NCBI RefSeq assembly: GCF_000382185.1
Contig: NZ_KB907784.1
Span: 930,001 to 994,000, forward strand
Length of the DNA stretch: 64,000 nt
Direction: 5' to 3'
Origin: Bordetella sp. FB-8
GTDB taxonomy: Bacteria; Pseudomonadota; Gammaproteobacteria; Burkholderiales; Burkholderiaceae_B
Both the position numbers and the translations under genes were made by a program. The notes under the pieces were generated by a model, which saw nothing but the letters and a program-made list of their open reading frames with translations, had not been told where the DNA came from and did no database searches. Numbering within the stretch: the stretch's first letter is position 1; every line of letters begins with the position of its first letter. Below, piece by piece: positions 1 through 64,000 of the stretch.

Positions 1-69
1 GGAGCCTTTCTTACGACGAATCCGCGCATTCCTCGCGCACCTTTTTTTCTCTTTTGTAGGAGAGCAAGT

Positions 70-402
70 ATGAACCTGAGCATTTGCGGTCGCCATCTCG
101 ACGTTACCCCCGCCATCCGCGAATACGTGATGAACAAACTGTCTCGAGTATTACGACATTTCGATCACGTCATCGACACCCAGGTCATGCTCTCGGTAGA
201 GCCATTGCGGCAAAAAGCCGAAATCACCATGCATCTGCGCGGTAAAGACATCCATTGCGAAGCGACTGACGAAAATCTCTACGCCGCTATCGACCTGCTC
301 GTCGACAAGCTCGATCGCCAGGTCATCAAGCATAAGGACAAGATGCAAAACCACGCCACCGAATCGGCCAAGCGTCAGGTCGCCGACGCCACTACCGCTT
401 GA
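70..402 (+). CDS. hpf: Ribosome hibernation promoting factor (HPF/YfiA family)
   Basis: This 110-residue protein has the short HPF layout: an N-terminal beta-alpha-beta-beta-beta-alpha fold starting [20 protein letters not shown] and ending in a hydrophilic helix and tail. The family binds the 30S subunit near the decoding centre and dimerises or silences 70S ribosomes in stationary phase. The long-form C-terminal dimerisation domain is absent, as is usual for proteobacterial HPF. A clear ribosome site (GGAGAG) lies 6 nt before the ATG. The gene precedes ptsN and hprK, which in this group places it just downstream of rpoN; rpoN itself lies outside the window. A strong intrinsic terminator follows. 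Confidence 0.95.
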
Positions 403-424
403 GCGGACGCGTCCGGCACAAGTT

Positions 425-452
425 AAAAGCCATTCTCGCGAATGGCTTTTTT
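425..452 (+). terminator. Intrinsic terminator after hpf
   Basis: An 11-bp stem (AAAAGCCATTC / GAATGGCTTTT) with a TCGC loop runs into a run of six T. It separates hpf transcription from the ptsN promoter about 90 bp further on. Confidence 0.9.
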
Positions 453-541
453 CATTGCGTCGCGCCCTGCGAAGCCGGAGCGGTTAGGCCCGGGAAACGT
501 CTCGGTGCGCAGCACCCCATATTCCGCCCCCAATTTGTTTT

Positions 542-569
542 TTGCACTGCGGCATCCTCTCCCTATAAT
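542..569 (+). promoter_or_regulatory. Sigma-70 promoter for ptsN-hprK-rapZ
   Basis: TTGCAC (542-547), a 16-bp spacer and a perfect TATAAT (564-569). The expected transcription start at about 576-577 coincides with the ptsN ATG at 577, which predicts a leaderless mRNA. Confidence 0.7.
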
Positions 570-576
570 GGCCGCA

Positions 577-1032
577 ATGAACCACCTGTCGCGCATACTT
601 CCTCCCGGCAACGTGGTGCTCGACCTGCCCGCCACCAGCAAGAAGCGCGCGTTCGAGCACGCCGGCCTATTATTCGAAAACCACCACGGCCTGGCCCGTA
701 CCACGGTGTACGACAGCCTCTTCGCGCGTGAGCGACTGGGGTCCACCGGGCTGGGCGAAGGTGTGGCCGTACCGCATGGCCGCATCAAGGGCCTGCACCA
801 GCCCTTGTGCGCGTTCTTCAGGCTGGCCAGGCCCATACCTTTCGAAGCGCCTGACGGCCTGCCCGTTTCCATGCTGCTGTGCCTGCTGGTTCCGGAAAAC
901 GCGGCGCAACAACATCTGGACATTCTGGCCGAACTGGCCCATTTGATGTCCAATCAAGAATTGCGTGCGGTCCTGGCCAACGAGACCGATCCGGCCAAGG
1001 TGCACCGCACGCTCACCACGGGACAACTCTAA
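577..1032 (+). CDS. ptsN: PTS IIA-like nitrogen regulatory protein PtsN
   Basis: This is a 151-residue IIA-Ntr domain. The phosphorylatable histidine is visible in VAVPHGR (about residue 67), and the C-terminal region PENAAQQHLDILAELAHL is typical of the family. PtsN receives phosphate from NPr in the nitrogen PTS and regulates partners such as potassium transport and sigma-54-linked functions. The same frame is open upstream to 442, but ATG 577 matches the family N-terminus (MNHLSRILPPGNVVLDL). The more upstream ATG at 568 overlaps the -10 box. hprK starts 6 bp after the stop, giving a ptsN-hprK-rapZ operon. Confidence 0.95.
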   Translation: MNHLSRILPPGNVVLDLPATSKKRAFEHAGLLFENHHGLARTTVYDSLFARERLGSTGLGEGVAVPHGRIKGLHQPLCAFFRLARPIPFEAPDGLPVSMLLCLLVPENAAQQHLDILAELAHLMSNQELRAVLANETDPAKVHRTLTTGQL

Positions 1033-1038
1033 ATCGTC

Positions 1039-1974
1039 ATGCTTACCGTGCAGGAACTGGTCGACGACAACGCCGACTCCATACCATTTCGCTGGATCGC
1101 GGGCACTGAATCCGCCGACCGGGCCATCATCAACGACGGCATGGCGGCAGCCGACCTGGTGGGCCACCTCAACCTGATCCACCCCTCGCGCATCCAGGTC
1201 TTCGGCCCGGAAGAGCTGGCCTACTACACGCGTTTCGATCTGCGCCGCCGCATGCACCACATGGACGAGCTGCTTATCGGCGGCGTGCCGGCCATTCTTC
1301 TGGCTGACGATCTGCTGCCGCCCGAAGACCTGATCGAGCAATGCACGCAGCACCAGATCCCGCTCCTGGCGACCTCGGTGGCTGCGGCGCAACTCATTGA
1401 CCTGCTGCGCATCTACCTGGGCAAGAAGCTCGCTCCCACCACTACCGTGCATGGGGTGTTCATGGACGTGCTGGGCCTGGGCGTGCTGATCACCGGCGAA
1501 TCGGGCCTGGGCAAGAGTGAACTGGCGCTCGAACTCATCACCCGCGGCCACGGCCTGGTAGCCGACGATGCCGTGGATTTTTCTCGCACCGCGCCCAACG
1601 TGATCGAAGGCCACTGCCCGCTCCTGCTGCAGAACCTGCTCGAAGTGCGCGGCCTGGGGCTGCTGGATATCCGCACCATCTTCGGCGAGACCTCGGTGCG
1701 CCGCAAAATGCGTTTGAAACTCATCGTGCACCTGATGCGCAACCCGCAGGAAAAATTCGAACGCCTGCCCATGAGCGACCTGACGCAGGACATGCTGGGC
1801 CTGCCGGTGCGCAAGGTCATGCTGCAGGTTGCGGCCGGCCGCAACCTGGCCGTGCTGGTCGAGGCCGCCGTGCGCAACACCATCCTCAAGCTGCGCGGTA
1901 TCGATACCCTGGACGATTTCCTGCAACGCCAGAATCTGGCCATCCAGCAGAACAGCCAGGTACAGGCGCCTTGA
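1039..1974 (+). CDS. hprK: HPr kinase/phosphorylase
   Basis: A 311-residue HprK/P. The N-terminal half is the structural domain. The C-terminal half carries the Walker A loop GESGLGKS (about residues 154-161), the preceding catalytic histidine region [11 protein letters not shown], and the family signature [15 protein letters not shown]. The enzyme phosphorylates a seryl residue of HPr with ATP and reverses this with inorganic phosphate. In proteobacteria it sits beside ptsN and rapZ and is thought to work in an incomplete, regulatory PTS. No HPr or EI gene is visible in the window. Confidence 0.96.
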
Positions 1975-1998
1975 CGCCCTATGCCGAGCCCAGCAGCC

Positions 1999-2880
1999 AT
2001 GTTTAGCGTCGTTCTGATCACAGGCATCTCGGGTTCCGGCAAATCCGTCGCCCTGCGCATGCTCGAAGATGCCGGCTACACCTGCATCGACAACCTGCCG
2101 CTGCGTTTTTTGGGGGAATTCATCGACACCACGCGCAACGACGAGGCTATCGAACGCGTGGCGGTGGCCATCGACGCGCGCACGCCGGGCGAGCTGGCCG
2201 AACTGCCGGGCATCATGAGCTCGCTGCAGGCCGTGGGCACCCGCTTGCGGGTGGTGTTCCTGGATTCCGACACGAACACGCTGGTGCAGCGCTACTCCGA
2301 ATCGCGCCGCCGCCATCCGCTCACCGACCGCGCCGCGCGCAACGGCCGACAGCCTTCTCTCACCGACTGCATCTGGCTCGAACGCGAAATGCTGGCGCCT
2401 CTGCGCGAACACGCCCACGTCATCGACACCTCGGACGCCACGCCCGGGCAGCTGCGCACCTGGGTGCGCGACCTGGTCGAGGCGGATGTCGCGCCGCTGG
2501 TGCTGACCTTCGAATCCTTCGCCTACAAACTGGGCGTACCCAACAGCGCCGACCTGGTGTTCGACATGCGCTGCCTGCCCAATCCCCACTATGATCCCGC
2601 GCTGCGTCCGCTGACCGGGCGCGACGCCCCGGTCGCACAGTGGCTGGCCTGGCATCCCGCAGTGGGCGAGATGATCGACGACGTGGAGCGCTTCATCAAT
2701 CGATGGATGCCCCAGTACCAGCAAGACACGCGCAGCTACCTTACCGTGGCCATCGGCTGCACGGGGGGCCAGCACCGCTCGGTCTACGTGGTCGAGCAAC
2801 TGGCCAAGCGTTTCGCCGGCCATCGCCCCCTGCTGGTGCGGCACCGCATGCAGCACGGCGAGGCGGCCGGGCGGGCATGA
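1999..2880 (+). CDS. rapZ: RNase adapter protein RapZ (nucleotide-binding)
   Basis: A 293-residue P-loop protein with Walker A GISGSGKS near the N-terminus. The C-terminal domain contains IGCTGGQHRSVYVVEQLA, the phosphate/sugar-sensing signature of RapZ. In E. coli it delivers GlmZ sRNA to RNase E and senses glucosamine-6-phosphate. Outside enterics the role is less certain, but the fold and the hprK neighbourhood are conserved. ATG 1999 (MFSVVLITG) is preferred over in-frame ATG 1981, because homologues begin directly with the strand before the P-loop. Confidence 0.92.
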   Translation: MFSVVLITGISGSGKSVALRMLEDAGYTCIDNLPLRFLGEFIDTTRNDEAIERVAVAIDARTPGELAELPGIMSSLQAVGTRLRVVFLDSDTNTLVQRYSESRRRHPLTDRAARNGRQPSLTDCIWLEREMLAPLREHAHVIDTSDATPGQLRTWVRDLVEADVAPLVLTFESFAYKLGVPNSADLVFDMRCLPNPHYDPALRPLTGRDAPVAQWLAWHPAVGEMIDDVERFINRWMPQYQQDTRSYLTVAIGCTGGQHRSVYVVEQLAKRFAGHRPLLVRHRMQHGEAAGRA

Positions 2881-2947
2881 GCAAGCGAACCCGCCTCGAA
2901 TGCGCCGCCCCCCTCGGGCAGGCGGCGCGCGGCGCCAAGGGATCTCT

Positions 2948-3907
2948 ATGAGCATCGCCCGCCGCCTGCCACTGCTGGCCGTCCTGCTGCTCGTCCTGGT
3001 CATGGCGGGCTGCTCGACCACGGGCAACCGCGGCCTGCAGGGCGGCGGCTACTACGAGGACGACGGCCCCGGCAGCAACCCGCCGTCCAGCGCGCAACTG
3101 GACGCCATTCCCAACGCCGTGCCGCGCATCGAGCCGCTGATCAACGGCACCAACAAGCCCTATGTGGTGTTCGGCAAACGCTACGTGCCCGATGCCAGCG
3201 ACCAGCCCTTCCGGCAGGAAGGCATCGCCTCGTGGTACGGGCGCAAATTCAACGGTGTACGCACTTCCAGCGGCGAACGCTACAACATGTACGCCATGAC
3301 GGCGGCGCACCCCACACTGCCCATTCCCAGCTACGCGCGCGTCACCAGCGAAGTCAACGGCAAGACCATCATCGTGCGCATCAACGACCGCGGTCCCTTT
3401 CACAGCAACCGCATTATGGATCTGTCGTACACCGCCGCCTACAAACTGGGGCTGATAGGACCGGGCAGCGGCAGAGTGATCGTCCAGCGCATCCTGCCCA
3501 GCGAAATCCGCACGATGGTCGCCTCGGGAAACATCGCCCCCGAAGACTCGCAGCTCACCGCCGATCAGGCCACGCACCCGATAGCTCCTGCGCCGCAGAC
3601 CCAGGCTCCTGCCCCCTTGTCGCCGGCCCCGCTGCCGCCGCAGGCGGAATCCTCGATGGCCGCGCCGCCGGCACAAGGCGCCTATTACCTGCAACTGGGC
3701 GCATTCAGCCGGCAGTACAACGCAACCACGCTGGCCCACCGGATCAACACGGAATTGCGCGGCATGGGCAAGCGCGCCCAGGCCCTGCAAATCGCCCGGC
3801 TCTACCGCGTGCGCATCGGCCCCTACGACACACGCGAAGCGGCGACGAGCGACATACCGACTGTCAACGCCAAGACAGGCATACAGCCCAGCCTGATCAG
3901 GCCTTGA
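2948..3907 (+). CDS. rlpA: RlpA-type septal lytic transglycosylase lipoprotein
   Basis: A 319-residue lipoprotein with signal peptide and lipobox MAGC near residue 22. The double-psi beta-barrel domain (about residues 90-190) shows GIASWYG, SSGERYNMYAMTAAHPTLP and VRINDRGPF; the E, H and D here correspond to the catalytic residues described in Pseudomonas RlpA. After a Pro/Ala/Gln-rich linker comes a C-terminal SPOR domain (YYLQLGAFSRQYNA...), which targets denuded glycan strands at the septum. Start ATG 2948 is chosen because it begins the signal peptide. The 3' end overlaps the convergent rsmI gene by 11 bp. Confidence 0.93.
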   Translation: MSIARRLPLLAVLLLVLVMAGCSTTGNRGLQGGGYYEDDGPGSNPPSSAQLDAIPNAVPRIEPLINGTNKPYVVFGKRYVPDASDQPFRQEGIASWYGRKFNGVRTSSGERYNMYAMTAAHPTLPIPSYARVTSEVNGKTIIVRINDRGPFHSNRIMDLSYTAAYKLGLIGPGSGRVIVQRILPSEIRTMVASGNIAPEDSQLTADQATHPIAPAPQTQAPAPLSPAPLPPQAESSMAAPPAQGAYYLQLGAFSRQYNATTLAHRINTELRGMGKRAQALQIARLYRVRIGPYDTREAATSDIPTVNAKTGIQPSLIRP

Positions 3908-4838
3908 GTTCCAGCGCCTTGTTGTAGAGTCTGTCCCGCGGCAGGCCGGTGATCTTGGCGGCCACGCGCGCGGCGTCGCGCACCGACAGGTTTTCCAGCA
4001 AGGCATTGAGCAGCACATCGATCTGGACGCCCGAGGCGGCGCCCTCTTCGTCCTCGCTCTTGGCAACTTCGGCCTCATGCACGATCAGCACGAATTCGCC
4101 TTGGGCGTGATGCGGATCGGCGGCCAGCCAGGCGGCTGTCTCGCCCATGGACAGCGTGGCGATCTGCTCGAAGCGCTTGGTCAGCTCGCGCGCCACGGTG
4201 AGCTTGCGCGCGGGGCCGCAGACCTCCAGCAGATCGGCCAACATGGCCGATAGGCGATGCGGCGATTCGAAAATCAGCACCGGTGCCGGCAAAGCGCACC
4301 AACGGCGCAGCCAGCGCTGCCGCGCCGCAGCCTTGGGCGGCGCGAAGCCGGCAAAGGCATAGGCGGGATTCTCATCGGACGTGACGCCGCTGCCCATCAG
4401 CGCTGCGATGACGGCGCTGGGGCCGGGCACGGGCACCACAAGGTAGCCGGCTTCGCGCACGGCGCGCACGATGCGTGCACCCGGATCACTCACGGCCGGC
4501 GCGCCGGCGTCGGATATCAGTGCCACGCGCTGTCCCTGAGCCAGGCGCGCGCAGATCGTCTGCGCCGCCTGGGCTTCGTTGTGGCGATGCGCGGCCATCA
4601 TGGGGGTGGCAATGCCCCAGGCATCCATCAGCGCGCGGCTGGCGCGCGTATCCTCGGCGGCGATCACGTCGGCCCGGGCCAGGGCCTGCCAGGCGCGCAA
4701 GCCCAGGTCGCCCAGATTGCCGATGGGCGTGGCCACCACATACAAGGCGCAAGCCGGCCAATGCTGGGCCGCGACGCGCTCGGCCACACGGCGCCAGGCA
4801 TCGCCGGCCTCGGCCGGCACAGTGACTTGTTCGTTCAT
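3897..4838 (-). CDS. rsmI: 16S rRNA (cytidine-1402-2'-O)-methyltransferase RsmI
   Basis: A 313-residue tetrapyrrole-methylase-fold enzyme. LYVVATPIGNLGDLGLRA, AAEDTRASRALMDAWG, LISDAGAPAVSDPGARIV and VPVPGPSAVIAALMGSG are the signature RsmI blocks. It methylates the ribose 2'-OH of C1402 in the 30S decoding centre using SAM. The frame runs open far upstream, but ATG 4838 gives the family N-terminus and stops the protein from running across divergent yraN. This divergent rsmI/yraN arrangement also occurs in E. coli. Confidence 0.95.
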   Translation of the reverse strand: MNEQVTVPAEAGDAWRRVAERVAAQHWPACALYVVATPIGNLGDLGLRAWQALARADVIAAEDTRASRALMDAWGIATPMMAAHRHNEAQAAQTICARLAQGQRVALISDAGAPAVSDPGARIVRAVREAGYLVVPVPGPSAVIAALMGSGVTSDENPAYAFAGFAPPKAAARQRWLRRWCALPAPVLIFESPHRLSAMLADLLEVCGPARKLTVARELTKRFEQIATLSMGETAAWLAADPHHAQGEFVLIVHEAEVAKSEDEEGAASGVQIDVLLNALLENLSVRDAARVAAKITGLPRDRLYNKALELKA

Positions 4839-4880
4839 TGCGGCGCACCGCGGCTGTGGAAACCGTGCCAGTGTAGCCGC

Positions 4881-5384
4881 ATGCATAATCCTCCCGAACG
4901 CGACCCGCCGCCTGCCGACGATCTGCTGGCCTATGCCTTGGCCGATGCAGCCAGGCTCGGGCTGCGCCGGCGCAAGCGGCGCACGCGTAAAGCGGTCCCG
5001 CGCAAGCAGGATCCGCGGCTCTCGCCCGCGCAGCGCAAGGGCCTGGATTTCGAAGACCAGGCGCTGGAGTTGCTGGTGCACGCCGGCCTGCAGTTGCTGG
5101 CGCGCAATCTGCGCGTCGCGCCCGGCGAGATCGACCTGGTCATGCGCGACGGCAACGTGCTGGTGCTGGTGGAAGTGCGCGCCCGGGCGAACGCGCGCTA
5201 CGGCGGCGCGGGCGCCAGTATCGACCCGGCCAAACAGCGGCGCCTGACCCGCGCCGCCGCGCAGATCTTGCCAGACCTGGCGCGGCGCCACTGGCAAGGG
5301 CGCACTCCGGCCGTACGCTTCGATGCCGTGCTGTTCGATGGCGCACGGGCCTGCTGGCTGCGCCATGCTTTCGCGCCCGAATGA
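4881..5384 (+). CDS. yraN: YraN family (UPF0102) putative endonuclease
   Basis: A 167-residue protein. The first 50 residues are Arg/Lys-rich and variable. The remainder matches the YraN family: QRKGLDFEDQALELL, then the nuclease-like core GEIDLVMRDGNVLVLVEVRARA with the D...E-x-K/R arrangement of restriction-endonuclease-like folds. Biochemical function is not established for most members. It is followed by the SIS-domain gene and dolP, as in enterobacteria. Confidence 0.88.
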   Translation: MHNPPERDPPPADDLLAYALADAARLGLRRRKRRTRKAVPRKQDPRLSPAQRKGLDFEDQALELLVHAGLQLLARNLRVAPGEIDLVMRDGNVLVLVEVRARANARYGGAGASIDPAKQRRLTRAAAQILPDLARRHWQGRTPAVRFDAVLFDGARACWLRHAFAPE

Positions 5385-5492
5385 AGCAAGGCCGCGCGCC
5401 GCTTCGGACAGCCCGCAAAGGACTGCAATATTTCCCGCCACGCCGTTGCATCCCGAAAGGTCGCCCATCCGCCCCCATGAGATAATCCGGCC

Positions 5493-6086
5493 ATGAATCT
5501 GACCTCCCGTATGACTGCGCATTTCCGCGACGCCATCGGCGTCATCGAGCTGAGCATGAGCGACCTGGCCGAACCGCTGTCGGCGGCGGTCGAATTGATG
5601 TTCTCGGCCCTGGCCAACAACGGCAAGATCCTGGCTTGCGGCAACGGCGGCTCGGCCGCCGATGCCCAGCACTTCATCGCCGAACTGGTCGGCCGCTTCG
5701 AGCGTGAACGCCTGCCGCTGGCGGGCATCGCCTTGAACACCGATACCGCCATACTCACCGCCGTCGGCAACGACTACGGCTTCGAAGAAATCTACCAACG
5801 TCAGGTCGGCGCCCTGGGCCAGCCCGGCGACGTGCTGGTGATCTTGTCCACCAGCGGCAATTCGCCCAACGTCATGCGAGCCATCGAGGCCGCGCATGAC
5901 CGCGACATGCACGTGGTCGCCCTCACGGGCAGGAACGGCGGCCAGGTCGGACCGCTGCTCGGCCCGCAGGATGTCCATCTCTGCGTGCCCGACGACCGCA
6001 CTATGCGCATCCAGGAAGTTCACGGACTGCTGCTGCACGCCATGTGCGACGGCATCGACGCTCTCTTGCTAGGAGACACCGAATGA
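5493..6086 (+). CDS. SIS-domain protein, DiaA/GmhA family
   Basis: A 197-residue SIS (sugar isomerase) domain protein. GNGGSAADAQHFIAELVGRFERERLPLAGIALNTDTA and the later STSGNSPNVMRAIEAAHDR are the phospho-sugar-binding loops shared by phosphoheptose isomerase GmhA and the DnaA-binding initiation factor DiaA. Position between yraN and dolP matches E. coli diaA. Many databases call beta-proteobacterial members phosphoheptose isomerase, and sequence reading alone does not separate the two. The stop overlaps the next start in an ATGA, so translation is probably coupled. Confidence 0.85.
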   Translation: MNLTSRMTAHFRDAIGVIELSMSDLAEPLSAAVELMFSALANNGKILACGNGGSAADAQHFIAELVGRFERERLPLAGIALNTDTAILTAVGNDYGFEEIYQRQVGALGQPGDVLVILSTSGNSPNVMRAIEAAHDRDMHVVALTGRNGGQVGPLLGPQDVHLCVPDDRTMRIQEVHGLLLHAMCDGIDALLLGDTE

Positions 6087-6805
6087 CGCTCAAGCCATCC
6101 ACCGCCCTGCGCGCCGCGTTGCTGGCCGCCGCCTTGACTGGCACCGCCTCGACCCTGACCGGTTGCATTCCCCTGGCCCTGGGCGGCGCCGTAGTGGGCG
6201 CCTCGGTGTTCGTCGACCGCCGCTCATCGGGCACCCAGCTCGACGATCAGACCATTGCCATCAAGACCCAGCTCCAGATCGCCAAGCAACTGGGCGACAA
6301 TGCCCGCGTCAGCGCCGTTTCCTACAACTACCGCGTCCTGCTTACCGGCGACGTGCCCACCCAGGCGGCCAAGGACCAGGCCACCGCCATCGCCCAGGGT
6401 ATCGAGAAGGTCAAGTCCGTTGTCAACCAACTCGAGGTCGGCCCCGTCGAACCTTTCGAAGGCCGCAGCAACGACGCCTGGCTCAGCTCCAAGGTGCGCA
6501 CGGCGCTGCTCGCCACCAAGAACGTGCCGTCCGGCGCTATCGTCACCACGGTCAACCGCAGCGTGGTCTATATGCTGGGGATGGTCACCCAGGAAGAAGG
6601 CGACATCGCCGCCCAGGCCGCGGCCAATGTCGGCGGCATCGTGAAAGTGGTAAAAATGTTTACTTATATCAGCCGCGAAGAGGCCATCCGCCTGTCCGGG
6701 GCCGCCACCACATCGGCCCCCAACAGCGGTGGCAGCACAACGCCCGCCGGCCCCGCTCCCATCGAGAACGGCGGCGACACCATGCAGGCCATACCCGTCA
6801 AATGA
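6083..6805 (+). CDS. dolP: BON-domain outer-membrane lipoprotein (DolP/YraP type)
   Basis: A 240-residue lipoprotein with lipobox LTGC at about residue 28, followed by two BON domains (about residues 55-120 and 135-205) recognisable from repeated GDVxxxxxKxxA...KVKSVVNQLEV patterns. The C-terminus is Gly/Ser/Thr/Pro-rich. E. coli DolP (YraP) supports outer-membrane integrity and BAM function. An AGGAG site precedes ATG 6083. The gene overlaps its neighbours by ATGA at both ends, in an operon of yraN, the SIS-domain gene, dolP and a thioredoxin-like gene. Confidence 0.9.
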   Translation: MTLKPSTALRAALLAAALTGTASTLTGCIPLALGGAVVGASVFVDRRSSGTQLDDQTIAIKTQLQIAKQLGDNARVSAVSYNYRVLLTGDVPTQAAKDQATAIAQGIEKVKSVVNQLEVGPVEPFEGRSNDAWLSSKVRTALLATKNVPSGAIVTTVNRSVVYMLGMVTQEEGDIAAQAAANVGGIVKVVKMFTYISREEAIRLSGAATTSAPNSGGSTTPAGPAPIENGGDTMQAIPVK

Positions 6806-7293
6806 AGAAACCGCTGATCGCCTTGCTTGCCGCCCTGGTCGTGGGCGTTGCCGGCTGGTTCGCCTGGCATCCCGCGCCCACGGCACCCGATGTCGCTTTC
6901 AAGACGCTCGACGGCAAAACGATCACGATGGCCGACCTGCGCGGCAAGGTCGTGCTGGTGAAGTTCTGGGCGACCGACTGCGTCACCTGCATGCAGCAAA
7001 TGCCCGCCACCATCGCCGATTATCGGCACTATGAGTCCAAGGGCTATGTCACCGTAGCGGTAGCCATGTCCTACGACAAGCCCAGCTACGTCGAAAATTA
7101 CACCCAGACCCGCAAGCTGCCCTTTCCCGTGGCGCTGGACAGCCAGGGCAAGCTGGCCCAGGCCTTCGGCGACGTGCAGCTCACGCCCACCGCCTTTCTG
7201 ATCGACCGGCAAGGACGCATCGTCAAGCGTTACCTGGGGGTATACGACCCCGCCCAATTCCACGCCGCCGTCGAAAAAGCCCTGGCCGGCTGA
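6802..7293 (+). CDS. TlpA-like membrane-anchored thioredoxin
   Basis: A 163-residue protein with an N-terminal signal anchor (LIALLAALVVGVAGWFAW) and an AhpC/TSA-Redoxin thioredoxin fold in the periplasm. The active site is DCVTCMQQMP, i.e. CVTC instead of the more usual CxPC. The cis-proline region is LTPTAFLID. It probably reduces periplasmic thiols such as cytochrome c or enzyme cysteines; the substrate is not known. It is translationally coupled to dolP (ATGA) and is the last gene before a terminator. Confidence 0.88.
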   Translation: MKKPLIALLAALVVGVAGWFAWHPAPTAPDVAFKTLDGKTITMADLRGKVVLVKFWATDCVTCMQQMPATIADYRHYESKGYVTVAVAMSYDKPSYVENYTQTRKLPFPVALDSQGKLAQAFGDVQLTPTAFLIDRQGRIVKRYLGVYDPAQFHAAVEKALAG

Positions 7294-8277
<984 letters not shown>

Positions 8278-8283
8278 CGCGCC

Positions 8284-9036
8284 ATGCATGCGTCGCCACA
8301 ACGGCTCGTGCCGCAGCCCGTGTCGCGCGTGCGGCGCAGCCGCCAGATCGCGACGGCGCAGGCCAGGCGCGTGTGGTTGTTCGATCTGGACAACACGCTG
8401 CACGATGCCTCGCATTCCATATTCGCGCACATCGACAAGGCCATGACGCTGGCCGTGCGCCAGACCCTGGGCGTGGATGCCGAGCAGGCCGATGCGCTGC
8501 GCAGCAAGTATTGGAAACGCTACGGCGCCACGGCCATCGGTCTGGCACGCCATCACGGCGTCAATCTCGGCCATTTCCTGCGCCGCAGCCACGACTTCGA
8601 CGTCGCGTCGCTGGTGCGCGCCGAACGCGGCCTGGCCAGGGCGCTGCGCGCCCTGCCTGGCCGCAAAGTGCTGCTCACCAATGCACCGCTGCACTACGCC
8701 AAGGCGGTGCTGCGCCACCTGGACCTGCTGCAGCATTTCGACAGTCTCTGGGGCATCGAGGAAATGCGGATGCATGGCCATATCCGACCCAAGCCCTCGC
8801 CCGCGCTGCTGCGCTACGTGCTGGCGCGCGAAGGCGTGGCGGCCGCGCGCGCCGTGCTGGTCGAAGACACGCTCGAGAACCTGCGCGCGGCCCGCCGCGT
8901 GGGCCTGCGCACCGTGCACGTCTATCATCCCGGCACGCCTTTCTCCAAGGTGAAGTTCCAGCGTCCGTCTTATGTGGACTTGCGGGTAAACTCGATCCGC
9001 GACCTGCTGCTGCGGCGACGGCCTTTGCGCGGGTAA
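8284..9036 (+). CDS. HAD-superfamily pyrimidine 5'-nucleotidase
   Basis: A 250-residue HAD hydrolase. Motif I is FDLDNTLHDA, motif II is LLTNAPLHYA, and motif III/IV is KPSPALLRYV...VLVEDTLENLRAAR. The family, with yeast Sdt1/YjjG-like members, dephosphorylates pyrimidine or other 5'-nucleotides. The first 30 residues are basic and poorly conserved. It is co-directional with argB and slmA, a neighbourhood common in Bordetella relatives. Confidence 0.87.
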   Translation: MHASPQRLVPQPVSRVRRSRQIATAQARRVWLFDLDNTLHDASHSIFAHIDKAMTLAVRQTLGVDAEQADALRSKYWKRYGATAIGLARHHGVNLGHFLRRSHDFDVASLVRAERGLARALRALPGRKVLLTNAPLHYAKAVLRHLDLLQHFDSLWGIEEMRMHGHIRPKPSPALLRYVLAREGVAAARAVLVEDTLENLRAARRVGLRTVHVYHPGTPFSKVKFQRPSYVDLRVNSIRDLLLRRRPLRG

Positions 9037-9084
9037 GCCCGCGGTAGCCGTCCTCAGGCCGCCTCACCCGCATTGAACTCCACC

Positions 9085-9660
9085 ATGGCCACCAAGCCCG
9101 GCGAACGAAAATCCCAGATCCTGCAAGCGCTGGCGGAAATGCTCGAGCAGCCGCACGCCGCTCGCGTCACCACGGCCGCGCTGGCGGCGCGCATGCGCGT
9201 CTCGGAAGCCGCGCTCTATCGCCACTACGCCAGCAAGGCCCAGATGTTCGAAGGCCTGATCGAATTCATCGAAACCACCCTCTTCACGCTCGCCAACCAG
9301 ATCGCGGCCGCCGAGTCCTGCGGCCTGATGCAGGCGCGCAAGACCGCGACCATGCTGCTGGCCTTTGCCGAACGCAACCGCGGCATGACGCGCGTGCTCA
9401 CCGGCGATGCGCTCGTCACCGAGGACAACCGGCTGCAAGAGCGCATCAACCACATCAACGACCGCATCGAGGCCACGTTCAAGCAGTGCCTGCGCACCGC
9501 GGTCGCGACCGGCACGCTGCCGTCCGATTCCGATATCACCGCGCAGGCCAGCCTGCTGACGCACCTGGTGCTGGGGCGTTGGCTGCGCTACGCGCAAAGC
9601 GGCTGGCGCGTCGCGCCCACCGCGCATCTCGAAGCCCAACTACGCGTGGCGCTGGGTTAA
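9085..9660 (+). CDS. slmA: Nucleoid occlusion factor SlmA (TetR family)
   Basis: A 191-residue TetR-fold protein. The N-terminal HTH reads RVTTAALAARMRVSEAALYRHYASKAQMFEGLIEFIE, which is characteristic of SlmA. When bound to chromosomal sites, SlmA blocks FtsZ assembly over the nucleoid. ATG 9085 is chosen; an in-frame TTG lies 12 bp upstream. panB starts 9 bp downstream. Confidence 0.92.
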   Translation: MATKPGERKSQILQALAEMLEQPHAARVTTAALAARMRVSEAALYRHYASKAQMFEGLIEFIETTLFTLANQIAAAESCGLMQARKTATMLLAFAERNRGMTRVLTGDALVTEDNRLQERINHINDRIEATFKQCLRTAVATGTLPSDSDITAQASLLTHLVLGRWLRYAQSGWRVAPTAHLEAQLRVALG

Positions 9661-9669
9661 GGTCCCGAC

Positions 9670-10575
9670 ATGACAAATCAATCACTTCGGGGCGGCACGC
9701 CCTCCCGGCCCGACAACACGGGCGAAACCGCCGCGCCGTATGGCGGCGCGGCACCATCCAAGCGCAAGAAGGTCACGACCGCACGCATCACGGACATGCG
9801 CGCGAGCGGCGAAAAGATCGCGATGCTCACCGCCTACGACGCCACGTTCGCGGCGGCTGCGGATGCCGCGGGCGTGGACTGCATTCTGGTGGGCGACTCG
9901 CTGGGCATGATCTGCCAGGGCCGATCCACCACCGTCGGCGTGTCGCTGCAAGACATGCGCTATCACACCCAATGCGTCGCGCAAGGGCTGGAGCGCGCAC
10001 AGGGCAGCGCGCTCCTCATCGCAGATCTGCCTTTCGGCAGCTATCAGCAATCGCGCGAGCAGGCCCTGGCATCGGCCGTGCAGCTCATGCAGGCCGGCGC
10101 GCAGATGGTCAAGCTCGAAGGCGGCGGCTGGGCAGTGGACGTGGCGGCATTCCTCATCGAACGCGGCGTTCCCGTCTGCGGTCACCTGGGGCTCACGCCC
10201 CAGACGGTGGCGGCGCTGGGCGGCTATCGCGTTCAGGGCAGGCAGGACGAAGACGCCGCGCGCATGCGCAGCGACGCGCTGGCGCTCGAGGCTGCCGGCG
10301 CGAGCATGCTGGTGCTGGAGATGGTTCCCGCCCGTCTTGCGGCCGACATCAGCGGCCAGATGCGCGCCTGCGCCACCATAGGCATCGGCGCAGGCAGCGG
10401 CACGGCCGGACAGGTGCTGGTCATGCACGACATGCTGGGGCTCAATCTCGGGCGCATGGCCAAATTTGTGCGCAATTTCATGCTGGGCGCGCCGGGCGTG
10501 CAGGCGGCTTTCGCCGACTATGTTGCCGCGGTCAAGAGCGGCGCCTTCCCGGACGACGCGCTGCACGCCTGGTAG
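9670..10575 (+). CDS. panB: 3-methyl-2-oxobutanoate hydroxymethyltransferase
   Basis: A 301-residue TIM-barrel enzyme that makes ketopantoate from 2-oxoisovalerate and methylene-THF (pantothenate/CoA synthesis). Metal and substrate motifs are [32 protein letters not shown] and [10 protein letters not shown]. The first 35 residues before [11 protein letters not shown] are low-complexity and longer than in E. coli PanB. It converges with the LysR gene 18 bp downstream. No panC is visible nearby. Confidence 0.96.
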
Positions 10576-10593
10576 CGTCGCCGCCACCCCGCC

Positions 10594-11475
10594 TCATATC
10601 CGTTCCGACAGGAAATCCAGGAAGCAGCCGATGCGCCGGGCCAGCTGCGTATTGCGGTAATACACCGCGTGCAGCGGCTGGCGATAGCCGTTGTCCAGCG
10701 TATCGAGCACGGGGATCAATCGGCCCGCGTCCAGGTCCCGGCGCAGCATGAATTCCGACAGACAGGCAATGCCCACGCCGGCCAGCGCCATGCCGCGCAG
10801 AGTTTCGCCGCTGGAGGCCGCCAGCGTGGGGCGCGCCGCATAGCTATTGCCTTGCGCGTGCCGCAGCGGCCAGGTGTTGAGCGTGTCGGGCTGGGTGAAG
10901 CCCAGCAGCACGTGCTTGTCCAGCGCGGCCACCGTGCGCGGCCGGCCGCGCCGGGCAATGTATTGCGGGCTGGCCACGATATGCAGGCGCGAGGTCTTCA
11001 AATGCCTGGCATGCAGTGAGGAGTCGCCCAAAGGCCCGGCCCGCAGGGCAATGTCGGTGCGGTGTTCCACCAGATCGACGATGCGGTCGTTGCTGGTGAG
11101 TTCGAGCCGGATCTGCTGATAGCGTTCGTAGAAATCGGCCAGATGCGGCACCACACAGTGCAGCATCACCGGCGCTGAGGCGTCCACGCGCAAAATGCCC
11201 GACGGCTGCTGGTGGCGGACGCGCATGCATTCCTCGGCCTCGTCCATGGCGCCGACGATGCCGCGCGCACGCTCCTGGAACACATGGCCCTCTTCCGTAA
11301 GCTCCATGCGCCGAGTGGTGCGGACAAGCAGCGTCACGCCGAGCTGCTCTTCCAGGCGCGACAAGCCACGGCTGACGCCCGAAGCCGTCTGCCCCAGCAG
11401 CTCGGCGGCGGCGCTCATGCTGCCGGTGTCAACCACGGCCAGGAAGACGCGCAGCAGATCCGAGTTCAGGGCCAT
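10594..11475 (-). CDS. LysR-family transcriptional regulator
   Basis: A 293-residue LTTR with N-terminal winged HTH (GSMSAAAELLGQTASGVSRGLSRLEEQLG) and a periplasmic-binding-like effector domain. It is divergent from an MFS efflux gene across a 101-bp AT-rich spacer, the usual layout for an LTTR and its target. The target operon also once included an aldo-keto reductase (see 12722). The effector is unknown. Confidence 0.9.
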   Translation of the reverse strand: MALNSDLLRVFLAVVDTGSMSAAAELLGQTASGVSRGLSRLEEQLGVTLLVRTTRRMELTEEGHVFQERARGIVGAMDEAEECMRVRHQQPSGILRVDASAPVMLHCVVPHLADFYERYQQIRLELTSNDRIVDLVEHRTDIALRAGPLGDSSLHARHLKTSRLHIVASPQYIARRGRPRTVAALDKHVLLGFTQPDTLNTWPLRHAQGNSYAARPTLAASSGETLRGMALAGVGIACLSEFMLRRDLDAGRLIPVLDTLDNGYRQPLHAVYYRNTQLARRIGCFLDFLSERI

Positions 11476-11576
11476 TTTTGCTTTCTAGTCATAAGTAATT
11501 TGATTTTAGGGCTATTTTTCTCACAGATGACAAGGTCCACAATTCGGCCATCGCATTCTTCATCTGGAGTAGAAAC
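11476..11576. promoter_or_regulatory. Divergent promoter region of the LysR and MFS genes
   Basis: This 101-bp spacer is much more AT-rich than its flanks and must carry both promoters. An AGTAG-like site lies just before the MFS ATG (tggAGTAGaaacATG). No perfect palindrome was found. Confidence 0.5.
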
Positions 11577-12740
11577 ATGCCTATCGCGCTTTGGGCCCTG
11601 GCCGTAGGAGCCTTCGGCATCGGCACCACCGAATTCGTCATCATGGGGCTGCTGCCGCAAGTCGGCGCCGACCTGCACGTCTCGCTATCGTCGGCGGGCC
11701 TGCTGGTCACCGGCTACGCCTTGGGCGTAACGCTGGGCGCTCCCCCCGTCGCCATCCTCACCACGCGGCTGCCCCGCAAGACGCTGCTGCTGGGGCTGAT
11801 GGTGATCTTCACGCTCGGCAATCTGGCCTGCGCCCTATCTCCCGGCTACGGCACGCTCATGGCCGCCCGCGTGCTGACCTCGCTGGCGCACGGCGCTTTC
11901 TTCGGCGTGGGCTCGGTGGTGGCTGCCAGCCTGGTCAAGCCTGACAGGCAGGCCTCGGCCATCGCGCTGATGTTTACCGGGCTGACGCTGGCCAACGTGC
12001 TGGGTGTGCCCTTCGGCACCTGGCTGGGCCAGGCCTGGGGCTGGAGAGCCACGTTCTGGGCCGTCGCAGCCGTAGGCGTGGCCGCGTTGGCCGCCATCGC
12101 CGCGCTGGTGCCGGCCGATCACGGCTCGCACCAAAGCGACCTGCGCGGTGAGCTGCGCGCGCTGGGCCGCCCGCAGGTGCTCCTGGGTTTCGCCATGACG
12201 GTGCTGGGCTTCGGCGGCGTATTCACGGCTTTCACCTACATCGCGCCGCTGCTGACCAACCTGGCCGGTTTCTCGCCAGGCGCCGTCTCGCCCATTTTGC
12301 TGCTCTTCGGCGTGGGCCTGGTGCTGGGCAACACCTACGGCGGCAAACTGGCCGATAGGCATCTAATGCCCACGCTGATCGGCAGCCTGGCCCTGCTGGC
12401 TGTGGTTCTCGCGCTTTTTTCCCTGACCGTGCACGGCAAAGTCGCCGCGGTCATCACCGTCGCCGTGCTGGGTGCCGCGGCGTTCGGGACCGTGCCGCCG
12501 TTGCAAATGCGCGTGCTGGCAAAGGCCGGCAGCGCGCCCAATCTGGCCTCCGCCTTCAATATCGCAGCTTTCAACCTGGGCAACGCCGCGGGCGCCTGGC
12601 TGGGCGGCCTCACCATCGATCACGGCCTCGGGCTGGGCGCAACGCCGCTGACGGCCGCCGCCGTCACGGCAGCCGGCCTGCTCGTGGCCCTCTACAGCTG
12701 GTATCTGGATCGCCGGCCCGCATGCGTGGCCGCCGCCTGA
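11577..12740 (+). CDS. MFS transporter, DHA1 (AraJ/YdhP-like) efflux family
   Basis: A 387-residue, 12-helix MFS protein. It opens with ALWALAVGAFGIGTTEFVIMGLLPQV, the DHA1 signature containing the GTTEFV motif, and has the loop 2-3 motif TTRLPRKTLLLGLM. Members export sugars, drugs or arabinose-like compounds; the substrate cannot be read from sequence. It is probably controlled by the divergent LysR gene. An aldo-keto reductase remnant overlaps its 3' end. Confidence 0.9.
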   Translation: MPIALWALAVGAFGIGTTEFVIMGLLPQVGADLHVSLSSAGLLVTGYALGVTLGAPPVAILTTRLPRKTLLLGLMVIFTLGNLACALSPGYGTLMAARVLTSLAHGAFFGVGSVVAASLVKPDRQASAIALMFTGLTLANVLGVPFGTWLGQAWGWRATFWAVAAVGVAALAAIAALVPADHGSHQSDLRGELRALGRPQVLLGFAMTVLGFGGVFTAFTYIAPLLTNLAGFSPGAVSPILLLFGVGLVLGNTYGGKLADRHLMPTLIGSLALLAVVLALFSLTVHGKVAAVITVAVLGAAAFGTVPPLQMRVLAKAGSAPNLASAFNIAAFNLGNAAGAWLGGLTIDHGLGLGATPLTAAAVTAAGLLVALYSWYLDRRPACVAAA

Positions 12741-12823
12741 TCGGCACGGCGCAAGTCTACGGCAACAAGGCCGACGTCGACCGCATCGTATCGCCCGACG
12801 GACTCGCGCCGGCCTGGGACTGA
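12722..12823 (+). pseudogene. Collapsed aldo-keto reductase (DkgB-like) remnant
   Basis: A 33-codon open frame fuses two conserved ends of an aldo-keto reductase. Residues 5-18 (RLIGTAQVYGNKADVDR) match the N-terminal block normally read as xAIDTAQVYGNEADVGR. The final residues IVSPDGLAPAWD match the DkgB C-terminus (VSPEGLAPEWD). Roughly 200 intervening residues are missing and the catalytic Asp of IDTA is Gly here. The frame is preserved across the junction, so this is an in-frame internal deletion followed by drift. The LysR-MFS-dkgB gene order makes the ancestry plausible. Confidence 0.75.
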
Positions 12824-12828
12824 GCCGC

Positions 12829-13326
12829 TCAGAACACGCCGAGCGCCATGCCGCATGCCAGGGATGCCCCGAGCGATCCGCAGGCATCCAGGTCTTGGCG
12901 TTCAATTCGCTTGGGCGAGAATATCGCCTCGGGCGTCTGCGCATGGGTGCAGACGATCAACGGTTCGGCGACAGCCTTGAGCCGCCAGCCTGTGACGATG
13001 CGCTCGAGCTGCCGTGCGGCATTGCCGCCATCGCTGCCGGCGCAGATCAGCGTGGCATAGGGACGGCCGTTGATGCGGTCGAGCGCCGGGTAATAGCAGC
13101 GGTCGAAGAAATCCTTCATCTGGCCGCTGATGCCCGCAAGATTTTCCGGACAGGCGAAGATGAAGCCGTCTGCCGCCAGCACGGCATCGGCCTGGACCTC
13201 GCAGGCGTGCATCAGGCGCGCCTGAACCGACCCCTCGGTCAACGCGCCGTCGCGCGCCGCCTCGGCCATTTGGCGCGCGCCTCCAGTCATGGAGTGGTAG
13301 ACGATGAGAAGCGTCTTTTCCGGCAA
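12829..13326 (-). CDS. Flavodoxin-like NAD(P)H-dependent FMN reductase family protein
   Basis: A 165-residue flavodoxin fold. The FMN phosphate loop is YHSMTGGARQMAEA near the N-terminus; FACPENLAGISGQMKDFFDR forms the second flavin-contacting segment. Members reduce FMN, quinones or azo compounds, or act as flavodoxins. The gene starts at ATG 13326 and its stop lies 5 bp from the aldo-keto reductase remnant on the other strand. Confidence 0.85.
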   Translation of the reverse strand: MPEKTLLIVYHSMTGGARQMAEAARDGALTEGSVQARLMHACEVQADAVLAADGFIFACPENLAGISGQMKDFFDRCYYPALDRINGRPYATLICAGSDGGNAARQLERIVTGWRLKAVAEPLIVCTHAQTPEAIFSPKRIERQDLDACGSLGASLACGMALGVF

Positions 13327-13435
13327 GGCGTCTAACTGCGACCGTGGGTGGATGGGCGGGAACGGTATTGCGGCATGAATGTCTCGTCGAGGCCGCGCGC
13401 AGGGCTGATGCGGGCTATGTCGTACAGAGGCGGTC

Positions 13436-13590
13436 TTAGCAATACGCCGGATTGCGCAGGCCCTGCAGCAGCTCGGCCACCTGCCGCAGCCCGCGGCCGA
13501 CCGGCTTGTCGTGCCGCAGCACCACGGCCAGCGGTCGCCGCAACTTCGGGCGCAGCAACCGCACAGCCAGGCTGGGCAGCACGGCGCATG
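13436..13590 (-). pseudogene. C-terminal remnant of a LysR-type regulator
   Basis: Read on the minus strand, about 50 codons ending in TAA (13436-13438) encode ACAVLPSLAVRLLRPKLR, then RPLAVVLRHDKPVGRGLRQV and a terminal AELLQGLRNPAYC. This resembles the last strand-helix unit of an LTTR effector domain. Upstream the frame meets a stop near 13625 and no HTH is present. The exact 5' boundary is uncertain. The remainder, 13327-13435, holds no gene I can recognise. Confidence 0.55.
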
Positions 13591-13635
13591 CGCTTTGCGC
13601 GGCGCCGCATCTTAAAAATTTTTCTTATGATACGC

Positions 13636-13654
13636 AGAAGATTCAAAATCTTCT
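13636..13654. promoter_or_regulatory. 8-bp inverted repeat upstream of the acetyltransferase gene
   Basis: AGAAGATT-CAA-AATCTTCT lies in an AT-rich stretch 61 bp before the GNAT start. It could be an operator or a small hairpin. It directly abuts the decayed LysR fragment. Confidence 0.4.
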
Positions 13655-13714
13655 CCTATCAGACAGGGCGCGGCACACTACCGGGCTTACTGACGCCATC
13701 CTTCTTACCTTTTC

Positions 13715-14254
13715 ATGCATACCGCAGCCATAGCCATCCGCGACGCCCTGGACAGCGACGTCCCCGCCATCCAGGGCATTTACGCCTACCACGTGCTGCA
13801 CGGCACGGCCTCCTTCGAGCTGGAGCCGCCCACCGTCGAGCAGATGCACGAGCGCCGCGCCGGCGTCGTGGCCAACGGCATGCCCTACATCGTGGCCGAG
13901 ATTGGCGGCGTGGTGCGCGGCTACGCCTACGCGACGCCCTATCGCCCTCGCCCGGCCTACCGGCATACGGTGGAAGACTCGGTCTATCTGGAAAACGGCT
14001 GGGCCGGCCACGGCATCGGCGGCAAGCTCGTGGCGGAATTGATCGCACGCTGCACCGCCAGCGGCTGGCGGCAGATGCTGGCGGTGGTGGGCGACAGCGC
14101 CAACGCGGCGTCGCTGGCGCTGCATGCGCGCTTGGGCTTTCGGCCCGTGGGCACGCTGCGGTCCGTGGGGTTCAAGCACGGTCAATGGCGGGACACCGTG
14201 CTGATGCAACGCGAGCTGGGCGAGGCCGAACATACACCACCCACGCGGGCATGA
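13715..14254 (+). CDS. GNAT N-acetyltransferase, phosphinothricin acetyltransferase-like
   Basis: A 179-residue GNAT protein. IRDALDSDVPAIQGIYAYHVLHGTASFE is the N-terminal block of the Pat/Bar subfamily. The acetyl-CoA pyrophosphate loop is GWAGHGIGGKLVAELI, and the C-terminus has FRPVGTLRSVGFKHGQWRDTVLMQ, which is highly typical of phosphinothricin/methionine-sulfone acetyltransferases. Natural substrates are probably methionine sulfone/sulfoximine-like amino acids. Confidence 0.88.
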   Translation: MHTAAIAIRDALDSDVPAIQGIYAYHVLHGTASFELEPPTVEQMHERRAGVVANGMPYIVAEIGGVVRGYAYATPYRPRPAYRHTVEDSVYLENGWAGHGIGGKLVAELIARCTASGWRQMLAVVGDSANAASLALHARLGFRPVGTLRSVGFKHGQWRDTVLMQRELGEAEHTPPTRA

Positions 14255-14335
14255 GACTAGTGTCCTGATGCCTGCGACCCGATGCCGGTGTTTTAAAGTC
14301 CCCGTTTCAAGGCCCATGTCCCATGGCCTATGTAA

Positions 14336-15067
14336 TCAGGCCTTCTTCCAGCGCATCCACCCAGCCGCGCGCAGCGCGCAGGCGGGGCACGTGCCGCAGC
14401 CATAGCCCCAGTCGTGGCGCGCGCCCCGCTCGCCCAGGTAGCAGGTGTGGCTGTGCTCGACGATCAGATCGACCAGCCTATCGCCGCCCAGCTCGCGCGC
14501 CAGCTGCCATGTGGCAGCCTTGTCGCGCCACATCAGCGGCGTCTCGATCACCACGCGCGTGCCCAGCCCCAGGCTCAGCGTTACCTGCTGCGACTTGATC
14601 GTGTCGTCGCGGCAATCCGGGTAGCCCGAGAAATCCGTCTCGCACATGCCGCCCACCAGCACGTCCATCTGGCGCCGGTAGCCCAGCGCCGCGGCCAGGG
14701 TCAGGAACAGCAAATTGCGGCCCGGCACGAAGGTATTGGGCAGACCGTTGGCCTGCATCTCAATCGCGCGATCGGACGTCATCGCCGTATCGCCCACCTG
14801 GCCCAGCACCTTCAAGTCCAGCAGATGATCCTCGCCCAGCCGAGCCGTCCATTGCGCAAACGCCGCGCGCAACTCGCGCAGCACGTGCAGACGCGCATCG
14901 AGCTCGACCCGATGGCGCTGACCGTAATCGAAAGCCACGGTTTCGACGTAGTCGTAGCGCGCCAGGGCCCAGGCCAGGCAGGTCGTGGAGTCCTGCCCGC
15001 CTGAAAACAGCACCAGGGCCCGGCGCGGCGTCGGGGCAAGGGCGGAAGAAAAATCGATATTACTCAT
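14336..15067 (-). CDS. queC: 7-cyano-7-deazaguanine synthase
   Basis: A 243-residue PP-loop ATPase that converts 7-carboxy-7-deazaguanine and ammonia to preQ0 in queuosine synthesis. The PP-loop is [16 protein letters not shown]; the zinc site is formed by the C-terminal CYLGERG...[17 protein letters not shown] 15067 (MSNIDFSS) is preferred to an in-frame ATG 18 bp upstream. It is divergent from ppc. Confidence 0.95.
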
Positions 15068-15127
15068 GCGGGAAATGTAGCGCATAAGACCGGTACGCTA
15101 CCTATAAACGCCTACAAAACGGATGCG

Positions 15128-15133
15128 TACAAT
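15128..15133 (+). promoter_or_regulatory. Candidate -10 box of ppc
   Basis: TACAAT lies 38 bp before the preferred ppc ATG in the 104-bp queC/ppc spacer. No convincing -35 element is visible at the usual distance. Confidence 0.4.
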
Positions 15134-15171
15134 GAGTTGCCCCTTGAGCCTCCCATCCGATGGAACGCCCC

Positions 15172-18036
15172 ATGACGACCGAACTCCCGCGCGCCGATAC
15201 CTCTCTGCGACACACCATCCGCCTTGTCGGCGCATTGCTGGGAGAGGTCATCACCGCCTGCGAGGGCAAGCAGGTCTTTGACACCATCGAGACCCTGCGC
15301 CGCACGGCCGTGCGCTTTCGCCGCGAAGGCCGCGCCGAGGACAGCAAGCTCCTGCAGGACAATGTGCGCCGCCTGCGCGGCAGCAACCCCAACGACGTGG
15401 CACGCGCCTTCAGCTACTTCCTGCACTTGTGGAATATCGCCGACGACCGCGACCAGGCGCGCCAGCAGCGCGAGCAGACCTTGCGCGGCGACGCGCCAGC
15501 GCGCGGCAGCCTGCGCGAGACGCTGACACGACTGAAGGCGCGCGGCATTTCCGCCGCGCAGATCCGGCGCCTGCTGACGGATGCGTGCATCGTGCCCGTG
15601 CTCACCGCGCATCCAACCGAGGTACAGCGCAAGAGCACGCTGGACCAGCACCAGGCCATCAGCGCCCTGCTGATGCGGCGCGATCAGCCGCTGACCGGCG
15701 ACGAGCAGGCGCAGGTAGAGCAGGAGCTGCTGGGCCGCATCGCCACGCTGTGGCAGACCCGCATGCTGCGCGCCACGCGCCTGGCCGTGGCCGACGAAAT
15801 CGACAACGCGCTGTCCTATTACCGCAGCACGTTTCTTTCCGTCATTCCGCGCCTGTACGCCGACCTGGACAGACTGCTGCGCCCAGGCGCCAAGCCCTTC
15901 GATCCCCCGCCCCCGCCCATGGAACCCTTCCTGCGCATGGGCAGCTGGATAGGGGGCGATCGCGACGGCAACCCCAACGTGGATGCCGGCACGCTGGACC
16001 GCGCGCTGCGCCGCCAGGCCTCGGTCCTGCTGGAGCATTATCTGCAGGAAATCCACGCCCTGGGCGCCGATCTCTCGATCAGCTCGCTGCTGGCCGGCGT
16101 ATCGCCCGAGCTGCAGACGCAGGCCGACACCAGCGGCGACGACTCGCAGCACCGGCAGGACGAGCCCTATCGCCGCACACTGGTCCAGGTCTATGCGCGC
16201 CTGGCCGCCACCGCGCACAAGCTGACCGGCGAAATGCTGGCGCAGCGCCCCACATACGAAGCGGCTCCCTATGACGATCCGGCGGAGTTCGCGCGCGAAC
16301 TCGCGGTGGTGGCCGAATCGCTGGCCCGCAATCACGGCGCGCCCATCGCACACCTGCGCCTGGCCGGCCTGCAGCAATCTGTGGCGGTGTTTGGCTTTCA
16401 CCTAGCCACGGTCGACCTGCGCCAAAGCTCGGACGTGCATGAGCGCGTGCTGGCCGAACTCTTCGCGCGCGCCGAAGTCTGCCTGGACGGCAAAGCCCTG
16501 AACTACGCGGTGCTGAGCGAGGATGAACGCGTCGCCGTGCTGCGTGGCGAACTGGCTCACGCCCGACCGCTGGCCTCGCCCTGGATCGTCTACGGCGAGG
16601 AAACCACGCGCGAACTGGGTATCCTGCGCATGGCCGCCACCTGCCGCGCGCGCCACGGCAAGGACGCCGTGTGCCAGATCATCATCTCGCACACCGAGAC
16701 GCTGAGCGACATGCTCGAAGTGATGGTGCTACAAAAAGAAGCCGGCCTGCTGGCCGATCCGGCCTGCGAGTCCGACACGGGTCCGGCGCAGCCCCGCGCG
16801 GCTCTCGGCGGCCTGATGGTGGTGCCTCTTTTCGAAACCATCCCCGACCTGGAACGCGGCCCCGGCATCATGGCCGCCTGGCTGGACCTGCCCGAGATCC
16901 GCGCGCGCGTGCACAATGCGCAGGGCGGCACGCAGGAAGTCATGCTGGGCTATTCCGACAGCAATAAGGACGGCGGCTTTCTCACGTCGAACTGGACTCT
17001 CTACCATGCCGAACGCGCGCTGGTCGACGTGTTCAGCGCACGCGGCGTGCGCCTGCGCCTGTTCCACGGCCGCGGCGGCTCGGTGGGCCGCGGGGGCGGA
17101 TCGAGCTTCGATGCCATCCTGGCCCAGCCACCTGGCACCGTGGCCGGCCAGTTGCGCCTGACCGAACAGGGCGAAATCATCCAGAGCAAATACAAGGACG
17201 CAGAGATCGGCCGACGCAACCTCGAACTGCTCCTGACCGCCACCCTCGAATCCTCGCTCGCGCCGCGCCAGCAAGCCGCTCAGGCCGAAGCGGACCGCGT
17301 GGACGATTACGGCCCGGCCATGTCCTTTCTTTCCGCGCAGGCGCAGCTTGCCTATCGCGGTCTGGTTTATGAAACCCCGGGCTTCGCGGACTATTTCTTC
17401 ATGTCCACGCCCATCAACGAAATCGCCGGACTGAACATCGGTTCGCGCCCCTCTTCGCGCAAGCCCAGCCAGAACATCGAAGACCTGCGCGCCATTCCAT
17501 GGGGTTTCTCGTGGGCGCAATGCCGGCTCATGATCACCGGCTGGTATGGCGTGGGCTCGGCTGTGGAGCGCTACCTGGAAGAAGGCGCGCCGGATGCGCC
17601 GCGCTCGAAGAAAGCCCGCCTGGCCCTGCTGCGCGAGATGGCCACCGCCTGGCCGGCCATGCGCACCATGCTGTCGAACATGGAAATGGTGCTGGCCAAA
17701 TCCGACCTGGCGATCGGCGCGCGCTATGCCGAACTCGTGTCCAGGCGCGGCCTGCGCGAGCGCGTATTCGGCATGATCGCCGCCGAACACGAGCGCGCCC
17801 TGTCCATGCTGCACCTTCTGACCCGGCGCGAGCTGCTGGCCGACAATCCGGGACTGCGCGAATCGCTGAATCAGCGCTTTGCCTACATCGATCCGCTCAA
17901 CTATCTGCAGATCGAACTGCTGCGCCGCTGGCGCGCCGACCAGGCCAAGCCGGGCAGAAAGCCCGATCCCCGTGTACGCAGCGCCATCCACCTGACCATC
18001 AACGGCATCGCCGCCGGCCTGCGCAATTCGGGCTAG
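15172..18036 (+). CDS. ppc: Phosphoenolpyruvate carboxylase
   Basis: A roughly 954-residue PEP carboxylase that makes oxaloacetate from PEP and bicarbonate to refill the TCA cycle. Hallmarks in order: [74 protein letters not shown] and the C-terminal [14 protein letters not shown], which ends in the conserved glycine. It is somewhat longer than E. coli Ppc (883) owing to inserts. ATG 15172 has a GGAA site; an in-frame ATG at 15160 is an alternative. A dedicated carbonic anhydrase gene lies 1.3 kb downstream. Confidence 0.97.
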
Positions 18037-18183
18037 ACCTGTAGACACTAAAGGGACTCCAGGCCCGGCTGTTACACCCTCGCGCGGCGAAGCGCTTAAA
18101 TTCCCGGCGATGCCACCCGTTATAACCTTGCGCGGTATCGTCGGCGCCACCGAAAGCTTACCGGAACCTGATCGGAATCTGAT

Positions 18184-18828
18184 ATGACTGCCCGTTTTGT
18201 CGCCTTGCTGCTGCTCGCCCTTGTGTGCGGGCCGGCCTGTGCGCAAAACCTGCCGCGCGATCATGCCGTATACGACCTGACCGCCACGCGCGACCTCTTG
18301 CTGGGCCAGACCACCATCTACGGCCGCTACACCAACACCAGCCCGATCACGCAGCCGGCGCCCAAGGTCACCTTCGCCCTGTACGACGGCAACGGCCAGG
18401 AGGTCGGCCGTCTGGTCGAGCACGCCGACGCCGACCTGGCTCCGGGCCAGACCTGGCATATCCGGGCTTCCACGCCGTTGGTCTTCACCCGCTACATCCC
18501 CGTGGGCGCCCCGCTACCGCCGCCGCCGGCGTCCATCGTGCACACCCGCGTGCGGCGCAAGCCGGTGCGCAAGGCCATCGTTCATGCCAAGCCCGTGGCC
18601 AAACCGGCACCCAAAAAGACCTACACCTACCGTAAGCCCGAGCTCTACGACTGGAGCAAGCACCGCAGCCCGGTGCCGCCCCGCCACACCCGGACATCGG
18701 TACGCCCCGCCGCCCATCCTGCGCCGCACCCCGTGGCGCGCCCTGCGGCCCATAGCCCGTCGGCACCCGCCCCTGCCGTGAAGACAGCTCCTGCGCAGCC
18801 TTCCGCAGCCCCCCCGGCAAGCAAGTAA
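18184..18828 (+). CDS. Secreted FxLYD-like domain protein with Pro/Ala/His-rich tail
   Basis: A 214-residue protein with a clear Sec signal peptide cleaved after ACA-Q (about residue 20). Residues 25-110 form a small beta-sandwich with VTFALYDGNGQEVG, resembling the FxLYD domain. Beyond residue 115 the chain is basic and rich in Pro, Ala, Lys and His, as in wall- or nucleic-acid-binding linkers. Function unknown. It stands alone: the 147-bp gap from ppc holds no clear terminator, and the psiF-like gene converges on it. Confidence 0.75.
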   Translation: MTARFVALLLLALVCGPACAQNLPRDHAVYDLTATRDLLLGQTTIYGRYTNTSPITQPAPKVTFALYDGNGQEVGRLVEHADADLAPGQTWHIRASTPLVFTRYIPVGAPLPPPPASIVHTRVRRKPVRKAIVHAKPVAKPAPKKTYTYRKPELYDWSKHRSPVPPRHTRTSVRPAAHPAPHPVARPAAHSPSAPAPAVKTAPAQPSAAPPASK

Positions 18829-18883
18829 GTCCGGTGAGGCACGAGGCCGGACCTCGCCCGCGTCGCAGATCCGCGCAAACCGC

Positions 18884-19207
18884 CTACATCCTCAGGCAAG
18901 ATTTCATGAAAGTTCTGCGGGCCTCGCCGCCCAGCCTCTGCGTGTTGGCCTGCGCGTCGCAGTCAATTTCCCTTTGCTGCTGTACGGTCAAAGGTTTGTT
19001 GGCCGTAGCGGGTGTGGGATTCTGGCCGTTCATGCACGCAGTGAGATAGGATTTGCGCCAATCACCCTGCAGTCCCTGCGAACTGGCAACGACATTGCAA
19101 TAGTTCATGCGCTGCTGCTGCAGCGTCAGCGTCTGGGCCCAGGTAGGCGCGGCGCAGCCGGCGGCCAGAACGGCCGCGGCAGCCAGGGCACGGGAAAGAC
19201 TCGCCAT
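18884..19207 (-). CDS. PsiF-family periplasmic protein
   Basis: A 107-residue exported protein with signal peptide (ALAAAAVLAAGCAAPTWAQ) and two PsiF repeats. Each repeat has the pattern LTxQQQRxxxCxxxAxxQxLxGxxRxxxMxxCL (about residues 27-60 and 73-107) and contributes a cysteine pair. E. coli psiF is phosphate-starvation inducible, and its biochemical role is unknown. Cleavage probably follows TWA-Q. Confidence 0.88.
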   Translation of the reverse strand: MASLSRALAAAAVLAAGCAAPTWAQTLTLQQQRMNYCNVVASSQGLQGDWRKSYLTACMNGQNPTPATANKPLTVQQQREIDCDAQANTQRLGGEARRTFMKSCLRM

Positions 19208-19341
19208 ACATCCTCCGGAATTCGAACGGGAATTGCCTTAATGTACAGGGAAGTCTTTCAAGGCAGTCCAAACGCCGCCTGGGCAAGATGCACTACCGAT
19301 GTGGGAAAATTGCGCCGGCGCTACATTTATCAAAGGCCCCC

Positions 19342-20001
19342 ATGTTCCCCAAACGACTCACCGAGGGCTACCAGTCCTTTCTGAACAGCCGCCTGCCCAA
19401 CGAACGCAACCGCTATCAGGCTTTGGCCGAGCGCGGCCAGAGTCCCGAAGTGCTCGTCATCGGCTGCAGCGATTCGCGCGTCTCGCCAGAGGTCATCTTC
19501 GACGCCGGCCCGGGGGAAATGTTCGTGATCCGCAACGTGGCAAACCTGGTTCCGCCTTGCGAAATCGACGCCGCCAGCTCGTCTTATCACGGCACCAGCG
19601 CCGCCATTGAATTCGCGGTCAACGGCCTGAACGTCAGACACATCGTGGTGCTGGGTCACGCCTCGTGCGGCGGCATACGCGCCTTTCACGACGACGCCGA
19701 GCCGCTATCCAAACTGAATTTCATCGGCAAGTGGATGTCGCAGATCCAACCTGTGGCCGAACGTCTGAGGCTGCAGCCCGATGCCGGAGACCGCAACACC
19801 GATATCAAGCGCCTGGAACTGGCCGTGATCGAGCACAGCCTGGCCAATCTGCTCACCTTCCCGTCGATACGCAGCCGATTTGCGGCCGGCGAACTGGATC
19901 TGCACGGCGCCTATTTCGGCGTGGCAACCGGCATGCTGTTCTTGCGTGATCCGGCCACGCGGGAGTTCCATCCCTTCACCGAAATACCGCCGCAAGACTG
20001 A
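19342..20001 (+). CDS. can: Beta-class carbonic anhydrase
   Basis: A 219-residue beta-carbonic anhydrase interconverting CO2 and bicarbonate. Zinc ligands and the catalytic dyad are visible in VIGCSDSRVSPE (C, D, R) and LGHASCGGIRAF (H, C). It probably supplies bicarbonate to carboxylases such as the nearby Ppc. ATG 19342 is chosen; the frame is open upstream to 19288. It converges on ubiX with a 15-bp gap. Confidence 0.95.
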   Translation: MFPKRLTEGYQSFLNSRLPNERNRYQALAERGQSPEVLVIGCSDSRVSPEVIFDAGPGEMFVIRNVANLVPPCEIDAASSSYHGTSAAIEFAVNGLNVRHIVVLGHASCGGIRAFHDDAEPLSKLNFIGKWMSQIQPVAERLRLQPDAGDRNTDIKRLELAVIEHSLANLLTFPSIRSRFAAGELDLHGAYFGVATGMLFLRDPATREFHPFTEIPPQD

Positions 20002-20016
20002 TCCGCGGCCGCTCGG

Positions 20017-20577
20017 TCAGGTCCCTTCCCAGGCCGGGCCGGGCACCGCGATATCGAAAAGTTCCAGAACCCGCGCCACAGTATGGTCCACCATCTCCTC
20101 GATGGAACGCGGGCGGTGGTAGAACGCGGGCAATGGCGGAAAGACGATGCCGCCCATCTCGGTCACGGCGGTCATGTTGCGCAGGTGCGCCAGATTGAAG
20201 GGCGTTTCGCGCACCAGCAGCACCAGACGGCGGCGTTCCTTCAAGGTAACGTCGGCCGCGCGGGTGATGAGGTTGTCGGACAGGCCTTGCGCCACTGCCG
20301 CCAAGGTACGCATGGAGCACGGCGCGATCACCATGCCCGCGGTCCGGAAGGCGCCGCTGGCCAGCGTGGCGCCGACGTCGCGCACGCTGTGCACATGATC
20401 GGCCAGGGCCTGCACGGCATGCCGGTCGATGTCCAGTTCGTGCTTGATGTTGAGCACGCCGGAGGTCGATATCACCAGATGCGATTCGACGTCCTGCACG
20501 TCTTGCAGCGCCTGCAGCATGCGAACGGCGTAGATGGCGCCTGTGGCGCCCGTGATGCCGATGACCAGACGTCGCAT
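20017..20577 (-). CDS. ubiX: Flavin prenyltransferase UbiX
   Basis: A 186-residue flavoprotein making prenylated FMN for the UbiD decarboxylase. MRRLVIGITGATGAIYAVRMLQ is the FMN/DMAP-binding N-terminus; MVIAPCSMRTLAAVAQGLSDNLITRAADVTLKERR and PAFYHRPRSIEEMVDHTVAR are signature blocks. ATG 20577 is the conserved start. It is the last gene of the hemA-prfA-prmC-grxD-ubiX run. Confidence 0.96.
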   Translation of the reverse strand: MRRLVIGITGATGAIYAVRMLQALQDVQDVESHLVISTSGVLNIKHELDIDRHAVQALADHVHSVRDVGATLASGAFRTAGMVIAPCSMRTLAAVAQGLSDNLITRAADVTLKERRRLVLLVRETPFNLAHLRNMTAVTEMGGIVFPPLPAFYHRPRSIEEMVDHTVARVLELFDIAVPGPAWEGT

Positions 20578-20612
20578 GAGGGTGTCGGGATCTGCGTGCA
20601 CCGGGTCCCGGC

Positions 20613-20939
20613 TCAGGCCGTGGCGCCGGATTCTTCGAGTAGTTTCTTGAGCTCGCCGTTCTCGTCCAGTTCGGCCATGATGTCCGAGCCCCCGACGAAC
20701 TCGCCCTTGACGTAGAGCTGGGGTATGGTGGGCCAGCTGGAGAATGCCTTGATGCCCTGGCGCACATCGTCGTCTTCCAGGACGTTGACGGTGACCAGTT
20801 TCTTGACGCCGTTGCCCTTGAGAATCTGGATGGCGCGACCGGAAAAGCCGCATTGCGGGAATTGGGCCGTGCCTTTCATGAACAGCACCACCGGGTGGGT
20901 GGTCACGGTTTCACGGATAAAGTTTTGAACATCGCTCAT
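20613..20939 (-). CDS. grxD: Monothiol glutaredoxin (Grx4/GrxD)
   Basis: A 108-residue monothiol glutaredoxin with active site QCGFS at about residue 30 and glutathione contacts in [18 protein letters not shown]. It carries [2Fe-2S] clusters with glutathione (and BolA) in iron-sulfur traffic. The C-terminus [15 protein letters not shown] is typical. 183 bp separate it from prmC upstream; that gap contains no gene. Confidence 0.96.
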
Positions 20940-21122
20940 TTTGGTTCTCGATTGGATCGGGTTTTAAGCCTGCTGAATAGCGAGGGCCTGCTTTAGGTTT
21001 CTTCAGACGCCGAGGCTGCCCTGCGCAATTCCGACGCTCGCCACCCGTGGCGCCTGCGCGCAGCAATTGCGTAGGTGTCCTCGGCTCATGGCGGACTCAT
21101 GCCAGCAGAGACACAAGCCCGA

Positions 21123-21944
21123 TTATAGTTTTCCGCCAGAAATTCGCTCTATTCCCGCTAAGTCCGTGTGGCTAAGCACGTCGTCGAAGTCGGCCTGGGC
21201 CAGCATGTCCCGCACGATCTCTGCCTGGTCCCAGCCGTGTTCCAGCCAAAGCTGGCCGCCGGGATCGAGCCGACAGACGGCTCCCACGACAATGCTGGCC
21301 AGGTCCGCCAGGCCGTTGCCCCCGTCGGTAAGCGCACCGCGCGGCTCAAAGCGCAGGTCGCCTTCGGTCAGGTGAACGTCGCCGCTGGCGATATAGGGCG
21401 GATTGCTCACGATCACGTCGTAGCGTTCGCCCGCGGGCAAGGCTTCGTACCAGTCGCCCTGGTAAAAGTGCACGTTCGCACCCAGTATCCGGGCGTTGTC
21501 CCGGGCCAAGGCCAGCGCGTCGGCGCTGCGATCGGTGGCCGTCACATGCACGTGCGGGCAGGCCAGCGCGATCGACACGGCGATAATGCCGCTGCCGGTG
21601 CCCAGGTCCAGCACCCGCGCCCCCGGCCGGCCTTGCAGCAAAGCCACGGCCGTCTCGACCAGCAGCTCGGTATCGGGCCGGGGAATGAGCACGGCGGAGG
21701 TCACGCGAAAACGGTGGCCCATGAATTCGCGCTCGCCCACCAGATAGGCCATGGGTTCGCCCGCCCGGCGTCGCTGGACCAATGCCATGTACGCGGCCTG
21801 TACATGCGGCGGCGCCAGGTCGGTATCGTGTGCCAGCAGCCAGGCGCGCGGCTGACCCAGCACATGTTCCAGCAACATGCGCGCCTCCAGGCGAGGCAGA
21901 CCGGCGGCATCGAGCAGGTCGCGGATGCGCATCGCGGGACTCAT
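21123..21944 (-). CDS. prmC: Release factor glutamine methyltransferase PrmC
   Basis: A 273-residue SAM-dependent enzyme methylating the GGQ glutamine of RF1/RF2. Motif I is VLDLGTGSGIIAVSIAL and the catalytic NPPY is in DVIVSNPPYIA. ATG 21944 has an AGGAG site. It lies directly downstream of prfA, its substrate gene. Confidence 0.95.
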   Translation of the reverse strand: MSPAMRIRDLLDAAGLPRLEARMLLEHVLGQPRAWLLAHDTDLAPPHVQAAYMALVQRRRAGEPMAYLVGEREFMGHRFRVTSAVLIPRPDTELLVETAVALLQGRPGARVLDLGTGSGIIAVSIALACPHVHVTATDRSADALALARDNARILGANVHFYQGDWYEALPAGERYDVIVSNPPYIASGDVHLTEGDLRFEPRGALTDGGNGLADLASIVVGAVCRLDPGGQLWLEHGWDQAEIVRDMLAQADFDDVLSHTDLAGIERISGGKL

Positions 21945-21972
21945 GCGTGGCTCCTTTGGGGATCGGCCGAAC

Positions 21973-23055
21973 CTAGACCTGCTCGCCCAGTGCGGCCAGT
22001 AGCTCGGCCTGGTGCTCGGCAATCAGCGCACCGGTCAATTCGTCCAGATCGCCTTCCATGATCTGCAGCAGCTTGTAAAGCGTGAGATTGATGCGGTGGT
22101 CCGTCAATCGACCCTGGGGGAAATTGTAAGTGCGGATGCGCTCGGACCGGTCGCCCGAGCCGACCAGGCTCTTGCGCTCGGCCGCTTCCTTGCTGTGGCG
22201 TTCGCGCTGCTCCTTGTCCTTCAGGCGCGCGGCCAGCACTTGCATGGCCTTGTCCTTGTTGCGGTGCTGCGAACGGTCGTCCTGGCATTCCACCACCAGG
22301 CCCGTGGGCAAGTGGGTGATGCGCACCGCCGAGTCGGTCTTGTTGATGTGCTGCCCACCCGCGCCGCTGGCGCGGAAAGTATCAATGCGCAGATCGTTGG
22401 GGTTGATCACGATCTCGCCCATGGCATCGGCCTCGGGCAGGACAGCTACCGTGCAGGCTGATGTATGAATGCGGCCCTGCGATTCCGTAGCCGGTACGCG
22501 CTGCACGCGATGCGCGCCCGATTCGAATTTCAGGCGGCCGTATGCGCCCTCGCCGTCTATGCGCGCAATCACTTCCTTGTAGCCGCCCAGCTCCGAAGGG
22601 CTTTCGGATATCAGTTCGACGCGCCAGCCCCGGCGTTCGGCGTAGCGCGTGTACATGCGCAGCAGGTCGCCCGAGAACAGCGCGCTCTCGTCGCCGCCCG
22701 TGCCCGCGCGGATTTCCAGGAACAGGCTGCGCCCGTCGTTCGGGTCCTTGGGCAGCAGCAGGATCTGCAGATCCGCCTCGAGTTTTTCCACCAGGGCCTT
22801 GTCGGTCTTGATCTCTTCCTCGGCCAGGTCGCGCATCTCGGGATCGCCCAGCATCTCCTGCGCGGCGGCCAGGTCGGCCTCGGTGCGCTGGAAATTCTTG
22901 AACGCCTCGACCACCGGCTCGATGTCGGCGCGTTCGCGCGACAGCTTGCGAAAGCGGTCCATATCGGACGCGGAGTCGGGTTCGGCCAACAAGGCGTCGA
23001 CCTCGATCAGGCGATGCGCCAGCTGTTCCAGCCGGCCGCGCATGGATGCTTTCAT
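21973..23055 (-). CDS. prfA: Peptide chain release factor 1
   Basis: A 360-residue RF1. The stop-codon recognition PxT motif is in [18 protein letters not shown], and the catalytic GGQ in [19 protein letters not shown]. Length equals the usual RF1. ATG 23055 ([16 protein letters not shown]) is preferred; ATG 23043 is an in-frame alternative. hemA lies 89 bp upstream. Confidence 0.96.
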
Positions 23056-23144
23056 CAAAGGGGATATCGAAAAGAAGACAAGGACAGGCGGGCGCTCGCG
23101 CGGCAAGCATCCGCCACTCACGAGGCGCAAACGAGTCAGCGCCG

Positions 23145-24419
23145 CTAACGGCGGGCGTCTTTGCCGGGGAACAAGCGCGGCACCATCGCCAGCAATTGAC
23201 GACGCTCGTCGCCCTCGCTGCGGTTGAGCGCCGCCATCGGGCCGTGCAGATACTTCTGGGTGAGGCCGTGCGCCAATTGCTCGAGCACTGCTTCGGGCGA
23301 CTCGCCGCGCGCCAGCATGCGTCGCGCGCGCTCAAGTTCGGCCGCCTGCACGTCGGCGGCGGCCTGCTGCAGATCGTGGATCACCGGCACCGCTTCGCGC
23401 GACTGCAGCCAGCGCATAAAACCCTGCACTCGCGTATCGATGATGGCCTCGGCCTGCACCACCGCGGCGCGGCGCGCGTCCGTGCCGCTCTGCACCACGT
23501 GGCCCAGGTCGTCCACCGAGTACAGGTACACATCCGACAGGCGCGCCACTTCGGACTCGATGTCGCGCGGCACCGCCAGGTCAACCATCACGATGGGCTT
23601 ATGGCGGCGCTGCCTGATGGCGCGCTCGACCATGCCCAGGCCCAGGATGGGCAGCGAACTGGCCGTGCACGAGACCACCACGTCGAAATCGGCCAGGCGA
23701 TCAGGCAGGTCGGCCAGCTTCATCGTATGCGCGCCAAAACGGCCGGCCAGCGACTCGGCGCGTTCGACCGTGCGGTTGGCCACCATCATGCTCCTGGGCT
23801 TGCGCGCGGCGAAGTGCGTGGCGCACAGCTCGATCATCTCGCCCGCGCCGATGAACAGCACCCTGGCTTGGTCCAGCTGTCCGAATACGCGCTCGGACAG
23901 CCGCACGGCTGCCGCGGCCATGGACACCGACTGCGCGCCGATGGCCGTCTGCGTGCGCACTTCCTTGGCAACCGAGAACGTACGCTGGAAAAGCTGATGC
24001 AGGAGCATGCCCAGCGAACCCGCCTCGTCGGCGGCACGCACCGCGTCCTTCATCTGCCCCAGGATCTGCGGCTCGCCCAGCACCATCGAATCGAGCCCAC
24101 TGGCCACCCGGAAAGCATGGCGCACGGCGGAGTCCTGGTCGTGGCGGTACAGGTGCGGCTGGAGCAGGTCGGTATCGAGCCGGTTGTGCTCGGCCAGCCA
24201 GAATGGCAAGGTCTCGGCGGCCTGCGCCTCGGCGGCACAATAGATCTCGGTACGGTTGCAGGTGGACAGAATCGCCGCCTCGCGCACCGCGCCGCCGAAT
24301 GCCGCGCGCAGCCCCGCCAGCGCCGGCTTGAGCAAGTCGGCGGACAGGGAAACACGCTCACGCACGGAAACGGGCGCGGAGGCGTGATTCAGGCCAAAGG
24401 TGAAGACGGCGACAGACAT
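23145..24419 (-). CDS. hemA: Glutamyl-tRNA reductase
   Basis: A 424-residue enzyme reducing glutamyl-tRNA to glutamate-1-semialdehyde, the committed step of C5 haem synthesis. The catalytic cysteine is in [11 protein letters not shown] (about residue 50); the NADPH-binding fold has [16 protein letters not shown]; the C-terminal dimerisation helices follow. ATG 24419 begins the conserved [18 protein letters not shown] block. It heads the hemA-prfA-prmC-grxD-ubiX run. Confidence 0.96.
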
Positions 24420-24447
24420 GGCAGGCGGACTGCAGGCAATGTCCAAG

Positions 24448-24453
24448 ATTATA
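24448..24453 (-). promoter_or_regulatory. Probable -10 box of hemA
   Basis: On the minus strand a perfect TATAAT lies 29 bp before the hemA ATG, giving a short 5' UTR. A weak TTCCAT -35 stands 15 bp further up. Confidence 0.5.
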
Positions 24454-24630
24454 CGCCTGCCCTCTCCAATGGAACCCTGCCGAAACACGCCGCCGCGCGG
24501 CACATTCAGCACGAAATTACACAGGCTCCCGTGCGGTGCGCTCCCGCGGGATTACTCCCATCGCGTTGCGCCGGGCGCCGAGTCCGTTGGCAAGCGCCCG
24601 TTCGGGCGCCCTGCTGGGTTGATGCCGGCT

Positions 24631-24716
24631 CGTGTTCTGTCCCATAAGTTCACGGCCAAGATGAAATTGATGGATTCGCACGCAAGGCTAGACGCGAACT
24701 TATGGGACAGAACACG
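24631..24716. mobile_element. MITE-like 86-bp element with perfect 21-bp inverted ends
   Basis: Positions 24631-24651 and 24696-24716 are exact 21-bp inverted repeats (core TGTTCTGTCCCATAAGTT) flanking 44 bp of non-coding DNA. If the ends are taken as TGTTC...GAACA, a CG dinucleotide flanks both sides. It lies 84 bp upstream of glsA in a 380-bp spacer that holds no other gene, between two divergent 5' ends, which makes a terminator role unlikely. I could not place the ends in a known IS family. Confidence 0.6.
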
Positions 24717-24799
24717 TGTGTAGGACGATGCTCGGCATCGCGCTGTTTAGGCGCTATCATCTGGCCCGCGCCCACGACCTTTCATCAAGCGCTGCGGCA

Positions 24800-25723
24800 A
24801 TGAACCATCCGAATTACCAGGAAATCATCGAACGGATTCAAGGCCAGATCGAGCCATGGCGCACGGCCGGCCGCGTGGCCGACTACATCCCCGAATTGGC
24901 GCAGGTTCGCGCCGACCACTTCGGCATGGCCATCGTCACCGTCGGCGGGCAGGTCTTTCGCACCGGCGACGCCGACGTGCGCTTCTCGATCCAGAGCATC
25001 TCCAAGCTGTTTGCATGCACGCTGGCGTTCCAGATGCTCGGCGAAGCGCTGTGGGAACGGGTCGGCCGGGAGCCGTCGGGCACTGCCTTCAATTCGCTCG
25101 TGCAGCTCGAAAGCGAGCGCGGCATACCGCGCAACCCGTTCATCAACGCGGGCGCGCTGGTCATCACCGATATCCTATGCCGACGCTTCGTGCGCGCGGA
25201 AAACGCGCTCGTCGATTACATCCGCCGAATCACCGGCGAGCGCGACATCAGCTACGACCTGCGCGTGGCCAAATCCGAGCTTGAGCACGCCGAGCGCAAC
25301 CGTGCGATGGCGCATTTCATCGCGAGCTTCGGCAATCTGCAGATGCCGGCCGACGACGTAATCGACGCGTATTGCCGCCAATGCGCCATCTCGATGAGTT
25401 GCGTGGAAGTCGCGCGCGCGGCGCTCTTTCTGGCCAACGGCGGCGTCGCGCCGGCCAGCGGCGAGCGCGTGCTGGACGCGAGCTCCACGAAACGGCTCTC
25501 CGCGCTGATGCTGACCTGCGGCACCTACGATGCCGCGGGAGACTTCGTCTACCGCGTGGGTTTGCCCGCCAAGAGCGGTGTGGGTGGCGGAATTGTCGCC
25601 GTGCTTCCTGGGAGGATGGCTGTATGCGTCTGGTCCCCGGGGCTGGATGCGAACGGCAACTCGCTGGCCGGCGTCCGATCGCTCGAACTGTTGACCACGC
25701 TCACCGGGCAGTCGATCTTCTGA
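24800..25723 (+). CDS. glsA: Glutaminase
   Basis: A 307-residue serine-dependent beta-lactamase-fold glutaminase that hydrolyses glutamine to glutamate and ammonia. The catalytic Ser-x-x-Lys is in FSIQSISKLFAC; NPFINAGALVITD and the C-terminal GVGGGIVAVLPGRMAVCVWSPGLDANGNS are family marks. ATG 24800 gives the standard length, although the frame continues upstream to 24716. An IS5-type element lies just past the stop. Confidence 0.95.
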   Translation: MNHPNYQEIIERIQGQIEPWRTAGRVADYIPELAQVRADHFGMAIVTVGGQVFRTGDADVRFSIQSISKLFACTLAFQMLGEALWERVGREPSGTAFNSLVQLESERGIPRNPFINAGALVITDILCRRFVRAENALVDYIRRITGERDISYDLRVAKSELEHAERNRAMAHFIASFGNLQMPADDVIDAYCRQCAISMSCVEVARAALFLANGGVAPASGERVLDASSTKRLSALMLTCGTYDAAGDFVYRVGLPAKSGVGGGIVAVLPGRMAVCVWSPGLDANGNSLAGVRSLELLTTLTGQSIF

Positions 25724-25746
25724 TGCGGCCACGGCGCCGGCCCTAG

Positions 25747-26571
25747 GGGCTGTCATCAATTGATGGCTTGAGATTTTAGGCCAGGCGTTCCAAACTTCGG
25801 CCGTATGTCGAGACGATATGCATTGCGAGATGATCAGTGGGAGCGGATTGAAGGTTTGCTGCCTGGGCGAGCGGGCCATGCTGGCGTGACCGCGCGAGAC
25901 AATCGCCTATTCGTAGAGGCGGTGCTGTATCGCTATCGCGCAGGTATACCCTGGCGGGATTTGCCGGAGCGCTTCGGGGATTTCCGCGTCGTGCATCTGA
26001 GGCACATGCGTTGGAGCCGTAGCGGCGTGTGGCGGCGCGTGTTTGAGGCGCTGGCACAGGATGCGGACAACGAGTACGCGATGATAGATGCCACGATTGT
26101 GCGAGCCCACCAGCATGGCACAGGCGGAAAAGGGGGGCTCAGGCGCAAGCCATCGGACGCAGCCGAGGGGGGCTGAGCACAAAGATTCATGCCACGGTCG
26201 ATGCGCTGGGCAACCCAACGCGTTTTCACCTGACGCCGGGGCAGGCCTCGGATTTGGAAGGGGCCGATGCCCTGTTGCCGCATACGCAAGGGGAAACAGT
26301 GATGGCCGACAAAGCCTATGACGCGCAGCAGCGCGTGATCGAACCCCTGTTACGCGCTGGAAAGTCCGTCGTCATCCCCTCTCTACGCACACGCAAGCAC
26401 CAGCGAGACTATGACCGGCACTTGTACAAGGCGCGTCACCTGATCGAGAACTTCTTCGCCCGCCTCAAGCAGTACCGCGCCATCGCCACGCGCTACGATA
26501 AAACCCGCACCGCGTTCCTTGGCGCCATTCATCTCGCCGCTGCCGTCATTTGGCTCAATTGATGACAGACC
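25747..26571 (+). mobile_element. IS5-family (IS427-group-like) insertion sequence, intact
   Basis: An 825-bp element with terminal inverted repeats GGGCTGTCATCAATTGA (left) and GGTCTGTCATCAATTGA (right, read inward), one mismatch in 17. CTAG is duplicated on both sides (25743-25746 and 26572-26575). It encodes a DDE transposase in two frames. It sits between the converging glsA and XRE-cupin genes without breaking either. Matching ends and an exact target duplication indicate a recent insertion. Confidence 0.92.
25805..26562 (+). CDS. IS5-family transposase, made by -1 frameshift from orfA and orfB
   Basis: orfA (25805-26176, 123 aa) starts MSRRYALRDDQWERIEGLLPGR and carries the DUF4096-like N-terminal domain and the first catalytic Asp (AMIDATIVRAHQH). 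orfB, in the -1 frame, continues AQAIGRSRGGLSTKIHATVD, then VMADKAYDAQQ (second Asp) and RHLIENFFARLKQYRAIATRYDK (catalytic Glu), ending at 26562. The frames join at A4G6 (26128-26137), a plausible slippery site, giving about 252 residues. This is the normal arrangement for the group, so I treat it as functional. Confidence 0.85.
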
Positions 26572-27138
26572 CTAGCGCCGGATGAGCGCCACGGCGTAGA
26601 CGCAGGGCGTGTCCTGCGTGTTGTGAAAGGCACAGGCGCAGGGAGGGCCGAGTTGCAGGCAATCCCCCGCATGCAGTATGTGCGTCGTCTCGCCTTCCGC
26701 AAAAGTCAGCACACCATCCAAAACCCAGATTTGCTGGTGCTGGAAGACGAAAGCACTGGCAGGGTACGCCACGCGCACCCCGGCGGGCAGTGTCACCTGA
26801 ATCAATTCCAGCATGCCGCCATTGCCGGGCGAAATCACCCTGCGCTCGTAGCCGCTCTCCGGATCGACCCATACGGACTGGGCTTGCGCCCTGCTCAGAC
26901 GCTCTCCCGTGCGCTCGGCCAAAGCCAGCAGCACCGACAACTGCAGGCCGAAAGCGCCGGAGAGCCGGCCCAGGATCGTCGCGGTGGGGCTGGCCTCGCA
27001 ACGCTCGATCTTGCTGATCATTGCCTTGGACACGCCGGATTTTTCCGCAAGATCGGCCAGCGACCACCCCCTGGCCTCGCGCTCGATGCGGATACGGCCG
27101 GCAATGGCAAGGGAAGGATCGGGCTGGGGGCTAGTCAT
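26572..27138 (-). CDS. XRE-cupin transcriptional regulator
   Basis: A 188-residue regulator: N-terminal XRE helix-turn-helix (GWSLADLAEKSGVSKAMISKIER, about residues 20-45) and C-terminal cupin (about 110-185) that probably binds a small ligand. ATG 27138 is chosen because the frame runs open far upstream through divergent coding sequence. The TAG stop is inside the CTAG target site of the adjacent IS, but it would also have existed before insertion. It is divergent from the monooxygenase operon and is its likely repressor. Confidence 0.88.
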   Translation of the reverse strand: MTSPQPDPSLAIAGRIRIEREARGWSLADLAEKSGVSKAMISKIERCEASPTATILGRLSGAFGLQLSVLLALAERTGERLSRAQAQSVWVDPESGYERRVISPGNGGMLELIQVTLPAGVRVAYPASAFVFQHQQIWVLDGVLTFAEGETTHILHAGDCLQLGPPCACAFHNTQDTPCVYAVALIRR

Positions 27139-27186
27139 GGGTTGACGCTTGAATTCGCGAATGGTAGCTTTTATATTAAACGAACG

Positions 27187-27200
27187 TCCACTATAGTGGA
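27187..27200. promoter_or_regulatory. 14-bp palindromic operator in the XRE/monooxygenase spacer
   Basis: TCCACTATAGTGGA is a perfect palindrome 49 bp before the XRE-cupin ATG and 71 bp before the monooxygenase ATG. An AT-rich stretch (TTTATATTAAACGAAC) adjoins it. It is the obvious binding site for the XRE-cupin regulator. Confidence 0.65.
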
Positions 27201-27270
27201 TACTCCATTTCACGAGCCAAATCGGCCGTGAAGACTGGGAAATAGCCAGCGCAACAACCGGGAATCCGAC

Positions 27271-28635
27271 ATGCCACGTGAAATTCGCCTGAACGCCTTC
27301 GATATGAACTGCGTGGGACATATCCAGCAAGGCATGTGGACCCACCCGCGGGACCAGTCGACCCGCCACGGCGAACTGCAATACTGGGTAGATTACGCCA
27401 AGAGGCTGGAGGCAGGACTCTTCGATGGCATCTTCTTTGCCGACGTGGTCGGCGTCTACGACGTCTATGGCGGCAATGCCGATGCGGCGCTGCGCAGCGC
27501 GGCGCAAGTTCCGGTCAGCGATCCGACGCTGCTCATCCCGGCCATGGCGGCCGTGACCCGACATCTGGGGTTCGGCGTCACATCCAACCTGATCTACGAA
27601 CAGCCCTTCCTGTTCGCCCGCCGCATGTCGACCCTGGACCACCTGACGGGCGGGCGCATCGGCTGGAACATCGTGACCGGCTACCTGGACAGCGCGGCGC
27701 GCGCCATCGGCATCGACGGCCAGATCGCGCACGACGACCGCTACGACCTGGCCGACGAATACATGTCGCTGGTGTACAAGCTGTGGGAGGGCAGCTGGGA
27801 CGACGACGCCGTGCTGGCCGACCGCGAACGCGGCATCTATGCCGATCCCGGCAAGGTGCGGGTCGTTCACCACGCCGGGCCGCAATACAAGGTGGACGCC
27901 ATGCACTTGTGCGCCCCCTCGCCGCAGCGCACGCCGGTCCTGTACCAGGCCGGATCGTCCACGCGCGGCCGCCGGTTCGCCGCCACCCACGCCGAGTGCG
28001 TCTTCGTCAACGGCCAGAAGAAAGAAGGCGTCAAGGAGATCGTCGACGACATCCGCGGCCAGGCCGTGCGGTTCGGCCGGCGCGCCGAGGATGTGAAAGT
28101 ATTCATGGGCGCCACCCTGATCGTCGGCAACACCGAGGCGCAAGCGCGGGAGAAATTCGAGGAATACCGCAAGTACGTCAGCACCGAAGGCGCGCTGGCC
28201 CATGCCGCCGCATCGCTGGGCATCGATTTTGCGAAGTACGACCTCGACGAGCCCATAGACACCGGCAACAGCCAGGCCATCGTCTCGAACGTCCAGGCCA
28301 TGACGCGCGCCAGCGGCCCCCAATGGACGCGCCGCAAACTGCTCGATCAGATGGTCCTGGGCAGCCGACAAGCGCCGTGGATCGGTTCGGCGGACCAGAT
28401 CGCGTCCCAACTCATCGACTGGAGCGCCCAGACCGGCGTCGACGGTTTCAACCTCTCGCGCACCGTCGTGCCCGAATGCTTCGACGACGTCATCGATCTG
28501 CTGATTCCCCGGCTGCAAGAGCGCGGCGCCTACAAGACCGCCTACCAGCAAGGCAGCTACCGCGAGAAGCTTTTCGGCCAGGCCCGGCTGCCATCGACCC
28601 ACCCCGCGGCAGGCTACCGCGGCGTTCGCGCGTGA
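27271..28635 (+). CDS. LLM-class FMNH2-dependent monooxygenase (NtaA/SnaA/DszA family)
   Basis: A 454-residue luciferase-like TIM barrel of the NtaA/SnaA/DszA/DmoA group, whose members use reduced FMN from a partner reductase to oxidise nitrilotriacetate, dimethyl sulfide, dibenzothiophene sulfone and similar compounds. Family blocks include GLFDGIFFADVVGVYD, GRIGWNIVTGYLDSAAR, DEYMSLVYKLWEGSW and TPVLYQAGSSTRGRRFAATHAECVF. The next gene is its flavin reductase and the third an MFS transporter. The substrate is not readable. Confidence 0.92.
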   Translation: MPREIRLNAFDMNCVGHIQQGMWTHPRDQSTRHGELQYWVDYAKRLEAGLFDGIFFADVVGVYDVYGGNADAALRSAAQVPVSDPTLLIPAMAAVTRHLGFGVTSNLIYEQPFLFARRMSTLDHLTGGRIGWNIVTGYLDSAARAIGIDGQIAHDDRYDLADEYMSLVYKLWEGSWDDDAVLADRERGIYADPGKVRVVHHAGPQYKVDAMHLCAPSPQRTPVLYQAGSSTRGRRFAATHAECVFVNGQKKEGVKEIVDDIRGQAVRFGRRAEDVKVFMGATLIVGNTEAQAREKFEEYRKYVSTEGALAHAAASLGIDFAKYDLDEPIDTGNSQAIVSNVQAMTRASGPQWTRRKLLDQMVLGSRQAPWIGSADQIASQLIDWSAQTGVDGFNLSRTVVPECFDDVIDLLIPRLQERGAYKTAYQQGSYREKLFGQARLPSTHPAAGYRGVRA

Positions 28636-28673
28636 GCGGCGATCAAGGTCGCCCCGAAACAGCGAAAGCCACC

Positions 28674-29177
28674 ATGATCGACAAAGCGACGTATCGGGAA
28701 GCCATGTCGGGACTGGGCGCGGCCGTAAGCGTCGTCACCAGCGCCGGCAAGGCCGGCCTGGCCGGATGCACCGTCTCCGCGGTCTGCTCGGTAACGAACG
28801 AACCGCCGACGCTACTGGTGTGTATCAATCGGGCAAGCAAGAACAACGCTGTCATCCGCGCCAACGGCAATCTCTGCGTCAATGTCCTGGCCGGCGATCA
28901 ACGCGACATTGCACTGCAGTTCGCGTCCAAGACCGCGTCGATGGAATCGCGCTTTGCCGCCGCCGAATGGGAGCAGCTGGAAACCGGCGCGCCGGCGCTG
29001 CTCGGAAGCATCGCCGCCCTCGATTGCGAGGTCATGGCGATGAACGAAGTCGGCACGCACACCGTCTTCTATTGCGAGATCAAAGCCGTGCGCAACTCCA
29101 ACGGCCGGGAAGGCCTGATCTATTTCGGCCGGGACTTCCATCGCCTGCGGCCCGCCGCGCAGGCGGTCCACGCCTAG
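28674..29177 (+). CDS. FMN/flavin reductase component (NADH:flavin oxidoreductase, HpaC/NtaB family)
   Basis: A 167-residue flavin reductase-like split beta-barrel. The N-terminal AAVSVVTSAGKAGLAGCTVSAVCSVTNEPPTLLVCINR and central NGNLCVNVLAGDQRDIALQFAS are hallmark segments. It probably supplies FMNH2 to the upstream monooxygenase, 38 bp away on the same strand. ATG 28674 is the conserved start; the frame is open upstream only as a shadow of the preceding gene. Confidence 0.93.
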   Translation: MIDKATYREAMSGLGAAVSVVTSAGKAGLAGCTVSAVCSVTNEPPTLLVCINRASKNNAVIRANGNLCVNVLAGDQRDIALQFASKTASMESRFAAAEWEQLETGAPALLGSIAALDCEVMAMNEVGTHTVFYCEIKAVRNSNGREGLIYFGRDFHRLRPAAQAVHA

Positions 29178-29201
29178 GGCCTGGCCACACGAAAGGTGAA
29201 C

Positions 29202-30434
29202 ATGCTCAGCCTACCCTTGGTTCGACGCCGGCCCAGTCCGTCGACCGTCATCGCCGTGGCGCAGCTTCTGGGAACGTCCCTGTGGTTCAGCGCAAACAGC
29301 GCCGCGCAGGATCTGGCCCGCGCCTGGCACATCGGCAATAGCGACATCGGCTGGCTGACCAGCGCCGTACAGACAGGATTCATCACCGGAACCTTGTTCA
29401 TGGCGCTGGCCGGCCTGGCCGACCGGTTCCGGGCAAGCCGCATTTTCGCCATCAGCACGATCGCCGGCGCCTTCTTCAATGCCTGCTTCGCCTGGTTTTC
29501 CCATGGACTGGCCGATGCCATGCTGTATCGGTTTCTTGTCGGCCTCTCCCTGGCCGGCATCTATCCGCTGGGCATGAAGCTCATCGTCAGCTGGGAGCCG
29601 CGCCGCACGGGCATGGCGCTGGCGCAATTGGTGGCCATGCTCACGCTGGGCACCGCGCTGCCGCACCTGCTGCGCCAGCTGGGCGCGGGCTTGCCCTGGC
29701 AAACCGTGATCCTCGCTTCTTCGGTACTCGCCCTGGGCGGCGGCGGCCTTATCTATGCGCTCGGCGAAGGCCCGCACCTGCCGGGCGCCCGCGGCCGATC
29801 CCACGACCGCGCAGGCGCAAACGGCGGCAAGGCCGCCGTGCTTTCGGCCTTCAAGGCCAGGCCTTTTCGCGCTGCAGCCTGGGGCTACTTCGGGCATATG
29901 TGGGAGCTGTATGCCTTCTGGACCGTCGTGCCCGTCCTGATCTCGCACACCACGCTTGCAGGAATCGTGCCGGGCTGGGGCGTGTCCGGCATGTCCTTCG
30001 TGGTCATCGCCGCCGGGGCGTTGGGCTGCATGGCCGGGGGAATGCTGACCCGGCGCTTGGACAGCGCGCCCGTAGCGCTGGGCGCCCTCTTCATCTCCGG
30101 CACCTGCGGCGCCGTCTTCGCCTTGTCCTGGTCGACTTTGTCGCCGCTGGCAATGGCGATACTCATGCTGGTTTGGGGCGCATCCGTCGTGGCCGACTCG
30201 CCCCAATTCTCCGCGCTCTCGGCCCGCAGTTGCCCCGCGGATCTGGTCGGGTCGGCCTTGGCGATACAGAACGCCATCGGCTTTGCCATCACGGTGGTGT
30301 CGATCTCACTATGCACCGACTTGCTGGCGCGGATAGGCCTGGACGCCGTATGGCTGCTGGTACCCGGGCCAATGGTCGGCCTGGCCGGATACACGCTGAC
30401 CATCCGCGGCGGCCAGCGCGCAATGCAGACCTGA
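29202..30434 (+). CDS. MFS transporter of the monooxygenase operon
   Basis: A 410-residue, 12-helix MFS protein ([28 protein letters not shown], then a [10 protein letters not shown] loop 2-3 motif). Third gene of the monooxygenase/flavin reductase operon, 24 bp behind the reductase, so probably imports the oxidised substrate or exports a product. ATG 29202 is chosen for its AAAGGTGA site; a GTG 6 bp upstream is in frame. A 185-bp spacer with no further gene follows. Confidence 0.88.
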
Positions 30435-30619
30435 GCACGCCTGCGCAGCAAGACACAAGTCGGCACACCGACAAGGTTAACGGCGGCTTAACCTATCGGC
30501 CGCCACGCCCATTGCTGACAAAACCAGGACTCCTCCCTAGAATCGACCCTCTGGACGCCTCGTTTGCCCCGGGCCACTCCATTTTCGCCCGGCCGGTTGG
30601 CCCATTTGAAGGAAGTGCA

Positions 30620-32488
30620 ATGAACACATCCGCGCAAGGCCTGGATATCCAGGCCCCTGCCTACGTCAAGAACCCCAAGCTCGTGGCCTGGGTCGCCAAA
30701 ATGGCCGCTCTGTGCAAGCCCGCCAGAATCCATTGGTGCGACGGCAGCCAGGAAGAATACGACGCCCTGTGCCAACAGCTCGTGGACGCCGGCACCTTCA
30801 AAAAGCTCAACCCTGCCAAGCGTCCCGGCAGCTACCTAGCCTGGACCGACCCCTCGGACGTGGCCCGCGTCGAAGACCGCACTTTCATCTGCTGCGAAAA
30901 GCAGGACGACGCCGGCCCCACCAACAACTGGATGGCCCCGGCCGAGATGCGCGCCACGCTGCAGCCGCTGTTCGACGGCTGCATGGCAGGCCGCACGATG
31001 TACGTGATCCCTTTCTCCATGGGCCCGCTGGGCAGCCCCATCGCCCACGTCGGGGTGGAATTGTCCGACAGCGCCTACGTGGCCGTGAACATGAAGCTCA
31101 TGACCCGTATGGGCCGCGCGGTCTACGACGTAATCGGCGAAAACGGCGAATTCGTGCCCTGCATGCACACCATCGGCGCGCCGCTCAAGCGCGGCGAAAA
31201 AGACCAGACCGCCTGGCCCTGCAACAAAACCAAGTACATCGTCCACTACCCAGAAACGCGCGAAATCTGGTCCTACGGCTCGGGCTACGGCGGCAACGCG
31301 CTGTTGGGCAAAAAGTGCTTCGCGCTGCGCATCGCCTCCACCATGGGCCGCGCCCAGGGCTGGCTCGCCGAGCACATGCTGATTCTGGGCGTGACCAAAC
31401 CCGACGGCAGCAAATATCACGTGGCCGCCGCCTTCCCCAGCGCCTGCGGCAAGACCAACTTCTCCATGCTCGTGCCACCCGCGGCCTTTGCCGGCTGGAG
31501 CGTGACGACCGTCGGCGACGACATCGCCTGGATCAAGCCGCAGGCCGACGGCAGCCTGCGCGCCATCAACCCCGAGGCCGGCTACTTCGGCGTGGCACCC
31601 GGCACCAATTACCACACCAACCCCAACTGCATGAAGAGCCTGGGCAAGAATGTGATTTTCACCAACGTGGCGCTGACCGACGACGGCGACGTATGGTGGG
31701 AAGGCATGGAAAAGGACACGGGGGGCAAGCTGCCCGATCACCTCCTGGATTGGCAGGGCAAGGACTGGACGCCCCAGATCGCCAGGGAAACCGGCGCCAA
31801 GGCCGCGCACCCCAATGCGCGCTTCACCGTGGCCGCGACCAACAACCCCGCGCTGGATAACGCCTGGGACGATCCGGCCGGCGTGAAGATCGACGCCTTC
31901 GTCTTCGGCGGCCGCCGTTCCACGACCGTGCCGCTGGTCACTGAATCGCGCGACTGGACCGAGGGCGTCTACATGGCCGCCACGATGGGTTCGGAGACCA
32001 CGGCCGCGGCCTTCGGCGCCCAGGGCGTGGTGCGCCGCGATCCGTTCGCCATGCTGCCGTTCGCAGGCTACAACATGAGCGACTACTTCCAGCACTGGCT
32101 CGAGCTGGGCGCCACGATACAGGGCCAGGGCGGGAAGCTGCCCAGGATCTTCACCACCAACTGGTTCCGCAAGAATGCCGAAGGCAAGTTCGTCTGGCCC
32201 GGCTACGGCGAGAACATGCGTGTCCTCAAATGGATGATCGATCGCATCGAAGGCCAGGCCGCGGGCCAAGAGACAGCCTTTGGCATCGCCCCCAAGTACA
32301 ACGAGATCAACTGGAGCGGCCTGGACTTCTCCGCCGAGCAGTTCGACAGCGTGACCGACTTCGACCAGGGCGCCTGGGCCGAGGAAATGAAGCTGCACGA
32401 CGCGCATTTCGACAAGCTGGCCCACAAGCTGCCCAAGGAACTGATGTCGGCCAAGGAAAGGCTGCAACGGCGCCTGGGCGCTTTGTGA
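30620..32488 (+). CDS. pckG: Phosphoenolpyruvate carboxykinase (GTP)
   Basis: A 622-residue GTP-type PEPCK making PEP from oxaloacetate for gluconeogenesis. Kinase P-loop [13 protein letters not shown], metal/substrate segment [36 protein letters not shown] and C-terminal [16 protein letters not shown] are all present. GGAAG precedes ATG 30620; the frame is open further upstream but without a family match. The tRNA-Phe gene follows 53 bp later. Confidence 0.97.
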
Positions 32489-32541
32489 TGCTCACCTGAA
32501 ATGAGGCGCTGCATTTTTATGCTATAGTGCCGCACTTCGTT

Positions 32542-32617
32542 GGCCTGGTAGCTCAGTCGGTAGAGCAGCGGATTGAAAATCCGCGTGTCGGTGGTTCGAT
32601 TCCGCCCCAGGCCACCA
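32542..32617 (+). tRNA. tRNA-Phe (GAA)
   Basis: A 76-nt cloverleaf including an encoded CCA. Acceptor GGCCTGG pairs with CCAGGCC; D arm GCTC/GAGC; anticodon stem GCGGA/TCCGC with loop TTGAAAA (anticodon GAA at 32576-32578); T arm GGTGG-TTCGATT-CCGCC. A TATAGT at 32523-32528 is a plausible -10 box. A strong terminator follows. Confidence 0.97.
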
Positions 32618-32645
32618 CCGAAATCTGCCCAAGATTCAAGTACTT

Positions 32646-32677
32646 AGCCCAGCCACCGCGCTGGGCTTTTTGCTTTT
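32646..32677 (+). terminator. Intrinsic terminator after tRNA-Phe
   Basis: An 8-bp stem AGCCCAGC / GCTGGGCT with a 6-nt loop followed by TTTTTGCTTTT, ending the tRNA transcript 29 bp past CCA. Confidence 0.92.
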
Positions 32678-32836
32678 CCCTGTCACTCAAAGGCGGGAAT
32701 CCTGACACTGGCATCGGTGAGCCATTGCGGTCAGGTGCGTTTGTCTGCGTCTTTTACGCGCAGCTCAATGCCAGTTGTGGTTTAGTTTGAGGGAATCCGC
32801 TCCTGGGAAAAATCTGCAATTCGGCTATTGCGATTT

Positions 32837-32879
32837 TATCTGTATTACGGATAAACTATCATTATCTGTTTTGCGGATA
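32837..32879. promoter_or_regulatory. Two HipB-like operators in the hipBA promoter
   Basis: Two 17-bp sites with the same frame, TATCTGTATTACGGATA (32837-32853) and TATCTGTTTTGCGGATA (32863-32879), are spaced 26 bp centre to centre. They match TATCyG-N5-CGGATA and recall the E. coli HipB operator TATCC-N8-GGATA. A TTGCGA (32828-32833) could be the -35, placing the first site in the promoter spacer. The arrangement predicts autorepression. Confidence 0.75.
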
Positions 32880-32883
32880 TTTT

Positions 32884-33144
32884 ATGATCTCCCTATCTCC
32901 TCAACCTCTTGTGACGGCGGCGCAGCTAAGTCAGATGCTCAAGGCTGCCCGCAAGGACCGCCAGCTCACACAAGCACAATTGGCCGCCCGCCTGGGATTG
33001 AGCCAAAACCGAGTCTCCTATCTGGAGCAGCACCCAGAGGGGGTAAACGTGCAGCAATTGTTGACCTGGTGTGCGGTCGTCGGGCTCGAGCTGCGACTGG
33101 GCGAGCGCGCTGTCCTCTCCCCTCAAATCAACTCAGAGTGGTGA
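32884..33144 (+). CDS. hipB: HipB-type XRE antitoxin
   Basis: An 86-residue XRE protein whose HTH reads RQLTQAQLAARLGLSQNRVSYLEQHP, followed by the short beta element LELRLGERAVLS that forms the dimer in HipB. It should bind the two operators directly upstream and neutralise HipA. Lower G+C than the flanks suggests acquisition; it follows a tRNA gene. Confidence 0.9.
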   Translation: MISLSPQPLVTAAQLSQMLKAARKDRQLTQAQLAARLGLSQNRVSYLEQHPEGVNVQQLLTWCAVVGLELRLGERAVLSPQINSEW

Positions 33145-33145
33145 G

Positions 33146-34495
33146 ATGGGTCGCCGCTCGCATAGTCAGACACTGACGCTATGGTCTAACGGGGTCTACG
33201 TAGGACGCTGGACAGTCACCGCGCGTGCAAGCATGGAGTTGCAATACGACTCGGGATGGATTGCGTCCGACCGAGGGCGGCCCATCTCCCTTTCTTTGCC
33301 TTTCACACTGAACAATGCCCCCTTGAAGAGTGCTGCCGTCGAGAACTACTTCGAGGGACTACTACCTGACAGCGACGCCATCCGTCGGCGAGCGGCCGTG
33401 AGATTCAAGACAGGCTCGACCGACGCCTTTGACCTGCTCGCTGCAATAGGACGAGATTGTGTAGGCGCGCTGCAGATCCTGCCAGAAGGAGAACTGCCTG
33501 CGGGCGTTGATCGGGTGGAAGGCATCACTGTCGATGATGCTGCGATCGAGCGCCATCTACTCGAAGCGACAATGCCCGGCCGCTTTGATGGCGCTCGTGA
33601 TCCTGACGATGACTTTCGGATTTCACTTGCCGGGGCGCAAGACAAGGACGCCTTCCTCTGGTGGGAAGGAAAATGGATGAAGCCACGCGGAGCAACGCCC
33701 ACCACGCATATATTCAAACTACCCCTGGGACTAGTGGGCGGTCGGCAAGCTGACTTCAGCACATCAGTAGATAACGAGTGGCTATGCCTGCGCTTACTCG
33801 ACGCCTATGGACTCCCTACGGCACACGCCGACATCCGCACATTCGGCAAGCAGCGAGTTCTAGTGGTTGAACGGTTCGACCGTGCGGTATCGGCCGACGG
33901 CACGCGCCTGTTTCGCCTTATGCAGGAGGACTTCTGCCAGGCTTCCGGTGTCTCGCCATATCTCAAGTATGAAAGCGAGGGTGGCCCGGGACTGAAGTCG
34001 TTGTGCACTCTGTTGCAGCAATCGCAGGCTGCAGAGCAGGATCTGCGCACGCTGATGGCCTCACAGATCCTCTTCTGGTTGCTACGCGCGCCCGATGGCC
34101 ATGCCAAGAATTTCAGTGTCCAGCTTTTGGCCGGTGGGCCAGGGCGGTTCAAACTGACGAAAATGTACGACGTAATGTCGGCTTTGCCCATTATCGGAAA
34201 AGGTCAGAAACTGTGGGCAGAGCAAGACATCAAGCTGGCAATGGCGCTGCTAGGCAAAAACCGGCATTACCACATGCACGACATCCAGCGTCGGCATTTC
34301 AACAGCACCGCTCGACAGGTTGGGTATGGCGACTCGGCCGAACCCCTGCTTCAAGAGTTGATTGCGCGCACGCCTGAGGTCGTGGAGAAAGTTCAGGGCG
34401 AGTTGCCTGAGGATTTCTCACCATTGGTGGCCGACAAAGTCCTGGGCGGCCTACTGGCGAACGCCCGCCTGCTTGAACGCATGCCCTCGAATTAA
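33146..34495 (+). CDS. hipA: HipA-type serine/threonine kinase toxin
   Basis: A 449-residue HipA. N-terminal domain includes SLPFTLNNAPLKSAAVENYFEGLLPDSDAIRRR; the ATP-binding region has ISLAGAQDKDAFL (Ser at about 161 equals the autophosphorylated Ser150 of E. coli HipA); catalytic DGHAKNFS is at about 317, and the metal-binding Asp is in KMYDVMSALP. In E. coli the kinase phosphorylates glutamyl-tRNA synthetase, stopping translation. All key residues are present. It starts one base after the hipB stop; the frame is open upstream inside hipB. Confidence 0.93.
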   Translation: MGRRSHSQTLTLWSNGVYVGRWTVTARASMELQYDSGWIASDRGRPISLSLPFTLNNAPLKSAAVENYFEGLLPDSDAIRRRAAVRFKTGSTDAFDLLAAIGRDCVGALQILPEGELPAGVDRVEGITVDDAAIERHLLEATMPGRFDGARDPDDDFRISLAGAQDKDAFLWWEGKWMKPRGATPTTHIFKLPLGLVGGRQADFSTSVDNEWLCLRLLDAYGLPTAHADIRTFGKQRVLVVERFDRAVSADGTRLFRLMQEDFCQASGVSPYLKYESEGGPGLKSLCTLLQQSQAAEQDLRTLMASQILFWLLRAPDGHAKNFSVQLLAGGPGRFKLTKMYDVMSALPIIGKGQKLWAEQDIKLAMALLGKNRHYHMHDIQRRHFNSTARQVGYGDSAEPLLQELIARTPEVVEKVQGELPEDFSPLVADKVLGGLLANARLLERMPSN

Positions 34496-34573
34496 CCAAT
34501 CTGTCTCAGCACCGGGCTTGCGGACCACAGTATGCTGATGCACAAGCGTTTTTGATTCTCGATCAACACTACT

Positions 34574-35295
34574 GGCTCTGTTGAATTTCAAGTGGGCTGA
34601 GGCGCGTGCGGGTTGATCGCCTCGATGAATCCATTGGTCTGACGGGTCCGCGCCCAGGCCACGATGCCCTCCATGTGACGGCGCACGAGGCCGGCGACTT
34701 CCTTCATCGGCTCGACCTTCGAGCGCATGACGCAGGTGCTCCAGTACTGCAGCATTTCGCGCATCACGTTGACCTGCTTTCGATCGAGAATCTCTCGCAA
34801 CTGCTCCTTGTAGAACCACGCCCGCGCGGTGCGCTTGAGGGTCGGCTGCGTGATCAGCTCGTGGAGCGCGGCGGCCGCCTCGGGCTTGAGGCTGTAGCTG
34901 TCCTTGAGCAGCGTCCAGCGCATGCCTTTGAGGGACTTGTCGGTGCGCTGTTCGATGCGCCGCGTCTTGTCGACAGCCGCATTCGCGTGCCCTATGACGT
35001 GGAACTTGTCGAAGGTGATGTGCGCGTTGGGCAGTTCGCTGCTCACGCCCTTGATGAAGGCCGGCGACATGTCGATGCTCACCGAGGTGATCTGTTCGGG
35101 CGGGCAGCCATGGGCCAGGAGATCGGCGGCCAGCGCTTCGATGGTCTTGGCGTTGCGCCCTTCGGTGACGAAGATCACGCGCCGGGCATCGGTATCGGCC
35201 GCCAAGGTCACGTAGCTGTGGCCGCGAGCGCGCGAGGTCTCGTCGATGGCCAGCGCCGTGACGTCGCTAAAGTCGGCCATTCCAAGGGCCATCTC
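34574..35295 (-). mobile_element. Truncated ISL3-family transposase with one terminal repeat
   Basis: A minus-strand frame (34588-35292) encodes the middle of an ISL3-type DDE transposase: SDVTALAIDETSRARGHSYVTL, ITSVSIDMSPAFIKGVSSELPNAHITFDKFHVI, RWTLLKDSYSLKPE and MRRHMEG-like IVAWARTRQTNGFIEAIN. Both ends are missing: the N-terminal zinc-finger part and the C-terminal part after FIEAIN. GGCTCTGTTGAATTTCAAGTGG at 34574 looks like the retained terminal repeat. The partner repeat is not found near 35295. Non-functional. Confidence 0.8.
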
Positions 35296-35296
35296 G

Positions 35297-35374
35297 ACGT
35301 AGCATGAGAAACGTCGCGCCCCAGAACATGGTGACTACGACAAGGGCCCATTCTTTTCGGTTGAGAAAGATCAT
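35297..35374 (-). pseudogene. 5' stub of an EamA/DMT-family transporter cut by the ISL3 remnant
   Basis: ATG 35374 opens MIFLNRKEWALVVVTMFWGATFLMLR, the first helix of an EamA (drug/metabolite) transporter, after which the sequence becomes IS-derived near 35297. The rest of the gene is absent on the far side of the IS. It is divergent from the XRE-cupin regulator at 35426, which it probably used to serve. Confidence 0.65.
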
Positions 35375-35399
35375 GCGATGGAACAGCGGATGATTTAAT

Positions 35400-35419
35400 A
35401 TGCGCAAAATACTGCGCAT
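35400..35419. promoter_or_regulatory. Inverted-repeat operator upstream of the XRE-cupin gene
   Basis: ATGCGCA-AAATAC-TGCGCAT, 7-bp perfect arms, lies between the divergent transporter stub and the regulator ATG at 35426. Likely the regulator's own binding site. Confidence 0.6.
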
Positions 35420-35425
35420 TACGAT

Positions 35426-35995
35426 ATGAGCAATAAACTGCACAGTCAAGCCGAAGGCACTGGCGTGCTCACGCACGTTGCCGGCAACCTGCGCCGTCTT
35501 CGCCAGCAGGCGGGAATGAGCCAGCTCGCGCTCGCGCAAGCGTCGGGCCTGAGCCGCCGGATGATCGTGGGCCTGGAGGCCGGCGAAACCAACATCAGCC
35601 TCTCCAATCTCGACAAACTCGCAGCCGCCCTCGGCACGAGTTTCGTGACGCTGGTCAGCGACCCCGAGGCCCAGAGCCAGCGGCTCGACGAACTGCTGTG
35701 GAAGGGACGCCGCAAGGAGAGCCGCGGCGTGTTGCTCGGTTTCGTGCCGGCCGCGCATGAGGCGCAACTTTGGTTCTGGAGCCTCGCGTCGGGGGAGCGG
35801 TATCAGGCCGAGCCGGACCCTCCCGGGTGGCACGAAATGATTTTCGTCGTCTCCGGAAGCCTGACTCTCGAACTCGAAGCCGAGACGATGGTGGTTCCGG
35901 CAGGAAAGTACGCCATCTATAGCAGCGCGCAAGCCTATGCCTACCGCAACGACGCAGATGCGCCGGTTGCCTTCGTCAGAAACGTGGTCGCCTGA
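35426..35995 (+). CDS. XRE-cupin transcriptional regulator
   Basis: A 189-residue protein with an XRE HTH (QQAGMSQLALAQASGLSRRMIVGLEAGETNISLSNLDKLAAALG) and a C-terminal cupin (PPGWHEMIFVVSGSLTLELEAETMVVPAGKYAIYSS). Members often repress a divergent amino-acid or metabolite exporter. Here the divergent EamA gene is destroyed, so the regulator may be an orphan. It shares architecture, but little sequence, with the regulator at 26572. Confidence 0.87.
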   Translation: MSNKLHSQAEGTGVLTHVAGNLRRLRQQAGMSQLALAQASGLSRRMIVGLEAGETNISLSNLDKLAAALGTSFVTLVSDPEAQSQRLDELLWKGRRKESRGVLLGFVPAAHEAQLWFWSLASGERYQAEPDPPGWHEMIFVVSGSLTLELEAETMVVPAGKYAIYSSAQAYAYRNDADAPVAFVRNVVA

Positions 35996-36277
35996 GATAG
36001 GGCCTGGCCCTCACGCTCGGGCGCCGCGCCGGCGCATCCATGCAATCCGGCGCGGGGTACGCGAACCGAGCGACGCCGAGGGCACCTCTATCAGAGTGTC
36101 CATCGCAGGCGAGATCCAGCGCCTGCCGTCAGAAAATCGACGCTGCCGGACAACTCATCGTTGCCTTTCGACACGCGCAATGCCGCCCGGCGAAGGCTGG
36201 AAAACTCCGCTCGGCGAGAAGCCGGCAGGTCGTTCGAACAAGGCGTGTGGTTCTGCAAGGCGCGAGCGAAGCCTGTC
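35996..36277. other. Intergenic stretch, no gene recognised
   Basis: 282 bp between the XRE-cupin gene and the converging lysE-type gene. Short open frames occur on both strands, but none has a recognisable domain or ribosome site. No strong terminator is visible. Confidence 0.5.
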
Positions 36278-36925
36278 TCAGATTCCACGGCACGCGTGAA
36301 GGAGCAAAAACGCCGACAGCACGCACATCGTCAGGCCGGTCAGCAAATCGAGTACCTGCCATGCCCGCGGCCGCGCAAACCAGGGCGCCAGCCATTGCGC
36401 ACCGAATCCGAGCAGGCTGAACCACAGCGCGCTCCCCATTCCGGCACCCGCGACGAACCACCACCGTAAGCCATCCGGCTGGCGGGCGCCCATATTGCCC
36501 ATCAGGAGCACGGTATCGAGATAGACGTGGGGGTTGAGCACCGTGAAGGCGATCGCCTGCCCCATGACCGTGCCGAGCGTCTGGCGTTGGCCGCCGGTCC
36601 TTGCGCTTAGCACTTCGACGCGGCGCATCCGCTGCAGGGCCCGCAATCCGTACACCGCGAGAAACGCGGCACCGGCCAGCGCCAAGGCGCGAGACAGCAT
36701 GCGGCTTGCGCTCAGCGCCTGCGACATGCCGGCAACGCCGGCGCCGACCAGCGCCACGTCCGCCAGCATGCAGAACAGGACGACGGCCCCGATATGTTCC
36801 CGGCGCAAGCCCTGGCGCAGGACAAACGCATTCTGCGCGCCGATCGCCACGATCAGCCCCAAACTGAGCGTCATGCCTTGTATGACTGCGGGAAGAAAGG
36901 GAGCGGCAGCGAGAAGTCTGGACAT
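36278..36925 (-). CDS. LysE/ArgO-family amino-acid exporter
   Basis: A roughly 215-residue membrane protein with six helices. QGMTLSLGLIVAIGAQNAFVLRQGLRREHI is the signature LysE/ArgO N-terminus, and AIAFTVLNPHVYLDTVLLMG the conserved central NPH-Y block. It probably exports lysine, arginine or their toxic analogues. The start is uncertain: ATG 36925 is used, with ATG 36934 and 36961 also in frame. It is divergent from an argP-type regulator, the normal pairing. Confidence 0.88.
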   Translation of the reverse strand: MSRLLAAAPFLPAVIQGMTLSLGLIVAIGAQNAFVLRQGLRREHIGAVVLFCMLADVALVGAGVAGMSQALSASRMLSRALALAGAAFLAVYGLRALQRMRRVEVLSARTGGQRQTLGTVMGQAIAFTVLNPHVYLDTVLLMGNMGARQPDGLRWWFVAGAGMGSALWFSLLGFGAQWLAPWFARPRAWQVLDLLTGLTMCVLSAFLLLHACRGI

Positions 36926-36999
36926 GGCCGCCATCTTGCGAGCTTGTTTATGTGAAGGCAAACTATGTTTACTTCATTCAATTAAGTTCAACTAATTCA

Positions 37000-37899
37000 T
37001 TGCTAGACTATTCCGCACTGGCTGCACTGGCCGCCGTCATTCGCGAAGGCAGTTTCGACCGGGCTGCCCGCGCCTTGCATGTCACGCCGTCGGCCGTCTC
37101 GCAGCGCATCCGGCTGCTGGAGGAGCGCGTGGGCTGCGCGCTGGTGGTGCGCGACCAGCCCTGCCGCCCGACCGATACGGGCCGCCGGTTATGCCAGCAC
37201 ATCGACCGTGTGCGCCTGCTGGAGCAGGAATTGCAGGCCGTGCTGCCGGCCATCGCGCCGCAGGACGGTGGCGCGCGGGTGCCGCTGCCCATCGCCGTCA
37301 ACGCCGACAGCCTGGCTACCTGGCTCGTACCCGCGATCGCCGCCTTCGCTGCCAGCGCGCCGGTGCTTGTCGATGTCTCGGTGGATGACGAAGGCCATAC
37401 CGCCCAGTGGCTGCGCAGCGGCGCGGTGCTGGCCGCCGTCACCGCGCAAGCGCGCCCCACCACCGGCTGCAACAGCCGGCCGCTGGGGGCCATGCGGTAT
37501 GTCGCCGCGGCCAGCCCGGACTTTGTACGCCGTCATTTCGCGCACGGCGTGACGGCAGGCGCGCTCTCCCGAGCGCCTTCGTTGATGTTCAGCCTTAAAG
37601 ACAACCTGCAAACGCGATGGGCCCGTCGCCTCTGCCACCGCGAGGTGGAATTGCCTCGCCATGCCTTGCCCTCGACCCAAGCCTTCGTGACGGCATCCGT
37701 AGCCGGAATGGGATGGGGCATGCACCCGATCATGCTTGCAGCCGAGCACCTGCAGCGGGGCACGCTGGTCGAACTCGTGGCGGACACGCCACTGGACATT
37801 CCGCTGTACTGGCATCATGCCCGCGCGGCGTCGGCCCTGGTCGACGGCTTGAGTCGCGCCGTGCTCGCCGCGGCCAGGTCTACATTGCGGCAAAGGTAA
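37000..37899 (+). CDS. argP: ArgP/LysG-type LysR regulator
   Basis: A 299-residue LTTR. LDYSALAALAAVIREGSFDRAARALHVTPSAVSQRIRLLEERVG is typical of ArgP/LysG, which senses lysine and arginine and activates the divergent exporter gene. The family start pattern is M-x-DY directly before SALAAV, which here corresponds to a TTG codon at 37000; a GTG at 36952 would add 16 atypical residues. The length with TTG matches the family (about 297). The 74-bp AT-rich spacer holds both promoters. Confidence 0.85.
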   Translation: MLDYSALAALAAVIREGSFDRAARALHVTPSAVSQRIRLLEERVGCALVVRDQPCRPTDTGRRLCQHIDRVRLLEQELQAVLPAIAPQDGGARVPLPIAVNADSLATWLVPAIAAFAASAPVLVDVSVDDEGHTAQWLRSGAVLAAVTAQARPTTGCNSRPLGAMRYVAAASPDFVRRHFAHGVTAGALSRAPSLMFSLKDNLQTRWARRLCHREVELPRHALPSTQAFVTASVAGMGWGMHPIMLAAEHLQRGTLVELVADTPLDIPLYWHHARAASALVDGLSRAVLAAARSTLRQR

Positions 37900-38193
37900 A
37901 TCTGATGCGTCCGAAAAGACGGGGCAAGGCCATCCAGCACGGTCTCACTGTTCCGTGCGGCACACGACTGACCCGAGATACCCGCGGTAGAACTGCATGC
38001 CCTCGCGCACGTCCAGCTCGAGGGCAGTCGCATGGCTTGGCTGTGCGCGGTGATCGTATCAAAAATTTCCATCGCCGCCTGCGATGTGATCGAGCAGAAC
38101 CAGGAAAAATTTAAAGGGCTGGGATGGAGAGGGCTAGTGGACGGATGTCGAGCACACCCGCTCAGTTGCACCGGGTCTGCAGACCAAGTCTAT
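37900..38193. other. Intergenic stretch, possibly decayed coding DNA
   Basis: 294 bp between argP and the CDF gene. On the minus strand a readable segment SHATALELDVREGMQFYRGY is bounded by stops in the same frame. It looks like old coding sequence, but I cannot assign a family. Confidence 0.35.
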
Positions 38194-39162
38194 TCAACTT
38201 CTCTTGATGTGGATGGATTGAACCCAGGGATCATGATCCCCATCAGGCGATTGCCACGGGTCGACATGAGTCATCAGGTTCAGCACGCGATGGCGTTGCA
38301 GAACACGACTGCGGGCTTGGACGGCAATATCGTGACCGGCCTCGACGGTAATATCGGCATCAATCTCAATATGGGCGTCCACCACGATCATGTCGCCCAT
38401 TTTGCGTGTGCGGATATCATGGACGCCCCGCACCCCAGGCGTTTCCAGTAGGGTCTGGCGGATAGACGCCACCTCCTGCTCATCCACGGCCCGATCCATC
38501 AAGTCGTGCAGGGCGTCCCAGCTAAAGGACCAGCCCATCTTGACAATCATCCCCCCCACAACCAAGGCCGCGATGGGATCAAGTAGGGGATAGCCCAGTA
38601 AGTTGCCCGCGATACCGATGCCGACGACGAGCGACGACCCCGCATCCGAGCGCGCATGCCAGGCATTGGCCACCAGCATGCTCGACTTGACTCGCTTGGC
38701 AGCGGCCAGCATATAGCGAAACAACGACTCCTTGGCGATGAGTGCAAGACAAACCACCCATAGCGCCACGCTATGCACACGTGGTATTGCAGCGGGTTCT
38801 TTGAGCTTTATCAGGGCCGACCAGAACATGCCGACCCCTACGGCCAGCAGCAAGATGCCGATTACCAGTGAAGCAGCGGTTTCAAAGCGCTGGTGGCCAT
38901 ACGGATGGTCTTCATCGGCGTCTTTCTTGCCATGATGGCTGGCAACCAGCACGACACCGTCGGAGACGAGGTCGGACAGGGAGTGGATGCCGTCGGCCAC
39001 CAGGCCCTGCGACTTGGCGATGATGCCCACTGCGATCTGCGTGATCGTCAAACCTAGATTGACCCCTACGCTGACCCAGGTGCTGCGCGATGCCACCGCG
39101 GCACGCGCCTGCAGGGTCATCTGATCGGAGTCTTGGTCGTCTTCGGGTGTGTCGAAATGCAT
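38194..39162 (-). CDS. Cation diffusion facilitator (CDF) metal exporter
   Basis: A 322-residue CDF protein with six predicted helices. The transport site is formed by HSLSD (helix II) and HARSD (helix V), i.e. HxxxD pairs instead of the zinc-selective HxxxD/DxxxD. This composition is often seen in iron/manganese/zinc-mixed members; specificity stays open. The C-terminal domain (VHDIRTRKMGDMIVVDAHIEIDADITVEAGHDIA) is the cytoplasmic ferredoxin-like metal-sensing module. Confidence 0.93.
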   Translation of the reverse strand: MHFDTPEDDQDSDQMTLQARAAVASRSTWVSVGVNLGLTITQIAVGIIAKSQGLVADGIHSLSDLVSDGVVLVASHHGKKDADEDHPYGHQRFETAASLVIGILLLAVGVGMFWSALIKLKEPAAIPRVHSVALWVVCLALIAKESLFRYMLAAAKRVKSSMLVANAWHARSDAGSSLVVGIGIAGNLLGYPLLDPIAALVVGGMIVKMGWSFSWDALHDLMDRAVDEQEVASIRQTLLETPGVRGVHDIRTRKMGDMIVVDAHIEIDADITVEAGHDIAVQARSRVLQRHRVLNLMTHVDPWQSPDGDHDPWVQSIHIKRS

Positions 39163-39231
39163 GCGGTGCTCACGCTTGAAGTTAGCTCGGGTCGAAAGTC
39201 AGAAAATTTCCGCCATACCCCGTCGACGCGG

Positions 39232-39753
39232 TTATCGATGCAAATACACCGCCAAAAAGCAGGCGGTAGGCAGGTTTTTGATATTCGGCACCGTTGCCAT
39301 TTTTTGGTCCAGTCCATAGAGGTTCAGTCGCCCCGCATTGGCGCTTGCGCCCTCGTGGGAGGGCTCGCTCTCGATAACGAACGCCTTGACCGGATTCGCA
39401 CCACATGAAAGCATGACCTGCGGCTTATCCAGATTGACGACCCAGGCCGTCGCAGGTGCCACGGATGCGGCATCAAATGCACCGACAAACTGCACCGGAA
39501 TACGCCCCAACCGACCAAAACGCATCGCGATCGGCCCTCCCCCCGCGGCGGCTTTCCCGTCAACGTCCGTCATCTCAAGCTGCAGAGAACCGGTAACGTT
39601 CACTGCCGTCTGGCTGACGGGCTGCCACTGATACGCATCGGGCGATACGGTGCCATGCACAGTGGGAGCCGCCAAGGCAAGAGCAGGCGCGCAACAGCAC
39701 AGGACCAGCGCGGCGAAACGGACAAGGGAAAATCTCGGGAAGATGCGCTTCAT
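39232..39753 (-). CDS. Exported protein of unknown function
   Basis: A 173-residue protein with a clear signal peptide (FAALVLCCCAPALALA-AP). The mature part is beta-rich with two cysteines (MLSCGAN, PTACFLA) that could form a disulfide. No known domain recognised. ATG 39753 is used; a GTG three codons upstream is in frame. It is separated from the polysaccharide genes by 203 bp with no clear terminator, so co-transcription cannot be excluded. Confidence 0.6.
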   Translation of the reverse strand: MKRIFPRFSLVRFAALVLCCCAPALALAAPTVHGTVSPDAYQWQPVSQTAVNVTGSLQLEMTDVDGKAAAGGGPIAMRFGRLGRIPVQFVGAFDAASVAPATAWVVNLDKPQVMLSCGANPVKAFVIESEPSHEGASANAGRLNLYGLDQKMATVPNIKNLPTACFLAVYLHR

Positions 39754-39956
39754 GGTTACCACTGCCGGAGAATCAAGCCGTAATCATAACGGCCCCGCGC
39801 AAAGGCCTTCTGCCTTTCACGCCAGGGCGATCGATCTTGCCCTGACCGCGGGGGACATCACACCGATTGACCGAGCCCCAAGACGCCCCGCTGCGGCAGG
39901 CTTGGCAGGCCATACCTCAGCTTGATTTCCCCAATTTTCTTGGCTATCGCGCGCCC

Positions 39957-40820
39957 CTACCGCGTCTGATCCGCACGATTCCAGCTCATGGCCCAGGCAT
40001 ACATGGCCAGCAACATCACAAACTGCAGCAGCGTCGTCCCGATTAAATAGAAAAGAGGATTCCATAGCAGCGAGAACTGCAGCATGAGCATAGCGGCGAA
40101 GGTAAATTGCACGGGTGTCAGAATTGCCAAATAAAACAAGGCCATCACCGGCAAGGCGAACTTGCGCACCAGATTGAAGTTGAAGATGTTGTAGGTCAGT
40201 CCATAGAGCCAAGGCGTAATCAACATCAGTACGAAAGAGGATTGCATCATCGACGCCACGGATGCGCCGGCGCTATGCATGAAATTCCCACCCCAGAAAT
40301 AAAAGTAGACCTGGGCGACAGCCTGGAGCGTGCCGATGAATCGCGATATGTAGGCCAGCGGCAGCATGTTCGGCGACATGAAAACGGGGCCTATCAACAG
40401 CACCAGAGTCACCGCGAATCCACACCACCATTGCGCGGCGGTGGGCAAGGCGGCGTTCACCAGCGGGTAGGGAATATGCAATACGCTCCCCATTGCCATG
40501 TCCCGGTGCGCCAATGAAAAACCCGGGCCCAGCAAGCCTATCCAGAAGTTGATGATTCCTGTCCAGAGAACGTCGATCAATGGCCATGCCAGGTAGACGG
40601 CCGAACTCAGGACGGCAGGTATCACGATCATCGACAGCAGGCGCAAGGCCGTGAAATCGATATGAAGCAAGGCGCGATGGGTGCGTATCAGTACGCCACG
40701 AATGTTCAACAAACGGGGAGCCGTATGCGCCGTGGCACGCAGGATCGATGAACGCTGCGCCGCCGCGGCAGCGACCGCGGCACTGAGGCTTCTCGTGGAA
40801 GCTCTCCGGTTATTCGACAT
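39957..40820 (-). CDS. Polytopic inner-membrane protein, last gene of polysaccharide operon
   Basis: A 287-residue protein. The first 70 residues are basic and cytoplasmic; the remainder has five to six hydrophobic segments (for example FTALRLLSMIVIPAVLSSAVYLAW and FALPVMALFYLAILTPVQFTFAA). No family was recognised. It follows the YaiO-type gene by 54 bp on the same strand. By context it may be an accessory or export partner of the synthase. ATG 40820 is chosen over ATG 40847. Confidence 0.6.
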   Translation of the reverse strand: MSNNRRASTRSLSAAVAAAAAQRSSILRATAHTAPRLLNIRGVLIRTHRALLHIDFTALRLLSMIVIPAVLSSAVYLAWPLIDVLWTGIINFWIGLLGPGFSLAHRDMAMGSVLHIPYPLVNAALPTAAQWWCGFAVTLVLLIGPVFMSPNMLPLAYISRFIGTLQAVAQVYFYFWGGNFMHSAGASVASMMQSSFVLMLITPWLYGLTYNIFNFNLVRKFALPVMALFYLAILTPVQFTFAAMLMLQFSLLWNPLFYLIGTTLLQFVMLLAMYAWAMSWNRADQTR

Positions 40821-40874
40821 AAATGACTCCGCTAAGGCGATTGACAATCTATGGAAGGACTACGACATCGCGCG

Positions 40875-41738
40875 CTATCGAAAGCTCCAACGCCAGCCGA
40901 TATTGATTGATTTGTCGGAATAGCTGGGGTTTTTGTAGTACCCCAGGCCGATGATCAATAAACTGCCACGCGTTATCCGCTCATGCCATTGCACCGAGAT
41001 ACTGTTGCTCATGTAGTCGACTTTCTGCGTTCCGGTGGTCAGGATCTGATAGGTCTCCTTGGCATGTTCCAGGCGAACGACGATGGCGCGCCGATCGTCG
41101 CTGCCGAATGTGGCGGCCAGGTATTCGCTCGGACCGAATGCGTTGCCGGGATTGGCAACGTTGCCGCGCAAGCCGCCCTCCAGAACAAAACCATTGCCGT
41201 AATAGATCCCGCTAAGTACCAGCCCTTTGTCCGACCGGCCCGCCTGGTTTCCCTCGGCAAAATAAGTGCCCAGGCCAACGACATATTGCCGCTGTGCGCC
41301 GAATTTTTGGTAGCCGGCAAGGTCGATGCGTGCCTCGGGAAACAAAAGACTGCCGCCTGCGCCGACCCCCACCATCATGTAGTTGTCGGGCGATAGATCG
41401 TGCGTCAGACTTATGTCGCCATAAGAGCCGGAAAATCCAAAGCGCGATTGCCTGAGGGCCTCTTCCTGCAGCACGCCGAAATCCGTCACTTGTATGCCGC
41501 GCAAAGAGTAGGACCTGGCCACGCCGTAACCGGCGTCATAACTGCCAAAGCCGGTCATCAATTCGACGGCCGATTTTTCAGGCGGCATGACCACTGCGGG
41601 CGGACTTCCCTGCAGCGGAACGGAATGACTCTGCTGCGCCGCCGCCGATGCCGCCAGCACCAGGCCCGTGCCGAGCAATGCGCCGTTCACGCAATAGATA
41701 AATCGGCGCCGCAAGGCGTAAGACATGGATAGGCTCAT
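40875..41738 (-). CDS. YaiO-family outer-membrane beta-barrel
   Basis: A 287-residue protein with signal peptide (to about residue 35, SAAAQQ) and alternating amphipathic strands ending in IGWRWSFR, with the C-terminal aromatic residue typical of BAM substrates. Strand pattern and length fit the YaiO family, which E. coli encodes beside a GT2 gene (yaiP). Within this operon it is the best candidate for the outer-membrane exit pore or anchor of the polymer. Confidence 0.72.
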   Translation of the reverse strand: MSLSMSYALRRRFIYCVNGALLGTGLVLAASAAAQQSHSVPLQGSPPAVVMPPEKSAVELMTGFGSYDAGYGVARSYSLRGIQVTDFGVLQEEALRQSRFGFSGSYGDISLTHDLSPDNYMMVGVGAGGSLLFPEARIDLAGYQKFGAQRQYVVGLGTYFAEGNQAGRSDKGLVLSGIYYGNGFVLEGGLRGNVANPGNAFGPSEYLAATFGSDDRRAIVVRLEHAKETYQILTTGTQKVDYMSNSISVQWHERITRGSLLIIGLGYYKNPSYSDKSINIGWRWSFR

Positions 41739-41768
41739 TGATTTTTTCTCATGAATTTTTTGGCGGAT

Positions 41769-42794
41769 CTATTCAGCTGCCCGTTTCGTGGCATGCGGTT
41801 TGAGCTTATTGTCCAGGCCAAGCCTGACCCCCTCCTCCATGATGTTCCAGCGCCCTTGCGCTTTCCATCGCGTTGCGTTGTGCAACCAGGCAAGCGCGCT
41901 CTTCTTGTCTCCTGACTTATAGGCCGCCCAGGCGATCAGGCCCCAGGGGTAATAATCCACATCACCGGCCAGCCATTGCGCACCGTACTTTTTGCGCCAG
42001 CTTTGCCAGTCGTGCTGCCGCGCCCGGCCCGTACGCACGTCGTAGATCAAAGGGTAGATGGGGGCGACCGCATAGGGATAAAAAGCGTAGGGCGTGGGCG
42101 GCATGCTCGCGGCCGTCGGTTCCAGCGTCTGGTCTGGGTTGTATCCATAATTGCGCTGCAACGCGGCCAGCATGGTTTCCTGGCTCGGCAACTTGGCAAG
42201 CACACGGGCATGGCGCCTGGACATTGCGCGATTGGCGCGTAGGCGTCGCAAGATGGCCATTACCTCTACGTTGTCGGCGAAATAGGCTCCGGGCTGTCCA
42301 AAGACGGCACGGAAGGTTTGCCTCTGCGGATCCCACAAGGTTTCCAGGTTATCCAGGGCCTTGTCGCAGCTTGCATCGAGTTCCCGGTGCGTGGGAAGTA
42401 TGTCGCTTCCGAGCGCGCACCAAAGTACCGCCAGCGAGTCGTCCGCATCGCTCGGACCGCACGCCAGCCAGAGGTTTCCCCCACTACGACAGATGCGTGG
42501 AAACGGGCCATTCGCCTGTTGGAACTGCACTATCCATTTACTGAAGGTTACCGCCTGACTACGCACGTCAACGCCCAGGCTGTGAGCCACGAGCAGCGCT
42601 TTGATCGCGGAGTAAGGCTCGACATAGTCGCCTTTTTGAAAGACGGTCAATGCCCCATTGGCCATGATGAAATCGGCAAACGGCGTCTGCCTTGCAGCGG
42701 CCGGCGCAGCGGGCAGCACGCTGCAGAACAGGACGAAAACCAATGCGCGGCCTGCAAATTTAATTTCCAAACGCAATCTCCTCGAAGACGACAT
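41769..42794 (-). CDS. Exported alpha/alpha-toroid-like protein, possible glycan hydrolase or lyase
   Basis: A 341-residue protein with a signal peptide ending near AAARQ. The mature chain is helical and repetitive, with motifs such as SKWIVQFQQANGPFPRI, CGPSDADDSLAVLWCAL and VDYYPWGLIAWAAYKSGDKKSALAWLHNA, reminiscent of six-hairpin glycosidases (GH8/lyase-type barrels). The DADDSLA segment recalls the catalytic DAD region of BcsZ-type GH8 enzymes, but identity is too low for assignment. Its start overlaps the previous gene by 35 bp. Probably a periplasmic polymer-trimming enzyme. Confidence 0.6.
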   Translation of the reverse strand: MSSSRRLRLEIKFAGRALVFVLFCSVLPAAPAAARQTPFADFIMANGALTVFQKGDYVEPYSAIKALLVAHSLGVDVRSQAVTFSKWIVQFQQANGPFPRICRSGGNLWLACGPSDADDSLAVLWCALGSDILPTHRELDASCDKALDNLETLWDPQRQTFRAVFGQPGAYFADNVEVMAILRRLRANRAMSRRHARVLAKLPSQETMLAALQRNYGYNPDQTLEPTAASMPPTPYAFYPYAVAPIYPLIYDVRTGRARQHDWQSWRKKYGAQWLAGDVDYYPWGLIAWAAYKSGDKKSALAWLHNATRWKAQGRWNIMEEGVRLGLDNKLKPHATKRAAE

Positions 42795-43842
42795 ACGCAC
42801 TGTCTTGTGTGGTCACGACGCCGTGGATGACGACCCCTTGGGCAACAATCAGCTTTCGGCAAATGACCGTCGTGGGCGTGGCGGCGCTGCCGACGACAGA
42901 ATTTGGACCGATGATGATGTCATCCTCGCTGATAAGCGGCCCGAGGATGGCGCAGCCGGCGCCGATGACTATGCCTCTTGCGGAAATCACGCTGCCTGAT
43001 ACGCTGACATTCTCATGCAGCCGCAAGAAATCATGCGCTTTTATGCTCCCGCGGACGACGCTTCTCGCGACAACCTGGGCAGATCCTCTGACGACGAAAT
43101 CGCCGTCGCAAGGCATTTCGTCTGAAATCGTTGTGTCGCCATCCAGCAGATACCGTCTGCTGCTCGGAGCGGACAACGGCTGGACCGGTGGGGCGCTGAT
43201 ATGGGCATCGTCGCTTTCCCCGAAGTAGAGGGTCGGCGCGCCAGCGCGGACGAACTGGGTATTGTCGGAAAACCGTATGCTGTCCAGGGCGGTTATCCGT
43301 CCATGGACGATCAAGTCGCGGCCGGCCACGATGGTCTGGGCGTCGGCCCATCGGTGAATGAGCACATTCTGCGCCAGCCGCATATTCCCTGCCGAACAAC
43401 ATGCGCGCAGTTGCACGCCCGATCCGACCTGGATGTCCCGCACTGCATAGATGTCCGCCTGCGTCTGGCAATTGGCCGCGATCCGCGCCTCGTCCGCAAA
43501 GATCGCAATATGCGCGAGCCGGCCTACCTCCTCCAATTCAAAGCCTGTTTCCAATACATCAAGGCCGTCGCCATCATGCAATAGGGTGACCTGCGCGCCG
43601 TTGTGGAACAAGGTCTTGCCGATGCGATGAAGTTCGTCGCGCGTGGGCGCGGACCCGAGAAGATGGTCAATCAGCTTGCGAAAGGAGTCGGCAAAATGAC
43701 GCAGTTCATGCGTCGCATTCTGGTCGATGGGAAGCGGCGCATCATCCGTTGGAACAAGCCACTCCCGCAGCGTCGGCAAGAACGGCAGCACGATGAGCGC
43801 CATGGCCGTGAAAAATAGGCCCAGCTGCGAAATGGGATTCAT
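42760..43842 (-). CDS. Membrane-anchored beta-helix (polymer-forming/bactofilin-like) protein
   Basis: A 360-residue protein with one N-terminal transmembrane segment (LGLFFTAMALIVLPFLPTL), a helical region to about residue 100, then about 230 residues of short repeating beta strands with small residues and V/I ladders (for example VVRGSAQVVARSVVRGSIKAHDFLRL and ISARGIVIGAGCAILGPLISEDDIIIG). This resembles hexapeptide or bactofilin-like beta-helices. It overlaps the synthase stop in ATGA. A scaffold for the synthase complex is one possibility; an acyltransferase is less likely because no catalytic His was seen. Confidence 0.6.
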   Translation of the reverse strand: MNPISQLGLFFTAMALIVLPFLPTLREWLVPTDDAPLPIDQNATHELRHFADSFRKLIDHLLGSAPTRDELHRIGKTLFHNGAQVTLLHDGDGLDVLETGFELEEVGRLAHIAIFADEARIAANCQTQADIYAVRDIQVGSGVQLRACCSAGNMRLAQNVLIHRWADAQTIVAGRDLIVHGRITALDSIRFSDNTQFVRAGAPTLYFGESDDAHISAPPVQPLSAPSSRRYLLDGDTTISDEMPCDGDFVVRGSAQVVARSVVRGSIKAHDFLRLHENVSVSGSVISARGIVIGAGCAILGPLISEDDIIIGPNSVVGSAATPTTVICRKLIVAQGVVIHGVVTTQDSAYVVFEEIAFGN

Positions 43843-45299
43843 GGCTTGCGGGTCTCCGATGTAGCGGTCACATCCATATCGGAGTCCGGCTTCAAGGCAA
43901 CTGTCTCGACATCCGCGGCACGGGTCTCGATGGTCACGCGACGAAAGCGCTCCGTCTTGTGCCAGGTCAGCTCCTTGCGCCGCAGATAATCGACTAGCTG
44001 ACTTAATGCGGCCTTGGATATCGTCACCATGCTGATGAGAAAGCCCAACATCGAGAAGGGCAGAAGGCGTATGCGGTTGCGATTGCCATCCAGGTAAGTA
44101 GCCGCCGCGATTTCAAAAAACGCCGCGTTGGTCCCCAATGCGCCGTAGGCCAGCAGTGCGGAAAAGGCCAACCATCCGAGGACCCAGTACTGGGGAGAAA
44201 TGAAGAACAAGGCGGTCGCCAGCATCCACCCCAGGATCAGGACCGGCGACATCATGAATACGCCCAGCAAAAGGGCGCCGTCCAGCCTTTCCCGGAATCG
44301 AAGATCGCCGTTCAATACCAGCCTGATGAGGTTTTTCATCAGAACCTGATTATGTCCGCGTGACCAGCGACTGATCTGGCCGATGCGCATCCGCCATGTC
44401 TGGGGCACTTCCTCGTAGCATTCGGATCGATTCTGATAAACCGTCTTCCAGCCGTTTTGCAAAAGTCGAAACGTGATGTCCGTGTCTTCGGCGAGCATAT
44501 CGATGTCCCAGCCACCGACTTCATTGAGCGCCCGCTGGCGCACCGCGCCGACCGTCCCGCCATATTGCGGAACCAGTCCTAGATTCATGCGCGCGGCCTG
44601 GTCGACCTGGTATCCGCCCGCCCGTTCCAGATCCAGCAGTCGTGTCAACAAGTTATGCCCTACATTCAAGGGCACGACACGGCCCATGACGGCTCCGACC
44701 TCCGGATCGAATAAGGGCGCGACAAGTTGCTTGATCAGGCCTCGCGCCGGCAGGTAATCCGCGTCGAAAATGACGATCACTTCCACATTGATCATGGCCG
44801 TGGCATCTTTTAGCGCGGCCGCCTTGCCGGGGCGCCCCTGGTCACGATGAAACGGGTGCAGCCGGCCTGGATTGGCGGCGGCGATCCGGTCGATGATCGT
44901 CCGCGTTTTGTCGCTGGATCGGTCATTGACCGGCATGATGATCAGCTTTTCGTGCGGGTAGTCGACTTCCAGCAGGGCCGTCAGCGAGTCCGAAATGACC
45001 TGTTCTTCATTATGGGCGGCAACAAAGATGACGACGTCAGGCCAGTTTCCCATCTCGATATCGAGATAGGGCTGACGTTGCCGCCCGAACAGGCGCGCAA
45101 GGGTGAACACATAATGGCGCGTTGCAAAGATGACCAGCAAGAGCACGATCGCCGCGAGCAGCCACGTCATCATACGGATCGGCAACGGGTTCCCAAGCGA
45201 CGGGGCGGCTTGGACGATCTGGCTCTGTGCGAAGGCCAGCATCGGGAACGCGCTCAAGAGCGCCATGACCGCCGTTGCCTTGCGAGAAAGGGGCATCAT
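43839..45299 (-). CDS. Processive family-2 glycosyltransferase (polysaccharide synthase)
   Basis: A 486-residue membrane synthase. Two N-terminal hydrophobic segments precede the GT2 domain with D (VNDRSSD, about 122), DAD (about 175), AEDTD (about 267) and QISRW (about 308). The QxxRW motif marks processive enzymes such as BcsA, PgaC and NfrB. Four C-terminal helices follow and then a 55-residue soluble tail; no PilZ or MshEN c-di-GMP domain is visible. It starts 1 bp after the wecB stop, so UDP-ManNAc is the suggested donor. Confidence 0.88.
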   Translation of the reverse strand: MMPLSRKATAVMALLSAFPMLAFAQSQIVQAAPSLGNPLPIRMMTWLLAAIVLLLVIFATRHYVFTLARLFGRQRQPYLDIEMGNWPDVVIFVAAHNEEQVISDSLTALLEVDYPHEKLIIMPVNDRSSDKTRTIIDRIAAANPGRLHPFHRDQGRPGKAAALKDATAMINVEVIVIFDADYLPARGLIKQLVAPLFDPEVGAVMGRVVPLNVGHNLLTRLLDLERAGGYQVDQAARMNLGLVPQYGGTVGAVRQRALNEVGGWDIDMLAEDTDITFRLLQNGWKTVYQNRSECYEEVPQTWRMRIGQISRWSRGHNQVLMKNLIRLVLNGDLRFRERLDGALLLGVFMMSPVLILGWMLATALFFISPQYWVLGWLAFSALLAYGALGTNAAFFEIAAATYLDGNRNRIRLLPFSMLGFLISMVTISKAALSQLVDYLRRKELTWHKTERFRRVTIETRAADVETVALKPDSDMDVTATSETRKP

Positions 45300-45300
45300 G

Positions 45301-46467
45301 TCATGCCGCCTGTTCCACGATCTCTTGCTCGATCGATGGCATGAACTCCCTTGTCGCGCGCCCCATGAGCGTATCGACTATGCGTTCGCAAGCCAATCCA
45401 TCCCCATACGGATTGGTCACTTGGGAAATTTGAAAATAGTGCGCTGGCTGGTCATAAAGTCGGGTGACCGCCGCGATGATTTGTTCCGCGTTCGTCCCCA
45501 CCAACTGCACCGTGCCCGCGCTGACCGCCTCCGGGCGTTCGGTCACCTCGCGCATGACCAGAACCGGTTTTCCCAGCGATGGCGCCTCTTCCTGCACACC
45601 GCCGGAATCGGTAAGAATGACGTGGGCCCGCTGCATCAGTCTCACAAAGCACAGATAGTCCAGTGGGGCGATCAAATGCACATTCTTGAGTCCTGACAAA
45701 ATTCTGTTGACCGGCTCCTGCACATTCGGATTCAGATGGACTGGATAAACGATTTCTATGTCCTTGCGCCGCGCGAGCACTGCGAGCGCGTTGCAAATTC
45801 CGAGAAATCCATCGCCAAAATTTTCACGCCGATGACCGGTGACAAGCAGCAGCTTGCGGCTGGGATCAAGCGACGGCAGTCCGGCGTTGACTCGGGCGGC
45901 AAGCCGGGGATCGTCGTTGAACCGCTGGACGGTCATTTCCAGGGCATCGATGACCGTATTGCCGGTCACGACGATGCGGCCCTGGAGGTTTTCCAGCTTC
46001 AGGTGCTCGCTGGCTCCGGCTGTCGGAACGAGCAGCAAATCCGATACCACGTCGAGTACGCGGCGGTTCATCTCTTCCGGCCATGGCTGCGACAGATCTC
46101 CGGTGCGCAAGCCGGCTTCCACGTGCGCGACGGGAATGCGGCGATGAAACGCGGCAAGACCGGCAATGGCCGCGGTCGTCGTGTCGCCATGCACCAGTAC
46201 GCGGTCGGGATTGACGCGCGCCAGGATCGGATCAAGCGTGGAAAAAATGCGGGAGCCTACGCTGTTGAGCGTCTGGTTGGCCGCCATGATGTCCAGATCG
46301 TAATCGGCGATGATCTCGAACACGTCCATCACTTGCTGCAACATGCTCCGATGTTGCCCGGTCACGCATATCAGCGATGTGACGCCGCTCTCCAGAGCGA
46401 GCTTCTTGACCAGCGGGGCCATTTTTATGGCTTCAGGACGTGTTCCAAATATCGACAGTATTTTCAT
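45301..46467 (-). CDS. wecB: UDP-N-acetylglucosamine 2-epimerase (non-hydrolysing)
   Basis: A 388-residue epimerase converting UDP-GlcNAc to UDP-ManNAc. Family blocks: KILSIFGTRPEAIKMAPLVK, VLVHGDTTTAAIAGLAAFHRRIPVAHVEAGLRTGD, TGHRRENFGDG and ILTDSGGVQEEAPSLGKPVLVMREVTERPE. No UDP-ManNAc dehydrogenase (wecC) is next to it, so the product is likely used as ManNAc, not ManNAcA. First gene of the minus-strand polysaccharide operon. Confidence 0.95.
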   Translation of the reverse strand: MKILSIFGTRPEAIKMAPLVKKLALESGVTSLICVTGQHRSMLQQVMDVFEIIADYDLDIMAANQTLNSVGSRIFSTLDPILARVNPDRVLVHGDTTTAAIAGLAAFHRRIPVAHVEAGLRTGDLSQPWPEEMNRRVLDVVSDLLLVPTAGASEHLKLENLQGRIVVTGNTVIDALEMTVQRFNDDPRLAARVNAGLPSLDPSRKLLLVTGHRRENFGDGFLGICNALAVLARRKDIEIVYPVHLNPNVQEPVNRILSGLKNVHLIAPLDYLCFVRLMQRAHVILTDSGGVQEEAPSLGKPVLVMREVTERPEAVSAGTVQLVGTNAEQIIAAVTRLYDQPAHYFQISQVTNPYGDGLACERIVDTLMGRATREFMPSIEQEIVEQAA

Positions 46468-46630
46468 TTCCTAGCCTATGAAGTCTCGACTTCGGCATGC
46501 GAATTCGCTGCATCTTGAAAGTAGGATGAGCTGAATTGATGCACCGATGATGCGCGGCTCAATCTACGCCAGAACTTTCTTGAATCTTGTTCTGTACCGT
46601 ACATTCGGCATGAGAACCGGCGATAAATCG

Positions 46631-47905
46631 TCAATTTCCCGAGGAGGCCGAGTCCACATCCAGGCCATAATTCGCGGCGATGCTGACAATCGAAGCGGGT
46701 CTGGGAACCTCTTGCATGTCGACTACGCGGTCGCGTCCCTGCATCTTGGCTGCGTAGAGCGCCGCATCCGCGCGCGCAAGCAGTTCCAGCAACGTGTCGC
46801 CATGGCGATATTGGTCCACACCCGCGGAGAAGGAATAATGCTGCGGCGGCGCATCTTGCGCGTCGACCGAAGTCTTGCGTCGGTCCAACCTCGCCCGCTC
46901 CCGCAGCCCCTCCATGCGCGAACAGGCATCCTGCCTGTTGGCTTGCGCGAACAGAATCGCGAACTCTTCGCCGCCCACCCGACCGAATACATCGGTCTCG
47001 CGCAGGTTGGCCCTGGACAGCCGGCCAAAGTGCGCAAGCACGCAGTCCCCCGCGGCATGACCGTATTGATCATTGATCAACTTGAAATGATCCAGATCGA
47101 CGACCGCAACCGACAGCATCGCCCCCGAAGCGGCCGCGTGCTCGATCATTTCTTGCGCCTTCGCGAAAAATCGGCGCCGGGTCACCGCGCCCGTCAGCTC
47201 GTCTACGTTTGCCCAGCGTTCGAACTGCTCGGTCAGGCGTTCATGCACGAGCATTACCATGCCCATCGACAGGCCCGGCAGCGCAAGCATGCCCACAATG
47301 GGAAACGCCATGTTGGGTGCGGCCGATTGCATCAGGCTGCCTTGCCGCAGCAAAGCGATGCCATAGAAGAGTCCGCGGATCACATGGCCCAGTACGCTGA
47401 TGCCGGCGATCGCCACAATGAAGCAGCAGCCGTAGAGGGATCGCGTTGGCGCGCGATGCTTCCATGCTATCCAGCCGATACTGGCGTGTATAGAGGCATA
47501 GAAGATGGAAACGATGACGATGCAGGCATTCCTATCCGGAAATGTATAGGTCCAATAGGCAAGACCGAGCACAAGTGCGGCGCAGCCGGCGTATGGCAAT
47601 ACCGTTACGGTACGCAGATGGAAAAATTGCCGGCAACCCTCATACCCCAATACGCTGGCAAGAGCCAGCAGCAAGTTGGCCACGATGACCGACAAGACGG
47701 GAGGCAGGCCGTGCTCAAGCGCAAAGAGCAGCAAGGCAGCGATGGCCATCGCGTTGGCGCCTATCCAGCGGGGGACACCTCGGACGGTCGAATGCCGCAG
47801 CGAGCCGGAAATCACCATGCTCATCACGGTGACGAGCACCATGGCGACGACCAGGATGCTGACCGGATTCAGGACGGCTGTCACGGAAGGGACCGGTTTG
47901 CGCAA
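46631..47905 (-). CDS. Membrane diguanylate cyclase (GGDEF)
   Basis: About 424 residues: six or seven transmembrane helices (about 15-220), then a GGDEF domain. The active site is GRVGGEEF (about residue 312), and the inhibitory I-site RETD lies five residues before it, so product feedback is expected. The start is uncertain: TTG 47905 or GTG 47884 in this frame. A frame starting ATG 47951 (MKRFLKKHIHAM...) runs into the region in another phase and may be the true N-terminus if one base is miscalled or a frameshift occurred. It precedes the polysaccharide operon by 163 bp. Confidence 0.88.
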   Translation of the reverse strand: MRKPVPSVTAVLNPVSILVVAMVLVTVMSMVISGSLRHSTVRGVPRWIGANAMAIAALLLFALEHGLPPVLSVIVANLLLALASVLGYEGCRQFFHLRTVTVLPYAGCAALVLGLAYWTYTFPDRNACIVIVSIFYASIHASIGWIAWKHRAPTRSLYGCCFIVAIAGISVLGHVIRGLFYGIALLRQGSLMQSAAPNMAFPIVGMLALPGLSMGMVMLVHERLTEQFERWANVDELTGAVTRRRFFAKAQEMIEHAAASGAMLSVAVVDLDHFKLINDQYGHAAGDCVLAHFGRLSRANLRETDVFGRVGGEEFAILFAQANRQDACSRMEGLRERARLDRRKTSVDAQDAPPQHYSFSAGVDQYRHGDTLLELLARADAALYAAKMQGRDRVVDMQEVPRPASIVSIAANYGLDVDSASSGN

Positions 47906-48012
47906 GCCGCGGCAGCATGGCGTGAATGTGCTTCTTCAGGAACCGCTTCATACGGTCTCAAGAAGCGCCGCCTGCCCTTGGGGGCAGGGTTGCCGGCAGG
48001 CGAGATCGCGGA

Positions 48013-48207
48013 CTAGGGCTTCTTGCCCGCGATGCTCGTATCCCTACCGGTTTCCGGCATTTCCGCCTGGGAGAATGGAAGTTTTCCCGGTCGTTGCGCA
48101 ATGCCGGCCTGCGCCCGACTCGTAGTGCGCCCGGCTGATTTTCCAAAGGAATTCTTGGCCTGGCCGTCCTGTGTCACGGCATGGTCCTTCACTTGGTTCT
48201 CGTGCAT
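48013..48207 (-). CDS. Small hydrophilic protein, 64 aa, unknown
   Basis: A 64-residue frame (MHENQVKDHAVTQDGQAKNS...) with an excellent AAGGAG site 7 nt before ATG 48207. The sequence is polar, lacks a membrane segment and has no recognised domain. Upstream, 248 bp to the protease gene hold no other gene and probably the promoter. The ribosome site is the main reason to believe it is real. Confidence 0.5.
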   Translation of the reverse strand: MHENQVKDHAVTQDGQAKNSFGKSAGRTTSRAQAGIAQRPGKLPFSQAEMPETGRDTSIAGKKP

Positions 48208-48455
48208 GCGATTGCTCCTTGGTCCGGGATCCGGATGGATGTTCATGTCTGAATGCGAACCATGACATCGCCCGGATGCCTGGTCGGTCCGCTAGCGTGC
48301 ATTGCAAACATGCCCAGGCAATCTGCAGTCTGACTTGCCTGTAACAAAGAGAGCGGGTTCGAACAGCCGCTGCGACGATTTTGCGATTCCGTCCAGACGA
48401 TGATTCGATGCCCAGCCCTCAAAGGCGGGAATCTTCATCCGCGCATCAGGCCTGC

Positions 48456-49487
48456 CTAACCAGCCTCAGGGACGGAATCCGTCAACACCATCAGGGCATC
48501 GGCATACCAAGCGCAGTTCAGGCCAAGCGACTCATCTTCCATCAAGTCACGCGAACTCATGTCCATGCGCGTGGAGTGAATCCCGAGCAGCTGCCACGGT
48601 TGCAGCGAGGAGCCGCTGCCATGGCCTGCGACACGGCGCCGTAGGACCGGAGCGCCGCTACTGCCACGGTGGGTCCTGGCATCGGTCAGGAAATAGCCTT
48701 GTTGCTGAAAGCGCACGCCATAGGCCGACGCAATGGATGCGCTGCGGGCAACGGCAAGGTGGTGCACGGTGTCGTGGAACCCCAATGGAAAACCGATGAC
48801 CGTCAGATTGTCCCCTATCGCTACGTCCTCGCCTTGAAGATCGAGATGTGACGTATCGAATGCCTGCAGCTGCACGCCTTCGGGCAAGCGGCTGGTCTGG
48901 ATTTCGATGACGGCGATATCGACCGGGCCGGCCGTGTCGACTGCCTGTCGCCACAGCGCGAGGCCTTTGTCATACAGAGGCATCGAGAAGACCGTGTATC
49001 GCGTCAGATCGCTTGCATCGGTGTGTAGCTCGATTTCGATACGATCTGGAAAATGTCCGCTTGGGTCGTCGACAAGAACATGCCGATTCGTCACCAGGAA
49101 CAACCGCTCGTCGCGGCGAAAGAAAAAACCGCTTGCGCCTGTCGAGAGATGCGACCCGGCATAGGTGCTGATGTGCGTGGTGGTCAGCAATACCGCCTCG
49201 ACGGCATGGCAGGGATCCACTGTATTTTTTGTCGATGCAAGCCTGCAAAGCACTGCGCGAGTCTTGCCGACATCGTGTTCGAATGTGGCGAGCACAAGAT
49301 CCGAAATATCGCTGTTCAGCATGATTGTCCGAGCCGCTTCTGCGTGGGCTTCGAATGAACGCGCCAAAGTGTCGAGACAGGCCGGCGGCAGCACTTCCAG
49401 TACTGCCGGGAGCAAGGCATCCACTGCGATTAGGCTTCCCTTGATCTGGCAGATACGCTCGGTGGCTTCCAGCAGATTCTTCATCAC
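48456..49487 (-). CDS. Trypsin-like serine protease domain protein, no signal peptide
   Basis: A 343-residue protein. The first 110 residues are helical and without hydrophobic signal. The remainder is a chymotrypsin-fold domain with His in VTNRHVLVDD (about 134), Asp in GPVDIAVIEI (about 189) and Ser in HRGSSGAPVL (about 277), an intact triad. HtrA-type PDZ domains are absent. Cytoplasmic trypsin-like domains of this sort occur in bacterial conflict and stress systems. No obvious partner lies next to it. Confidence 0.7.
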   Translation of the reverse strand: MMKNLLEATERICQIKGSLIAVDALLPAVLEVLPPACLDTLARSFEAHAEAARTIMLNSDISDLVLATFEHDVGKTRAVLCRLASTKNTVDPCHAVEAVLLTTTHISTYAGSHLSTGASGFFFRRDERLFLVTNRHVLVDDPSGHFPDRIEIELHTDASDLTRYTVFSMPLYDKGLALWRQAVDTAGPVDIAVIEIQTSRLPEGVQLQAFDTSHLDLQGEDVAIGDNLTVIGFPLGFHDTVHHLAVARSASIASAYGVRFQQQGYFLTDARTHRGSSGAPVLRRRVAGHGSGSSLQPWQLLGIHSTRMDMSSRDLMEDESLGLNCAWYADALMVLTDSVPEAG

Positions 49488-49496
49488 ATAAGCCTT

Positions 49497-49526
49497 AAAA
49501 ATAGAAAGCGCGGATGAACCGCGCTT
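49497..49526 (-). terminator. Intrinsic terminator of cspA
   Basis: Read on the minus strand: AAGCGCGG-ttcat-CCGCGCTT followed by TCTATTTTT. It lies between cspA and the downstream protease gene. Confidence 0.85.
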
Positions 49527-49577
49527 CGGGACAGAATATTTGCAGGCTAGGCAGCCAAACCGCTGCCTTTGCGGGCC

Positions 49578-49790
49578 TTAACCCACGCCACGAATATTGG
49601 AGGCTTGAGGACCCTTGGTCCCCTGGGTGACCTCGAACTGCACGCGCTGGTTCTCGGTCAAGGTCTTGAACCCGCCCTCCTGGATCTCACGGAAGTGGGC
49701 AAACAGATCCTTGCTGCCATCGTCGGGGGCAATAAAGCCGAAGCCTTTGCCTTCGTTGAACCATTTCACGGTTCCAGTTTGTGTCGTCAT
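49578..49790 (-). CDS. Cold-shock protein (CspA family)
   Basis: A 70-residue OB-fold RNA chaperone. RNP1 is KGFGFI and RNP2 reads DLFAHF instead of the common VFVHF. ATG 49790 is the family start. The 269-bp upstream spacer has no gene and could contain the long 5' leader expected for cold-shock mRNAs. Confidence 0.95.
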
Positions 49791-50059
49791 GTCGATTCCT
49801 TTGCAAGCTACCCCGATGCAAAAGCGCATCCGGAGCGAAGAGATGCCAAGAAAATCATCAAGAGCACTTTGACACCACTGCCGGATCGGAACCCAGACGA
49901 GGAGGAAAAGACCGATGCGACGGCCTTGCACATATCAACTTCTTCATACTACACGTCTTAAGCAAGCCGTGCGGCTTTCTGAAAATATATTTCCCGTGGC
50001 TTGTCAAGAGCTTGCGCCCACAACGGCGCGATTGCCGCCCGCGTTGTTCGCCATGCCTG

Positions 50060-50899
50060 TCAATGAGACATCAACACCGGGACGGTCATGGATTTCAATA
50101 TGGTGCGGGTGACGCCACCCAGGAACAGTTCGCGCCAGCGGGCGTGCCCATAGCAGCCCATCACGATCATGTCGGCGCCGAAATCGGCAGCGCGCGACAA
50201 TAGCAAGTTGCCGTTGGAAATATCGCGCACGCCGTCGATTTCTTCGATTACGACATTTGCGCCGTGCTGCGCGACGGCGGCTGCGATCTGGCTCCCGTCA
50301 ATGCGAGGAGCGTCGATTTCTGCGGAGGAGGCATTGATGCTGAAAACGACCACTTTCCTGGCCTGGACAAGAAAGGGCAGTGCGTCGTGCACCGCCCTGC
50401 TCGCCTCGCGGCTGCCGTCCCAGGCAACGCAAACCGTGCCGCCGATCTCCGGAAACCGGCCTGCGTAAGGCACCACCAATACGGGGCGCCCGCAGGAGAG
50501 GATCAGGTTTTCAATGAATTGATCCGCGATGAACGACTCGCGATCGTCCTGATCGTACTGGCCCGCGATGACCAAGTCGGCCAGCCGGGCGGCCCTGGGC
50601 ATCACCAGATTGGGAGGGAGTCTGGAGAAATTCCAGTCGCCATCGATCCCCGTGCGCGCAAGCGCCTTGCGAAACATCGACTCCTCCGCCTCCTGGTATT
50701 CGGCCCGCAGCATTTCGCTGGCGTAACGGTACTCGGGCGGCTTGGTGATCATGCTGAGCGGTTCGACAGCCGGCTGGAATACGTTAAATAGCCCTGTCAA
50801 GCGCGCATTGAAGCGCTTGGAGACATAGAGCGCGGCTTCGACGCGCTGCGACATGGCCTTGCTTGCATCGAGATGCACAAGGATGTTCTGGTAGTCCAT
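50060..50899 (-). CDS. Tandem universal stress protein (UspA family)
   Basis: A 279-residue protein with two Usp folds. The N-terminal domain begins NILVHLDASKAMSQRVEAALYVSK; the C-terminal domain ends with GCYGHARWRELFLGGVTRTIL, the G-x2-G-x9-G(S/T) ATP-binding signature. An FNR/ANR-type box lies about 90 bp upstream, consistent with induction under low oxygen, as for several Usp genes in Pseudomonas and Bordetella relatives. Confidence 0.92.
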   Translation of the reverse strand: MDYQNILVHLDASKAMSQRVEAALYVSKRFNARLTGLFNVFQPAVEPLSMITKPPEYRYASEMLRAEYQEAEESMFRKALARTGIDGDWNFSRLPPNLVMPRAARLADLVIAGQYDQDDRESFIADQFIENLILSCGRPVLVVPYAGRFPEIGGTVCVAWDGSREASRAVHDALPFLVQARKVVVFSINASSAEIDAPRIDGSQIAAAVAQHGANVVIEEIDGVRDISNGNLLLSRAADFGADMIVMGCYGHARWRELFLGGVTRTILKSMTVPVLMSH

Positions 50900-50981
50900 G
50901 TTGGCGGCTCCGGTGAAATTGAACGACAGGCATGGTCTGCAGGCCTTGAAAGCAAGGATAGGAGCGCGCGGGCCATTTCGA

Positions 50982-50995
50982 TTGAGTCAGATCAA
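50982..50995. promoter_or_regulatory. FNR/ANR-type box upstream of the Usp gene
   Basis: TTGAGTCAGATCAA matches TTGAT-N4-ATCAA in nine of ten positions. Its centre is about 90 bp before the Usp ATG, allowing a start site near 50947 with the activator at about -41. Confidence 0.65.
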
Positions 50996-51061
50996 AACAT
51001 GCGCAGATAGCCACCCAAATCGGATAAGAGCGCCCCGAAGGCAACGCGGGGACCCGATTTT

Positions 51062-51787
51062 CTACGACAGATATTGCCCGCCGTTGGCCGAGAAAGTCGC
51101 ACCGGTGATGTAGTCATTGTCTTCGCGCGCCAGGAAGGCGACGAGCCGGGCGATGTCTTCGGCGCGGCCGAGCCGCCCGACCGGGATCGCGGCGACGATG
51201 GCCTTGATCACCTCGGGCTGAACCGCCACGACCATATCGGTATCGCAATACCCGGGCGCAATGGCATTGACCGTGATGCCCCGAGCGGCGTTCTCCAGCG
51301 CCAAGGCCCGGGTGAACCCGAGTATTCCGGCCTTGGAAGCCGAATAATTGGTCTGGCCGAACTGCCCCTTCTGGCCGTTGATCGAGCTGATGTTGACGAT
51401 GCGCCCGTACCTGCGCTCGCGCATCCCCTCGATGACGTGTCGGCACATATTGAAATGCGAATCCAGGTTGGTGCGCAGCACCTCCTGCCATTGCGCCAGA
51501 CTCATTTTGTGCAGCGCGGCGTCCCGCGTAATGCCGCCATTGTTGACCAGAACGCCGATCGGCCCCAGATCATGCTCGACCTGCTCGACGCCGGAACCGC
51601 AGGCCTCGAAATCGGAGATATCCCACCGATAGACGGGAATGCCGGTTTGCGCATGAAAACGCTCGGCTTCGGTGTCGTTGCTGTGATAGACGGCAACGAC
51701 ACTGTGGCCTGCCTGTTGCAGCGCGATCGAGGTCGCGCGTCCCAGGCCGCGCGTGCCGCCGGTAACCAAGGCGATGTGCTTGTTCAT
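51062..51787 (-). CDS. phaB: Acetoacetyl-CoA reductase (PhaB-type SDR)
   Basis: A 241-residue short-chain dehydrogenase. NADPH loop TGGTRGLGRATSIALQQAGH; NGGITRDAALHKMSLAQWQEVLRTNLDS is diagnostic for PhaB; the catalytic Ser/Tyr/Lys are in NISSINGQKGQFGQTNYSASKAG. It makes (R)-3-hydroxybutyryl-CoA for polyhydroxybutyrate. AGGAG precedes ATG 51787. phaA and phaC are not in the window. An ANR-like box lies upstream. Confidence 0.92.
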   Translation of the reverse strand: MNKHIALVTGGTRGLGRATSIALQQAGHSVVAVYHSNDTEAERFHAQTGIPVYRWDISDFEACGSGVEQVEHDLGPIGVLVNNGGITRDAALHKMSLAQWQEVLRTNLDSHFNMCRHVIEGMRERRYGRIVNISSINGQKGQFGQTNYSASKAGILGFTRALALENAARGITVNAIAPGYCDTDMVVAVQPEVIKAIVAAIPVGRLGRAEDIARLVAFLAREDNDYITGATFSANGGQYLS

Positions 51788-51920
51788 GAGAACTCCTAAA
51801 GCCCGCCCCGTCAGGCGGGAGACGGTCGACAGCGCGCAGCGTTTTTCGGGTCCCGCCACGCCGGGCAAAGGGCGAAATCACGCTACGACATAATCATGAA
51901 CGGCCGATGGCCACATCGCA

Positions 51921-51934
51921 TTGACACAGATCAA
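51921..51934. promoter_or_regulatory. FNR/ANR-type box upstream of phaB
   Basis: TTGACACAGATCAA, nine of ten positions of the consensus, lies 134 bp before the phaB ATG and downstream of the dioxygenase gene, so phaB is the only sensible target. Confidence 0.6.
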
Positions 51935-51944
51935 GCCTCACTGT

Positions 51945-52832
51945 TCAACGATTTTGCGCCAAAACAAAAGTCTGGTCCACCACCCAGAACGGATTGCCCG
52001 TCTGCTGCGCGCGGGCCTGTTCGGCATCGTCGACGCGATCGAATTTTCCCACCAGACTGGCCTTGACGCCGAACACGGTGTCCTGGTCCAGGTACTGGCA
52101 GTCCGGCGAGAAGATATGCGTGATGACAGTCTCGAAACCCGGTGCCTTGATGATGAAGTGGATATGCGCGGCGCGGTTCGGGTGGCGTCCGAGCCTGGCC
52201 AATAGCTTGCCCACGGGACCGTCGTCCGGAATCGGATAAAAACGCGGCTTGACGGTGCGGAACCAGAACCGCCCCTGGGCATCGCTCACGAACTTGCCGC
52301 GCAGGTTGCCCGCCGGTTGGGTGCCCTTTTGTTGGACGTCGTAGAACCCGTCGTCGTTCGTCTGCCACACGTCGATCGTCGCGCCTGCCACAGGCTTCCC
52401 ATCGATATCCGTAACGCGCGCGCGCACCACGAGCGGCTCGCCCTTGCGGTCCAGGCAGATGTCCGCGCCGCTGGGCAGCGGCTCCACGCCTGCGACGAAG
52501 AACGGCCCGAGTATGGTGTTTTCCGTGGCCTGCCCCGGACGGCGGTGATTGATCGCATCCACGAGCATGGACACGCCCAGCACATCCGAGAGCAGGATGA
52601 ACTCCTGGCGCCAGTCGGTGCACATGTGTCCCGTGTCGGTGAGGAATTTGATGGCAGCGAGCCACTCCTCATGCGTGGGCTCGATCTCCTTGACCGCGGC
52701 GTGCAGGTGCCGCACTACTGTCTCGGCGATCTGACGCGTGCGCGGGTCGACGTCCGGCCCGATCCGGGCATTGACGGCTTCGGCGGAACGCGCTTCGGTA
52801 AATAGCGGAAAGGAGAGCTTGTCGTTGTTCAT
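51945..52832 (-). CDS. Hydroxyquinol/catechol 1,2-dioxygenase (intradiol)
   Basis: A 295-residue intradiol dioxygenase that opens a catecholic ring. The helical N-terminal dimer domain is followed by the beta-sandwich with Fe(III) ligands in DDGFYDVQ (Tyr), KPRFYPIPDDGP (Tyr), and HPNRAAHIHFII (two His). Pairing with a maleylacetate reductase gene 24 bp upstream points to hydroxyquinol as substrate, giving maleylacetate. Confidence 0.9.
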   Translation of the reverse strand: MNNDKLSFPLFTEARSAEAVNARIGPDVDPRTRQIAETVVRHLHAAVKEIEPTHEEWLAAIKFLTDTGHMCTDWRQEFILLSDVLGVSMLVDAINHRRPGQATENTILGPFFVAGVEPLPSGADICLDRKGEPLVVRARVTDIDGKPVAGATIDVWQTNDDGFYDVQQKGTQPAGNLRGKFVSDAQGRFWFRTVKPRFYPIPDDGPVGKLLARLGRHPNRAAHIHFIIKAPGFETVITHIFSPDCQYLDQDTVFGVKASLVGKFDRVDDAEQARAQQTGNPFWVVDQTFVLAQNR

Positions 52833-52856
52833 TGTCAGGCCATGCGTGCAGGAGAA

Positions 52857-53951
52857 TCAGGCGTATGCGCGAGGCTCGGCCCCGTCGTAGGCATCGGAAA
52901 TCAGCTGCGTCAGCCCCTCGCGCGCGAGGGGCTGGGGATTCCAGTAGGGATGGTCCAGCGCCAGTTCGACTGCGCGCGCGATCCCCTCGCGCGGCATGCC
53001 CAGCACCGCCAGGCCCGCCGGCGCGCCCACGGCGCGGTTGATGGCCTGCAGCGCCCCGGGCGCATCGCGCTGCACCCCCAAGGCTTCGCAAAGCTGCGCC
53101 ATGACCTGCGGCACGGCCGGTGCGTTAAAGGCCAGCGCGTGCGGCAGCACCACGGCATGCGTCTGCGCATGAGGCAAGTCGAAAGTGCCGCCCAGTGTGT
53201 GGCACAGCTTGTGATGCAGGGCCATCCCGACCGATCCGAGGCAGATCCCCGCCAGCCAGGCGCCGTACAGCGCATCGGTACGCGCCCGGCGATCGCCCGG
53301 ATCGGCGCTGATGGCCGGCAGCGCGCGAGCCAGGGCTTTGACGCTCTGCAAAGCCAACGCGGAAATAATCGGATTTGCCTCGCGCGCATACAGGGCCTCC
53401 ACCGCATGCGCGATCGCGTTCATGCCGCTTACGCCCGAGAGGCCGACAGGCAATTCCATGGTCAAGTCCACGTCATAGATCACGGCTTCGGGCAGCACCT
53501 TGAGCGACCTTTGCGTGGTCTTCAGGCCGTCGCGCGTTTCTCCCAGGATCGGCGTCATTTCGGAACCCGCATAGGTCGTGGGCAAGATGACCTGCGGCAG
53601 ATCGGTACGCAGAGCAATCGCTTTTGCCAGTCCCGTCGTCGAACCTCCACCCAGGGCGACGACACCGTCGACGCCCTGCTCGTCGACCTTGCGCAGCACC
53701 GCCTCGGTCACATCGACCGGGGTGTGCATGCGCGCACCGTCGAAGGCGCCGGCATACCGGTCGCCCAATGTCTGCTTTAATTCCTGATGCACGTCCGAAT
53801 GAGATTTACCGTACAGGATCAGCGCGCGCGCGATGCCCAGGCGCTGAATTTCGGCAGGCAAGGCCGAACGCGTACCGGAACCGAAGGTCACCCGCGTCGG
53901 CAGGGCCTCGTAGACAAACGGCATCGGGGAAACACTTACTTCATACGCCAT
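52857..53951 (-). CDS. Maleylacetate reductase (iron-type alcohol dehydrogenase family)
   Basis: A 364-residue protein reducing maleylacetate to 3-oxoadipate. GFGSGT-like RVTFGSGTRSALPAEI, VVALGGGSTTGLAKAIAL, PTTYAGSEMTPILG and GMALHHKLCHTLGGTFDLPHAQTHAVVLPHALAFN are family blocks; the His residues line the active site. ATG 53951 is used; ATG 53924 is in frame. It starts 5 bp after the end of a truncated transporter gene. Confidence 0.92.
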   Translation of the reverse strand: MAYEVSVSPMPFVYEALPTRVTFGSGTRSALPAEIQRLGIARALILYGKSHSDVHQELKQTLGDRYAGAFDGARMHTPVDVTEAVLRKVDEQGVDGVVALGGGSTTGLAKAIALRTDLPQVILPTTYAGSEMTPILGETRDGLKTTQRSLKVLPEAVIYDVDLTMELPVGLSGVSGMNAIAHAVEALYAREANPIISALALQSVKALARALPAISADPGDRRARTDALYGAWLAGICLGSVGMALHHKLCHTLGGTFDLPHAQTHAVVLPHALAFNAPAVPQVMAQLCEALGVQRDAPGALQAINRAVGAPAGLAVLGMPREGIARAVELALDHPYWNPQPLAREGLTQLISDAYDGAEPRAYA

Positions 53952-53956
53952 GAGAA

Positions 53957-54150
53957 TTATCCGTTGAGCATGCCTGCCGATGGCGCCAGCGCGATCGCCG
54001 ACAGCATGGCATCCTGTCCGCCGAACGCCTGCTGCAGCGTACCGCCGATGAACGGGCCAAGAATAGCGCCCAGACGGCCTACCGCCAACTCCATGCCGGC
54101 GCAGGTCAGGGCATTGAAGAAAACGCTGGCCGATATTTATATGCGGCTCG
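53957..54150 (-). pseudogene. C-terminal remnant of an MFS transporter
   Basis: Minus-strand codons ending in TAA (53957-53959) read SVFFNALTCAGMELAVGRLG, AILGPFIGGTLQQAFGGQDA, then MLSAIALAPSAGMLNG. This is the last two helices of an MFS protein like aromatic-acid/H+ symporters (GVGRxGAIxGP motif). The rest is missing; the frame meets a stop near 54140. It once headed the hydroxyquinol gene set. Confidence 0.65.
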
Positions 54151-54261
54151 CTGCCATCGAAGACGAATTGGCCGAGCCGGGCGCCCACACCGAATAGCGG
54201 GTGGGGCTCCCGGCGGCAGGACCGGTATGATGACAAGCGGCATTTTCCACAGACACCACTC

Positions 54262-54954
54262 ATGATCAACAAAATCGCACCCAGCGCCGCCCAGGCGCTG
54301 GCGAACGTGCCCGACGGCGCGACCGTCATGATCGGCGGCTTCGGCCCCGCGGGCCAGCCCATGGAACTGATCGACGCCCTGATCGAGCAGGGCGCCAGGG
54401 ATCTGGTCGTCATCAACAACAATGCGGGCAACGGCACCTTCGGCCTGGCCGCCCTACTGGCCGCCGGCCGGGTGCGCAAGGTCGTCTGCTCGTTCCCGCG
54501 CCAGGCCGATTCGCAGGTCTTTGACGCGCTTTACCTGGCCGGCAAGATCGAACTGGAACTCGTGCCCCAGGGCAACCTGGCCGAGCGCATCCGCGCCGCC
54601 GGCGCCGGCATCGGCGCCTTCTTCACGCCCACCGCCTACGGCACTCCGCTGGCCGAAGGCAAGGAAACGCGCGAAATCAACGGCCGCAATTATGTGCTCG
54701 AGTATCCCCTGCATGCCGACTACGCGCTGATCAAGGCCGACCGCGGCGACCGCTGGGGCAATCTGACCTTCCGCAAGACGGCGCGCAACTTCGGCCCCAT
54801 CATGGCCAGCGCCGCCAAAAATACCGTCGCGCAAGTGCGCGAGGTCGTCGAACTGGGTCAGCTCGACCCCGAAACCGTGGTCACGCCCGGCATCTTCGTC
54901 CAGCATGTCGTGCAGATCGCCTGTCCGCGCGCATACCAGCAGGAGCAAAAATGA
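54262..54954 (+). CDS. pcaI: 3-oxoacid (3-oxoadipate) CoA-transferase subunit A
   Basis: A 230-residue alpha subunit transferring CoA from succinyl-CoA to 3-oxoadipate. VMIGGFGPAGQPMELIDALIEQG is the CoA-transferase family signature; GIGAFFTPTAYGTPLAEGKETREINGRNYVLEYPLHAD is typical of PcaI/ScoA. ATGA overlap with subunit B. The neighbouring maleylacetate reductase makes the substrate. Confidence 0.92.
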   Translation: MINKIAPSAAQALANVPDGATVMIGGFGPAGQPMELIDALIEQGARDLVVINNNAGNGTFGLAALLAAGRVRKVVCSFPRQADSQVFDALYLAGKIELELVPQGNLAERIRAAGAGIGAFFTPTAYGTPLAEGKETREINGRNYVLEYPLHADYALIKADRGDRWGNLTFRKTARNFGPIMASAAKNTVAQVREVVELGQLDPETVVTPGIFVQHVVQIACPRAYQQEQK

Positions 54955-55589
54955 GCAGACTCTCCCGCGACCAGATCGCCGCGCGCGTCGCCCGCGACAT
55001 TCCCGCAGGCGCCTATGTGAACCTGGGCATCGGTCTGCCCACGCTGGTGGCCAACCACATTCCCGCCAGCCGCGAGGTCATTTTGCACACCGAGAACGGC
55101 ATGCTGGGCTTCGGCCCGGCGCCGGCCAAAGGCGATGAGGATTTCGACCTCATCAACGCCGGCAAGCAGCCCGTGACAGAACTGCCGGGCTGCGCGTACT
55201 TCCACCATGCCGATTCCTTCGCCATGATGCGCGGCGGCCATCTCGATGTCTGCGTACTGGGCGCCTTCCAGGTATCGCGCCACGGCGATCTGGCCAACTG
55301 GCACACCGGCGGCCCCGACGCCATCCCCGCCGTGGGCGGCGCCATGGACCTGGCCATCGGCGCCAAGGACGTCTACATCATGATGGACCTGCTCACCAAG
55401 GACGGCCAGAGCAAATTGGTGCAGACCTGCAGCTATCCGCTCACCGGCATGCGCTGCGTCTCGCGCGTATATACCGACATGGCCGTGTTCGATCTCGATA
55501 ACGGCGATATCACTGTCATCGACATGTTCGGCGACACCACGCCCAATGCGCTCCGGGATCTGGTCAAGCTGCCACTCGAGTTCAAATAG
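54951..55589 (+). CDS. pcaJ: 3-oxoacid (3-oxoadipate) CoA-transferase subunit B
   Basis: A 212-residue beta subunit. The catalytic glutamate is in ILHTENGMLGFGPAP; AYVNLGIGLPTLVANHI is the N-terminal signature. It works with subunit A, to which it is translationally coupled. It converges on the MarR gene with a 9-bp gap. Confidence 0.93.
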   Translation: MSRLSRDQIAARVARDIPAGAYVNLGIGLPTLVANHIPASREVILHTENGMLGFGPAPAKGDEDFDLINAGKQPVTELPGCAYFHHADSFAMMRGGHLDVCVLGAFQVSRHGDLANWHTGGPDAIPAVGGAMDLAIGAKDVYIMMDLLTKDGQSKLVQTCSYPLTGMRCVSRVYTDMAVFDLDNGDITVIDMFGDTTPNALRDLVKLPLEFK

Positions 55590-55598
55590 CGCGCCCGC

Positions 55599-56129
55599 TC
55601 AATCGGCATCATCGCCTCCGGCAGCGCCGCCCGTCTCGATTTCGCGCCGCGTCATCTCGCCGGCGCGCGCTTCCAGGCGCGTGAGCAGCGTATCGAGGAT
55701 GTCGGCTTCGCTGTCGCTCAGGCACGCCACGAACTCCACGTTATAGCCCCGTCCCGCGAGCCAGGCGCGTTCGTACAAGCCCCTCCCCGCCTCGGTCAGC
55801 GTGAGGACCGTGATGCGCTTGTTCGAAGGCAGCCGCACATTGGCGATCATTCCGCGCCTGACCAAAAGCGCAACGCAACGGCTGGCCACCACGGTATCGA
55901 GCGCCGCGAGTTCGGACAGGCGCTTCAGGCTCAACTCCGGGTATCGGCCGACGAAGGCCAGGATGCGCCAGTCGCGCCGGCTGATGCCGATTTCGCGGCG
56001 GAACATCAAGCCGACCCCATGCGTCGCCAGGCGGGCGAGGTTGTGGATGCGGTAGAGCAGAAAGTCGTCAATGTGCCTGGGATGCTTGAGCACGGGCGCA
56101 ACAGTCGCTGGAGGTTTTGGGCGCGGCAC
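55599..56129 (-). CDS. MarR-family transcriptional regulator
   Basis: About 176 residues. The winged HTH is RRDWRILAFVGRYPELSLKRLSELAALDTVVASRCVALLVRRGMI, followed by a wing (NKRITVLTLTEAGRGLYERA). The start is uncertain: GTG 56129 has a weak GGAA; GTG 56093 and ATG 56213 are also in frame, but ATG 56213 overlaps a likely operator. Divergent from the sulfatase/transporter pair, its probable target. Confidence 0.85.
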   Translation of the reverse strand: MPRPKPPATVAPVLKHPRHIDDFLLYRIHNLARLATHGVGLMFRREIGISRRDWRILAFVGRYPELSLKRLSELAALDTVVASRCVALLVRRGMIANVRLPSNKRITVLTLTEAGRGLYERAWLAGRGYNVEFVACLSDSEADILDTLLTRLEARAGEMTRREIETGGAAGGDDAD

Positions 56130-56198
56130 GGCGTTCCACGGGAAAGGGCTGTTCTGCCCGCGATTATGCCGCCGCGGCGTGCCCAAGCCACATCCTTT

Positions 56199-56212
56199 TG
56201 TGCATACGCACA
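56199..56212. promoter_or_regulatory. Possible MarR operator
   Basis: TGTGCATACGCACA (5-bp arms, ATAC centre) lies between the divergent MarR and sulfatase genes, 88 bp before the sulfatase ATG. Confidence 0.45.
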
Positions 56213-56299
56213 TACATTTGACTAGATCAATCGTATCCGCCTTTCCTAAGATCGCCCCATTCCGACAACCGGGCGCACAGCCCGCGCAAGGCAAAGATC

Positions 56300-57871
56300 A
56301 TGGCGGCAACCCGCAACCTCCTTTTCATCATGTGCGACCAGTTGCGCCGCGACCATCTCGGCTGCTACGGCCACCCCTATCTGCATACACGCAACATCGA
56401 CGCGCTGGCCACGCGCGGCGTGCGCTTTGACAATGCGTTCGTAAGCTCGGGCGTATGCGGACCGTCGCGCATGTCCTATTACACGGGACGCACGATGACC
56501 AGCCACGGCGCAAACTGGAACCGCGTGCCCATGTCGATCGGCGAAGTCACGCTCGGCGAATACCTGCTGCAGCACGGCCGCACCCTGGCGCTGGCGGGAA
56601 AGACGCACGTGCAGGTCGACGAACAGGGCATGCGACGGCTGGAAATCGCGCGCGCCAGCACGCTCGGCCAACGGCTGTCGACCGGGTCCTTTCTCGAGCT
56701 CGACCGCTACGACGGCCACCACGAGCCGGGCAAGGAGAGCGGCTATCCGCAATGGCTGCGCGAACACGGCTATGCGAGTGATCGCCCCTGGAGCGATTTC
56801 GTGATCTGCGTCCAGGACGAGGCCGGCAAGATCCACTCGGGCTGGCAGATGCGCAATGTGCGCTGGCCTTCGCGCGTGGCCGAACCGCATTCCGAGACCG
56901 CCTACATGACCAGCCAGGCGATCCGCTATATCGAGCAGCAGGGCGACGAACCCTGGGCTCTGCACCTGTCCTACGTGAAACCGCATTGGCCGTATGTAGC
57001 GCCGCGGCCCTACCACGATCTCTACACGCTGGACCAATGCCTGCGCCCCGTGCGCCGCCAAGTCGAGCACCAGAACGCACATCCGGTGCTCGCCGCCTAC
57101 CGGCAGCACGAAGAAAGCCTGAATTTCGCCCGCGACGAGGTCTGCGACACGGTTCGGCCCGTCTACCAGGGCTTGATCCAGCAGATCGACGACCACTTGG
57201 GCAGGCTGTGGGAAACGCTCGAGCGCCTGGACCGCTGGAAGGACACTCTGATCGTCTTCACTGCCGACCATGGCGACTTTCTCGGCGACCACTGGCTGGG
57301 TGAAAAGGAAATGTTCTACGACACCGTGCAGCGCGTGCCGATGATCGTCCACGACCCCTCGCCGCTGGCCGACGCCACCCGCGGCGGCTCGCAGGCGCGC
57401 TTCGTATCGGGCATCGACGTCGTGCCGACCGTGCTGGATGCGTTCGGGCTGCCGTCCTACGACGAACGCATCGAAGGCCGGTCGCTGCTGGCGCTCACAC
57501 GCACCGAGGCGGACCGGACCGCCGACTGGCGCGACTATGTCGTCTCTGAACTGGACTACAGCTTTCGCGCCGCGCGCCTGATCCTGGGCCGCCAGCCCGA
57601 CGCCTGCCGCGGCTGGATGGTGCGCGACGAGCGTTGGAAATATGTCTACTGGACAGGCTACCGTCCGCAGCTATTCGATCTGGCGGCCGATCCAGACGAG
57701 TTCGTGGACCTGGGCGCCGACGCGAGCCACGAGACGATACGTGCCCGCATGCATGCCAGGCTCGCCGAATGGAACGGCGGACTCAAGCAGCGCGTGACCA
57801 TCGACGACGCGACGGTGGAAAGCAAGACCAACACGCACAAAGACTGGGGCGTTTTCTTCGGCGAATGGTAG
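56300..57871 (+). CDS. Sulfatase-family hydrolase (arylsulfatase / phosphonate monoester hydrolase-like)
   Basis: A 523-residue alkaline-phosphatase-superfamily enzyme. The formylglycine motif is CGPSR (C53) in SSGVCGPSRMSYYTGR; metal ligands occur in LLFIMCDQLRRDHLGCYG and VFTADHGDFLGDHWLGEKEMFYD. No signal peptide, as in phosphonate monoester hydrolases. It hydrolyses sulfate or phosphonate/phosphate monoesters; the substrate is unknown. No formylglycine-generating enzyme gene is in the window. An MFS gene follows by 69 bp. Confidence 0.88.
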   Translation: MAATRNLLFIMCDQLRRDHLGCYGHPYLHTRNIDALATRGVRFDNAFVSSGVCGPSRMSYYTGRTMTSHGANWNRVPMSIGEVTLGEYLLQHGRTLALAGKTHVQVDEQGMRRLEIARASTLGQRLSTGSFLELDRYDGHHEPGKESGYPQWLREHGYASDRPWSDFVICVQDEAGKIHSGWQMRNVRWPSRVAEPHSETAYMTSQAIRYIEQQGDEPWALHLSYVKPHWPYVAPRPYHDLYTLDQCLRPVRRQVEHQNAHPVLAAYRQHEESLNFARDEVCDTVRPVYQGLIQQIDDHLGRLWETLERLDRWKDTLIVFTADHGDFLGDHWLGEKEMFYDTVQRVPMIVHDPSPLADATRGGSQARFVSGIDVVPTVLDAFGLPSYDERIEGRSLLALTRTEADRTADWRDYVVSELDYSFRAARLILGRQPDACRGWMVRDERWKYVYWTGYRPQLFDLAADPDEFVDLGADASHETIRARMHARLAEWNGGLKQRVTIDDATVESKTNTHKDWGVFFGEW

Positions 57872-57940
57872 GCCGGAACACCTTGCCCCGACACGGCAAA
57901 CTAAAAAATCGCGGTCCAGGATGGCCGCAGAGGAGACATC

Positions 57941-59257
57941 ATGAACAACCCTTCGCCCCTGCAGCACGAGGACGCCGTCTACCGCAAGATCGCGCGGCGC
58001 ATCGTTCCCTTCCTGTTCATCTGCTATGTGGTCAATTTCATCGACCGCGTGAATATCGGCTTTGCCAAGCTGCAGTTCCTGCACGACCTGAAGCTGAACG
58101 ACGCGGTCTTTGGCGTCGCGGCGGGCATGTTCTTCATCGGCTATGTGATTTTCGAGCTACCGAGCAACCTGTACCTGGCCCGGGTGGGGGTGCGCAAGAC
58201 CCTGCTGCGCATCATGGCGCTGTGGGGAACGCTGACCGTACTGCTGATGTTCGTGCAGAACGCCACGGAACTCTATGTCCTGCGTTTTCTGCTCGGCGCC
58301 GCCGAGGCGGGATTTTTTCCCGGCATCATCCTGTATTTCACCTACTGGTTCCCGGACAGCAGGCGCGGCCGCATCATGAGTCTGTTCATCATGGCCGTCC
58401 CACTCGCGGGCATAATCGGCGGCCCCTTGTCCGGCATGATCATGAGCCATCTGCACGAAGCGCTGGGGCTACGCGGCTGGCAATGGCTTTTCTTGATCGA
58501 GGGCGTGCCAGCGATCGCGCTGGGCATCATGGCCATGCTCTATCTGGACGATCGTCCCGCCGATGCGCGCTGGCTTTCCGACGCGGAAAAACAACAGGTG
58601 CAAGCTGCGCTCGAAGCGGACCGCCGGCGGCGCCTCGAACAGGACGCCCCGCCCGCGCGCCTGCGAGACGTGCTGCGCAATCCGCGCATTCAGATCTTGT
58701 CCGCCATTTATTTCTGCGTATTCATGGGTCTCAATGCCATCGGCTTCTGGATACCGACGCTGCTGCGCCAGGTCGGCGTGCGCGGCGTCGCCGAAATCGG
58801 CTGGCTTAGCGGCGCGATCTCGGTGTGCACCGCAATCGGCATCGTACTGGTCGGCCGTAGCTCCGATCGCAGCATGGAACGGCGCTGGCACCTGGCCATC
58901 TGTGGTTTCACGGTGGCCGCAAGCTTCCTGCTGCTGCCGCTTGCCGCGCACAATATCGCACTCACGACGCTGTTGCTGATCGCGGCATCAATCTGCATCT
59001 ACGCGGTGTTGAGCATCTTCTGGACTATTCCGACGGCTTACCTCGAAGGCGGCAGCGCGGCCGGTGGCATCGCCACGATCACGGCCATCGGCGCACTCGG
59101 CGGTGCCATCAGCCCTTCGCTCGTGGGGGTGCTCAAGGCGCATACCGGCAACCTCTACGCGGGTCTGGCCGTCGTCGGTGCGCTGCTTGCCCTGGGCATG
59201 ATCGCGATGCTGTTCACAGTACCCGCGCCGCGGCGCAATACAGCGCCCGTGCTCTAG
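57941..59257 (+). CDS. MFS transporter, anion:cation symporter (ACS) family
   Basis: A 438-residue, 12-helix protein. FICYVVNFIDRVNIGFAKLQFLHDLKLNDAVFGVAAGMFFIGYVIFELPSN is characteristic of ACS-family carriers of organic anions (tartrate, phthalate, hexuronate). It probably imports the substrate or product of the upstream sulfatase-family enzyme. The response-regulator gene converges on it. Confidence 0.93.
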   Translation: MNNPSPLQHEDAVYRKIARRIVPFLFICYVVNFIDRVNIGFAKLQFLHDLKLNDAVFGVAAGMFFIGYVIFELPSNLYLARVGVRKTLLRIMALWGTLTVLLMFVQNATELYVLRFLLGAAEAGFFPGIILYFTYWFPDSRRGRIMSLFIMAVPLAGIIGGPLSGMIMSHLHEALGLRGWQWLFLIEGVPAIALGIMAMLYLDDRPADARWLSDAEKQQVQAALEADRRRRLEQDAPPARLRDVLRNPRIQILSAIYFCVFMGLNAIGFWIPTLLRQVGVRGVAEIGWLSGAISVCTAIGIVLVGRSSDRSMERRWHLAICGFTVAASFLLLPLAAHNIALTTLLLIAASICIYAVLSIFWTIPTAYLEGGSAAGGIATITAIGALGGAISPSLVGVLKAHTGNLYAGLAVVGALLALGMIAMLFTVPAPRRNTAPVL

Positions 59258-59302
59258 AATCCGCAGGCCGCCCTGCCGCCGCAGCAGCCTGGAAAACCGC
59301 TC

Positions 59303-60226
59303 TCAATCCAGTCCAGGCTCAAGGCCAGCGCTCGCCAGCGCCGCTGCCGCAGCCCGCGTCTCGACGCCCAGCTTTCTGAAGATGTGCTCCAGGTGCTTGT
59401 TCACCGTTCGGGGACTCAGGCCCAGGATATCTCCAATGTCCCGGTTGGTTTTCCCCTTGGAAATCCAGGACAGAACTTCGGTTTCCCGCGGCGTCAGCGC
59501 CGCGCTTGCAAGCCTGGACGATGCGCTGATGCTTCCACTCTGGCGCTCGACCAGCAGCATGGTCTCGCCAACGCCAGTGCGCCCCAGGTTTTTGACGATA
59601 TACGTCTGCCCCCCTTCGCCGCGCACGACACTGCTGCCCGGTTCGGCCAGAGCAGGCTCCACGAACATCGGCAAGCGGTCGGCGCCCGACTTAGGAGACG
59701 CTGCCTCCAGCCATTCCGTCGCCTTGGGAGACCGCCAGGCAATGCGCCCCTGTCCGTCCACCAGCACGACGCCCAGCGAAGCGACGTCCACCGCCTTCTG
59801 CGCCAGGCGCGCGATGCGCGCATTGCGGGTGTGGGTATGCAGACGCGCCAGGACTTCCGGGACTCGCACGGGCTTGACCACGTAGTCGACGCCGCCGCTG
59901 TCGAACCCCTGGAGCACCGATTCGGTGTCGGACAGCCCCGTCATGAAGATGACCGGAATGTGCGCCAGCGCAGGGTCACTCTTGATGCGCCGGCAAGTGT
60001 CGAAGCCGGACATCCTGGGCATCATGGCATCGAGCAGGATCGCATCCGGCACCACGATATGCATTCGGTCCATCGCGATTTCCCCGTCTCCGGCGACCAG
60101 CACGGTGTAGCCGGCATCCTCCAGCATCCGGCAAAGGACCGACAGGCTGCTCGGGGCATCGTCCACCACCAGAACGACCGGGCGCTCGGCCGATTCCATC
60201 GAGACGGCTGGCTCATTCATGATCAT
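59303..60226 (-). CDS. Response regulator with LuxR-type HTH
   Basis: A 307-residue regulator: REC domain (about 17-130; phospho-acceptor in AILLDAMMPRMSGFDTCR), a PAS-like middle (about 145-230), and LuxR/FixJ HTH (LTPRETEVLSWISKGKTNRDIGDILGLSPRTVNKHLEHIFRKLG). It overlaps the preceding kinase gene by 14 bp, so the two form a two-component pair. The middle domain may sense a second cue. Confidence 0.93.
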   Translation of the reverse strand: MIMNEPAVSMESAERPVVLVVDDAPSSLSVLCRMLEDAGYTVLVAGDGEIAMDRMHIVVPDAILLDAMMPRMSGFDTCRRIKSDPALAHIPVIFMTGLSDTESVLQGFDSGGVDYVVKPVRVPEVLARLHTHTRNARIARLAQKAVDVASLGVVLVDGQGRIAWRSPKATEWLEAASPKSGADRLPMFVEPALAEPGSSVVRGEGGQTYIVKNLGRTGVGETMLLVERQSGSISASSRLASAALTPRETEVLSWISKGKTNRDIGDILGLSPRTVNKHLEHIFRKLGVETRAAAAALASAGLEPGLD

Positions 60227-63200
60227 GGGACACCTGAACGAGGGCTTGTTTCAAGCCATCCAGATCGAACCGCCCCAGCAAGCGAACCAGACGCTCGCAA
60301 TCGACGGCCAGCTCCGGATAGGCGCAACGCACCTCCTCCAGAATCGATGCCAGTCCGTTCACATGTCCGATACGCAATTCGCGCAACGCGCGAGCGTGGA
60401 AATCCCCGGGCAACTGGACCGGGCGGCCGAGAACCGAATCGGCCGCTTCGTCGTCGGTAATGCGTGGAGGTTCCGCGGCCAGCCACTCCAGCCCGAGATA
60501 GCGTTGCAGCGTATGCATCAGCTCCGACTCGATTACCGGCTTGCCGACGAACGCCTGGCAGCCGGCCGCTTGCAACAGATGTTGCCGATTCTCGAACACG
60601 GTTGCCGACACCAGGATGATGGGCATGGTGTATCCCGCCGCGCGCATGTGCCGCGCCGTCTCCCATCCGTCCATATCGTCCATCGAAATATCGAGAAGTA
60701 TGGCATCCGGCTTACGGGGCGAAGTGGCCAAGAACTCCAGGCATTCCGTACCGCTGGCCGCCTCGAGAAATTCGAAGCCGACCGGCGCAAGCATACCGAC
60801 CAGCATCTGCCGCTGCACCGGCTGATCGTCGACGACCAACAGGCATTTACGTTCCCCCAGGTAGCCCGAGGTGCGCAGCGGCATATCGGCCACTACGCCG
60901 GGGTCGGACACCTTGCGCAGGTAGAGTCTGACTTGAAATAGGCTGCCGGCCTTGGACGTGCGAACCAGCGCCAGCTCGCCGCCCATCAGCGAAGCCAGCA
61001 GCGCCGTGATGGTCAAGCCCAGACCTGTGCCTCCTTCTGAGCGACGCCGACCCGTCGCACCGCGTTCGAACGGGGAGAAGATACGTTGTTCGTCTTGCGG
61101 CGCAATGCCGATGCCTGTGTCCTGAACCTGGAAGATCAGCACCTCATGCAGGCAATCCACGTGCAGGGACACAGAACCCACGTCGGTGAAGCGCGCTGCA
61201 TTGCTCAGGAGATTGATCAGGATTTGCCGCAGATACTTGGCATCGGCCAGCACCCACTCGGGCATGGGGCCGCTGTGGGTGTAGAGAAACTTCAAGCCCT
61301 TTCCCTCGATCTGAGGACGCACCATGGTCACCAGCTCGTCGAGAAATACCGGCAACGCCAACGGTGCGTTGTCCAGGCGCAAACGGCCTGCCTCGATGCG
61401 CGCAAGATCAAGCAGGCCGTCAACCAAAGCCAGCATATGCTCGGCGCTGCGGTGGATGGTTTTCACCCCATCCATGGCCGATGGCGCGAGCGCCTCGTTC
61501 TTCATCAGGATCTGCGAATAGCCAAGGATGCTGTTGAGCGGGGTGCGCAGTTCGTGGGTCATACCCGCGACATACCGCGTCTTGGCCTGATTGGCCGCTT
61601 CGGCGGACTCCTTCACGGCCTGCAGAACAGCGTCGGTGCGCTGGTGCGCCTCGATTTCCTGGGTGAGCAGATGATTCTGGCGATTGGACTCGTCCTGCGC
61701 CATGCGTCGGCTTTCGCTGGCCAGTACCACCCACCAGCTGCACACTGCGATGATAAGCAGCAGAATGGCCGAGATTTTGAAAAATACCGCCTGCATGGCG
61801 GACCCCATCATGCTCGCGTCCGGCACGACAGACTCCTGGATGTATACGACTCCCATCACGGCAAACAGCAGCAACGACAGCGAGAGAAACACCACCAGAT
61901 AATGCGCCACGCGGAAGTTGACGCGTTGCGCAAACATTCTGGGCAGAACGGCGGCGAGCAGCGCCTTGGCCTGCTCGGCAGCACGCGAGCCTGTTTTGCA
62001 CCGGTCGTGGCAACGCGACTCCAGCGAGCAGCACAGCGAGCAGATAGCGGCGTCGTAGGCTGGACAATGCGACATGTCCTCCGACTCGAAAACGTTGTCG
62101 CAAACGCTGCATCGGACCGATTCTCCCGGCTTGAAGGCCGGGACATCGGCACGGGCTATGTAATAACGGCCCCCGGTCAACCAGGCGATCAAGGGCGAAA
62201 CCGCCATGGAGACAGCCAGCGCGATCAGCGGCGCCAGCGCTTGCGCGGTCGTTCCCAGCACACCCAGGTGCGCCGCGATGGAGAGCACCGCCGCCGGCAC
62301 CATCGCCCCGATACCAACCGGATTGATATCGTAAAGATGGCCGCGCTTGAATTCGATGCCGGGGGGGCTCAGCCCCAGCGGCTTGTTGATTACCAGATCT
62401 GCGACCAGAGCGCCCACCCAGGCGATTCCGATGTTGCTGAACAGGCCGAGCACGTGCTCAATGGCATGGAATACGTCCATCACCATCAGCATCAGCGCGA
62501 TCATCACATTGAAAACCAGCCACACCACGCGTCCCGGATGGCTGCGGGTCAAGCGCGCGAAAAAATTGGACCAGGCCAGCGAACCCGCATAGGCGTTGGT
62601 CACGTTGATCTTCACCTGCGAGACGACCACGAACAGCGTCACCACCCCGACGATCAACGCAGGGGAGTTGAACACGTAGGTGTATCCAGTAAGGTACATC
62701 TGCGTCGGTTCCACGGCGTGCGCCTGCTCAACGCCATGCTGGATCGCCAAGTAGACCAGGAAGGCTCCGCCGATCATCTTGAGCACACCCGGCACAATCC
62801 AGCCCGGACCCGCAAGCAGCACGACGGCCCACCAGCGCACCCGGTTCTCGCTGTTGCGCTTGGGCAGGAACCGCAGGAAGTCCACCTGCTCGCCGATTTG
62901 AACGATAAGCGAGAACGCCACGGTCACCGCGGCGCCAAACATGGAGAGATTAAAGCCGCTGCTTCCTGAAATGCGGCCCGCGAAATGCGTGAACTCGGAG
63001 AACGCCTGCGGCCGCACCCAGGCAATGGTCAGATACGGCAGAACCAGGAGGAATAGCCAGACGGGCTGCGTCCAGGCCTGCAGTCGGGAGATCAGGGTGA
63101 TGCCGCGCATGGCCAGGGGAATGATGACCAGCGCACTCAACAAATAGCACCAGATCAGCGCGATGCCCAGCGACATCTGCAAGGCGAGCGCCATGATGGC

Positions 63201-63638
63201 CGCCTCGAGCGCGAAGAAAATGAAGGTGAAACTGGCGTAGATAAGGGAGGTAATGGTGGAACCCAGGTAGCCGAACCCCGCGCCCCGAGTCAACAGGTCC
63301 ATGTCCAGGCCGTACCGGGCGGCGTAATAACCGATGGGAAGTCCAGTCAGGAAAGTGACCAGCCCGACCACCAGAATTGCCACCACCGCATTGGTGAATC
63401 CGTAGTTCAGCGCGATGGTGCCGCCGATGGCCTCCATGGCCAGGAAGGACACCGCGCCGAAAGCCGTGTTGGCCACGCGCAACTCCGACCACTTCCGGAA
63501 TTTGCCCGGCGTGTAGCGCAGCGCATAGTCCTCCATGGTCTCGTCGGCCACCCAGGCGTTGTAGCTGCGCCGGATGCGAAAAATTTTCTGGGTTGCAGCA
63601 GCCACAGGGGTCCGTCCGGGGCCGGCATAGCCCGTCAT
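60213..63638 (-). CDS. NCS1-permease-fused hybrid histidine kinase
   Basis: A 1141-residue protein. Residues about 30-495 are an NCS1 (cytosine/purine/hydantoin) permease with some 12 helices. Residues about 507-547 carry a Cys-rich module (CSVCDNVF...CPAYDAAICSLCCSLESRCHDRC). Two more helices (about 575-645) lead to HisKA (THELRTP, His about 694), HATPase (NLLSNAARF, DTGIGI, GGTGLGL) and REC (VVDDQP; Asp in ILLDISMDD; Lys in VGKPV). The C-terminus is helical but not a canonical HPt. The layout suggests that transported or bound substrate is the signal. ATG 63638 is used. Confidence 0.92.
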   Translation of the reverse strand: MTGYAGPGRTPVAAATQKIFRIRRSYNAWVADETMEDYALRYTPGKFRKWSELRVANTAFGAVSFLAMEAIGGTIALNYGFTNAVVAILVVGLVTFLTGLPIGYYAARYGLDMDLLTRGAGFGYLGSTITSLIYASFTFIFFALEAAIMALALQMSLGIALIWCYLLSALVIIPLAMRGITLISRLQAWTQPVWLFLLVLPYLTIAWVRPQAFSEFTHFAGRISGSSGFNLSMFGAAVTVAFSLIVQIGEQVDFLRFLPKRNSENRVRWWAVVLLAGPGWIVPGVLKMIGGAFLVYLAIQHGVEQAHAVEPTQMYLTGYTYVFNSPALIVGVVTLFVVVSQVKINVTNAYAGSLAWSNFFARLTRSHPGRVVWLVFNVMIALMLMVMDVFHAIEHVLGLFSNIGIAWVGALVADLVINKPLGLSPPGIEFKRGHLYDINPVGIGAMVPAAVLSIAAHLGVLGTTAQALAPLIALAVSMAVSPLIAWLTGGRYYIARADVPAFKPGESVRCSVCDNVFESEDMSHCPAYDAAICSLCCSLESRCHDRCKTGSRAAEQAKALLAAVLPRMFAQRVNFRVAHYLVVFLSLSLLLFAVMGVVYIQESVVPDASMMGSAMQAVFFKISAILLLIIAVCSWWVVLASESRRMAQDESNRQNHLLTQEIEAHQRTDAVLQAVKESAEAANQAKTRYVAGMTHELRTPLNSILGYSQILMKNEALAPSAMDGVKTIHRSAEHMLALVDGLLDLARIEAGRLRLDNAPLALPVFLDELVTMVRPQIEGKGLKFLYTHSGPMPEWVLADAKYLRQILINLLSNAARFTDVGSVSLHVDCLHEVLIFQVQDTGIGIAPQDEQRIFSPFERGATGRRRSEGGTGLGLTITALLASLMGGELALVRTSKAGSLFQVRLYLRKVSDPGVVADMPLRTSGYLGERKCLLVVDDQPVQRQMLVGMLAPVGFEFLEAASGTECLEFLATSPRKPDAILLDISMDDMDGWETARHMRAAGYTMPIILVSATVFENRQHLLQAAGCQAFVGKPVIESELMHTLQRYLGLEWLAAEPPRITDDEAADSVLGRPVQLPGDFHARALRELRIGHVNGLASILEEVRCAYPELAVDCERLVRLLGRFDLDGLKQALVQVSHDHE

Positions 63639-63741
63639 TACTCACCGTTGCCCATGATATTGCATCCTGGCTATCCCCTACCCCGTCATTTGACGTATTC
63701 GTCCCCGGTTTGAGTCGCCGTTCCAGACGGCGGCGGGCGGC

Positions 63742-64000
63742 TCACCTTCTCGGGCGCAGCGCTTGTGCAGCCACCATGAGGACCTCCACCCCGAAGGTCT
63801 GTGCATCCTTTCGCGCACGACGCAAGTCCTCCTGAAGATAGCGGGGATCGTGGCTGTCGACGTCGTGGGCCTGTCCGTCCGTGAGCAGCACGATGCGGCG
63901 CCTTGCACCCTGTGGCTCCTGGGCGACCAGATCGGTCGCTGCGCGCACCGCCGCACCCAGCCGCGAGGAGAGCCCCGGGACCAGGCGGCATAGGCGCGCC
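63742..64000 (-). CDS. NorD-like VWA-domain protein, C-terminal part
   Basis: Minus-strand codons entering from the window edge read RLCRLVPGLSSRLGAAVRAA, then RRRIVLLTDGQAHDVDSHDPRYLQEDLRRARKDAQTFGVEVLMVAA, ending at 63742. The MIDAS-like LLTDGxxxDxD block and C-terminal layout match NorD/CbbO-type VWA proteins, which help activate nitric oxide reductase or Rubisco. The 5' part lies outside the window, so assignment is tentative. Confidence 0.65.
   Translation of the reverse strand, partial: ARLCRLVPGLSSRLGAAVRAATDLVAQEPQGARRRIVLLTDGQAHDVDSHDPRYLQEDLRRARKDAQTFGVEVLMVAAQALRPRR

Follow-up and report, generated by a model that had tools for sequence, protein, structure and literature searches.

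To our knowledge, few Gram-negative synthase-dependent polysaccharide systems have known parts, namely those for cellulose, PNAG, alginate, Pel and the Nfr glycan. Processive GT2 enzymes are marked by DxD, ED and QxxRW motifs together with membrane segments; BcsC and PgaA are TPR-bearing export proteins, and PgaB and PelA remove N-acetyl groups in the PNAG and Pel systems. In the Nfr system, NfrA is likewise a TPR-bearing export protein (PMC8669469). The window examined here, a stretch of 64,000 nucleotides from Bordetella sp. FB-8, contains an operon of six genes that is best explained, with some confidence, as a self-contained exopolysaccharide system of the synthase-dependent kind, belonging to an unnamed family and probably fed by UDP-ManNAc. 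Its most likely product is a slime-like sugar polymer that the cell makes and secretes; the computed part of this reading comprises domains, motifs, gene order and conserved linkage.

An earlier, sequence-only reading of this DNA had described six same-strand genes that overlap or are closely spaced, and both the ORF coordinates and the domain searches bore this out. All six lie on the minus strand of the window, in the order wecB, the GT2 synthase gene, bhx (a bactofilin-like beta-helix protein anchored in the membrane), tor (a secreted toroid-like protein), the gene of a YaiO-family barrel and mem (a polytopic membrane protein). With the likelier start codons, wecB and the synthase gene are separated by 1 bp, the synthase gene and bhx overlap by 4 bp and bhx and tor by 11 bp (35 or 41 bp with upstream starts), and gaps of 30 and 54 bp separate tor from the YaiO gene and the YaiO gene from mem. 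A scan for promoters and terminators performed no better than on shuffled sequence (one promoter-like hit against a mean of 3.9, and 11 terminator-like hits against a mean of 8.5). A description of the six-gene set was also sought in the openly accessible literature, and none was found there, which agrees with the earlier statement that exactly this set was undescribed.

The conservation of the set was examined in 80 genome loci chosen by synthase alignment, of which 50, referred to as well-flanked, had flanks of 6.5 kb or more in each direction. Across the 80 loci, bhx was present in 80, mem in 74, YaiO in 72, wecB in 67 and tor in 51. In the well-flanked loci the corresponding counts were 50, 50, 49, 46 and 37, with all six genes in 35; wecB was absent from four, tor from 13, and tor and a deacetylase-like gene were both absent from five. 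The six genes therefore do travel together by the gene-neighbourhood check, albeit with tor missing from 13 of the 50 well-flanked loci, and they constitute a conserved system.

The system is also rare. A genome-wide search of 399 genomes of the host order found tor in eight and mem in seven, all seven being among the eight (hypergeometric P 2.6e-14 with relatedness ignored, and with profiles trained on cluster members of which some came from these same 399 genomes). A phylum-wide search found tor in four of 398 genomes, all four from the host order. The four-gene core was found in eight phyla with varying gene orders, and all six genes together only in Pseudomonadota and at a single locus in Thermodesulfobacteriota. 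Two complete copies occur in one genome, and the set is carried by the E. fergusonii plasmid pRHB18-C04_2 and is present on an E. coli chromosome. As the core genes recur in distant phyla, on a plasmid and on an E. coli chromosome, a little-noticed surface-polymer system seems to exist. The counts across loci and genomes thus uphold the proposal that this is a synthase-type operon of its own, with genes that stay together. That the genes are chance neighbours, a reading for which no evidence was found, is exceedingly improbable, given the co-occurrence of the core over eight phyla in varying orders and the coincidence of tor and mem over the 399 genomes.

The synthase (43839-45299, minus strand) matches Pfam GT2 families, and hydrophobic segments, four in all, flank the GT2 domain on both sides. 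The motifs DAD (D179-A180-D181), ED (E271-D272) and QxxRW (Q308, R311-W312) are invariant in five aligned sequences, so the protein is a processive GT2 as had been read from the sequence, and a PDB sequence search also places it in GT2. Its nearest named relative is the PNAG synthase PgaC (34% identity over 250 residues), and the best NCBIfam model is PgaC_IcaA, at 135.3 bits against a cut-off of 422.3; the CelA model gave 74.9 against 699.1 bits. On named E. coli proteins, the synthase profile scored 135.8 bits for PgaC, 76.3 for BcsA, 62.9 for YaiP and 16.7 for NfrB. Homology to a PNAG synthase, which the sequence-only reading had named as evidence against its proposal, was accordingly found in part: PgaC is the nearest named kin, but the protein lies far below the PgaC cut-off.

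The Nfr comparison made in the same reading does not extend to homology of the synthases. With the NCBIfam NfrB model the synthase scored 8.4 bits, where the cut-off is 1170, and this value together with the profile score of 16.7 bits leaves homology to NfrB unsupported. A search of the host genome for NfrB, run without a positive control, found none, and no PilZ or other c-di-GMP-binding domain was matched on the synthase. The Nfr (N4 glycan receptor) pathway, in a variant form, would account for the linkage of wecB to genes for a GT2 synthase and for an outer-membrane protein, which is common to both systems (PMC8669472, PMC8669469). With the NfrB scores, the synthase devoid of a matched c-di-GMP-binding domain and the scanned barrels devoid of TPR, such a variant is very improbable. 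A GGDEF diguanylate cyclase gene neighbours the operon (46631-47905, minus strand) outside the conserved set; it was ruled out as part of the system, a GGDEF match being present in only 12 of 84 relatives' rows.

The first gene, wecB (45301-46467, minus strand), encodes a non-hydrolysing UDP-GlcNAc 2-epimerase, which makes UDP-ManNAc. Its product scores 449.9 bits with TIGR00236 (cut-off 210.15) and shares 57% identity with E. coli WecB across 369 columns. A search of 84 loci and of 20 kb of the window for WecC homologues (E<=1e-5) found none. The linkage of wecB and the lack of a wecC nearby are the sole grounds for ManNAc as the sugar, and suggest that the system is probably fed by UDP-ManNAc and that ManNAc would be the sugar of its polymer.

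A deacetylase-like secreted protein is encoded by a seventh gene in 37 of the 50 well-flanked loci, which favours an N-acetylated sugar; being confined to relatives, this gene lay beyond the scope of the sequence-only reading. In relatives this protein matched PF01522 in six of the ten scanned, weakly (24.0 bits at most, the cut-off being 23.1); a PDB sequence search with it gave no significant match, and no deacetylase family was matched by Pfam in the window operon. The candidate identity of a PgaB-like protein was unsupported, as hhalign detected no similarity to a single PgaB sequence. This negative, and the one obtained with BcsZ below, are weak because one reference sequence was used for each and because the method also missed the relation between YaiO and E. 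coli YaiO.

These observations bear on whether the polymer could instead be GlcNAc-based and PNAG-like, with WecB serving elsewhere or supplying ManNAc as a minor sugar. The ranking of PgaC, which makes poly-GlcNAc, above the other named synthases is consistent with such a polymer, as are the four well-flanked loci from which wecB is absent, and a deacetylase-like gene suits any HexNAc polymer. The shortfall from the PgaC_IcaA cut-off, the presence of wecB in 46 of 50 clusters and the lack of detected PgaB similarity (in the weak test) argue against it, and a PNAG-like product is considered unlikely.

The YaiO-family outer-membrane beta-barrel (40875-41738, minus strand) scored above the cut-offs of both PF19413 (56.6 against 23.9 bits) and TIGR04390 (129.1 against 32), and PF19413 was matched in 21 of 22 YaiO proteins scanned. 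The window protein did not align with E. coli YaiO by BLASTP or hhalign, though domain models relate the two. TPR families were matched in none of the six window proteins, nor in the 22 YaiO proteins at E<=0.01. The barrel is the putative exit pore, although its size may be insufficient to pass a polysaccharide, and it might instead act as an enzyme or a receptor. The last gene, mem (39957-40820, minus strand, from the likelier ATG start; the ORF extends to 40847), matched no family in Pfam or NCBIfam. Its own family (73 of 79 rows aligned, excluding L040, L042, L048, L060 and two plasmid rows) gave one weak DUF match (E 0.0099), and none of its 65 database homologues carries a Pfam domain or a functional name. 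Among the locus rows, L011 and L012 repeat L026 and L055.

The toroid-glycosidase-like protein tor (41769-42770, minus strand, from the likelier TTG start; the ORF can reach 42800) has a hydrophobic N-terminus. Its single Pfam match was at chance level (E 0.1) and NCBIfam gave none, a PDB sequence search had no significant match, and a viral contig scan had no match. In an alignment of 54 of 60 rows, which leaves out two plasmid rows and four rows for a second, more distantly related tor-like gene, Y53, W79, D108, D111, D166, E169, Y231 and P232 were invariant. The tor profile reaches a protein bearing the MGH1-like GH domain PF22422, and toroid families matched the tor family weakly, each in one of the 54 members. 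Assignment to GH8, like BcsZ, was unsupported, hhalign having detected no similarity to a single BcsZ sequence. The tor protein is a candidate polymer-trimming glycosidase.

The product of bhx (42760-43842, minus strand) matched Bactofilin (PF04519) at 23.3 bits, under the cut-off of 27.9. In its family the match was found at E<=0.01 in 17 of 20 members, an N-terminal hydrophobic segment was found in 19 of 20, and hhalign relates bhx to E. coli YaiX over 65 columns (probability 63%). A PDB sequence search gave no significant match, and the charge pattern indicated no clear membrane side. Bactofilins position enzymes of the cell envelope at particular sites, and bhx may be a scaffold of the synthase machinery. 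Alternatively, the operon would build a surface glycan that bhx places locally, serving attachment or an appendage, in place of a bulk biofilm exopolysaccharide. The occurrence of bhx in all 50 well-flanked loci, on the strand of the synthase in each, and the Bactofilin matches in its family are consistent with this; the sub-threshold score of the window protein, the unclear membrane side and the conserved set, in which no adhesin or anchor gene was recognised, render it improbable.

In the favoured reading, that of an exopolysaccharide system, WecB would convert UDP-GlcNAc to UDP-ManNAc, and the inner-membrane GT2 would polymerise the sugar and move the chain across the membrane. The mem protein would probably join the GT2 in chain passage, with bhx as organiser; periplasmic trimming of the chain would fall to tor and its release to the YaiO-type barrel. 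In many relatives, but not in this operon, the secreted deacetylase-like protein would strip N-acetyl groups, like PgaB or PelA. Several points weigh against this reading: the nearest named synthase makes poly-GlcNAc, some well-flanked loci lack wecB, tor or both tor and the deacetylase-like gene, the system is rare and its full set narrowly distributed, the barrel may be too narrow, and the matches behind the deacetylase-like assignment are weak. A broader proposal is made only tentatively: that this is a distinct class of exopolysaccharide machine, spread over eight or more phyla of bacteria with two membranes and encoded on plasmid as well as chromosome, which makes a ManNAc homopolymer (in part polymannosamine where the deacetylase-like gene is present), is organised by a bactofilin of its own and uses a small YaiO barrel for export, with no TPR protein. 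One more system of this kind, its four-gene core spanning eight phyla and occurring also in E. coli, would contribute a new surface polymer and a possible new phage receptor. It would also be a test case for polymer exit without a TPR export protein and for the reason that a polysaccharide synthase has a bactofilin-like companion, and the unnamed mem and tor families would gain a predicted, testable function.

The operon resembles PgaABCD of E. coli in its GT2 of the same superfamily, its outer-membrane barrel and, in many relatives, its secreted deacetylase-like protein; it differs in a synthase far under the PgaC cut-off and a barrel of YaiO type, and we know of no Pga counterpart for wecB, bhx, tor or mem. 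It shares with Nfr (NfrA, NfrB and WecB of E. coli) a proposed precursor, WecB-made UDP-ManNAc, and the pairing of an inner-membrane GT2 with an outer-membrane protein, whereas its synthase is not NfrB-like, has no matched c-di-GMP-binding domain and is accompanied by a YaiO-type barrel in which no TPR was found. As with BcsA and BcsZ for cellulose, a GT2 synthase and a secreted (here putative) glycosidase share one operon, but the GT2 is far below the CelA cut-off with no PilZ domain matched, and hhalign detected nothing in common between tor and the one BcsZ sequence used (a weak test). The yaiS-yaiP-yaiX-yaiO locus of E. coli, although wecB, tor and mem were not matched there and YaiP scores only 62.9 bits with the synthase profile, is alike in kind, combining a GT2 (YaiP), an LbetaH protein (YaiX) and a YaiO barrel with an adjoining PIG-L deacetylase gene.

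The operon comprises six head-to-tail open reading frames on the minus strand of the window, running from 46467 to 39957 and spaced, in operon order, by 1, -4, -11, 30 and 54 bases when the likelier starts are used. The first, wecB, encodes a WecB epimerase (TIGR00236, 449.9 bits against a cut-off of 210.15; 57% identity to E. coli WecB), and is followed by genes for a GT2 synthase, for bhx, which has an N-terminal hydrophobic anchor and a bactofilin-like beta-helix, for the secreted protein tor, which has no usable Pfam match, for a YaiO-family outer-membrane barrel and for the polytopic protein mem, also without a Pfam match. A GGDEF diguanylate cyclase gene (46631-47905), directly upstream on the same strand as wecB, is not conserved with the operon. 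The G+C content of the operon is 58.3%, against 64.0% in the remaining window, and profile searches for tor and mem gave no matches in 12 other genomes of the same family; together, these observations suggest that the operon was gained horizontally. The low-G+C stretch extends beyond the operon (0.565-0.608 over 38000-52000), and 32000-36000 is likewise low (0.584-0.606), with most of the window at 0.61-0.69. One of these 12 genomes, G176, gave an 18-bit stray match when the window tor alone was the query, and none of the operon genes was seen in the region around it.

Relatives were collected by scanning a five-sequence synthase alignment against a one-genome-per-species collection and taking the best 80 of at least 508, which include two seed loci (L026 and L055). 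Profiles for the remaining genes were started from five loci and retrained on their own matches. Among these 80 loci, which are the closest matches to the window synthase and from which looser kin may differ, bhx was found in 80, mem in 74, YaiO in 72, wecB in 67 and tor in 51, with the core (synthase, bhx, YaiO and mem) in 72 and all six genes in 43. Many of the loci are on short contigs; 50, one of them a seed locus, have 6.5 kb or more on each side, and in these well-flanked loci bhx and mem are present in all 50, YaiO in 49, wecB in 46 and tor in 37. Wherever present in the 50, bhx, mem and YaiO share the synthase strand; wecB is on the opposite strand in 6 of 46, and gene order varies across lineages. 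The sequence-only reading had taken the six same-strand genes for an operon and called for a gene-neighborhood check; the core is kept in 49 and all six genes in 35 of the 50 loci, and the operon is borne out as real, with a conserved core. At L060:11068-12756, a 561-residue open reading frame labeled mem was apparently also counted as YaiO, through a fusion or an assembly effect. In an acidobacterium, a GH38 alpha-mannosidase gene (L029:5082-8585) lies upstream of the cluster on the opposite strand.

The tor and mem profiles were also searched against 399 genomes from the order, with no use of the synthase. tor is rare, occurring in 8 of these genomes and in 4 of 398 genomes of the phylum, those 4 all inside this order; mem occurs in 7 of the 399, all within the 8 tor genomes, a coincidence with a hypergeometric chance of 2.6e-14 when relatedness is ignored and with profiles trained on cluster members. 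In the eighth tor genome, G078, the contig is 5.4 kb long and ends inside wecB. Training of both profiles had included the window, G007, G016 and G103, and that of tor also G078. The tor profile had not been trained on G234, G285 or G367; the mem profile apparently already contained the G234 locus, as L084. The cluster was present in all five added loci or copies, among them L126-L129, and G367 carries two complete copies (L126, L127) of a seven-gene set that includes a deacetylase-like gene. In L025, L051, L061, L084 and L129, an additional, more distantly related tor-like gene is located close to the cluster.

The tree of 85 synthases was built by a quick method and has very long outgroup branches, so only its grouping was used. 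Its phylum labels, taken from record titles and in many cases from metagenome-assembled genomes, are Pseudomonadota, Acidobacteriota, Gemmatimonadota, Rhodothermota, Thermodesulfobacteriota, Bacillota (Sporomusa), Candidatus Firestoneibacteriota and Candidatus Eiseniibacteriota, and the four-gene core occurs in at least one locus of each of the eight. All six genes were found only in Pseudomonadota and one Thermodesulfobacteriota locus (L093); profile searches did not find tor in the Acidobacteriota, Gemmatimonadota, Rhodothermota and Eiseniibacteriota loci, or wecB in the Sporomusa, Firestonebacteria and Eisenbacteria loci. L082, a 7-kb contig labeled Corynebacterium, falls among the Comamonadaceae and was probably misbinned.

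Synthase matches at E<=1e-100 were obtained in 2 of 72,556 plasmid records, from E. fergusonii (602.9 bits with the synthase profile) and Cupriavidus (761.6 bits). The Cupriavidus megaplasmid carries all six genes and the seventh, and genes for bactofilin, wecB, YaiO, mem, an acyltransferase, tor and GT2 lie on pRHB18-C04_2, a conjugative plasmid of E. fergusonii. The same order, bactofilin-wecB-YaiO-mem-acyltransferase-tor-GT2, is found on the chromosome of E. coli NCTC8623 (L131:8669-15580), near fimbrial, uracil-DNA glycosylase and UvrD-helicase genes. When 5426 complete E. coli genomes were searched by megablast with the plasmid set, at least 2 matched, across 14% of the query at 72% identity, and one of these was inspected; the number is a lower bound because that mode needs close DNA.

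The synthase motifs DAD, ED and QxxRW are invariant in the five-sequence alignment. The window synthase scored 135.3 bits with the PgaC model (cut-off 422.3) and 8.4 bits with the NfrB model (cut-off 1170), and in the reverse test the synthase profile gave PgaC 135.8, YaiP 62.9 and NfrB 16.7 bits. These scores place the synthase, as judged from sequence, on a separate branch of GT2 synthases. Homology to a cellulose or PNAG synthase, which the sequence-only reading had named as grounds against its proposal, is present in part: the synthase shares 34% identity with PgaC across 250 residues, but it falls far below the PgaC cut-off, and BcsA reached 76.3 bits in the reverse test. The window's genome has one further GT2 match, which is distant (27% identity).

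With E. coli WecC (UDP-ManNAc dehydrogenase) as query, 84 loci and 20 kb of the window yielded no homologue at E<=1e-5; this data set included no positive control, but the query did recover three homologues from other parts of the window's genome. The presence of wecB in the cluster, together with this negative result, favors ManNAc itself rather than ManNAcA as the probable polymer sugar. A second WecB-like protein in the genome is 35% identical, and its gene's surroundings were taken, from the appearance of the open reading frames, for an O-antigen-type cluster.

Eight residues, four of them acidic, are invariant in 54 tor sequences. Among the 120 of 132 tor-profile matches listed, one is an MGH1-like GH domain (PF22422) protein and one a named glucosidase family protein, most others carrying no name; tor is a likely, if unproven, glycosidase. 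In 22 YaiO proteins (the window's, 19 from relatives, one from the E. coli system and E. coli YaiO), PF19413 was matched by 21 and another barrel family by the remaining one, and none of the 22 matched a TPR family. None of 65 mem homologues has a Pfam domain or a functional name.

The seventh gene encodes a secreted protein of ~620 residues, weakly matching polysaccharide deacetylase, in many relatives (44 of 85 rows and 37 of 50 well-flanked loci). tor or the seventh gene is present in 45 of the 50, and both in 29. A search of the window's genome for this gene came back empty, with no positive control included. PF01522 was matched by 6 of 10 proteins scanned, with a best score of 24.0 bits (cut-off 23.1); among the ten, the protein from L031 turned out not to be of the family and that from L093 is a partial member. 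Across 28 aligned proteins, W363 and H365 are fully conserved and H360 is almost so, within a motif read as HGGWxH that would suit a metal deacetylase. The best PDB match of the profile was a polysaccharide deacetylase (E 0.044), and hhalign detected no similarity to one PgaB sequence.

The operon looks like a synthase-dependent exopolysaccharide system, in which the polymer sugar, the exit pore and the functions of mem, bhx and tor are predictions. Literature joining YaiO with exopolysaccharide contained nothing on this gene set, as judged by titles and the starts of abstracts, and in one of these papers yaiO appears in a mutant list only (PMC8594841); no match joined YaiO with bactofilin or used 'YaiO family' or similar phrases. 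According to two reports, the proposed substrate of NfrB in the Nfr pathway is UDP-ManNAc from WecB, and NfrA is an outer-membrane exporter bearing TPR (PMC8669469, PMC8669472). An Achromobacter cluster mentioned in the latter contains nfrA, nfrB, wecB and a BcsB homologue, a different gene set from that of this operon. By the tests made, the operon lies outside the Pga, Nfr and Bcs families. In E. coli, yaiS-yaiP-yaiX-yaiO (L104:6070-10617, L111:2980-6191) encode, side by side, a deacetylase, a GT2, an LbetaH protein and a YaiO barrel, yaiX being broken by IS2 in K-12; this set looks like a smaller cousin of the six-gene system.
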